A stretch of DNA of 37,974 nt from a bacterium (GCA_024275575.1 JAJRYV010000057.1:1-37974); one strand, 5' to 3'. Numbered from the stretch's first letter, positions 1-37,974 are shown. Notes: a model not told the origin generated them from the sequence alone. Made by a program: numbers and translations.

Positions 1-963
1 GTTTCAATCCCACGCTGATTCAATTCAAACACGATGAGCGTAAAAACCTCATCTATGAGAAATACAAGTTTCAATCCCACGCTGATTCAATTCAAACTCA
101 ACACCCCGCAGTTACCACCCACCCAACAAACCCTCGTTTCAATCCCACGCTGATTCAATTCAAACCACAGATATTTTTATAAATCGCTCTTTGAAAGATT
201 TGTTTCAATCCCACGCTGATTCAATTCAAACCATGGACGGGTGAGTTTACCCGTCAGCAAGTTAGAAGGTTTCAATCCCACGCTGATTCAATTCAAACAA
301 CAGAACAAGAAGTTCGCGCAATAGAGATTTTGCGGTTTCAATCCCACGCTGATTCAATTCAAACAAAATCAAATTTTTTATTACTATAGTTAATAAATTT
401 TGTTTCAATCCCACGCTGATTCAATTCAAACAAATGACAATGAGTTTACTGCTTACCGCCGAAAATCCGTTTCAATCCCACGCTGATTCAATTCAAACCA
501 TACGATGAGGCCGGGAACCTCATCTATGAAAAATTGTTTCAATCCCACGCTGATTCAATTCAAACGACACAGAACTAAAAGATGTGATGAACGATAAAAA
601 GTTTCAATCCCACGCTGATTCAATTCAAACCCAAAATCAAATGAGATAACTCATGAAAAAATCCTTGTTTCAATCCCACGCTGATTCAATTCAAACTTAA
701 GGAAAAAAACGATGGATGAACGCGAATTGACGAGTTTCAATCCCACGCTGATTCAATTCAAACGGAACTGGATCAGGCAAAACATTCTCTGCAATGAGAA
801 GTTTCAATCCCACGCTGATTCAATTCAAACTATTTTTCCCAAAAAACAGCACATCAGTGAAAAATGGTTTCAATCCCACGCTGATTCAATTCAAACTGTC
901 ATTTATTTCATGAGGCGAAAATGAATGTTTTGAGTTTCAATCCCACGCTGATTCAATTCAAAC
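1..963 (-). CRISPR. CRISPR array, 15 repeats / 14 spacers, type I-B
   Basis: Fifteen identical 30-bp repeats (plus strand begins GTTTCAATCC and ends CAATTCAAAC) start at 1, 68, 136, 202, 269, 335, 402, 469, 536, 601, 667, 734, 801, 867 and 934. Spacers are 35-38 bp. The first repeat begins exactly at base 1, so the array may continue leftward. On the minus strand the repeat ends in ATTGAAAC, the usual 8-nt 5' handle of type I-B crRNAs, so the array is read leftward from a leader at 964-1119, in the same direction as the cas genes. No repeat is degenerate, which suggests that the true trailer end lies outside the window. Several spacers read open in a frame on the plus strand (see findings). 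The short open frame at 712-924 is an artefact of repeat periodicity. Confidence 0.99.
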
Positions 964-1119
964 CCGCGCCAAATCAGACTAAAAAACAGGGCTTTAGACT
1001 CTGTAAACCACTATTTTCAGCACGTTTTTTCTGTCGATAGCAAATCCTGCATCGCCACCCGGGAGATCGACAGATAATTTTTTAATATAATAGCAAAATC
1101 GTTAGGTGCAACTTGTTTT
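964..1119 (-). promoter_or_regulatory. CRISPR leader
   Basis: This 156-bp stretch lies between the cas2 stop and the leader-proximal repeat and has no gene. It is A/T-rich in tracts and contains an exact 8-bp inverted repeat (CTGTCGAT at 1031-1038, ATCGACAG at 1066-1073) with 27 bp between arms. By position it should hold the array promoter and the recognition site for spacer integration. No clear -35/-10 pair could be assigned. Confidence 0.8.
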
Positions 1120-1383
1120 TTATAGAAACGGATCGGTCGTGTTCTTTTCCAGCCCCATACAGATTTTTTTCATCGCTTTTTCGTTTCTCATCTTGTAAAA
1201 TAAAATACTGTCTTCCTCCGGCTTATGCAGTTTTTTCAGTTCCAATTGTAATTTTTTGAACTGGGCATCGGTCAATTCTCCCTCAAAGACCGAGTTTTGT
1301 ACCCAATTGAGCTGACGCCGGCAAATCTTCAGCGCTTTGCCGACACGCTTTTCGCCAAAATCGTAGACAAGGATGATATACAT
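1120..1383 (-). CDS. cas2: CRISPR-associated endoribonuclease/adaptation protein Cas2
   Basis: This 87-residue protein has the Cas2 ferredoxin-like fold signature. It begins MYIILVYDFGEKRVGKALK, with the conserved Asp after the first beta strand (VYD, residue 8), followed by RRQLNWVQNSVFEGELT, the region of the second strand. Length is normal for the family. Cas2 dimers bridge two Cas1 dimers in the spacer-integration complex. The gene starts 4 bp after the cas1 stop and is the last cas gene before the leader, the usual type I-B placement. Nothing appears damaged. Confidence 0.97.
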   Translation of the reverse strand: MYIILVYDFGEKRVGKALKICRRQLNWVQNSVFEGELTDAQFKKLQLELKKLHKPEEDSILFYKMRNEKAMKKICMGLEKNTTDPFL

Positions 1384-1387
1384 TTTT

Positions 1388-2479
1388 TTACCACCAAATT
1401 ACAAAAGGTTTATACTCCGCTTGACCAAGAATGTGCTTGATAAGTTTATAGCATTCCAGGCGAATCAGGCGGCGATAGCTGATATTGCGTCCCAGACCGC
1501 GATGTTTGACGGTGGTCGACAGCGCTTCTTCAAATGTTTTGACAAAGAGCTTCCGTCCTTCTTCATTTAACCAGCAGACACGCCCTTTTTTGACAAATTG
1601 TTTTTCCGTCAGTTGTTTGCGGTTAAGCAAGCGAAAAATGGTTCGGTCGGCCAGCAGCGGTTTGAAAATTTCTGCGATATCGAGCGATAGGCTGAAGCGC
1701 TTGGTACCGGGTTCGTGAAGAAATGATATCAGCGGATTGAGCTGGGTTTTGTAGATTTCGCTTAAAACAGCAGTATAAACCATGGTATTGGCAAAACCGA
1801 TGAGTGCATTGATCTGGTTATCGGGCGGTCTTTTAACGCGTTTGTGGAAATCGAGTTTTTGATCGATGATCTGCGGCCATGCCTGATAATAGAGGTGGCG
1901 GATATTGCCTTCGATTGCCATGAGTTGTGAAATATCGCTTTGCTTTTCGATTGTCTGTTGCAAGGTTTCGGTTTGTGCGATCATCGTCTCGCAGTTTTTC
2001 CCGCGGTTATCATAATAGCGCAGGGTACGTAAAATATTTGAAGATGCAGCGATAACGAATTTTTGCGCCAGCAGCAGGCGTTTTTTCCTGTTATTTTGGT
2101 GCAGTACCTGCTGTACGAGCAGCTTGCCGCTGTTGAGAAATTCGCGCGGATAGAAGGTGCCGCTGTAGAAACCGAAATAATTGAAAATATGCACCGGAAT
2201 GTGGTGTTGCCCGCAATAATTAAAGAATTTACGGTTAAAATCAGCCTCGCCAAAGATATACATCGCTTCGATATCTTCGATGGGGATGACTTTTTTTTCG
2301 CCGGATTCTTCGTATTTTATATCCGGGTCCAGCTCCTGGAATTCAGGTTCTTCACCGATCTGTTCTTCGAAATCTGCGATGATGTTATTGCCATCAATCT
2401 GATTATAACGTTTGAAAAAGATGGTATTCTCTTTCCGGCTCAGGCGGCCGGGGTTGAAGAGGTAGTAGTTTCTTGGCAT
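1388..2479 (-). CDS. cas1: CRISPR integrase Cas1 (type I-B)
   Basis: Cas1 is the metal-dependent integrase that inserts new spacers at the leader end. I chose the ATG at 2477-2479 (protein starts MPRNYYLFNPGRLSRKENT, 363 residues). The open frame runs 38 codons further upstream, but those residues do not resemble Cas1. Expected catalytic residues are present: E190 (MAIEGNIRHLYY), H255 (FLHEPG) and the acidic cluster LDIAEIFKP (D267/E270). The N-terminal beta domain carries an extra acidic stretch at about residues 36-62, before the normal IPIEDIEAMYIFGEAD segment, making the protein about 30 residues longer than usual. It lies 4 bp upstream of cas2. Upstream is a 234-bp gap to cas4 containing a perfect palindrome. 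Confidence 0.97.
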   Translation of the reverse strand: MPRNYYLFNPGRLSRKENTIFFKRYNQIDGNNIIADFEEQIGEEPEFQELDPDIKYEESGEKKVIPIEDIEAMYIFGEADFNRKFFNYCGQHHIPVHIFNYFGFYSGTFYPREFLNSGKLLVQQVLHQNNRKKRLLLAQKFVIAASSNILRTLRYYDNRGKNCETMIAQTETLQQTIEKQSDISQLMAIEGNIRHLYYQAWPQIIDQKLDFHKRVKRPPDNQINALIGFANTMVYTAVLSEIYKTQLNPLISFLHEPGTKRFSLSLDIAEIFKPLLADRTIFRLLNRKQLTEKQFVKKGRVCWLNEEGRKLFVKTFEEALSTTVKHRGLGRNISYRRLIRLECYKLIKHILGQAEYKPFVIWW

Positions 2480-2560
2480 TGTTTTACCAGAGTTTGAGGG
2501 TTGTTTTATTCGTCTTGTTTTGTCTGCAGCGGAATGAATCCCGCAGCTATGTTTAAAAGA

Positions 2561-2578
2561 ACCCGCATGCATGCGGGT
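2561..2578 (-). terminator. Perfect 18-bp palindrome between cas4 and cas1, terminator-like
   Basis: ACCCGCATGCATGCGGGT is its own reverse complement. In the direction of cas transcription it is followed at once by TCTTTT, so RNA could form a 7-bp GC-rich stem with a TGCA loop and a short U tract. It lies in the 234-bp cas4-cas1 gap. It could be a partial terminator or attenuator separating the effector genes from cas1-cas2, or a DNA-binding site. Confidence 0.5.
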
Positions 2579-2713
2579 GTCGAAGCAAACCATCGAATAT
2601 TGCCGGTTTTAGCCGGGTTGTTTTTGATGTGTAGCTAATGTTTTAACATTTAGCGGTTGCAGGTTTCCGAAAGAGTGGTTTAATACTTAGCCCTGTTCCG
2701 GGCGTGGGAATAT

Positions 2714-3223
2714 TTAAGCCCAGCAATACTCGAAATAAGCACATTTTCGGCAGATTTTCATTTTCTTAATTTTGGGTGGTTGGGGTTGTTTTAAAAAGTC
2801 ATTGATAGCGCAAATGATCCTGCCAATTTCCTTTTCATCTTCAGCGTTTAATGTAATGTCCAGCGTTTTGCGCAGTTTGGGGTATTCTAATCTGCCGGAA
2901 AGAGGCCAAATGCCCTGCTTCTTCAAAACATAAAGATAGTATTTCAACTGCCAGACATGGGCGTCTTCCAGCTTGTTACTTTTCTTAACTTCGTGAATCA
3001 CATTGTCGGAAGTAATCCGATCGAGCTTGATTCCTTCAAACGCCGGTATTTCTTTCTGGTCGCGCTGATAGCTTTCTTCGTGCATGAGCCGTCCAAGCTG
3101 CACCAGCACACTCTCTGCTTCCATCGTAATACCGTGATGGAACAGCCATAGCTTGCGTTGGCAAATATGATAATAATTTATGTGCGTACCGGTGAGGTTT
3201 TGTGTTTGTGTTTTTTGCAGCAT
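2714..3223 (-). CDS. cas4: CRISPR-associated exonuclease Cas4
   Basis: This 169-residue protein belongs to the Cas4/RecB-like nuclease family, which trims and PAM-selects prespacers with Cas1-Cas2. The four iron-sulfur cysteines are visible: one near the N-terminus (HICQRKLWLF, C21) and three at the C-terminus (ICRKCAYFEYCWA). The nuclease core includes the motif I His (GRLMHEE), an Asp in GIKLDRITSDN, and the EVKKS motif with the catalytic Glu-Lys. Length is typical. It lies 170 bp after the frame end of the interrupted cas3 and before cas1. Confidence 0.95.
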   Translation of the reverse strand: MLQKTQTQNLTGTHINYYHICQRKLWLFHHGITMEAESVLVQLGRLMHEESYQRDQKEIPAFEGIKLDRITSDNVIHEVKKSNKLEDAHVWQLKYYLYVLKKQGIWPLSGRLEYPKLRKTLDITLNAEDEKEIGRIICAINDFLKQPQPPKIKKMKICRKCAYFEYCWA

Positions 3224-3304
3224 GTTGTTTTCTCAGCAGAAATTCATGTCGCTATTTTTGAACACGATGCTGATTTCTTCCTTTTACCTTTTTTGTCGAG
3301 AAAC

Positions 3305-3321
3305 TTGATAATTTTTATCAA
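3305..3321. repeat. Perfect AT-rich 17-bp palindrome upstream of cas4
   Basis: TTGATAA-TTT-TTATCAA is an exact inverted repeat in the 170-bp gap between the cas3 frame end and the cas4 start, about 82 bp before the cas4 start codon. Its AT-only stem is weak as RNA structure but has the shape of an operator. No known regulator can be assigned. Confidence 0.4.
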
Positions 3322-3393
3322 TTATCTTGCAAAAAATTGTAACGAAATTTTTCCAATAGACTATTATTCAAAGCTGATAATCAAATGATCATT

Positions 3394-3822
3394 CTATAAG
3401 CATACATCGTCAAAAGACTCTTCCCTTCGTAAGTAGCCAAGTTGCGAATCGTATTCGAGGTTATACGCGATGAGCACGTTTAGCTTTTCGTCCTTATGTG
3501 GTTTACCATTGACCTCCCAAGGATAAACCGAAACCAGCAATTGATTCGCTTCGATGTACCTTCCTTGTTTTTTGAGTGTCTTGAATCGATCCACAAGATT
3601 AGCGCAGAGCACATCGATTTTCATAGTGCTCTTTTCACCCAGCACGTCTTCGATCCAGTCGCGCCAGTCGCCGGCCAGCAGACGGTTGGCGTAATCGCTA
3701 ACGATTGGATTATTGAGGCCGTGCAAGAAATCAGCGCTCTCGTGTTCGTCGTAGCCTGTTGCATACACAGTATTGCAAACATCCACCAAATCTTGTTCGG
3801 AGAGAGTGTGTTGATCCAGCGC
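3394..3822 (-). pseudogene. cas3: C-terminal part of cas3, separated by an in-frame stop
   Basis: This 142-codon stretch is in exactly the same reading frame as cas3 and follows its TAA (3823-3825) with no base lost or gained. It reads ALDQHTLSEQDLVDVCNTVY and onward to EESFDDVCL, and looks like the helical C-terminal domain that closes Cas3 proteins after the helicase core. The only possible internal start is a TTG at 3787-3789, with no visible ribosome site. Read together with 3823-5703 it would make a ~769-residue protein, the usual Cas3 size. It could be a nonsense mutation, a readthrough product or an assembly error. Confidence 0.85.
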
Positions 3823-5703
3823 TTAGAAATGCTGCCAGGTGGCGTCAAGAATGCGTTTTGGATAAAACGGCGTCTTGCCCATGATGTTTTCAAATAAGTA
3901 AATAGGCGCAACGACAGGATGTTCTTTATCGGGATTGCGATTTATCCTGCCAAAACGCTGGATGAGCGCATCAATCGGCGCCAACTCGCTAAAGCCCACA
4001 TCGTAGCTGATGTCGAGACTGACTTCCACCGCTTGCGTGGCAACCAGTAATTGCGGCGGATTATTTTTATCGGTGATTTCTTTTTCCATCAGGATTCTGT
4101 CTTTGCGATGGAAACCTCCGTGCAGCAGTTTTTTCGTACCTGAAAATTCAATAGCGTGGAAAATGGCCTGGGCGGTTTTGACATTGTTGACGATGATGAG
4201 CACATTTTTCCCATCATCCAGCATGTCTTCAATCTCGTCATAACTTTCATCGACGCGGCTATCCGGCATGCAGACAAGCCGATGACGTTTTCGATCAAGA
4301 ATTTCGCGGTCAGATTCCGAATCAGGCGATGGATGCAGCACATACTCTTTTTTTTCGCCGTGATAAACGTGTTCGACCAGAAGCGCTTCAAGAAAACGGG
4401 GGATAGTCGCCGACATGAAAAAAAACTCCACCGCAAAAGTTTGTTTCAACCAGCGCACCGTCGCGATCATCAAACCAGTCAGAAAAGGATCATAAGCATG
4501 AAATTCATCGACGATGCAGCAAGCGTGGTGGTAGTCGGACATGGCCATGTCCCAGCCTTTGCCGAACAGCGCATGCTTAACCACCTGATGCGGCGTGGCG
4601 ACTTTGACTGGGAAATAAAGTTCACGCGAAAAACTCTTCAGCGTGCGCGCCTGATCCTGCGCCTCTCGATAGAAATCATTCTCTTTGCCAAGATTCGAAG
4701 CTTCCTCCTGCAACTGCTCGTAAAAAAAGTCCATTGTTCGGGAATGCAGCGGCGTCACATGATTTTCACCAAAAACCTTTTGCAGCCGGCCAACCATGGC
4801 ATTGATACTGGCCGTGAATGGCAGGAGATAAAAAAGCCGATTGTTCTGCTGTTGGTTGGCGACGACCCATGCCAATGCCGCTTCGGTCTTGCCGGATCCG
4901 GTTGGCGCATGCAGGATAGTGTCATTTTTTCTGGTTAGCAATTTTTTCTGAAAATCACGCAGGGGCAGTCGTTCTCCTGTATTTTTGTCACGCGGCTGAA
5001 AATCGGACAGGGAGATGAATGTGTAATCGGGAACAGTATCGTGAATCAACGCTGAGCCGAGATGGTCGGCCGCCATTAAAAGTCCACGGAGTTTGGCGTA
5101 TATTTTTCGCTCAACCGGCGATACTATCATTTCCTTTTGATCTGCACTATTCAGTACATCCTGCAAATCCCAGCTCAGCGATGGCTGCTGCTCTTCCCGA
5201 ATGCGGATATCCCGATGGCTCTGAAAATATTCGCACCACTGCCGTAGAATGTCCGGCAACTGTTCGATTGTTTTTTGAAAATCGTTTTCTACTGCTATTA
5301 CATGCTTTTCAAGCATGCCATCGATTATGATCGCTTCGAGACGTTTTTTTTCTTGCGGATTGATAATTCCGCGATGATGCGTTGCAATGGCGAAACGCTC
5401 GATCAGCTCTGATTCCAGGTAATTCTCCAGAATCCAGGCGGATATGATCTCATGCCGGATGCCGTCGTGCTTTTCTTCATTTTTCAGTATGGCCTGAAAA
5501 AAAGGATGAATTTTGCCAATGTCGTGAAAAATAGCGCAAAAGATGAGTCGCGGTTCGAAAAATCGCTTCTCATCATCGGACATTGGCAGGCGTTGCAAAA
5601 GATTGCGCGCGCCGGTCAGGACATTTTGCGTGTGCTGAATGAGCGTTGTTCCATCACTCTTGGCGAGGAAAGGTTTAATCAGCGAGAATCTATTGCCAGT
5701 CAT
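3823..5703 (-). CDS. cas3: CRISPR helicase-nuclease Cas3, truncated by premature stop
   Basis: Cas3 is the nuclease-helicase that degrades DNA after Cascade binding. The visible 626 residues contain an N-terminal HD nuclease (H24, H60-D61 in AIFHDIGK, HH at 109-110). They also contain a superfamily 2 helicase with Walker A APTGSGKT (266-273), DEFH box (399-402), SAT (431-433) and motif VI QRFGRINR (582-589). All catalytic motifs are intact. The frame ends with TAA right after ATWQHF, and the same frame continues for 142 more codons of Cas3-like sequence. The start overlaps the end of cas5 by 14 bp, so translation is probably coupled. If the stop is real, the C-terminal domain thought to close over the ssDNA channel and contact Cascade would be absent. 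Confidence 0.95.
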   Translation of the reverse strand: MTGNRFSLIKPFLAKSDGTTLIQHTQNVLTGARNLLQRLPMSDDEKRFFEPRLIFCAIFHDIGKIHPFFQAILKNEEKHDGIRHEIISAWILENYLESELIERFAIATHHRGIINPQEKKRLEAIIIDGMLEKHVIAVENDFQKTIEQLPDILRQWCEYFQSHRDIRIREEQQPSLSWDLQDVLNSADQKEMIVSPVERKIYAKLRGLLMAADHLGSALIHDTVPDYTFISLSDFQPRDKNTGERLPLRDFQKKLLTRKNDTILHAPTGSGKTEAALAWVVANQQQNNRLFYLLPFTASINAMVGRLQKVFGENHVTPLHSRTMDFFYEQLQEEASNLGKENDFYREAQDQARTLKSFSRELYFPVKVATPHQVVKHALFGKGWDMAMSDYHHACCIVDEFHAYDPFLTGLMIATVRWLKQTFAVEFFFMSATIPRFLEALLVEHVYHGEKKEYVLHPSPDSESDREILDRKRHRLVCMPDSRVDESYDEIEDMLDDGKNVLIIVNNVKTAQAIFHAIEFSGTKKLLHGGFHRKDRILMEKEITDKNNPPQLLVATQAVEVSLDISYDVGFSELAPIDALIQRFGRINRNPDKEHPVVAPIYLFENIMGKTPFYPKRILDATWQHF

Positions 5704-6358
5704 GGAAATAAAATTGTTCTCCGGTTTCGGTTTGATAAAGATTAGCGAACTCTACCCGCGGTTTTTGATCGTGCCGAATCGCGAGAAATATTTTTGAGCC
5801 AGTTGATATGCGGCCACTACCGATCATATCATTTTCGCGAAATGCCTCTGCAAATTGCACGATCTGCCCCGCTAAACGATTTCCAGGTTTGAATGGTATC
5901 AGGGTTCCCGAAATTTCGCCTTTATCAACCCGATTTACCTGTACACGTTCCACATTAGTGATTTTCAGAAGGTCTTGCGATCTTCCCAGGGCAGGAGTGC
6001 CTATCGGATTTTCAAAAGAGGCCTGCCAATCGATGCGGTTGATCCATAGCAGAAGCCGCGGCAACGTGTGAAATTCCCGTATATGCACATCCTTGCCTTT
6101 ACTGTGGGGCGATAACGTGCCGAATTTGCTGATCTCGAGGCGGTTTCGTTTTTCCAAATCCTTGCATACAGCATCAAAAGTGTATTTGAAACCGATTCTC
6201 ACTTCTTCAAAGTCCACAACCCTGCCGAGACAGCAGCCAAGCATACCGAGGAGCAGAGAATAAGAAGGCACGGGCAGGCAGATCGCATTACCGCTAATGA
6301 TAAAAGGTAAACGCGGCGTTGCGCTCCAGCCTGACATTTCGACTTGTAGAAGTTTCAT
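5690..6358 (-). CDS. cas5: Cascade subunit Cas5 (type I-B)
   Basis: This 222-residue RAMP protein caps the 5' handle of the crRNA in Cascade. The N-terminal strand MKLLQVEMSGWSATPRLPF and the following IISGNAICLPVPSYSLLLGMLG match the Cas5 pattern, in which a substrate-binding strand is followed by a helix formed from P.PS...G...(A/G). A further conserved element is PIGTPALGRSQDL. It sits 3 bp after cas7 and overlaps cas3. No catalytic role is expected because Cas6 is present to process crRNA. Confidence 0.93.
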   Translation of the reverse strand: MKLLQVEMSGWSATPRLPFIISGNAICLPVPSYSLLLGMLGCCLGRVVDFEEVRIGFKYTFDAVCKDLEKRNRLEISKFGTLSPHSKGKDVHIREFHTLPRLLLWINRIDWQASFENPIGTPALGRSQDLLKITNVERVQVNRVDKGEISGTLIPFKPGNRLAGQIVQFAEAFRENDMIGSGRISTGSKIFLAIRHDQKPRVEFANLYQTETGEQFYFHDWQ

Positions 6359-6361
6359 TGC

Positions 6362-7426
6362 CTATACCTCACTTTTCAAATGCGCCTGAATGAATTTTTT
6401 GATCACTGCGACCGGCGCATCGATGACAAAACTTTCCTCATTATTCAATCCCAAAACTTCATCTTCGTTGGCAAGCAGGCCGGTGCGCACGCCGATATAG
6501 ACTGGTGTCGTCAATTTGTCCGCATAGTCACGTACAATTTCCTGCAATGCGATAACTTTTAAGGAAGGCTTCAACTCATGGGCTTCGAACAAGTCGTTGA
6601 AAATCGGGTTAGCGCAAGAGAGGCCCGCGAGAACAATCAATTTGGGTGAGACGTCTGTGGCAAATGCCGCTTGCTTGGCGCCGCCGCGCAAATGAATCAG
6701 ACCGTGCAACAAGCCGGCAGCGCGTTTTCTTTGAATATTTTCAGCATCAGTAAGAATATAACGTGAAAAGTTTTTGTGAATGGTCTCTTTTCGGAGTTGT
6801 TCATCATGTTCTTCCAATAGTTTCTTCGACAACTCGACCTTGCTGCTCAGATTGTCGAACACACCAAGCCGGTAGCATTCCAGATTGAAAAAACCTTCCA
6901 AATAGGCGGAGTAGAATTTTGTTGAATAAGGTAATGGCGAGCCTTCTTTCAGGTGCACATAACCATCGTCCTGATTGATTGTGCGTTTGCCGCGAATGGC
7001 GCGCAGAATCGAATTCTTAAATGCTGTTGTTCGCTGCACACTTTCCGCCTTATCACCCGATTTTGTGCCCGTGCTCGTTCCGGCGCTCATGTAACCGAAA
7101 ATATCATCTTCAGGAAAATCGATGGGGTTCAACTCAGTAGATATCTTACTCGTACTGCCTTTTTCGGAAGTCTTGATCGAGCGCAACTCGCTTGGTGGCC
7201 AGCCGTTTTCTTCGTTGGTGGTATCGCGCAGCCATCGACGAAACGCCTGTGCAGAGACATAGGGCACCGCCTCCTTGCGGTTGCCGTTTTGTTCGAGATA
7301 GGTTTTGGGCACGACCGTATTTTTATTCTCACCTGCGGCCATGCCGGCACCGTTTAAAAATGCCGCCGTTGCATCGATAAGAAATGTGCCTGCGATGTTT
7401 TTAATGAGTTGATCCTGAGAATTCAT
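6362..7426 (-). CDS. cas7: Cascade backbone subunit Cas7 (Cst2/DevR family)
   Basis: This 354-residue protein resembles the Cst2/DevR branch of Cas7, which polymerises along the crRNA spacer. It opens NIAGTFLIDATAAFLNGAG, a Cas7 first strand and loop. It has the helix motif VPYVSAQAFRRWLRDT and a C-terminal glycine-bearing segment, TTPVYIGVRTGLLANEDEV. The start ATG overlaps the cas8 stop (4-bp ATGA overlap), typical of translational coupling. The central insertion at residues ~90-135 (polar, SGTSTGTKSGDKAES) is likely the disordered thumb loop. Confidence 0.93.
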   Translation of the reverse strand: MNSQDQLIKNIAGTFLIDATAAFLNGAGMAAGENKNTVVPKTYLEQNGNRKEAVPYVSAQAFRRWLRDTTNEENGWPPSELRSIKTSEKGSTSKISTELNPIDFPEDDIFGYMSAGTSTGTKSGDKAESVQRTTAFKNSILRAIRGKRTINQDDGYVHLKEGSPLPYSTKFYSAYLEGFFNLECYRLGVFDNLSSKVELSKKLLEEHDEQLRKETIHKNFSRYILTDAENIQRKRAAGLLHGLIHLRGGAKQAAFATDVSPKLIVLAGLSCANPIFNDLFEAHELKPSLKVIALQEIVRDYADKLTTPVYIGVRTGLLANEDEVLGLNNEESFVIDAPVAVIKKFIQAHLKSEV

Positions 7427-9372
7427 GCGGGATTCCTTTCTAATTGTGGTTCATTTTGCCATTCACTTGCCAATTTATTGAGAGAAAATTCAGTTGCAAA
7501 ACGGGCGAAAGAGAGATTGTATTCACCATTTTCATCGTGCAACAGTTCATCCAGGTCAAACACTTCAGCTTCTTCCTGCACTATCTGCTTCATGTTCGCC
7601 CGAATGTCTTTGATCCAATAGTGAAAAGCAGAATTATCTTTTGGAAATTTGTGTAAAACATGATTTTGAAATTTTGAAATTGGGAACGTGATAGCGTCTC
7701 TGCCATATCGAATTGTGTAGTAATGCCCATATCTTTTAGCGAACGTTTGATATTTTTCAAGAAAATTTTTCTGAGGTAACGACAGCGTTTCTGCAAGGCT
7801 TCTTTTCAACTCAAAAGGTGGTAAGTCGATCTGTTCCTGCGATGAAAAATATAACCGCAGCAGCGTTAAAATCCCGTAGTGTACGCGCCTGCCCTCTTCA
7901 TAAAGCATCGCATAAATCTCATTAAAATCCATGCTTTCAGCGGCGCGAATAATGAAACCATTGAGATTCGTTCTTAAAAAATTGTTGGGGTCCATCAAGT
8001 TTTTGACAAATTTTCCTTTAAGCGCATCGTTTTCAATACAGTCAATAAAAAAACGACAAACCTGGAGCACAGTCGATGATGGTGGGGGCACAATGTGTGG
8101 CCTGGTTTTGAACTTCTGCTTTTGAAAATAGAAATGCACCATTTTAAAAATATTGAAGGTACCGCTCTTTACCGGCATGGCTTCAGCATCATCGAGAATT
8201 TGGTTGTGCAGCAGGAGATTCCATTCACCGGCTTGCACAGCCTTCATCAACACCGCAAAAAAGAGATCGCGATACTCCGGATTTTTGAAAGCATCTGTTT
8301 TTTTCAGGAGTTTTTCATCTCTAAGTGTCTGATATTTGTCCATCAGTCCGGCTATGTACCCCGACAGCTTGAGAAGCCCATCATTATCGATAAGTTTGTG
8401 AAAGTCTTCAAAGAAGCCAACACTGGCGCCTTCCCATTTTTTTGCAGGATAAAGTCCCCAAAAGTCCTCGTTCGCATCGAGACAATCGATAAGAGCAAAC
8501 CCACTTTTGCTTGCTAAAATGTCTTTCAGTTCCTTTGGATGTCTTGAATAGAGCATATACATTTTCTGAAACAGCGTATTGGGAATGCGATCGATATCGC
8601 ATGCAGCACCGGTGCCGGAGTTGGAAAACATCCAAAAATTCAGATTAGTGTAATCATTGTGGCGTTTGGTCAGTCTATGGTAAGCATCCAGAGCAAGAAC
8701 CAGATATTCAGGTTTACTGTATTTTTTATTCTCAACATTTTCTTGCAAAGAGGTGGTAGCAATCATGTCCTGAATTAACCTATAATTCGTTCTCACCAGC
8801 GATTTGGCATAGGCAAAATTTACCGATTCAATGAGCAAGACTCTGCTACGATAGAGTACTGCGGCAAGTGGCAAAAATTGGATAATCGCCAGACAGATCG
8901 GGTGGATTTGCACAGCAAATTTGGCGCCCGGAAGCGCTTGCGCATCCGAACCCAAAGCGCCGATCAAAGGCCACCACCCCCGGTTGATTGATGTATCGCG
9001 CGATTTAGGATCGATACCAATTTCCAGCAAAGTTTCCGTATACATTTCAGAAAAAGTTAAGTTAAAACGGAGCCCTGAAATTTCACATTGTTTGTCACCT
9101 TCGTCTTCATAAGAATTCAATATCTTCTCAAAAAGCTGGCGATAAATTTTTTCGCCAAATTTCGTATCATTGAGCAGTGGACCGTTACGCGTGAAGATCA
9201 TCGTGTAATTTTTCATGCGCTGATAGAGTTTTGGCAGGTTATATTTATTGAAACTCTTCAGCAGAATTTCAGGAGTCACTTGTGAAACATGCTCGAGAGA
9301 AGCCATGACCTGAATGCATTGCAATGCATTATTGAGCATCGTATTTCCGGAATATTCTGAAAAGATAGCCAA
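7423..9372 (-). CDS. cas8: Cascade large subunit, Cas8 (Cst1-like)
   Basis: This 649-residue protein sits in the position of the type I-B large subunit, which recognises the PAM and recruits Cas3. The central stretch FWMFSNSGTGAACDIDRIPN matches the Cst1 pattern in which an FSN motif is followed by an I..IP segment. The rest is divergent, so the family call leans partly on gene order. The start is a TTG at 9370-9372, supported by AAAGGGAG (9381-9388) 8 nt upstream; no ATG fits as well. Type I-B cas8 genes can encode the small subunit Cas11 from an internal start. I found no convincing internal ribosome site, though the window has no separate cas11. Confidence 0.85.
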   Translation of the reverse strand: MAIFSEYSGNTMLNNALQCIQVMASLEHVSQVTPEILLKSFNKYNLPKLYQRMKNYTMIFTRNGPLLNDTKFGEKIYRQLFEKILNSYEDEGDKQCEISGLRFNLTFSEMYTETLLEIGIDPKSRDTSINRGWWPLIGALGSDAQALPGAKFAVQIHPICLAIIQFLPLAAVLYRSRVLLIESVNFAYAKSLVRTNYRLIQDMIATTSLQENVENKKYSKPEYLVLALDAYHRLTKRHNDYTNLNFWMFSNSGTGAACDIDRIPNTLFQKMYMLYSRHPKELKDILASKSGFALIDCLDANEDFWGLYPAKKWEGASVGFFEDFHKLIDNDGLLKLSGYIAGLMDKYQTLRDEKLLKKTDAFKNPEYRDLFFAVLMKAVQAGEWNLLLHNQILDDAEAMPVKSGTFNIFKMVHFYFQKQKFKTRPHIVPPPSSTVLQVCRFFIDCIENDALKGKFVKNLMDPNNFLRTNLNGFIIRAAESMDFNEIYAMLYEEGRRVHYGILTLLRLYFSSQEQIDLPPFELKRSLAETLSLPQKNFLEKYQTFAKRYGHYYTIRYGRDAITFPISKFQNHVLHKFPKDNSAFHYWIKDIRANMKQIVQEEAEVFDLDELLHDENGEYNLSFARFATEFSLNKLASEWQNEPQLERNPA

Positions 9373-9380
9373 AATAATAT

Positions 9381-9388
9381 CTCCCTTT
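9381..9388 (-). promoter_or_regulatory. Ribosome binding site deciding the TTG start of cas8
   Basis: AAAGGGAG on the minus strand lies 8 nt before the TTG at 9370-9372. It is the only strong purine-rich site near the beginning of the cas8 frame. Confidence 0.6.
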
Positions 9389-9523
9389 ATTTTTAATCAT
9401 TCGTTGCTTTCAAAGGTTGCAAAACATTTGAAAATACATTTTCTAACCAGATACACGTAAATTTTGCTTATCTGCTCAGCTTGGATAAAATACAAATCAT
9501 GTTAACCAGCATGTAGAAAAAAC

Positions 9524-9548
9524 ACATGAGTAAAGCGACTCATTATTT
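9524..9548 (-). terminator. Hairpin with U tract between cas6 and cas8
   Basis: ATGAGT (9526-9531) and ACTCAT (9538-9543) form a 6-bp stem. On the minus strand the stem is followed by GTGTTTTTT, and on the plus strand by TATTTTT. It lies in the 193-bp gap that separates cas6 from the rest of the cas genes, the largest break in the effector part of the operon. It is a weak terminator candidate; cas8 may have its own promoter in the AT-rich stretch at 9389-9525. Confidence 0.35.
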
Positions 9549-9565
9549 TTAATTCACATTCCCCA

Positions 9566-10369
9566 TCACCACAAGTCCACCATGCCAAAACCCATGGAAT
9601 TCTTATCGCCCAGGCCGCAGTGCCAGGCGATGCGCATCAATTCCATGCTGCCGTTCATGCTGAAGGGCACCTCGAAACCTTTGATTTTTGTTTCCTCGCG
9701 TGTACCTTCTTTGATGATGATCAGTTTACTCACCCGGCGTTCTCCACGCTGCTGAAAATAATCCATATCGAACTGTACCTGCAAACCCTGGCTGTTGCAC
9801 GGCTTACCGTAAATGGTCTCGTATTTCGCCAGCAGATTTTGCCGCAAGGCCTGCGGTAAATCATCATCTGTCACCCGGTAAAAATATTTTTGCACTCTGC
9901 CTTCAGTCTCCCGTTTTGTCGTGCAAACGATCGGCGACAGGGTTTTTCCATGCATGTGCGAGGAAAATTCCGGTTCCGGCAATGTCTCAATGCTTTCAAT
10001 CAAAAAATGGCCCACCGCGCCCGGGCCACCGATTTCCAGCTTCTGCTCTTCGAACAATCCCATGACGAAGTTTTGCACAAAATCAAACTCCATCGGACTG
10101 GAAATATGCAAAAACCAGGGCCGGTCATCACCGGCGGCAAGCGTTCTGTTGCGCAGTAGTGGTTTCCCGGGTAGGTAGAGCCGTGAGAAAGTAAAGAGTT
10201 TTATAAACCGTTCCGCCGGTGAGCGATAACCGTTTACATGCAACCATTTCGCATAATCAGGCGCTGCACGGGCGAGTATTTTATACAATGCAGATGAAAG
10301 GGGGTAATTATAGTTGATTGGAACCACTGTTTTGGGATTGAGCGGAATGAGAGAGAGTTTGAGTCGCAT
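9566..10369 (-). CDS. cas6: crRNA-processing endoribonuclease Cas6
   Basis: Cas6 cuts pre-crRNA within the repeat, leaving the ATTGAAAC handle. The 267-residue protein begins MRLKLSLIPLNPKTVVPINYN. It has the conserved N-terminal His in WLHVNGYRS (H44), followed by KLFTFSRLYL, a typical Cas6 arrangement. It ends with the glycine-rich RNA-binding loop GLGDKNSMGFGMVDLW, the family hallmark. The start ATG has a good site (CGGGAG, 4 nt upstream). It is the first gene of the cas operon, separated from cas8 by 193 bp. Confidence 0.95.
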   Translation of the reverse strand: MRLKLSLIPLNPKTVVPINYNYPLSSALYKILARAAPDYAKWLHVNGYRSPAERFIKLFTFSRLYLPGKPLLRNRTLAAGDDRPWFLHISSPMEFDFVQNFVMGLFEEQKLEIGGPGAVGHFLIESIETLPEPEFSSHMHGKTLSPIVCTTKRETEGRVQKYFYRVTDDDLPQALRQNLLAKYETIYGKPCNSQGLQVQFDMDYFQQRGERRVSKLIIIKEGTREETKIKGFEVPFSMNGSMELMRIAWHCGLGDKNSMGFGMVDLW

Positions 10370-10682
10370 ATTGCTCCCGAAGATAATGTGGATTGCGGCT
10401 AAAATTAATTAATGAGATAAATTTTCCCCGAATTTTTCCCGAACTTTCTGAAGAGTTACATTTTTTTGATATTTATCGCCATTTTCAGACCTATTTTCCC
10501 CGGCAAAGTTAAATCATATCCATGCAGCCTGTGTCAGGCAAGCGCTCCCCAGGCTCGTTTTCCCATCCTGTCGGAAGTGCTGTGTTGAACAGATACTTAA
10601 AACCACGTTTAACTTGTTTCAATTATTGAAATTAGAAAACCACCTTCAAGAAGCAAGCACAATATTTTATTTTGATTTGTCT
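10370..10682. other. 313-bp intergenic region between cas6 and the sigma-54 activator
   Basis: No gene is supported here. The cas operon promoter should lie in the left part. I could not find a -24/-12 (GG-N10-GC) element or a good -35/-10 pair. A 15-bp palindrome, TTTCAATTATTGAAA, is at 10617-10631, about 250 bp upstream of cas6. Its ends resemble the CRISPR repeat terminus GTTTCAAT, but the match is short. Confidence 0.6.
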
Positions 10683-11738
10683 TTAACGCTCATTCAGCAG
10701 CAGGAAAATATCTTCTTTGGAAATATTGAGCTTTTCGATGCGGTAGCGCAGTTTACCGCGATTGATTTTAAGCAAGCGCGAGGCTTTACTCAAGTTGCCG
10801 CCGGCTTTTTGAATCGTGCTCAAAATGATATCCCGCTCCAAAGTTTCTAGGGCGATACCTTCGTTGGGAATTTCGATGGGATTAAAATGCAATTGTGTTT
10901 TTGAGGCTGATCTGCCGTTACCGCCGGTTCCATTCCTGCGCACAAATTCAGGCTGCGGTTCGAGAATTAGATGCTCAGCATCGATATAAACCGGGGCATA
11001 AACCAGAATGGCCCGCTCGATGGCGTTGCGCAGTTGGCGTATGTTGCCGGGCCAGTGATAATTTGCGATCAAACTTTCGGCTGCGGCTGTTAAACCGAGA
11101 GTGTGGTTTTCATTTTCTGCGGCAAATAGTTTGACGAAATGCATCGCCAGAACAAGCGCATCGCCGCTGCGCTCGCGCAGGGGTGGAATTTGTACATGCC
11201 CCACATTCAGACGATGATAAAAATCTTCACGAAAGCGCCCTTGCCTCACTTCTTCATACAAATTGACATTTGTCGCCGCGATGATGCGGCCCGAAATATT
11301 GATTTCCATCGTGCCGTTGAGTCGACGAAATTTTTTATTTTCCACTGCCTTGAGCAATTTCATCTGAATGCCGTTGGTGGTGTTGCCGATTTCATCCAAA
11401 AAAATAGTGCCGCCGCCGGCCAGTTCGAAAAGACCACGTTTGTTCTGATCAGCACCGGTAAAGGCGCCCTTTTCATAACCGAAAAGCTCTGATTCCAGCA
11501 GATTGATGGGAATGGCGCCACAATTGATATCGATAAAAGGTTTGTCCGCATCGGCGCCGGTTTCGTGGATGAGTTTGGCGAAGAGTTCCTTGCCGGTGCC
11601 GCTTTCACCGGTAATCAGCGTCGTCATCGTCGAGGATTTGGCGATGCGAATCGCCAAATCGACGGCCTGACGGAGCTGCGGCGATTCACCGATAATGGTC
11701 TTGTGCGGATGACTTGAGTTCGGTATTTTGAGTGTCAA
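10683..11738 (-). CDS. Sigma-54-dependent transcriptional activator without receiver domain
   Basis: This 351-residue bacterial enhancer-binding protein consists of a AAA+ domain and a C-terminal Fis-type helix-turn-helix. Walker A is GESGTGKE (44-51), the sigma-54 contact loop GAFTGA is exact (91-96), and Walker B is TIFLDEIG (111-118). The DNA-binding helix is at ~305-340 (ILSTIQKAGGNLSKASRLLK). There is no N-terminal regulatory domain. Only ~13 residues precede the AAA+ module, as in PspF-like proteins, which are controlled by a partner or are constitutively active. It stands alone, divergently spaced from nothing, and 313 bp upstream of cas6 on the same strand. Its targets are not evident from the sequence. 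Confidence 0.95.
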   Translation of the reverse strand: MTLKIPNSSHPHKTIIGESPQLRQAVDLAIRIAKSSTMTTLITGESGTGKELFAKLIHETGADADKPFIDINCGAIPINLLESELFGYEKGAFTGADQNKRGLFELAGGGTIFLDEIGNTTNGIQMKLLKAVENKKFRRLNGTMEINISGRIIAATNVNLYEEVRQGRFREDFYHRLNVGHVQIPPLRERSGDALVLAMHFVKLFAAENENHTLGLTAAAESLIANYHWPGNIRQLRNAIERAILVYAPVYIDAEHLILEPQPEFVRRNGTGGNGRSASKTQLHFNPIEIPNEGIALETLERDIILSTIQKAGGNLSKASRLLKINRGKLRYRIEKLNISKEDIFLLLNER

Positions 11739-11907
11739 TTTTCAGATATTCTGCGTTTGATCTCTTTGGTTGTCATATTAAGCTGCGGAGCAAAAGCCAC
11801 TACGAGCATAGCCCATCAGCATCAAGTTAAAAAGTTTTAAATTGTGGATTGCTGGTGGATCGTGGTAAATATCCCTCTGATTTGTGCTCTTGAGGAGCAT
11901 AAATTCG

Positions 11908-11990
11908 TCTCCCTTCGAAGGGAGAATTAGCACGTCCCTCTTTGAAGGAAGAATTGCAAGTCCCCCTTTGAAGGGGGATATAGGGGGATG
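11908..11990. repeat. Cluster of three related palindromic repeat units
   Basis: Three units of ~26-30 bp are arranged in tandem. The first is TCTCCCTTCGAAGGGAGA, a perfect 18-bp palindrome (11908-11925). The second, TCCCTCTTTGAAGGAAGA, is imperfect (about 11935-11952). The third is TCCCCCTTTGAAGGGGGA with 8-bp arms (11961-11978), followed by TATAGGGGGATGT. The third unit matches a type of intergenic repeat often seen in diverse bacterial genomes. Confidence 0.75.
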
Positions 11991-12256
11991 TCTGCACTTG
12001 GCCGAAACGAAGTTCGGTGAAGCAATTACACATCTCAGTAAACACGTAGTAAGATCCACTATCTTTCCGCATCAGCGCGTTATTACCTCTGGCTAAAAAA
12101 CTACCGGAATGGCAAGCCTGGAGCGATTACGAAAGAATACTCAATATCATTAAGTTAAGCCGTGGACATCCGTATCTGTTCAGCGTGCGTGCGAGAAGTA
12201 CTTCCTGAACATGGATGTATTATTTTAATTCATTCGGGCCTCCACTTATAGAATCC

Positions 12257-12347
12257 GTGTCCATCCGCCTGATCCGTCCTATTTGTGTTCTGTTTTTGAA
12301 AAGCTTTGGATACGGATTCAGCGGATTGAAAGGATTTTCACAGATAC
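12257..12347. repeat. Diverged inverted repeat rich in ATCCGC/ATCCGT
   Basis: CATCCGCCTGATCCGTCC (from ~12261) and, inverted, GGATACGGATTCAGCGGATT (from 12308) share the ATCCGC-TGA-TCCGT core in opposite orientation with about 30 bp between. It looks like a decayed intergenic repeat. Confidence 0.45.
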
Positions 12348-12418
12348 AGGGCTGTCGGCATAAAACGTCAAAAAATGACAACAGAATAACCTGCTATTGT
12401 TTTTTAGCCTTTATTGTT

Positions 12419-12490
12419 CTCGCGGAGACGCAGTGCTGCAGAGGAAAACAGCATAAAATATTTAAAAACAAAACTCTGCGTCTCAGCGAG
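12419..12490. repeat. Long inverted repeat, MITE-like
   Basis: CTCGCGGAGACGCAG (12419-12433) pairs with CTGCGTCTCAGCGAG (12476-12490), 13 of 15 positions complementary, with a 42-bp AT-rich centre. It is followed by ATTATTTTTT. It resembles widespread GC-armed intergenic repeats of the CGCAGAGACGCAG type. It carries no coding sequence. Confidence 0.6.
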
Positions 12491-12646
12491 ATTATTTTTT
12501 AATAAAAAATTAAGTTTCCAACTATTCCACTAACTTAATGACATTGAAAGAATACTATTCACAACAGATTCAACTCAATTGTGTATTTCATCCTGCGCAC
12601 TGATCATATAATCGGCATGCTGCATCATGCTCTGAATATGCCTGCC

Positions 12647-13537
12647 TCAGCTTTCCCGCGGGTTGTTTGCCTGGCGCAGGGCGTCGCCGATCAGGTTAAA
12701 CGCGATGACGGTGAGAATGAGAAAAAAACCGGCAAACCCCACCACCCACCAATACTCCGGCAATGCTGTCCGCCCGTCGTTGATCATATTTCCCCAGCTC
12801 GGAACCGGCGGCTGCACCCCGATGCCCAAAAAACTCAGGGACGATTCCAGCAAAATCGTATCGCCGATTTTCAAAGGAATTGAAACCAGCGCCGGCGCGA
12901 TGGCATTGGGCAAAATATGAGCGAGTAAAATACGCCGCCGCCGCAACCCGAGACATTGGGCGGCGAGTACGAATTCGCGCTCTTTTACCGAAAGCACCTC
13001 CGCGCGTACCAGCCGGGCTGTTTCCATCCAGCCGGTGAGGGCCAGCAGTGGAATCAGGTAAAGATAATGCGGTTGGTAAAGCGCTGCGATAGCGATAGCG
13101 AGCATCACTACGGGAAAGGCTAACAGCAGGTCGAGCAAGCGCATCAAAAGAGCATCGACGAAGCCGCCGCAATAACCCGAAATCGCACCATAAAAAACAC
13201 CGATCAGTACGGACAATGTTACCGTGCCCAGGGCGATACTCAGGGAAACGCGGCCGCCGTAGAGAATGCGGCTCAACACATCGCGGGCGAATTTGTCGGT
13301 ACCGAAGGGGTGTGTGACCGATGGCGGCAAATTGCTTGCATCGAGAATATCAGCTTGCGCATCCGGGGCAAAATCGGTCCAGATTGCGGGAACGAAACAG
13401 CTCAGCATCAGCGCGCACAGCACAATTGCACCGAGAATTGCGACACGATTATCGATCCATCGCTGGTGAAAATGCTGTTGTTGCGCGAAAAACCGGTTTT
13501 TTTCTGCAATACCGGCATTTAAAACTTCAAGACTCAT
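12647..13537 (-). CDS. Peptide-type ABC transporter permease (DppC/OppC family)
   Basis: This 296-residue inner-membrane permease has about six membrane segments. An N-terminal hydrophobic segment (NRVAILGAIVLCALMLSCFV) is followed by a periplasmic stretch with the family pattern SVTHPFGTDKFARDVLSRILYGGR. The coupling (EAA) loop with the ATPase is near LLESSLSFLGIGVQPP..SWG. It overlaps the upstream permease gene by 11 bp and is the last gene of the transporter operon. No strong terminator follows; a weak GCATG-CATGC hairpin lies at 12615-12630. Confidence 0.95.
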   Translation of the reverse strand: MSLEVLNAGIAEKNRFFAQQQHFHQRWIDNRVAILGAIVLCALMLSCFVPAIWTDFAPDAQADILDASNLPPSVTHPFGTDKFARDVLSRILYGGRVSLSIALGTVTLSVLIGVFYGAISGYCGGFVDALLMRLLDLLLAFPVVMLAIAIAALYQPHYLYLIPLLALTGWMETARLVRAEVLSVKEREFVLAAQCLGLRRRRILLAHILPNAIAPALVSIPLKIGDTILLESSLSFLGIGVQPPVPSWGNMINDGRTALPEYWWVVGFAGFFLILTVIAFNLIGDALRQANNPRES

Positions 13538-14498
13538 AAGCAGGTTTCACCCGTGGATCGACGATGAGATAGGACAGATCGGCGAGCAAATTACCGATCA
13601 CCACTGAAAGCGCAGCGACAAAAGTCGTCGCCAGAATAATGGGAAAATCATGCGAGAAAATCGCATCAACGGTAATTTTGCCCATGCCGGGCCAGGAAAA
13701 GATCGACTCGATGATCACCGTACCGCCGAACAGAAAGGGCAGAAAAAGTCCCAACGAAGACAGTAGCGGCAAAAGGGCGTTACGCAATGCATATTTAAAC
13801 AAGACCCGCCGGTGGGCGATGCCGTACGCTCGCGCCGTTAAAATATAATCCTGAGTCAAAACTTCCCGGAAAGATGCATGAAAAATTTTCGCGGTGTAAG
13901 CCATGGCCGGCAGGCTTAGAACAGCAGCAGGCAAAATGAGGTGGCGGATGCGATCGAGCGTTGCAGGCCAAAAATTCCCTTCTGCGAGCAAGTTCGCCAT
14001 GTGACTCGGCGGCAACCAGCCCAATTGTAGTGAAAACAGCCACAATGCGACGATAGCAACGAGAAAACCCGGGGTGGAATAAGCGATCAGGATGATAATA
14101 TTCAGTAGATGCCGCAGGCTTTTTTGGCGAATGACGGTCAGCGCGATACCGGCAAGCACACCGCCGCATAATTGCAGAATCAGCACCACCCCCGTCAGTT
14201 GCAGTGTATTGGGTATGGCTTCGGCGAAAATTTCACGAACCGGGCGTAAATGGGAAAAAGAAAAACCGAAATTACCACCGGCAAAAGCCTGCAACCATGC
14301 TGCATATTGCGTCGGCAGCGGACGATTGAGCCCCATCTGCTCACGAATATTGGCCACCACTGCGGGGTCAATTTCCGGCCGGATATAAAGCGAAGCCGGA
14401 TCACCCGGTGCGCATTGCAGCAGCACAAATGTCAGCGTGAGCACCGCCCAGACGATGAAAATGGCTTGCAATAAGCGTTTTAAAATGTATCTCACCAC
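13527..14498 (-). CDS. Peptide-type ABC transporter permease (DppB/OppB family)
   Basis: This 323-residue inner-membrane permease has the classic DppB opening MVRYILKRLLQAIFIVWAVL and LQCAPGDPA, then REQMGLNRPLPTQYAAWL. Six membrane segments are visible. The ATPase-contact loop lies around ARAYGIAHRRVLFKYALRNALLP, and the C-terminal FSWPGMGKI..DAI is a family hallmark. It partners with the product of 12647-13537. It begins 13 bp after the second ATPase gene. Confidence 0.96.
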   Translation of the reverse strand: MVRYILKRLLQAIFIVWAVLTLTFVLLQCAPGDPASLYIRPEIDPAVVANIREQMGLNRPLPTQYAAWLQAFAGGNFGFSFSHLRPVREIFAEAIPNTLQLTGVVLILQLCGGVLAGIALTVIRQKSLRHLLNIIILIAYSTPGFLVAIVALWLFSLQLGWLPPSHMANLLAEGNFWPATLDRIRHLILPAAVLSLPAMAYTAKIFHASFREVLTQDYILTARAYGIAHRRVLFKYALRNALLPLLSSLGLFLPFLFGGTVIIESIFSWPGMGKITVDAIFSHDFPIILATTFVAALSVVIGNLLADLSYLIVDPRVKPAYES

Positions 14499-14511
14499 AA
14501 TAATTTACCTT

Positions 14512-15306
14512 TTATAAGTTCACCGCCGGAGCGACAGATTCGGCAACTGGGGTCTGTGCTAAAAACACTGCTGCTTCGGCTGCATGATTCGCCGGAAAAA
14601 TCTCACAGATTGCCCCCTCGCGCATCACAGCGATGCGGTCGGCAACGTTTTCGATGGCCGCAAGATCGTGGGTGATGAACAGCACTGTCAGTCCGTGTTG
14701 CTGTTGCAGGTTTTGCAGCAATTCGATAATTTGCCCCTTGATCACTGCATCGAGATTTGCCGTGGGTTCATCAGCGATGAGCAATTCCGGTAGCACGCTG
14801 AGCGCTCGGGCAATGCAGGCTCGTTGCATCTGACCACTGCTTAGTTGGTGTGGAAAACGCGGCAGCAATTCGGCGGATAAACTGACTTCGTCACAAATTT
14901 GCTGCAGGCGTTGTTCGAGTTGCACTCCCGACAGTTTTTCCAGCAATCGCAGGGGTTCGGCGAGGGCCTGCCGCAGGTTTTGCCGGGGATTGAGTGCAGC
15001 GGCAGGGTCCTGAAAAATCATCTGAAATTTTCGCTGCAAGCGGCGGAATTTACCCGCCCGCATATCGAGCAGATCTTCATCCTGATAAAAAACTTCACCA
15101 CTATCGGCTTTTTCCAGGCGCAGCAGACAACGGCCGAAGGTGGTTTTACCGCTGCCTGATTCTCCCACCAGCGCTAATATTTCCCGGCGATAGATTGTGA
15201 ATTCGGCAACATCGAGAACTTTGCGGGGAACAGCGGTACGGAATAATTCGCCGGTTGCCGCATATCGTTTCGAGAGATTGTTGATTTTCAGATACGGATA
15301 CTTCAT
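14512..15306 (-). CDS. Peptide-type ABC transporter ATPase (DppF/OppF-like)
   Basis: This 264-residue nucleotide-binding subunit has Walker A GESGSGKTT, Q-loop MIFQDPAAALNPR, Walker B ELLIADEPTANLD and switch His (FITHDL). The signature is LSSGQ rather than the usual LSGGQ; the serine change is seen in other active ABC proteins. It is shorter than typical OppF (~320) because it stops soon after the ATPase core and lacks the full peptide-transporter C-terminal extension. Its ATG overlaps the upstream ATPase stop by 4 bp. Confidence 0.95.
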   Translation of the reverse strand: MKYPYLKINNLSKRYAATGELFRTAVPRKVLDVAEFTIYRREILALVGESGSGKTTFGRCLLRLEKADSGEVFYQDEDLLDMRAGKFRRLQRKFQMIFQDPAAALNPRQNLRQALAEPLRLLEKLSGVQLEQRLQQICDEVSLSAELLPRFPHQLSSGQMQRACIARALSVLPELLIADEPTANLDAVIKGQIIELLQNLQQQHGLTVLFITHDLAAIENVADRIAVMREGAICEIFPANHAAEAAVFLAQTPVAESVAPAVNL

Positions 15307-16160
15307 CGAACCGTCACCGGAGCCCTGGTTTTCTGCGGTTGTGCCTGGTTAATTTTGCACTGACTGAGCAGGAGTTTTGTATACGCATGCCGGGGTTTTT
15401 GCAGCAGCGTTGCTGCAGACCCGCTTTCGATAATACAGCCGTCTTTCATCACCGCAATTTTGTCGGCAATTTTGGCGACCAGCGCCAGATCGTGGCTGAT
15501 GAGCCACAGCGTAAAACCGTAATTTTTCTGCATGTGCCGCAGCAGCCTGACAATTTCGCGCTGCGTTTTACTGTCGAGGGCGCTCGTCGGTTCATCAGCG
15601 ATGACCAGTTGTGGGCCACAACTCAAGCCCATAGCGATCATCGCGCGCTGCGCCATGCCGCCGCTGAGTTGGTGGGGATAAGCGTTAAAAACGAAATCAG
15701 GATCGGGCAGACCGATTTCGGCAAGCAAATCGAGGGCGCGTGCTCTCGCCGGTATTTTTCGCAATTGCAGGTGGGTGCAAATCACTTCGACCATTTGCGT
15801 ACCGATGGTAAATGTCGGGTTAAAGGCTGATTTTGCATGTTGGAAAATCATGGCGATGTGACGGCCGCGAATCTGGTTTAGATCCTGTTCTGCAATGTTC
15901 CGCAGATTTTTCCCCTGAAAAATCACCGCACCGTAAGTCCGCACATTAATCGGCAGCAAGCCCAGCGTGGCAAGTGCGGTCATCGTTTTGCCGCAGCCCG
16001 ATTCTCCGATGAGCGCAAAAGTTTCGTTATTCGATATCTGCAGGCAAACACCATCGAGGATGGTGACGGGTTCCACCGGAGAATTAGTCTCTACCCGCAG
16101 CGCTTCGATGAGCAGCAGCGGCGGTGCTTGCCCGGTTACTTTTGCATTATTTACAGACAT
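15303..16160 (-). CDS. Peptide-type ABC transporter ATPase (DppD/OppD-like)
   Basis: This 285-residue nucleotide-binding subunit has Walker A GESGCGKTM, Q-loop MIFQHAKSAFNPTFTIGTQM, signature LSGGMAQRAMIAMGL, Walker B QLVIADEPTSALD and switch His (LISHDLALVA). It forms a heterodimer with the next gene product. The C-terminus (PRHAYTKLLLSQ) matches the start of the oligopeptide C-terminal extension but ends early. It lies 36 bp after the binding-protein gene. Confidence 0.95.
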   Translation of the reverse strand: MSVNNAKVTGQAPPLLLIEALRVETNSPVEPVTILDGVCLQISNNETFALIGESGCGKTMTALATLGLLPINVRTYGAVIFQGKNLRNIAEQDLNQIRGRHIAMIFQHAKSAFNPTFTIGTQMVEVICTHLQLRKIPARARALDLLAEIGLPDPDFVFNAYPHQLSGGMAQRAMIAMGLSCGPQLVIADEPTSALDSKTQREIVRLLRHMQKNYGFTLWLISHDLALVAKIADKIAVMKDGCIIESGSAATLLQKPRHAYTKLLLSQCKINQAQPQKTRAPVTVR

Positions 16161-16196
16161 TCACCAAACCTGTTTTAAAACGATTCCGACAGTGAA

Positions 16197-17810
16197 TCAC
16201 TCAGAGGACAAGCGGTTTCCAATAACGTACCATTTCTCGATATCATAGAGCGAACTCAGCGTAATGGGTTTCACATTGGCGTACCGTCGATTCACTGCGA
16301 CGATTTTTTCCTTCCAGAAAAGAAAGGTGTAGGGCTGATCGGCATATAGTTTTTTCTGAAATGTCTGCCAGATTTTTGCCGCTTTTTGCTGATCCAGTTC
16401 ATTGCGGCCATTCTCGATTAGCGCATCGATTTGCGGGTTGGCGTAGCGTACATAGTTGAACAAATCGACGGAGGCGCTGTGAAAAACCGGCGTCGGATCG
16501 ACATTAAACGCCGCGCCCCAGCCGCCGAGATAAGCTTCAAGGGAGGGTTCGCGTAACTGGTCGAGATATGCCGTCCATTCCGCACTGTGGATTTCCGCTT
16601 TTACGCCGATTTTTTTAAACTGGCTCTGCACGATAACGGCCAGGTCTGCGCGAATCTGGTTGCCGGTGTTGGTCAATAGCGAAAAAGCAAATGGTCTGCC
16701 GTCCTTATCCAGCCAGCCGTCACCGTCGTGATCTCTCCACCCCTCCTGCGCCAGCAGGGCTTTGGCTGCAGAAACGTCATATGGAATTTCATCGACGTCT
16801 TCGGTGTAAGCCCAGGGAATCATCGGCGGAATGGGGCCGAAACAGGGTTTGCCGTAACCTCTGAGTAACGCTTTGATGATTTTATCGCGATTTAAAGCCA
16901 TGGTCAACGCGCGGCGCACACCTTTGGCAGCGAAGAGCGGGTTTGCCTCGTTGTAACCAATGTAATAATAAGTCCGCCCTGAGATGCGATGAAAGGCGAG
17001 CTCGCTGTTTCTCTTTTGCAGGCGTTTGATTTCTTTTATGGGGACATCGAGCAGCATATCGATCTGGCTGGTTTGCAGTTGCAGCAGCAGATTGCTTTGA
17101 TCGGGCACGATTTTAAAGATGACCTGCTTGAGCAACGGCTGGTCGCCGAAATACTGTTCATTGGGCACCAGTTCGATATATTGCTGGCTCACCCAGCGCC
17201 TCAGTTTAAACGGGCCGGAAGAAAGCGGATGGCGACCGAAATCATGCGCCCGCAGCGCCGCGCGATCGCTATTTTCAAAAATATGCTGTGGCAAAACTTC
17301 TCCGGCAGCGTCGAACATTTGTTCGGGATAAGGCTCTTTAAAAATAAAGGTTACAGTGTGCGGGTCTTCGACGACAACATCCTCGATTAACTCCGTTTCC
17401 CCCATGCGCGGCGTTGCCGTGCGTTTATCACGCTTGAGCTCAAATGTAAAGCGTACATCCGCCGCCGTGATGGCTTTGCCATCGGCCCAAAGAGCATCTT
17501 TGCGTAAGTGAAATTTCAGCTTCAGATGGTCTGGCGAGCTCTCCCACGAGGTCGCCAGTTCCGGCACCCATTCGGAATTCTCATTCAAATCGGCCAACCC
17601 GAGAAAAAGCATGTCGGCGATTTCCAGCCCCAGTTTTGATTCGATAAAAAGCGGGTTAAAAGTATCCACATCCCCGGAGACGCCGATACGGATGTAGTCA
17701 CCATGTGTTGTGCCGGGTTGCAGATTTAGCGCATTGGCTGCAGCGAGGGCACCATCTTCTATGGGCAGAATCAGACTTAATGTTAAAATGAGGACAGAAA
17801 TTTTCTTCAT
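16197..17810 (-). CDS. Periplasmic peptide/solute-binding protein, family 5
   Basis: This 537-residue extracytoplasmic solute-binding protein is of the DppA/OppA type. The signal peptide MKKISVLILTLSLILPIEDGALA ends near an AxA site (ALA-AANA). No lipobox cysteine is present, so it should be soluble in the periplasm. Family segments include DTFNPLF near the N-terminus, LATSWESSPDHLKLKFHLRKDALWADGKAITAADV, and the hinge-region LSSGPFKL. The stretch DHDGDGWLDKDG forms an EF-hand-like calcium loop, common in this family. The start has a GGGAG site, itself flanked by two competing small hairpins (17819-17844). The substrate cannot be told from sequence; oligopeptides are the default guess. Confidence 0.96.
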   Translation of the reverse strand: MKKISVLILTLSLILPIEDGALAAANALNLQPGTTHGDYIRIGVSGDVDTFNPLFIESKLGLEIADMLFLGLADLNENSEWVPELATSWESSPDHLKLKFHLRKDALWADGKAITAADVRFTFELKRDKRTATPRMGETELIEDVVVEDPHTVTFIFKEPYPEQMFDAAGEVLPQHIFENSDRAALRAHDFGRHPLSSGPFKLRRWVSQQYIELVPNEQYFGDQPLLKQVIFKIVPDQSNLLLQLQTSQIDMLLDVPIKEIKRLQKRNSELAFHRISGRTYYYIGYNEANPLFAAKGVRRALTMALNRDKIIKALLRGYGKPCFGPIPPMIPWAYTEDVDEIPYDVSAAKALLAQEGWRDHDGDGWLDKDGRPFAFSLLTNTGNQIRADLAVIVQSQFKKIGVKAEIHSAEWTAYLDQLREPSLEAYLGGWGAAFNVDPTPVFHSASVDLFNYVRYANPQIDALIENGRNELDQQKAAKIWQTFQKKLYADQPYTFLFWKEKIVAVNRRYANVKPITLSSLYDIEKWYVIGNRLSSE

Positions 17811-17818
17811 AACTACTC

Positions 17819-17844
17819 CCGGAAATTCCGGCGTCTGTCGCCGG
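17819..17844 (-). promoter_or_regulatory. Overlapping hairpins at the binding-protein ribosome site
   Basis: On the minus strand CCGGCG-ACAGA-CGCCGG (17844 to 17828) is followed by CCGGA-ATT-TCCGG (17831 to 17819). The two share the CCGG at 17828-17831, so only one can form at a time. The second abuts and partly overlaps the GGGAG ribosome site (17816-17820 region) of the binding-protein gene. Confidence 0.4.
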
Positions 17845-17860
17845 TTTCAATTCATTGCTT

Positions 17861-18265
17861 TCAAGCACATTCGAATTTTAAAAGTGTCGCCCCTAATTTC
17901 AGCAGGCAGCCATTCTTGATAACCGTCGGTTGTTGCGTTCTTTTGCCGTCGACGAAGACGCCGTTTTTACTGCCCATATCTTCGATTAAATAGCGATCGT
18001 CCTCACGGATGATCACCGCATGCCGTTTGGAAATCTGCGCGTCATGGATGACTATCTCGTTGGAAAGATCACGACCGATGCGATTTTCGCGGCGTGTCAA
18101 TAGGAATTTTTCCTCGCTGTCACCGCCTGCATAAACGAGGCATGCTTCATGTTGCCCATCTTCTTTCAAACTGATGCCACAGCGCGTGCAAAAATTGTTT
18201 TCCGGGCGGTTTTCATGCCGGCAAATATGGCATGTCTGCTTTTGTTTTGTTTCCATTTCATGCAT
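17861..18265 (-). CDS. Zinc-ribbon FHA domain protein
   Basis: This 134-residue cytoplasmic protein joins an N-terminal zinc ribbon (C12-x2-C15 and C26-x2-C29) to an FHA domain. FHA hallmarks are present: IGR (63-65), ISKRH (78-82) and SKNG (99-102). FHA domains bind phosphothreonine, and a Ser/Thr kinase is encoded two genes upstream, so it is a likely reader of that kinase. The first ATG overlaps the preceding stop by 8 bp; a second ATG three codons later is also possible. It lies 50 bp upstream of the transporter binding-protein gene. Confidence 0.93.
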   Translation of the reverse strand: MHEMETKQKQTCHICRHENRPENNFCTRCGISLKEDGQHEACLVYAGGDSEEKFLLTRRENRIGRDLSNEIVIHDAQISKRHAVIIREDDRYLIEDMGSKNGVFVDGKRTQQPTVIKNGCLLKLGATLLKFECA

Positions 18266-18533
18266 CTTTTTCGTTTAAAATACGGTCTTTCAAAGCAAGC
18301 GCCTGCTGATTTTCCGGATTGCCCGCGAGTACTTTTTCGAGTATCTCCAGGGCATCGTCATACTTGCCCATATTAAAATAGACCAGGCCGAGATTGGTTT
18401 TGATATCCACGGTTTTCAGCTCTTTTTGTGTCAACCCTAGGCCTTTACTAAATGCATCGAACCTGAAGCCACAGCGGCCGCAAAAATTATCGATCAGTTC
18501 GTTTTCAGTCTGACATTTTGGACAAATTTTCAT
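18258..18533 (-). CDS. Small zinc-ribbon TPR protein
   Basis: This 91-residue protein has a zinc ribbon (C4-x2-C7, C18-x2-C21, reading ICPKCQ and FCGRCGF) and one clear TPR at about 41-75 (TNLGLVYFNMGKYDDALEILEKVLAGNP). It begins 9 bp after the kinase gene and overlaps the FHA gene. The zinc ribbons of this protein and the FHA protein have the same spacing and could come from a shared module. It has no catalytic features and is probably an adaptor between kinase, TPR proteins and FHA reader. Confidence 0.9.
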   Translation of the reverse strand: MKICPKCQTENELIDNFCGRCGFRFDAFSKGLGLTQKELKTVDIKTNLGLVYFNMGKYDDALEILEKVLAGNPENQQALALKDRILNEKDA

Positions 18534-18542
18534 AACCAGTCT

Positions 18543-21500
18543 TCAGTTATTTGATGATTGAAGGGAATTATCCTGCTCATCAACACTTTGCGGTTCGGTG
18601 GCAACCGTATCCTTGCCGGAACGCGAATGTGCTGTTGCGCCGGCGCCGACAAGCGTCACAGCGGTTGCCAATTCTTTGTTTACCACCTCAATCTGCGCCT
18701 GCAATTTCTGACTTTTTTCAGTTAAGTTCAGATTGCGGGCGCTCTTCAACGCCCGGTTATATTGCTCGTCGGCCTGTTGAAAATTCTCTTTTTCGGCATA
18801 ATAATCACCGAATGCCTGACAGATTTCCAGCAGGGCCTCATCGTTGTTTTTCTGTGCATTGATTTTAATGCTGTCACGAAAATATTTTTCCGCTTTCGTC
18901 CATTTGTTCATCTTTTGTGAAATCAGCGCCAGAATATAATAGCATTCGGCAATATTGAGCATGTCGCCGGAGCGGCGGAAAATCTTCAGTGCTTTTTCGA
19001 TAAATTCAAGGGAATTGCCCGCCTCACCCCGGCGGATATAGGCTTTGGCCGTATTGAGCAGGGTCAGACCGCGGAGCTGCCGGTCGTTGAGTTGATCGGC
19101 CATTTTGTAACAGGCATTGAAGGTGTCGATGGCCGCCTCCCATTCCTCGATATCGGAATAGGCCATCCCCAGATTGTGCAGAGCGCGGCCTTTGCCGATG
19201 GCTTCCTGCAGTGAATCGTAAATAGTGATCGCATCGATATAGCATTCGATAGCAACTTTGTGATCACCGCGAATGCTGTGGATGATGCCGATATTCGTCA
19301 ACGCATGGGCGCGGTCGTATTCACCATAGACATGGTCGACAACTTCGGTGGTTTTTTGAAAATTTTTCAGCGCGACTTCATACTCACCTTTTTGCATATA
19401 GATAATGCCGATCGAGTTGAACAGGCGGCTCAAAGTATTGGGGATTGGATGAGTTCTGAGAATTTCAAGACAATTCTCGAAGCAGGTGAGCGCTTGCTGG
19501 TAATTTGCCAACTTTTCATGTACGCGCCCCATGCGGCGCAGCGCGTCGATCTGCACCCCGGTATCATCTTGTTTCCTGCCGTAAGTGAGCAGCGCTTCAT
19601 ATTTCTCCAAGCTTTCATCGAAGCGCATGATTTCTTCGTAGGAAATGGCACAATTAAGCAGAAATTCATGTTCCGGTACTTCGGGAGGAAAATCCATTTC
19701 CGCCTTTTCGAGACAGGTTGTGATATTTTCCAGAGAGACACTTGCCTCACGGTACGCCTTGAGTTTCAACGCGCGTTTTGCCGCCCGAAAAAGCAGAGGA
19801 ACCGCTTCGCTGCAACGGCCGCCGCGACGAAAATGCTCGGCCACTTCCCCGATGAGCGCGCCATAATGCGGCCCATGCATTTTTTCCAATATCTGCGCGA
19901 TGAGCAGATGGTATTCCCGGCGCAGTGCCGGTGGAATTTCCTCATACAGCATGTCGCGCAGCATAGGATGTTCAAATTGAAATCCATCTTCCGTCGATAA
20001 TAACAGATTCAGCTCACGATTGAGCAAATTCAGCATTTTCAACAATTTGATTTTTGGCTGTTCGGTCAATTCGGCCAGGATTGAGACATCGACTTTATAA
20101 CCAACGATGGCCGCGATTTGCAGGATTTCCCGTTTTTCTTCATCGAGCGCCTGCAGGCGACGGGAGAAAACATCTTCGATTCGGTTGGGCACATTAATCT
20201 GGTGAATCTCATCGCGTTTGTCATACCACGCATCATCTTCGAAGTAAATCTTCTCCGATTCCTGCAGATATTTGAGTGTTTCGATAACGAAGAAAGCGTT
20301 GCCCCGCGTTTCGGAGTATATCTTCTCGTAAAATTCCTCAGAAAAAATCGTGTTTTTCAGCGAATTATCGATCAGCTGGTCACAATGGTCGCGGTTAAAA
20401 CGGCTTATTTTAATTTCTTCGCAGACCCCCTCGCGGCTCATTCGCGCCAGCACATCGACGATTTTTGCAGCTTTGCCGTCGCGCAACAGATCATAACGAT
20501 CAGTGCGGGAAATTCCGACAAGCAAAATCCGGCTTTTCTCAATTTGCCGTGCGAGATAATGAAACAGCTTCAAACTGGCATCATCCGCCCATTGCAGATC
20601 ATCGAGGATGAAAACGATGGGCTGTATAGTTGAGAGCAGCGAAATGAGCACCAGTATGCCTTCGAACAGGTCTTTGGATTTCACCTCACCGGGTTCATTC
20701 AGCTCTTCCGGCGGTGCTGAAAATACGGTATTAAAACGCTCAGTATATTCCATCAGCAGCGGCACTTTATTGTGAATCACCGCTTTCAGCGTCATCCGTT
20801 GCTCTTCCGGCAACTTGCGCAAATCACCACTGAAATATTTTCGCAGTGCATCGATAAACGGCAGATAAGCGTCCATGCCTTCCTGATAAAGGCAGGCGCC
20901 ATAAAGGCAATGCGCCTGGTTATGGCCGGCATAATCCTGCAATTGCGCCGCAATCGTACTTTTGCCGACGCCGGCTTCGCCGAGTAAAATCACTGTTTTG
21001 CCACTGCCGTTTTTGACATGACGGAAACTTTGGATCAACTTTTTCAGCTCCTTTTTCCGGCCGATGAAGGTTTCGCGAACACCTGGAGTTTCTTCACCAA
21101 ACCAATCGTTTTTTCTGTCATCAAACATCTCATCCAATTGTGCATCGATGCCGGCGAGTGTCGTTGCTGCGGGCGAAGGTGTGGAGAAATTAAATGGCGC
21201 CAGCGCCCGGGCAAAGGCTTCGGCGCTTTGCCAGCGATCGGCAGCATTTATCGCCAGCGCCCGCATAATCACTTCATCGAGTTTTTCCGGGAGGGCGCAG
21301 TTGTAACAGGAAGGCGGCAGCGGCTCTTCGTTCAGTTGTTTATAAAGAATAACCACCGGCGTTTCACCGGTAAACGGCAAATGGCTGGTGAGCAGCTCAT
21401 ACAAAACGACCCCCGTGGCATAAATATCAGCCCGCTGATCGACCGCATCACCCATCAACTGTTCGGCAGCCATGTAATCGATGGTTCCGAGTATGTTTCC

Positions 21501-22001
21501 CGAGAGCGTCAGCCCGTTTTGTGGATTCAGCTTTGCGATGCCGAAATCGAGAATTTTCGCTTCATTCTCCGGTGTGATGAGAATGTTTTCCGGTTTAATA
21601 TCGCGATGCTGGATATTATTTTTATGAGCCAGCACCAGCGCATTGAGAACCTGCGTCGTGAACTTGACGGCATGCTCGACGGAAAAAGCGCCATGGCGCA
21701 GCAACGACTGGCCGAGCGACTGGCCTTCGACATATTCCATGACGATATATTGACCGCATTCGGCTTCGCCAATTTCAAAAATGGTGACGATATTCGGGTG
21801 GGTCAATCTCGCGGCAGCCCGAGCCTCATTCATGAAACGATCGGCGTTTTCCTGCTCTTCGAGCAAGTGGTCGTGCATGACCTTGATAGCGACGTCACGC
21901 TGCAAAATCGTATCGAATGCACGATGGACGACTCCCATGCCGCCGTGGCCGATGGTCTCCAATATTTCGTATTGCTTGATTGTTTTCATATCATTTCGCA
22001 T
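18543..22001 (-). CDS. Ser/Thr protein kinase - AAA-type ATPase - TPR fusion
   Basis: This 1152-residue signalling protein has three modules. The first is a Hanks-type kinase (~10-275) with G-loop GHGGMG, VAIK lysine, HRDIKPEN catalytic loop and DFG. Its usual APE motif reads AAE (YMAAEQL), an Ala for the usual Pro. The second, starting near residue 318 (TFIGRKKELKKL), is an ATPase with Walker A GEAGVGKST and Walker B VFILDDLQWAD, as in STAND/AAA_16 regulators, with winged-helix-like sequence after it. The third is a long C-terminal TPR array (about 780-1110) with repeats such as ALTCFENCLEIL and YEVALKNFQKT. No transmembrane segment is visible, so it is cytoplasmic. It follows the TPR gene by 6 bp. 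Confidence 0.95.
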   Translation of the reverse strand: MRNDMKTIKQYEILETIGHGGMGVVHRAFDTILQRDVAIKVMHDHLLEEQENADRFMNEARAAARLTHPNIVTIFEIGEAECGQYIVMEYVEGQSLGQSLLRHGAFSVEHAVKFTTQVLNALVLAHKNNIQHRDIKPENILITPENEAKILDFGIAKLNPQNGLTLSGNILGTIDYMAAEQLMGDAVDQRADIYATGVVLYELLTSHLPFTGETPVVILYKQLNEEPLPPSCYNCALPEKLDEVIMRALAINAADRWQSAEAFARALAPFNFSTPSPAATTLAGIDAQLDEMFDDRKNDWFGEETPGVRETFIGRKKELKKLIQSFRHVKNGSGKTVILLGEAGVGKSTIAAQLQDYAGHNQAHCLYGACLYQEGMDAYLPFIDALRKYFSGDLRKLPEEQRMTLKAVIHNKVPLLMEYTERFNTVFSAPPEELNEPGEVKSKDLFEGILVLISLLSTIQPIVFILDDLQWADDASLKLFHYLARQIEKSRILLVGISRTDRYDLLRDGKAAKIVDVLARMSREGVCEEIKISRFNRDHCDQLIDNSLKNTIFSEEFYEKIYSETRGNAFFVIETLKYLQESEKIYFEDDAWYDKRDEIHQINVPNRIEDVFSRRLQALDEEKREILQIAAIVGYKVDVSILAELTEQPKIKLLKMLNLLNRELNLLLSTEDGFQFEHPMLRDMLYEEIPPALRREYHLLIAQILEKMHGPHYGALIGEVAEHFRRGGRCSEAVPLLFRAAKRALKLKAYREASVSLENITTCLEKAEMDFPPEVPEHEFLLNCAISYEEIMRFDESLEKYEALLTYGRKQDDTGVQIDALRRMGRVHEKLANYQQALTCFENCLEILRTHPIPNTLSRLFNSIGIIYMQKGEYEVALKNFQKTTEVVDHVYGEYDRAHALTNIGIIHSIRGDHKVAIECYIDAITIYDSLQEAIGKGRALHNLGMAYSDIEEWEAAIDTFNACYKMADQLNDRQLRGLTLLNTAKAYIRRGEAGNSLEFIEKALKIFRRSGDMLNIAECYYILALISQKMNKWTKAEKYFRDSIKINAQKNNDEALLEICQAFGDYYAEKENFQQADEQYNRALKSARNLNLTEKSQKLQAQIEVVNKELATAVTLVGAGATAHSRSGKDTVATEPQSVDEQDNSLQSSNN

Positions 22002-22007
22002 GGTATT

Positions 22008-23330
22008 CTAATTTGCCCCCGGTGCGGCAATGCTTCCATCTTTCAACTTGCCGACAGAGTCAATGCGGTGAAGATTTTTATCCAGAGCATCGAAGGCATT
22101 GCTGCTCACCGCTTGCTGTAATTGCATCACATTTTTTATTTTTTCTGCTTCGTCCAAAATTTTTCTCACTTCCTTTTTCCGACCTGTATCCAGCAAAAAA
22201 CCGGCGTAGTCCATCAAAGCGGCCACCAGACCAAAAGGAATGCGCAAGTCACGATAAAAGCAGATGCTCGATTCATAACACTGTGCTGCAAACTTTTCCT
22301 TACCTGAGGCGCGGGCAATGGTTCCCAGCATTTTGCATGTGCGGGCAAATCCGGCCGGATTTCGCAAGCGTACGAATATTTCAAGCGCATTTTTACTCGT
22401 GGCAACAGCGAGTGGAATATCCTGAATTTCAAGATATAATTCACATTTATTGAGCTGAATAAACGCTTTCAGAACCTCTGCGCCTGTCGCCCGGCAAATA
22501 GCAGCAGCTTTTTCAAAACAATTCAATGCTTCCCGTGTATTTTCCTGCTGGAAATAAACCCGGCCGAGATTATTCCAACTCTCCGCCTCGCCATTCCGGT
22601 CATTGACACTTTGAAAACAAACTAGCGCTTCCTGCAAATTCGTGCGCGCTCGCTCCAGTTTGCCGTGCAAGCGCGCGATGACGCCCAAATGGTTAAGAAT
22701 AACCGCTTCGTGATATTTATCATCGATGCCGGACAGGTGTTCCAGCGCCTGCCGAAACAGCCCTTCAGCCTGTAAATACTCGCCCCGGCGGTAAGCAATT
22801 TGGGCCAGTTCGATCTCTGCTGAAATTACACTTTTGATATTGCCGGCGTTTTCGAGGGTTATCTTGGCCCTGGTGAGAGATTCTTCAGCTTCCGGCAGCT
22901 TGCCCTGTTCCGCCAGCAATTGCCCCATTTTCAGCAAAGCAGTACCCTTGAGGTTAAGCTGCACGCTGTCTGCTGACTGATCGATCAACTCCGTGTAGCA
23001 AGCAGCGGCCGGCGTCGATTTCCCCAACAGTTCATACATTTCAGCGAACAGCAGGAGAAAACGGGATTGCGGCGTTTCACCCGGTGCCAAACGCCGTGCA
23101 TGCATGAAACTGGCGTGCAGTAAATCGAGCTGATAATGCATCATTTTCAGGGTGTAAGTTTCTGCAGAATCACTGCCGGGCTCCTCCTGGTTTTGCAATT
23201 GTAAAACCTCAGCCAGGGGCTGTAAAACAACGGGGTCCAATCCTTTCGCCGGCGCCGAATTATCGCGATTTATCATGTCATGCAGTACTGCAACGTGCTG
23301 CAAAATCAAACGATCGTATGTTTGTTTCAT
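22008..23330 (-). CDS. TPR repeat protein
   Basis: This 440-residue cytoplasmic protein is made almost wholly of TPR-type helix pairs (for example GKLPEAEESLTRAKITL, GEYLQAEGLFRQALEHL, ENTREALNCFEKAAAI), with no signal peptide or enzymatic motif. Its start overlaps the upstream ATPase-TPR stop by 4 bp (ATGA) and its stop is 6 bp from the kinase start, so the three are surely co-translated. The TPRs resemble those of both neighbours, suggesting that it arose by splitting or duplication of a larger protein. It is likely a scaffold. Confidence 0.9.
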   Translation of the reverse strand: MKQTYDRLILQHVAVLHDMINRDNSAPAKGLDPVVLQPLAEVLQLQNQEEPGSDSAETYTLKMMHYQLDLLHASFMHARRLAPGETPQSRFLLLFAEMYELLGKSTPAAACYTELIDQSADSVQLNLKGTALLKMGQLLAEQGKLPEAEESLTRAKITLENAGNIKSVISAEIELAQIAYRRGEYLQAEGLFRQALEHLSGIDDKYHEAVILNHLGVIARLHGKLERARTNLQEALVCFQSVNDRNGEAESWNNLGRVYFQQENTREALNCFEKAAAICRATGAEVLKAFIQLNKCELYLEIQDIPLAVATSKNALEIFVRLRNPAGFARTCKMLGTIARASGKEKFAAQCYESSICFYRDLRIPFGLVAALMDYAGFLLDTGRKKEVRKILDEAEKIKNVMQLQQAVSSNAFDALDKNLHRIDSVGKLKDGSIAAPGAN

Positions 23331-25750
23331 CGATGTGCACTTTTTTTATGTTCTGCGACCTTCACCGAAGCGTGTGTTTTTTCAAGGGCCGTCAATTCCT
23401 GCCGGACACGTCGCGCTTTCATCTCGACACCGAGGTTTTGAAATCGATCCAGCGCTTTTTGATACCAGTTGCGCGCTGCTGATGAATTTTGCAGGGCCTC
23501 TTCCACTTTTGCCCGTTCATACTCGCTTTCAGCAATGCCCAGGCTGTTATTATGCTTTTTGAAATCTTCGATTGCGCGCTCCAGATTGTTAGCAGCGGCG
23601 GCATAATCGCCTTTTAACAATTCAATTACCCCCTGAATTTTGTAATATTCCGCCAGTCCCAGTGCGTCGCTAATCCGCTGCAGCAGATGAAAAGCTTTTG
23701 TGTTGTACTCCTCCGCTTCCGCGAGCCTGGCGAGCTGTGCCAGTGCTAAAGCGCGGTTGAGAAAAGTGATTGATTTGAGCGCGATCAGCCCCATCACATC
23801 GGAGATGCGCAAGCTTTTGCTATAAAACTCATCAGCTTTCCGCCAGTCTTCCAAATCCGCATGCGTCATGCCGATGTTGTGATAAATGCGTGCCAAACCG
23901 GAATGATCGCCGATCGCTTCAAAAATCGGCGTGCTGCGGCTGTAATAGACGATGGCCCGCATGCTCAGGCCTTTGATATTTTCCAGGGCGCCAAGAATGT
24001 TGTAAATATTCGCCAGCAATCTTTTGGCATCAAGCTTTTCGGCAATATGCAGCGCCTCCTGCAAATAGCTGCCGGCATCGTCGTAATTTCCCCGCTCAAA
24101 AGCCACGTGCCCGAGGCCGAAATTTGCCATGGCGATATCAAATTCGCGCAATTCGTTTTTCATCTGCAGGCATTCGACAAAGCAGGTTTCCGCCGCCTCG
24201 AGCTGATTTAAAAAATAATGCGTCAGGCCCAATTGAATACTAACCTGTACTTCGTGGTTTTTGTCACCGATTTTGCGGCAGAGAGAACGTGCGGCCTGAA
24301 AACGTCGCAAGCTCGATTTTCGTTCTCCGAGCAAACGTTCGAGCCAGGCATATTTGAGCAAAATCTGTACAGCTTCAGTTGCGGGTAAATTAGAGAAATT
24401 TTCTCCAGCCAGTTTTTCGGCTTCTATAAACGCAAAACGCGCTTCAGCGATGGCATAACTCAACAGGGCGAAGTTGGCGGAATCGATCAATGCGCGCAAG
24501 GCTTCTTCCTGTTCCCCTGCCCCGGCGCAGTGATAGGCCAGCAACGAAGCGCGCTGCTCCGGTGTTAGCTCCACAGCCTCGCGCACAGCTCTGGCAAGTG
24601 CGGTGTGCATCTGCTGTTTTTCAGCGTCGGCAATCTGCCGTTTAACTGCCATGCGCAGCACCGGCCGGTGAAAATCGTATTTTTCCTCATCGATTTGCAG
24701 AAGAATCTTCTTGTCACTCAAATCATACAGCGCCTGCAATACTTTAATGCGCGACCGGCCCAAAACCGGCGCTAAAATCTGGTGATCGAAAGTACGATCC
24801 ATAAGCGCAGCAAAACGCAGCAGACCTACTGCTTCATTCTGCAATCGGGATATTTCAGCCTCAGCCTGTTTGAGATCATGCTCTTTGCTGAATACTCTTT
24901 GCAAATCATCGCGTGAGACCAGGTCACGGTTATACCAGATTCCCTTTTGTTGATAAACAATTTTTTGATCGATCAAAACCTGAATGCATTTCGCCAGAGC
25001 CGCAGGCAAGCCGTGTGTTACTTCAAGGAGCAGAGGTACGAATTTATTGGTAAAATCAGTTTTACCAAACAACTTGAACAGGAATTTTCTGATTTCACCT
25101 TCACCGAACCGTTTGAGTTCGATAAATTGCACCAACCGTTCACGATTCATGCGCTGCAAGACATCCTGACAGGTGGCCACGCGGCCTGCTTTTTTTTCGT
25201 TAGAATTCAGACAGGCCGTGAGGAGCAAAATGATCCGGTGATCGCGGATGTTTTTACAAAAATAATGCAGGAACTGCAAATCTGAAGGTTGGGCATTCTG
25301 GATTTCGTGGAGAATAATAACCACATGCTGCCGCCCAATGGCGCTGAGAAGCGAGGTCAACAGTTTTTGTTGCGAAAAGTGGAAACCAGTTTGCAAACGC
25401 TCAAAATCGGCATTTTCCCAATCCTGCATGACGGTGCCGGTAAATACGGCATCATCACCTGCAACAGGTTCAGGTTTACTGGTAAGACCGGCCGGCTGTA
25501 ACAGTCGCAATATCTCCTGAAATGGTGCCAGCAAAGTGGAATCATCCCTGCTGCCGATCGTAACCGTGCAAATCCGGGCATCTTTCTCGCCGGCAAATTC
25601 GACAAATTTTCTGATGAGTGTATTCTTGCCGATACCGCTCTCGCCGGTCAGTGCGACAAATGAACCTATTCCTCTGCCGGACTTTTCAAAAATGCTTTCG
25701 AGTTTTTGTCGCTCGGGTTCCCGACCGATAAAAACTTTATCTGTATTCAT
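23327..25750 (-). CDS. STAND-like ATPase with TPR array
   Basis: This 807-residue protein resembles the C-terminal two modules of the kinase fusion. It begins with FIGREPERQKLESIF, the same entry motif as the kinase ATPase module, then Walker A GESGIGKNT. Where Walker B would read LDDLQWAD it has IILHEIQNAQ, so the first acidic residue is His; ATP binding may be kept but hydrolysis altered. The second half (~430-800) is TPR repeats. There is no kinase domain and no DNA-binding domain. It is the first gene of the compact run, with 208 bp upstream to the HD-GYP gene. No ribosome site is obvious at the ATG. Confidence 0.92.
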   Translation of the reverse strand: MNTDKVFIGREPERQKLESIFEKSGRGIGSFVALTGESGIGKNTLIRKFVEFAGEKDARICTVTIGSRDDSTLLAPFQEILRLLQPAGLTSKPEPVAGDDAVFTGTVMQDWENADFERLQTGFHFSQQKLLTSLLSAIGRQHVVIILHEIQNAQPSDLQFLHYFCKNIRDHRIILLLTACLNSNEKKAGRVATCQDVLQRMNRERLVQFIELKRFGEGEIRKFLFKLFGKTDFTNKFVPLLLEVTHGLPAALAKCIQVLIDQKIVYQQKGIWYNRDLVSRDDLQRVFSKEHDLKQAEAEISRLQNEAVGLLRFAALMDRTFDHQILAPVLGRSRIKVLQALYDLSDKKILLQIDEEKYDFHRPVLRMAVKRQIADAEKQQMHTALARAVREAVELTPEQRASLLAYHCAGAGEQEEALRALIDSANFALLSYAIAEARFAFIEAEKLAGENFSNLPATEAVQILLKYAWLERLLGERKSSLRRFQAARSLCRKIGDKNHEVQVSIQLGLTHYFLNQLEAAETCFVECLQMKNELREFDIAMANFGLGHVAFERGNYDDAGSYLQEALHIAEKLDAKRLLANIYNILGALENIKGLSMRAIVYYSRSTPIFEAIGDHSGLARIYHNIGMTHADLEDWRKADEFYSKSLRISDVMGLIALKSITFLNRALALAQLARLAEAEEYNTKAFHLLQRISDALGLAEYYKIQGVIELLKGDYAAAANNLERAIEDFKKHNNSLGIAESEYERAKVEEALQNSSAARNWYQKALDRFQNLGVEMKARRVRQELTALEKTHASVKVAEHKKSAHR

Positions 25751-25958
25751 ATTATTAAATTCACATCACAGGTTACTGCCCGTATTTAAATTGGTGCTGT
25801 CTCCAAACTCTTCCTTTCACATCATTTGCCATATCATTTATCCTCGACGTATCCGGAGAAAAATTGAGATTTCTGCACAATTCTGCAACGCAGCAAAAGG
25901 CATCCCCGCCGCGTTAACCTGGTTATTTATCAGATATATCTATCGTGGAAAGATCATA
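25751..25958. other. Intergenic region between HD-GYP gene and the signalling/transporter run
   Basis: This 208-bp non-coding gap is the only sizeable break upstream of the ten-gene run, so it probably holds the run's promoter. I saw no confident -35/-10 or -24/-12 element. Confidence 0.4.
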
Positions 25959-26780
25959 TCAAACGCCGACCAGCGTCTGCAATCGGTCAAAAAGCCGGCG
26001 TGGGATTTTGCCGCATTCGGTTTCTTCCTGCAAAATGCCAAGCGCCTGCTCCGTGGTCATCGCCGGGCGGAACGGGCGGGCTGTCTTCAGGGCATCGTAA
26101 ATATCGCACATACGGATGAGTAGGGCGATCGAGTTTTCTTGTTTAAAACCTTTCGGATAGCCGGTGCCGATTCCATCTTCATGGTGGACGAATGCTGTCT
26201 GTGCAAGAGGATTTGTGGAATCACTGAAATAATAACTGAGTAAAAGAAAGCTGTATACCGGATGCTCACGGATGAGCTGGAATTCCTGTTCATCCAGGCG
26301 GCCGGGTTTGTCGAGAATCGCCTTTGGAATGCGGGTGATACCGAAATCATGCGTCAGCGAGGCGGCCATCGCCAGGCGCCGCTCAGTTCGATTTGTAAAT
26401 AAATCGAGAGACAGAACGGCCACCAACAGCGTGATAACCAGCGTATGATGGTAAACATATTCAAAGCGTTGCATCCACAGGAGTTCATCGATCAGACGTT
26501 CAGGGAAGATGATCGTCTGCAGGTTTTCAATTAAATCATTTTTTCTTTTTTCTTTTTTAAGGATGTGGCGAAAATCCGGCATTTCCATAATCATTTGTAA
26601 ATGCTGCATAATCGGCGTTTCGACGATCGCAGACCCCGCGCTCTCAGGTTCCGGCGCCATTTGCAATAAACACTCAATAAAATCAGCGTCGATCGCTTGA
26701 TTTTTCCGGGCGATCACCTTTTTGTCAATAGCGGTGAGATCAATACTGATCATATCTTTTATTTTCTTGCGGAAAAACAT
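25959..26780 (-). CDS. HD-GYP domain protein, putative c-di-GMP phosphodiesterase
   Basis: This 273-residue protein has a C-terminal HD-GYP domain: HD at 144-145 (LTHDFGITRIPKAILDKPGRL), H173 in REHP, HHE at 199-201 and GTGYP at 205-209. The distal segment IRMCDIYDALKTARPFRPAM is typical of the family. The linker between HHE and GYP is DGI rather than the usual RWD or KPD. The N-terminal ~100 residues have no recognised domain. Members hydrolyse cyclic di-GMP to GMP; conserved metal residues suggest that it is active. It is on the same strand as the signalling run, 208 bp upstream. A second ATG nine codons in (MISIDLTAIDKK) is also possible. Confidence 0.93.
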   Translation of the reverse strand: MFFRKKIKDMISIDLTAIDKKVIARKNQAIDADFIECLLQMAPEPESAGSAIVETPIMQHLQMIMEMPDFRHILKKEKRKNDLIENLQTIIFPERLIDELLWMQRFEYVYHHTLVITLLVAVLSLDLFTNRTERRLAMAASLTHDFGITRIPKAILDKPGRLDEQEFQLIREHPVYSFLLLSYYFSDSTNPLAQTAFVHHEDGIGTGYPKGFKQENSIALLIRMCDIYDALKTARPFRPAMTTEQALGILQEETECGKIPRRLFDRLQTLVGV

Positions 26781-26943
26781 AATCCATCGAAACTGTTGGT
26801 TACAATTATTACTGGTTTGCTCTCGTGTTAAATATCGACCGCTTGCAAAAAATATGTGCTGCTTTCAATCAATCCCCGAGCCTTTGCAGAAGAGAATACA
26901 TAGCTACCGACCGATGGAAATAATTGAATCCGCAGGCCCGGGT

Positions 26944-26980
26944 AAAAAAAAGAGCCCCCTTCGCAGCAGCTCTTGTTTTT
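26944..26980 (-). terminator. Rho-independent terminator after the lipoprotein triplet
   Basis: On the minus strand, AAGAGC...GCTCTT forms a stem (26950-26955 with 26969-26974), followed by an uninterrupted run of T. On the plus strand the stem is followed by GTTTTT, so it may work in both directions. It lies 32 bp past the last lipoprotein stop. Confidence 0.8.
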
Positions 26981-27005
26981 GGATTTGATAAAATGATTTT
27001 TCGTT

Positions 27006-27614
27006 TTAACGACTGTGGGCAATAGCATAGCGGGAAAAGTGGGGGATTTTGGCGCCTCTGAGTACCAATTTCCCCTTTTTGCGATCAATTTTTAAAGACT
27101 TGTACGCCATTTGTTCCCAGCTACCCGTGCCTTGATTGACATAATAGACATCCAGCGCACTGGCGTCAATTCCCGTCAGATCAGCATTTCGCACCGTGAT
27201 ATTCAGGATGGCTGGCTGGCTGAAAACTATACCGTGCGGGCCAAAATTAACATCAAAACTTCCGACCAGATAGCCTGTGTCGTCTATTCCGAGGCTCAGC
27301 GTTGCATCCATGCTGATGGTATTTTTCTTCACACGCAAACTTATATTAATAATCAGGGCATGCTTCTCTCCCTGCGCTTCATATTCCAGCTCGAGAGTTC
27401 CGCCCTCTTGCCGGCTGATAAATTGTGAAGCTGAAATGCGTTTTGCAAGTGATGGAGTAACATCAGCCAGTTTCAAAATTTGTAATCCCGCTATTTGGTC
27501 ACTATTGGGAGACACGGGTGAAGCGCTATTCGAACATGCAGAAAAATCAAGTAGAAATCCTGTTACGAAAGTTGCGAGAGTTAATGCTTTCAAGAGTTGT
27601 TTTATCACCTGCAT
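27006..27614 (-). CDS. Lipoprotein with ZU5-like domain, paralogue 1
   Basis: This is a 202-residue predicted outer- or inner-membrane lipoprotein. The ATG at 27612-27614 is chosen because GAGG stands 6 nt upstream and the protein then begins with a signal peptide (MQVIKQLLKALTLATF) ending in the lipobox FSAC-SNS. The open frame extends 23 codons further but adds a second hydrophobic start without a ribosome site. A ZU5-like motif, NFGPHGIVFSQPAILNI, is followed by the C-terminus KIPHFSRYAIAHSR, which is shared with the two upstream genes. Function is unknown; ZU5-type domains are protein-interaction or surface modules. It is last in a three-gene operon. Confidence 0.85.
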   Translation of the reverse strand: MQVIKQLLKALTLATFVTGFLLDFSACSNSASPVSPNSDQIAGLQILKLADVTPSLAKRISASQFISRQEGGTLELEYEAQGEKHALIINISLRVKKNTISMDATLSLGIDDTGYLVGSFDVNFGPHGIVFSQPAILNITVRNADLTGIDASALDVYYVNQGTGSWEQMAYKSLKIDRKKGKLVLRGAKIPHFSRYAIAHSR

Positions 27615-27705
27615 AGTGGGCCTCTTTTTTTTTTTTGCTTTAAGAAATGAGAGTGCACCGATACCGATAATGCAATGGTACACAGCCAGGGTTGACTTTT
27701 CGTTA

Positions 27706-28389
27706 CTATTCGGTTCCTAAAGCATAACGCGAGAAGTGATTTAGCAGCCCGCCGACCATCTGAGCGTTCAAATCGACGGTGTCGCCGATGAGTTCCCACA
27801 GATTTGTAACGTCGTTCCAGTACCAAATTTTCAAAGTTGAGGGATCGATGCTGCCGAGGTCGACATCTTTGAAGGAGATCCAGACGGTGACCGGTGAATT
27901 GAATTGAATACCGTGCGGGCTAAAGGTTACGCCACCGGTCAGCAGGCCTGTCGATTCCCAGTCAATGGTCACAACGACCGGTTGGCTCACAGTAAAAGCC
28001 GGGAAATAGAGCCAGGTTTTTCCATGTATCCCATTACCGAGATAAACCCAGCCTTCGCTAAAAGGTGTGACATACCAGCTCGAAATAAATCGTTTTTGCA
28101 GGCTTTCACGGCTTTCAACTTTGATGATGTTGAGTTCGCCTTCGCGGCGGGTAATTTTCTTTTCCGGTGCTTTCACGGCTGCAGCTTTTTCATTGGAGAC
28201 AGGGCCGGATTTGAGCAATTCAAGAGCGTTGGTATTATTGACGGCAACATTTTCCGGTTCGTCGAGATTGTAGGTGTTCACTGTGCCCGCAGCCGGAGAG
28301 TTGGGTGATTTATTATCGCAACCGAAAAAGGTCATGAAAATGGTGGTGAAAAGCAATGTCGTTAAAACTTTGAAGATTTGAAATTTCAT
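27706..28389 (-). CDS. Lipoprotein with ZU5-like domain, paralogue 2
   Basis: This 227-residue lipoprotein has signal peptide MKFQIFKVLTTLLFTTIFM and lipobox FFGC-DNKSPNSP. It carries the motif TFSPHGIQFNSPVTVWISF and the C-terminus LNHFSRYALGTE. Between them WYWNDVTNLWELI corresponds to YYVNQGTGSWEQM in paralogue 1. The SP-rich stretch after the Cys (SPNSPAAG) is a typical lipoprotein tether. It is the middle gene of the triplet, with 55 and 91 bp to its neighbours. No known function. Confidence 0.87.
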   Translation of the reverse strand: MKFQIFKVLTTLLFTTIFMTFFGCDNKSPNSPAAGTVNTYNLDEPENVAVNNTNALELLKSGPVSNEKAAAVKAPEKKITRREGELNIIKVESRESLQKRFISSWYVTPFSEGWVYLGNGIHGKTWLYFPAFTVSQPVVVTIDWESTGLLTGGVTFSPHGIQFNSPVTVWISFKDVDLGSIDPSTLKIWYWNDVTNLWELIGDTVDLNAQMVGGLLNHFSRYALGTE

Positions 28390-28444
28390 GTATTGACTCC
28401 GTTTGTTTTATTTTTCATTCTTAATTTTTTAAATCAGTTTTTCA

Positions 28445-29086
28445 TCACTGGCTATGGGCAATGGCATAGCGGGAAAAGTGCGGAATAAGCAGCATCATTT
28501 TTTTATTCTTGCGGTCTTCCAGTACCGGCTTCAGAGGTGTATAGCTACCGTCATCATTGATATAGTATGCTTTCACATTATTAACCCCGAGATCGGTGTA
28601 GTCGATCCAGGCCTCTGCGGCAGGTAAAAATTGACTGCCATGCGGGGAGAATGTAAAGATCAGCTCATTATTAACTGTGTCTTTTTCCACCAGCATGGTG
28701 ATGGTCACCGTGGAACCCGCAGGCGTTCCTGGTGGCGGCGTCAAGGCGCCCGATTGGAGTTTGAATTTCGTACCGCCGGGCACATTCACCATACCGCCGG
28801 GATAACCATTCTCAACCTCATCGTAATGCAAATCACGTGAAGCAAACTGGGGATAATCCCCTGTTTTCTTTAAAGTCGCCGGCGGCGGTGTAGTATTTTT
28901 CGTTTTATTGTTTTTGGCAAGAAACTGATCGTTGACACTCAAAGCCATATTCCCGGATGAAAACGCATTCTCATCCTGTGGTTTCATTGGAGAATCAGTC
29001 GAACATGCGGTGATGACCATGAATATGCCAGGCAAGCCGACGGTAACGAGTTGTCGAGTTAATTTAATAAAAGATTTTTTTTGCAT
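28445..29086 (-). CDS. Lipoprotein with ZU5-like domain, paralogue 3
   Basis: This 213-residue lipoprotein has signal peptide MQKKSFIKLTRQLVTVGLPGIF and lipobox ITAC-STDSPMKP. It has the motif TFSPHGSQFLPAAEAWIDY and ends IPHFSRYAIAHSQ, nearly identical to the tail of paralogue 1. It is the first gene of the triplet and has the best ribosome site (GGAGG, 4 nt before the ATG). An inverted repeat (GGTAAAT...ATTTACC, 29106-29136) lies just upstream in the leader. Confidence 0.87.
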   Translation of the reverse strand: MQKKSFIKLTRQLVTVGLPGIFMVITACSTDSPMKPQDENAFSSGNMALSVNDQFLAKNNKTKNTTPPPATLKKTGDYPQFASRDLHYDEVENGYPGGMVNVPGGTKFKLQSGALTPPPGTPAGSTVTITMLVEKDTVNNELIFTFSPHGSQFLPAAEAWIDYTDLGVNNVKAYYINDDGSYTPLKPVLEDRKNKKMMLLIPHFSRYAIAHSQ

Positions 29087-29607
29087 TGCGCCTCCAGAAC
29101 GTACCGGTAAATTTAGCGATTTATTGACGATTTACCCGGTTAACGCAAGCAGTGTGCCGAAGAAATATTTTATCTGTCTTGTAAAGATAATTAAGCCTAA
29201 CGCCATAAAAAACAGCGCATCTAAAAACCAACCATAAAACTTGGCCAAAACAGAATTCGGCTCTTTTCAGCCACTAGCCGGCTGATACCAGCAAATCGGT
29301 GCAAATCATCCAATAACAAAAAACGAGCTAACCTGATCGATTCATTAACCAGGATAAACACAGCTCCTGCGTAGCAAACATCCCTCTAAATGGATAAAAC
29401 CTGTATTATCCACAAATTTAAACCCGCTGGACAGCCAACCATTCCAGGCAATACTTTGAAACTTGAATACCCCGCTGAATATCCTCAATAAACAGGTTAT
29501 TCCAGTCGATATTTGAATTGAATTGCAGGAAAACACCACAAACAAGGATCCAACAATGCAAGCCCCGGCAAGAGGACGATTTGCCTTGCAATTATTACAG
29601 GATGGAT
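29087..29607. other. Divergent intergenic region between lipoproteins and hybrid kinase
   Basis: This 521-bp region has no gene and should hold the two divergent promoters. An inverted repeat (GGTAAAT 29106-29112, ATTTACC 29130-29136) lies in the lipoprotein leader. No confident promoter was assigned; weak -10-like AT tracts are present around 29165-29185. The divergent arrangement makes the kinase a candidate regulator of the lipoproteins. Confidence 0.6.
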
Positions 29608-32600
29608 ATGGCCGATAATCGACGGATACTCATCATCGATGCAGACCGCCCGGCGCATGATGAAATCAGGCGATACTTGTCCATCGATGCATGTAAGGGA
29701 CACGAAACTCGTGAGCCATCACCGGCAAAAAATGCAGCACAGGAATGGCAGAATTATGGTCTGCAGAGCATTGCGAATTTCGAGCTTCATTCGACATATA
29801 CTTTTGCTGAAGCCATTGACATTCTGGAAACGGAGCGAGCTGCTGGGGGGCATTTTGCCTTACTGATAATCGACCCACTCACGGCGCCTGATAATCCATC
29901 ATTTGAGAACATTCGCCGTCTGCTGGAAATCTCTCCGGAAAGTGAAATGATCATTTGTTCACATTTTAGTACGTTCGAGAACAAACTCATCACCAGTATT
30001 TTTCCCTTTATCGACCGCATATTATTTCTCAAAAAGCCCATCAATCCACTGGTATTGCAGCAGGCGGCTGTAAAATTGAGTGCGAGCTGGAATCTGATGC
30101 GAGGTTCGAAAGCTTATGTCACAGAGCTGGAAAAAGCCCTCGTCGAACGGGGTGAAGCGCTACTGCTGCTGCAAACCGCTGCTATGGCTACCACCGGGGC
30201 ATCGAAGCTGGAACATGCCCTGCAAACCATTCTTGGGCTCGTTTGTCTGCATCAAAGCTGGCCCATCGGTCATGTTTTCCGGCGCGATAAAAGTGATGCG
30301 AACAAAATCCGCTCCACCGGACTGTGGTTTTTTCAGGAGAATGATCGCTTTTGCGAATTTAGAAGCTGTACTGAAAATACCCGCTACCACCTTGACGACC
30401 AATTTTTAGGCCGGTTGTTCAATTCCCATTCACCATCATTTCATGCTAAACTTGCTGAAATAATCGGTGAGCCTCGGCAGGAAGGCGCTGCCCTGGCCGA
30501 ATTGAAGGCCGTCGTTGCCATCCCTATCTGCCTGCGCGGCAAAGTGCACGCTATTCTGGAATTTTTTCTCAATCAAGCCGAAAAACCGCACCACCAAATC
30601 ATGGAAGTTCTGGCGCAAATTGGTGAACAACTCTCACGCGTTTATGAGCGCGAGATGACCGCACTTTCTCTGCGCAAAAGTGAATCCCGCAGCAAAGCTC
30701 TGCTCGATGCTGTTCCCGATACCATTTATCGCCTTTCAAAAGACGGCATCATTCTGGACTATAACCCCAGCCCCAATGCCGGGTTCGCACTACAGGCAGA
30801 AAATATCATCGGCAGGCACATCAAAGAGGTCTTGTATGAGCCTCTCGTCAAAGGTATCATCGAGCGCATTCCGGCCGCTATGAGCTCCGATTCATTACAG
30901 ACTTTTGAATACAATTTAGGCGAAGGCAAGTTTGAAGTTCCTTTTGAGGTGCGTATTATTTCCCCGGATAATGAAGAACTGCTGATCATCGAACGCAACA
31001 TCAGCGAGCGCAAGCAGACAGAGCTGGCGCTTACCCAGGCGAAAGAAGCCGCAGAAGCGTCCAACCGGGCGAAAAGTGAATTTCTGGCCAATATGAGTCA
31101 TGAAATTCGCACCCCGATGAACGGTATCATCGGCATGAATAACCTGCTACTCGATACGCCCCTCAATCCTGAGCAACGCGAATACAGTGAAACCATCGCT
31201 ACAAGCGCCCATGCATTGCTGACGATTTTAAATGACATTCTCGATTACTCGAAAATCGAGGCCCAAAAGCTCGAGCTGGAAACTATCCCCTTCGATTTCA
31301 ACAAAACCATCGCAGAAGCGGTGGATATGCTGAAGTTCGAAGCAGAGAGAAAAAATTTGACTTTCTACACTGAGTACGACAAGGCCATTCCACCAATCAC
31401 ATTAAACGATCCGGCAAGAATTCGCCAAATCATGATGAACTTGATCAACAACGCATTGAAATTTACAGAAAAAGGCGAAATCAGCATAAAAACCAAATTA
31501 TTGCTATCGAATGAAAATGCTGTCTACGTAAAAACCAGTGTCAGCGATACCGGTATTGGTGTGCCGGCCCAAATGCAGGCGCATATTTTCGAACGCTTTT
31601 CACAATCGGACGGATCGACGACGCGACGGTTTGGCGGCACCGGTCTCGGGCTGACGATTTCAAAAGAACTAGCGCAACTGACCGGTGGTGAGATCGGGCT
31701 GAGCAGCCGGGAAGGCAAAGGATCGACATTCTGGTTCACCAGCAAGTTGGCAGTTTTACAGCCGGAATGGGCAGCACAGGCAAATTTCCGGCAAATTTTT
31801 GAAGCTGCGCGCGGCAAACAAATTTTCATAATCGATCGGGACGAAGACCGTCGTCTAACCCTGCAGCGCTTACTCGATGGAATTGGCTGCACGGTTGAAT
31901 TGGCGGCCAATAGCCGAAGCGGGCTTGCGTTAATACGAGAACGTGTGGCGCAGCATAAAATTTTCGACCTCATCTTTTTCGAAAAGCAGGCAGGGCATGA
32001 AAAAAAAATGGCGCCGAAGTTATTCGCCGAATTAGAGAAATTGCCGAAAAGACCGGCGCTCGTTCAGCTTTTACAGAACAAGAGCACAAAGAAAAGCAAG
32101 AAGCCGGCAGACTCCGGAGGAGTAGACTTTTTAAACAAACCGGTGGATGCAGGAGAGCTTGGCCGATTACTCTGCACAATTTTTAGTCATAACAAAATTG
32201 AGTGCCCAGCTCATTATTCGCGAGAGCCGATCGTGGTTCCGGCAAATGAACCGGCATTGTCGAATTTGCATGTCCTCATCGTCGAAGATAACATCGTTAA
32301 CCAGAAGCTTGTACGAAAATTTCTTGAAAAAAAAGATTGCCGGGTGACTGTGGCAGCTAATGGCGCCGAGGCGATCGAAGAGCTCAAAAAGAATTGCTTC
32401 GACCTCATTTTGATGGATGTGCAAATGCCTGTAATGGATGGTTTGAAAGCGACCATGGCCATCCGCAAAAACGAAAAAAATCAAGAGCAACATACGCCGA
32501 TCATTGCCCTGACAGCCAACGCCATGAAAGGCGACCGCGATATGTGTCTGACCGCCGGTATGGACGACTATGTCACCAAGCCGATCAACCCCCAAAAACT

Positions 32601-32667
32601 CGTCGAGGCGATTCAGAGAAATCTGGATGCAACAGCGAACAGAAAAAAGCCGGCTCCTGATGCATGA
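29608..32667 (+). CDS. Hybrid sensor histidine kinase with N- and C-terminal receivers
   Basis: This 1019-residue protein has no visible membrane segment. I chose the ATG at 29608 (AGGA 5 nt upstream, protein starts [15 protein letters not shown]); an ATG two codons earlier and a longer TTG-started frame also exist. Domain order: receiver-like domain (~1-165, LIIDP), GAF-like (~185-350), PAS (~355-470), and HisKA with H498 in [12 protein letters not shown]. An ATPase domain follows (~600-710, [29 protein letters not shown]). Then comes a degenerate receiver (~735-860, [10 protein letters not shown] but phospho-Asp site FFEKQ) and a canonical receiver with D937 ([13 protein letters not shown]). 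It may autophosphorylate and pass phosphate to D937. The partner regulator is not in view. Confidence 0.95.
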
Positions 32668-32876
32668 GTCCCTATCACACAAATCGATTATTTCCCGAAA
32701 CAGGAAAATAGAAAACGTTAACAAAAAAGCACGCTCAACCTGCGGTGGAAATTCTTGTGGACCTATTAATTATAATCTTGAATTTTTATCAAGATTCGAA
32801 CTGTTTGTGTCGTTCGACCAGGTATTGGAAAAAAACGCTAATGACCAGTTGTTTTGAAAAAATCACAAAAGAGAGT

Positions 32877-33818
32877 ATGATGACTGACAATATGCAGATT
32901 TACCCAAACGATATTTCCGAGCTCGAAATGAATCACCTGATCGATGAGTTGCGGTTGCGTGTGCGGCAAATCCCCCCACCTGTTAGAGAAAATCCGGCTG
33001 ATGGCGTTAGTGAATGGATGAAGAATTGCTATCGCTTGCGTGAACTGATTCTGCTCGGTAATCCCGGGAAATTTCTGCGCTGGGATGTCATGCTGAAAAC
33101 GATGGTGGTGACCCATCCGCCCTACATGGCGGTGGAACTTAACTATTTACAGACATTGCCGGACTGGTCAACCCGCTGGCAGCCGGCGGTTGTTGAGCCG
33201 CAAATGGGCTGGCCAATTCCCTTCCCGGCTTATCCCGAGAGCAGCGGAAACCTGCTGCACCAGGCCTATCATCTCGCACAATTTGAGAAAACTACCGGTC
33301 TTCGTATCAATCAGATGGAATATATTCTGGAATTCGGCGGCGGCTATGGCTGTCTGGTTAATCTCTGCCACAATTTAGGTTTTCGTGGTAAATATGTTAT
33401 CTTCGACTTACCGATTTTTTCCGCTTTACAGACATTTTATCTGCAAGCATTGGGTTATTCGCTGCTTGAATCTGCTGCTGATTTCCAAAATGCGTATGAG
33501 GGGATTTATTGTATGTCGGCTATCGAGCAATTGGAAAGTGTACTGCCGACGGGCAAAGATATCGACCCGGCGCTGCTGATTGGCACCTGGTCATTAAGTG
33601 AAATTCCATTTGCTTTTCGCGATAAATTTTTATCACAAATCGACCTGTTTCACGCCGTTCTCATCGCTTTTCAAGACTGTTTTGAAGCATGGAACAACCT
33701 GGCGTACTTCGATAAATGGCAGGAGAGTGTCGTCGGTTTCGAATTCAGAAGCTGGCCGATTAAACACCTGCCGGCGAATTTTTATCTGATGGGAAAACGT
33801 GACGAGCAAATCGATTAG
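32877..33818 (+). CDS. Putative sugar O-methyltransferase
   Basis: This ~313-residue protein resembles the family annotated as putative sugar O-methyltransferase. The nucleotide-binding loop YILEFGGGYGCLVNL is the SAM motif I, followed by KYVIFDLPIFSALQTFYL and GTWSLSEIPFAFRDKFL, which is characteristic of that family. The ATG at 32877 (GAGAG immediately upstream) is chosen; the open frame starts at 32745 but its first ~44 codons look non-coding. It follows the hybrid kinase by 209 bp. No other glycan genes are next to it, so the acceptor is unknown. Confidence 0.75.
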   Translation: MMTDNMQIYPNDISELEMNHLIDELRLRVRQIPPPVRENPADGVSEWMKNCYRLRELILLGNPGKFLRWDVMLKTMVVTHPPYMAVELNYLQTLPDWSTRWQPAVVEPQMGWPIPFPAYPESSGNLLHQAYHLAQFEKTTGLRINQMEYILEFGGGYGCLVNLCHNLGFRGKYVIFDLPIFSALQTFYLQALGYSLLESAADFQNAYEGIYCMSAIEQLESVLPTGKDIDPALLIGTWSLSEIPFAFRDKFLSQIDLFHAVLIAFQDCFEAWNNLAYFDKWQESVVGFEFRSWPIKHLPANFYLMGKRDEQID

Positions 33819-34428
33819 CCATTTTGTAGCCCAAATCCCCGCCATGAACGATCAGGTCCTGCTCTAAACCCGGTAATAAAACCCGGCTGACAGGCAAGAC
33901 TTTTGCCCGCTCTCATGAAAATGAAAAAAATATTGACTGATTCATATTTGAAAGAGCAAATCACCGGGTCACCTCTCGCAATGATTTTTCTAAAAAATTA
34001 AATATTTTATTGCTTTAATGTCTCAAAATTAATAGAATATGGCGGTTACCTTTATCTACACACAGGCTCTTGCCTTTGCCTGCGGCGTTATTTTGTAACC
34101 ACAAACTATTGCTTTTTCAACTTTTACTTGAATTGGATATTACGCAACAGGATGTTTTTTGCTCTATTGAAAAGAAAAGTTTACTTTTAATTCACTTCCC
34201 CGGCCTGAAGTTTTTATTCCTCCGACTGCCTGATAAAAGTAAAGCAAACATGGGCACAATGGTATCACAGACTCGATTTGACACACGTGCCCGTTTTCTA
34301 TCTCTCATATTTAATTTGTTTGTGCAGTCGTTCCATGGTATTAAAAGGCAAAGCTGTTCAGCGGTACCTATTTATCCAGCGAGAGCGCTCCTGCGGCTTT
34401 TTCTGATTTTTTTTAAGGAGGTAATATT
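33819..34428. other. 610-bp non-coding region upstream of the cold-shock gene
   Basis: No gene supported. Two -35/-10-like pairs are seen: TTGCTT-17-TAGAAT (34010-34038) and TTGTTT-17-TATTAA (34316-34344). The region just before the ribosome site (34378-34414) is rich in short palindromes (GAGCGCTC) and a T tract. Cold-shock genes often have structured leaders, so part of this may be a thermosensing UTR. Confidence 0.5.
34316..34344 (+). promoter_or_regulatory. Candidate promoter of the cold-shock gene
   Basis: TTGTTT (34316-34321) and TATTAA (34339-34344) are separated by 17 bp. A start near 34351 would give a ~78-nt leader ending in AAGGAGG. A second, weaker pair further upstream would give a ~385-nt leader. 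Confidence 0.4.
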
Positions 34429-34638
34429 ATGGCAGAGCGGCAAAAAGGCGTCGTCAAGTGGTTTAACGCTAACAAAGGCTACGGCTTCATTGTGTCCGAA
34501 GGGGGTGAGGATGTCTTTGTCCATTACTCCGCAATCACGGGTGATGGGTTTAAAACGCTGGAAGAAGGAAGCAGTGTCGAATACGATTTAGCGGAGAATG
34601 AGCGGGGCAAACAAGCCCGTGAAGTAACTGTTGTGTGA
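34429..34638 (+). CDS. csp: Cold-shock protein (CspA family)
   Basis: This 69-residue single-domain OB-fold RNA/DNA chaperone begins [23 protein letters not shown]1 is KGYGFI, and RNP2 is VFVHYSAI. A perfect ribosome site AAGGAGG (34415-34421) is 7 nt before the ATG. Length is standard. It melts RNA secondary structure during cold or growth shifts. It ends in TGA, which shows that TGA is used as a stop codon here. It is followed by a structured region (34647-34732). Confidence 0.98.
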
Positions 34639-34646
34639 CCCACGGT

Positions 34647-34732
34647 AACCCGGCAGGATTTTAGGAGACTTTTTTACCAGAAGCAGAACCTGACCGGTTA
34701 TTAAAAGTCCAAAAGAACCTGCCGGGTTCTGC
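34647..34732 (+). repeat. Nested inverted repeats downstream of the cold-shock gene
   Basis: AACCCGGCAGG (34647-34657) is an exact 11-bp complement of CCTGCCGGGTT (34718-34728). Inside, GCAGAACC (34683-34690) is an exact complement of GGTTCTGC (34725-34732). The right arms overlap, so the two hairpins exclude each other. There is no U tract after the right arm, so it is not a classical terminator. Confidence 0.6.
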
Positions 34733-34863
34733 ACCAGCTCCCCGTTCTAATCAAACCTGCGAAGCAGCATTGGCGACTTTTTATAATTAAACCATTCTGC
34801 AACGGAATAAATGAAGCGCCGGATTATTGGATACATGTTTTTTCCGCCGATCCGGCCATCTGT

Positions 34864-36582
34864 TTAGTTTATTTTGTTCCCCTGGCGCCAGAATTCCAGT
34901 GCCAGCCACCAATCCAGTTCCGTAGCTTTTGCATTATTCCCGCGATAAAACTCCCTGACCAGCTCATCCAGAGCGTTTTTATTATACAGCGGATTTTGAC
35001 GGATTTCCTGTGAACGGACCAGATCATGGACAAATTCCCGCAATTGCAATAGAAAATCAAACTGCAATTTATCGACAAAGGTCAATCTCAATTTCACTTT
35101 CGTTTGAGTCCAGATTTTTGCAGAGATCGTCCCGCAAGAAAAGGGGTAAGTTGCAGTCCCTTTCACCAGTGGAAATGATGTTAATCGATTACAGTTCTGC
35201 CGCAGCAATTTGCGAAACAATGCACTATTTTGCCGGGCATTCAGTGGTAAATTGAGCAACAGGGAGATGATCTTCGGTTGTGCAAAAGGCATCAAATTGG
35301 GCACGATCGTATCGAGCCGGGCCTGTTCGTAGGCATAATAGTTCGGCAGGCGGCTGCGCAGGGCAAAAAGATCAAGAAAGTCATGCAGGGGAATTTCGGC
35401 GATATCCGGCATGTTTTGCCATTCATACTGCAATTCTTCCAGCGCTGCTTTTTCGAGGGCTACCCGAAAATCGGGATGTAAAAAATTTCCACGTTCGTAG
35501 CGCAAACAAGCAAAAATTTTAACAAAATCCGGTTGTTGTAATTTCGAACCCTGCTCGAATCGCAAGCGGTTTAAAAACTGCCGCCGGCCGATTTCACCAA
35601 AGCCGCCGTCGATAACAAACTTTTCTGCCTGTTGCAGCTCGTGGTAATGCGCCAGGCGCATCGCTGTCGAAGCAGGGGCGATGGCATTGGTAACGCAACA
35701 GTATTCGCCTGCCCGCGCGGCCAGCTCACTTGTGTCGCCGTGAAAATCGGAAAATGGCTTGTGCGGCACAGTAAATTTTGCCGTAATTTGTTGTGCGATC
35801 TCTACATCAGGGTGATCCTGCGGCCCGAAAACATGCGTCGACAACGCCGGATGGCCGCCCTTCAAAGCAATACTTAGCAACAATCGCGAATCCAGGCCAC
35901 CGGAGAGCCCGAGGGACACGGGCCGTGACGATAGAGATTCGAAGATCGTATCGAGCTTTGAATTTAACTGTTTCTCAGCGCTGTCTACCGGCACTATCGA
36001 CCAGCGTTGTTGGGTGATTTTTAATCCGGATAAATCAAAGCTGGCGACACTACCCGGCCCGAGGCGGCATACACCTGTCGTCAAGGCCTGATCACTGCGC
36101 AAAGCATTAAATGCCAGCCAGTGACTGCCGAAAGCCGCAGGATTGATTTCCGCAGATTGCCGGGTCTGGTTGAGCCAGTCGAGGCGGCTTGAAAAAAACA
36201 AACCCTGCCCGTTTTCACGCAGGAAAATGGTGCGTAAACCCAAGGCGTCGGTAAAAAAACGGATGTGCTCTTCTTGCCAAATAAGGCAAAAAAAATGGCC
36301 GTTCAGTTGCTGTAGGGATGGCGGCTTCTGCTGTAAAAGCGCCTCCCACTGCGCCTTTCCGAGCGGTTTAAAATCTCCTGCTTGCAAAGCGAATCCGCCG
36401 ACTAAAAATCCACGATTTTTATCATCTTGCTGCCATATCTGGGTGTCCGGCACCCCATCACAGCGAATACAAAAATTATCAAGAATTGCTGTTTTTGTTG
36501 CTGTTGGCAAAATTTTTCGCAACAACTGTTTTTGTCTTGCTGCATTTTTAGTGGGGGAAAAATATCCGATAATCTGGCTCAT
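34864..36582 (-). CDS. Asparagine synthase-like amidotransferase lacking glutaminase Cys
   Basis: This 572-residue protein has the asparagine-synthase layout. The N-terminal class II glutaminase-like half has NGHFFCLIW and RLGPGS. The C-terminal AMP-forming half has PP-loop SLGLSGGLDSRLLL (SGGLDS at 227-232). Residue 2 is Ser instead of the catalytic Cys that must follow Met in true glutaminases, so it cannot use glutamine in the usual way. Such proteins include beta-lactam synthetases and lasso-peptide cyclases, where another amine is the nucleophile. The family is also common in polysaccharide loci. No precursor peptidase or transporter lies beside it, so its substrate is unknown. Confidence 0.9.
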   Translation of the reverse strand: MSQIIGYFSPTKNAARQKQLLRKILPTATKTAILDNFCIRCDGVPDTQIWQQDDKNRGFLVGGFALQAGDFKPLGKAQWEALLQQKPPSLQQLNGHFFCLIWQEEHIRFFTDALGLRTIFLRENGQGLFFSSRLDWLNQTRQSAEINPAAFGSHWLAFNALRSDQALTTGVCRLGPGSVASFDLSGLKITQQRWSIVPVDSAEKQLNSKLDTIFESLSSRPVSLGLSGGLDSRLLLSIALKGGHPALSTHVFGPQDHPDVEIAQQITAKFTVPHKPFSDFHGDTSELAARAGEYCCVTNAIAPASTAMRLAHYHELQQAEKFVIDGGFGEIGRRQFLNRLRFEQGSKLQQPDFVKIFACLRYERGNFLHPDFRVALEKAALEELQYEWQNMPDIAEIPLHDFLDLFALRSRLPNYYAYEQARLDTIVPNLMPFAQPKIISLLLNLPLNARQNSALFRKLLRQNCNRLTSFPLVKGTATYPFSCGTISAKIWTQTKVKLRLTFVDKLQFDFLLQLREFVHDLVRSQEIRQNPLYNKNALDELVREFYRGNNAKATELDWWLALEFWRQGNKIN

Positions 36583-36631
36583 GTGCCAATTTACGGCAGG
36601 TGGGGTGATTTTTGCAAATTATTTCTGTCGG

Positions 36632-36691
36632 CTAAACAAATCCGCCCGGGCCTCCAGTGCCAGACTTTCGTCCGAAAATGAAAATATTCAT
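36632..36691 (-). CDS. Possible 19-residue peptide upstream of the amidotransferase-like gene
   Basis: An ATG at 36689-36691 has GGAG 6 nt upstream and opens a short frame, MNIFIFGRKSGTGGPGGFV, ending in TAG. It lies 49 bp before the asparagine synthase-like gene and begins one base after the end of the decayed channel gene. It is too short to judge by composition and may be noise. It is shorter than known lasso precursors (~40 residues). Confidence 0.15.
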   Translation of the reverse strand: MNIFIFGRKSGTGGPGGFV

Positions 36692-36692
36692 C

Positions 36693-37847
36693 TCAATCTC
36701 CAGGCTTTCTCATTAATACCATGGTTAAATGGGAGATAAAAACACCCAAATGAATAAAACCTAAAACTGCGGGAACAATGAACCAAATCAAGCGAATGGG
36801 GGTAAAAGCGCTGGGCGATTCTTTTACCCAAAAAGATAAATCAGGCGGCTGAAAGGCCAGGAAAGTTTGCGCCGACACAATAATGCAATCGATAAAATCA
36901 GCATTAACTTCAGCTTGGCCTTTGAGAAGATACCAAGAAATCGTTCCAAACAGCGCAATTAAGAACAGGATTATCATGACAAATCAGGCTATTGACCGCA
37001 GCAATCAATTGATATAAGCACGAAAAGGCCAGACCAGCCAGCGAATTGGCTTTCGTTTTGCCCACAGCCAGGTTGTTAATTTTCTGCTTTCGTTCAGGCA
37101 GACATTCTCCTCGTCAAATTGACTGTGCTTGCGATATCGCTGCGCCAATACATGTAAAATGCTGATTTCAGCATTTTACTGCGAGCGCTTTTTGGCCGAG
37201 GGGTGAAACCATTCGCAGATTGACTTGATCTCCTTTTGAATATCCTTAATTCGGCTATCGACGTTCAAATCATATTCAACGCCGTAAAACATACATTCGG
37301 CTTCAACTTCAGCCTGGTGCTGCAGAGCGAGCGCCTCAAGTGTAATAGTTGGTGTTCTGCCGATGAGTATTTCTTTCGCTTCAAGCTCCAGCCTCGCCGC
37401 CTGGATAGCGTCGGTGACAGATTGAACACCTTTCAATAATTTTTGCGAGCGATCCAAAAGCTTCTCGGCGATAAGCAATAACCGTCCCGGTGCGCTGTGG
37501 CTGATGTCTTTTGGTGATAATAAAAGATTTTTGTCAGGAGGCCATTGATAACTGTCTTCCACCAAAGGAACATTTTTAAATTTTCGCCATTTCCCGGCTT
37601 TTTTCCAGAGATCAAAAATTCCTGAAATAGGTTGATACAGGATTTTATAGCGACCCTTGAAATTGAATTTTAAATAATCCCGATTTTCCTGCCATTCATT
37701 TCTGTCATTTGTATCAATTTTATGCCCAACGGTAACAAGAATTCGTTCATCAACCTCTTGCAGGGCCGGGAATATATTATCTCTCTTTTTTAAATCTGAG
37801 TAATGGTCACCCTCTTTTTTATCTGGGAAATTGAGCCCGGTTATTTA
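36693..37847 (-). pseudogene. Decayed ion-channel-like membrane gene with three in-frame stops
   Basis: A single reading frame runs from about 37844 down to 36693, interrupted by TAA at 37176-37178 and TGA at 37005-37007 and 36984-36986, with no frameshift. Read through, it has a soluble region (ILVTVGHKIDTNDRNEWQEN, LSPKDISHSAPGRLLLIAEK, LEALALQHQAEVEAECMFYG), a linker (YRKHSQFDEENVCL) and a juxtamembrane part (KRKPIRWLVWPFRAYIN). A membrane end follows (MIILFLIALFGTISWYLL, FIDCIIVSAQTFLAFQPP, FIVPAVLGFIHLGVFISHL). The last part recalls two-helix potassium channel pores with a degenerate filter region. There is no start codon at the 5' end, where an IS element begins. TGG is the likely ancestral codon at both TGA sites. 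Confidence 0.75.
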
Positions 37848-37974
37848 GTTAGCTCAGCTAGTTTAATCATGCTACTATCATTTTATATGTAATAGTTTCA
37901 GTGGCGACGATTCTATTCATAAGATTTTCAAAGATATTAAAGATTCTTCCTCTTCGATTAAAGCGATAAGTAAA
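37840..37974 (-). mobile_element. Partial IS1595-family insertion sequence
   Basis: The left end of an IS element is inferred from the transposase tail (37867-37974) and the abrupt loss of the host frame near 37845. The sequence GGTTATTTAGTTAGCTCAGC (from 37839) is a candidate terminal repeat, but the opposite end and target duplication are outside the window. Confidence 0.55.
37867..37974 (-). pseudogene. C-terminal end of an IS1595-type transposase, cut by window edge
   Basis: The last 35 codons before a TGA (37867-37869) read FTYRFNRRGRIFNIFENL and end ETITYKMIVA. This matches the C-terminus of IS1595-family (ISXO2/IS1016-like) transposases, where F.FRFNRR is conserved. The gene continues beyond the right edge, so whether it is intact cannot be told. 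The element end should lie just left of the stop, near 37840-37860. It appears to be inserted into the channel-like gene and to have removed its start. Confidence 0.8.

Follow-up and report, generated by a model that had tools for sequence, protein, structure and literature searches.

The locus studied here raises the question of whether a run of kinase, ATPase, FHA and transporter genes forms one system and, if so, what that system controls. It lies in a window of 37,974 nucleotides (the whole stretch of DNA that was analysed) from a draft genome of 4.96 Mb of the group Calditrichota/KSB1. The ten genes of the initial annotation, at 12647-25750, are all present as intact, near-gapless open frames on the minus strand, in the order and with the domains that it had given. 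They encode an 807-aa protein with STAND-like AAA_16 and TPR domains (23327-25750), a 440-aa TPR protein (22008-23330), a 1152-aa protein joining a Ser/Thr kinase (Pkinase) to an AAA_16 STAND ATPase and a predicted TPR sensor (18543-22001), a 91-aa adaptor with a zinc ribbon and a single TPR (18258-18533) and a 134-aa protein with a zinc ribbon and an FHA domain (17861-18265). The transporter half follows with a periplasmic binding protein of SBP family 5 (SBP_bac_5, Opp4A-like; 16197-17810), an OppD/NikD-type and an OppF/NikE-type ABC ATPase (15303-16160 and 14512-15306), and two BPD permeases, of OppB type (13527-14498) and OppC type (Opp4C; 12647-13537). The intergenic distances along the run are -4, 6, 9, -8, 50, 36, -4, 13 and -11 bp. 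The window contains no Rfam match.

The conservation of this arrangement was examined in 60 relatives, using the kinase, the ATPase-TPR protein and the binding protein as queries. All three matched the same contig in one genome of the same genus (G001) and in three of other families (G037, G019 and G038), and two contigs in a further one (G034). The gene order is kept in these five further genomes, from three families of the class, and among named genomes it was found in the loci L060, L065 and L067 and, on partial contigs, in L061-L064 and L068; the closest named relative is Calditrichaeota bacterium QQUE01000003, whose binding protein is 75% identical. This recurrence, within the genus and beyond it in two more families, indicates that the order is not due to chance, in support of the single unit of kinase, STAND-type proteins, FHA reader and transporter that had been proposed. 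The signalling block and the transporter were found together wherever both were visible, only the binding protein of G034 having moved by itself onto a separate contig, where it adjoins a second copy of the kinase gene. Among the other deviations, G038 is without the separate TPR gene and OppD and OppF are fused in G037.

The order common to these loci consists of one or more lipoproteins, in some cases an HD protein, the ATPase-TPR protein, the TPR protein, the kinase-STAND-TPR protein, the zinc-ribbon TPR and zinc-ribbon FHA proteins, the binding protein, OppD, OppF, OppB, OppC and a sigma-54 activator. Judged by this order, the conserved unit is wider than 12647-25750 and also takes in 10683-11738 and 27006-29086. 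The run originally delimited is real, and its boundaries had been drawn too narrowly, missing the activator downstream (10683-11738, minus strand) and three ZU5-fold lipoproteins upstream (27006-29086). The activator, the last gene of the unit, has the AAA+ domain with GAFTGA loop and the Fis-type HTH of a bacterial enhancer-binding protein, without an N-terminal sensor domain; a gap of 908 bp separates it from the transporter in the window, compared with a usual distance of about 60-300 bp in the relatives. A gene for an HD-domain protein (HD_5; 25959-26780, minus strand) stands between the lipoproteins and the ten-gene run, found at the same place across the genus and nearby in G034. The gaps from the lipoproteins to this gene and from there to the ATPase-TPR gene are 225 and 208 bp, making cotranscription of the run with the lipoproteins uncertain.

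The variants of the locus show which parts are exchanged. In a sister family, a short variant (L044, L046, L048 and L056; in L138 and L142 the TPR gene precedes the transporter) comprises OppB-C-D, the binding protein, the sigma-54 activator, one or more lipoproteins and a TPR protein, without kinase or FHA protein, and its activator carries a REC-like N-terminal domain. A third variant (L047, L049 and L050) has a kinase-AAA-TPR fusion with a histidine kinase. A histidine kinase also occupies the usual place of the Ser/Thr kinase in L068, and both kinds are present in L063. The minimal set, L132 in G034, is reduced to lipoprotein, TPR protein and activator, without transporter. The recurrent core is therefore formed by the lipoprotein, the TPR protein and the sigma-54 activator, usually with Opp, while the phosphorylation input is exchangeable. 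Mainly from these swaps of the input module (the short variants, L068 and L063), it is suggested that the kinase and the FHA protein feed the sensor-less activator. Counting by hand, 23 of the 24 lipoprotein clusters within the class adjoin TPR, transporter or activator genes. The neighbouring CRISPR type I-B genes are not conserved together with the unit, and PADLOC matched only a generic kinase and TPR; the link to defence raised earlier thus found no support, and a defence system was rejected.

The promoter region indicates what the activator may control. A sigma-54 -24/-12 promoter (CGGCACACTGCTTGCG; 29144-29159, minus strand) lies 57 bp before the start codon of the first lipoprotein gene, and rpoN is present in the host genome. 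When a fixed -24/-12 consensus is scored over the 300 bp upstream (threshold 19 out of a maximum of 21.5), 19 of 21 clusters have such a site ahead of their first lipoprotein gene, compared with 2.05% of 390 control upstream regions (p about 1e-30) and 0.5% of shuffled sequences at the same threshold. A blind count within the window, allowing two mismatches, gave 19 sites against 25 expected, not above chance; only the placement before lipoprotein genes across relatives is significant. On that placement, the wiring of the lipoprotein genes to sigma-54 is well supported. Further upstream, at 98-136 bp from the sigma-54 site, are two copies of an 18-bp dyad (TTKGCTSA-NN-TCAGCMAA, three mismatches each; 29257-29295, minus strand), a candidate binding site of the unit's activator. 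The dyad, often repeated, occurs about 95-180 bp upstream of 7 of 8 full-type sigma-54 sites. With up to three mismatches, it has 14 matches in the 2.06 kb upstream of eight lipoprotein clusters and 17 across all loci (176 kb), some 10 of them being those same upstream sites; this enrichment is descriptive, because the motif was found by eye on the sequences in which it was counted. It is confined to the type whose activator has a conserved INRGK-type HTH and was not seen in the short variants, where the recognition helix of the activator differs. The activator, the lipoproteins and the promoter with its dyad together suggest transcription of the lipoprotein genes as the output, instead of control of uptake, one of the two roles that the initial annotation had suggested.

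The proteins of the signalling block retain most of the motifs expected of their families. The PknB-like kinase has the VAIK Lys, the HRD Asp and DFG in all seven members, as in Hanks-type Ser/Thr kinases, and its STAND part, with an AAA_16 match above the Pfam cut-off, has intact Walker A (GEAGVGKST) and Walker B (FILDD) motifs. The top PDB match of its modelled AAA-TPR part (mean pLDDT 77) is 6MFV, over the full length (E 1.2e-15, 761 columns), upholding the STAND-like label on structural grounds; RapF (3ULQ) is only a distant match of the TPR fold. All six members of the 807-aa paralogue keep the Walker A P-loop but lack the Walker B acid, so that this protein probably serves as a partner that binds nucleotide and not as an active ATPase. 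The TPR proteins of the unit have generic TPR matches in NCBIfam and Pfam and match none of the Rap, Rgg, NprR, PlcR, PrgX or AimR receptor families there. Four Cys are invariant in each of the zinc-ribbon proteins, as are Ser79, His82 and Asn101 of the FHA domain. The Arg that contacts phosphothreonine, Arg65, is present in the genus and in G038 and is His in four others, so the FHA domain may not always read phosphate; the FHA protein matches OdhI at 40 bits, far under the cut-off of 200. As for the transporter, one binding protein, two permeases and two ATPases make up an oligopeptide/dipeptide/nickel ABC importer. The binding protein is an Opp4A relative under the curated cut-off, and the cut-offs of substrate-specific subfamilies are not reached.

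The lipoproteins at the other end of the unit, lp213 (28445-29086, C-terminus PHFSRYAIAHSQ), lp227 (27706-28389, C-terminus NHFSRYALGTE) and lp225 (27006-27683, C-terminus PHFSRYAIAHSR; its true start is probably the ATG at 27614), are encoded on the minus strand. All three have lipoboxes and no Pfam match, and they are the only matches to the family in their genome. Strong matches were found in 21 of 82 genomes of the phylum and in relatives concentrate at unit loci, the weak ones being portions of large proteins; in G081, left out of profile building, the lipoprotein adjoins a TPR gene and has a sigma-54 site. As modelled by AlphaFold (pLDDT about 90 in the domain), the chain of lp227 ends with a strand (211-218), F219-S220 and a last strand (221-225). 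The best PDB match by Foldseek is the ankyrin ZU5 domain 3f59 (E 5.8e-4, prob 1.0), followed at lower rank by the GAIN domains 8vy2 and 4dlo and by UNC5b, with modest TM-scores (0.4), for which extensive disorder in the chain is partly responsible, and a profile search was weakly positive for the ZU5 domain of ZO-1 (E 0.007). By predicted fold, therefore, the lipoproteins belong to the ZU5/GAIN superfamily. All 47 recovered members end in a tail with Ser/Thr-x-Tyr, 7-9 residues from the C-terminus, and this Ser/Thr nearly always directly follows His-Phe (Asn-Val in one member), the residue pattern of ZU5, GAIN and Nup98 self-cleaving domains.

From these elements we infer a circuit in which the kind of ligand, the direction of the signal, the contact from kinase through FHA protein to activator and the role of the lipoproteins are conjectural. 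An oligopeptide-like ligand would be imported by the Opp-type transporter with its own binding protein, so that the input would be an imported peptide or a periplasmic cue. In the cytoplasm, three TPR sensors (the STAND ATPase-TPR protein, the 440-aa TPR protein and the TPR domain of the kinase itself) would detect the ligand or the occupied transporter, and ligand-driven, ATP-dependent assembly of the STAND kinase would switch on Ser/Thr phosphorylation. The zinc-ribbon FHA and TPR adaptors would read this phosphorylation and release or recruit the sensor-less activator, which, bound at the dyads, would fire the sigma-54 promoter for the lipoproteins and perhaps for the rest of the unit. We lean towards the whole locus, of about 14 genes, being one such sense-and-respond circuit, and regard it as somewhat more probable than not that it drives the lipoprotein genes, with no commitment on the origin of the ligand.

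More specific readings are less probable. The arrangement could constitute an autoinducer loop in a diderm phylum, in which the ZU5 lipoproteins, as exported precursors, are self-cleaved at His-Phe|Ser/Thr, the freed tail of 7-9 residues is re-imported by Opp and bound by the TPR/STAND sensors as in RRNPP, and Ser/Thr phosphorylation and FHA amplify the signal through the sigma-54 activator into more lipoprotein. The lipoprotein tails are thus possible imported pheromones, that is, a cell-to-cell peptide signal. The fixed tails, the ZU5 and GAIN fold matches with F219-S220 modelled between the last two strands, and the combination of peptide-type transporter, TPR sensors and feedback promoter in one unit are in favour of this reading, and Ser or Thr invariably stands where self-cleavage by an N-to-O shift would need it. 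Self-cleavage has been described for domains of the ZU5 superfamily, bacterial ones included, although the CxH motif of the bacterial autopeptidases is absent from the lipoproteins (PMC3482391). In addition, tails within a genome are more alike than the identity of the bodies predicts (permutation p 0.0015), as exemplified by the paralogues lp213 and lp225, with near-identical ends and weakly similar bodies. Nevertheless, gene conversion or tandem duplication could also produce this likeness, the tail may be nothing more than the final beta strand of the domain, and self-cleavage is a prediction. Moreover, the unit contains no processing or export protease, and outside the class (G063 and G064) the same lipoproteins occur without transporter, TPR genes or unit. 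We consider the autoinducer loop improbable as a whole.

A low probability is also assigned to nutrient uptake with feedback, without cell-to-cell signal, in which di- or oligopeptides or a metal chelate are imported, the kinase reports the supply and the sigma-54 regulon tunes envelope lipoproteins for scavenging. The transporter is of an ordinary family, and PknG is controlled by a solute-binding protein and responds to amino acids (PMC6069109). Outside Calditrichota, in Acidobacteria, Omnitrophota and others, this type of binding protein sits with Opp genes only, and it was therefore dropped as a marker of the unit outside the phylum. This reading leaves unexplained why locus-specific lipoproteins with fixed tails are the conserved target of the promoter, and why several tail classes occur in one cluster. 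Finally, the signalling block and an ordinary Opp operon could be two uncoupled neighbours, as the 50-bp gap between the FHA and binding protein genes, the relocated binding protein of G034 and the lipoprotein-TPR-activator set lacking a transporter might suggest. However, the junction of FHA and binding protein genes is kept in nine loci, start/stop overlaps are frequent within the run, the transporter end retains the activator while the promoter that it probably targets lies at the opposite end, and the short variants too keep the transporter beside lipoprotein and TPR genes, making uncoupled neighbours very improbable.

The sense-and-respond circuit proposed above has partial parallels in known systems. 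The GlnH-GlnX-PknG-OdhI/GarA system of Actinobacteria similarly links a binding protein, a TPR Ser/Thr kinase and an FHA protein. PknG, built of rubredoxin, kinase and TPR parts, is not known to carry a STAND ATPase, and the FHA protein that it targets regulates a metabolic enzyme. In that system, information on nutrients reaches the kinase through the binding protein (PMC6069109, PMC9769921, PMC8546545). In contrast, our unit has a full Opp transporter instead of GlnX (no GlnX-like gene is found in it), zinc-ribbon adaptors, a sigma-54 activator and a lipoprotein output. This system is a clear partial parallel and, together with RRNPP, the nearest in logic. In RRNPPA systems of Firmicutes, an exported precursor is imported by Opp and bound by a cytoplasmic TPR receptor controlling transcription; these receptors are almost confined to Bacilli and work with small propeptides (PMC9765709). 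The logic of Opp and TPR is common to both, whereas in this diderm phylum the candidate precursor would be a folded lipoprotein, a kinase, an FHA protein and sigma-54 are interposed, and peptide sensing is hypothetical.

Regarding its single proteins, the kinase shares the NOD-arm-TPR architecture of MalT/PH0952, in which NOD denotes a P-loop NTPase with helical and winged-helix parts (PMC4381067, PMC6468293; 6MFV being its best structural match), with a Ser/Thr kinase instead of a DNA-binding domain as effector and with a second family member devoid of Walker B. The lipoproteins resemble the self-cleaving ZU5, GAIN and Nup98 domains (PMC3482391, PMC3210808) in predicted fold and in the His-Phe-Ser/Thr at the turn before the last strand, and differ from them in being short, in their diderm host and in ending 7-9 residues past the putative cleavage site. 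Another comparison concerns kinases fused to sensory parts. In PknK of Mycobacterium tuberculosis, which phosphorylates regulators, the kinase is joined to a regulatory part of ATPase/TPR type. No zinc-ribbon FHA protein, transporter or sigma-54 activator is known to act together with it. The likeness of our kinase to PknK (PMC9045387) is one of domain make-up. In the literature searched, the composition of the unit thus appears undescribed, as the initial annotation had stated, and nothing relevant on sigma-54 or peptide signalling in Calditrichota was found there.

If correct, the proposal would add a regulatory circuit not described before, shared across a class within a phylum where genetics is almost lacking, and would tie Ser/Thr phosphorylation to transcription by sigma-54 and to the fixed-tail family of ZU5 lipoproteins. 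The locus makes it cheap to ask whether bacterial ZU5 domains self-cleave, and bears on whether diderm bacteria outside Firmicutes use imported, TPR-sensed peptides as signals. Beyond the unit, the relaxed dyad pattern has too many matches genome-wide to name a regulon. A dyad half-site combined with a promoter occurs at two places in the genome, one of them being the unit itself, and in G037 a second copy of dyad and promoter precedes short or decayed frames with no recognisable lipoprotein.

Sites resembling the promoter region of the lipoprotein genes, with the dyad proposed for the activator followed by a sigma-54 promoter, also occur outside the unit. A lone lipoprotein gene of the ZU5-like family, located apart from any unit in a genome that also carries one (L133 9402-10077; G034:C103), is preceded by the dyad and a near-perfect sigma-54 site, and is probably a far-off member of the regulon. 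In a genome from another family, a triple dyad with a sigma-54 site is present as a second copy (L149 3440-3600; G037:C299). No lipoprotein gene was recognisable downstream of this site; the frames there are short or decayed, apart from one that encodes an unknown protein of 169 aa.

Among the short variants of the sister family, the activators of L044 and L048 present GAFTDA in place of GAFTGA. Tandem lipoproteins in L051, L134, L135, and L139, also short variants, display C-terminal tails particular to each genome (SMR/SMK in G008, STK/STR in G014, and SLR in G002).

In the window, the lipoprotein genes adjoin a divergent hybrid histidine kinase of 1049 aa (29518-32667; GAF, PAS, HisKA, HATPase, and receiver domains). 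Its counterpart in the same-genus genome G001, also a neighbour, is 59% identical, and this kinase could represent an additional input. Immediately downstream of the unit are a CRISPR array (1-966; 15 repeats of GTTTCAATCCCACGCTGATTCAATTCAAAC) and type I-B genes (1388-10369; cas1, cas3, cas5, cas7, cas8b, and cas6), which are not kept in the loci of relatives. The spacer between OppC and the activator spans 908 bp (11738-12647), in contrast to mostly 60-300 bp in relatives; it contains three near-copies of a 26-bp repeat (11894-11972) and looks like a repeat-element insertion.
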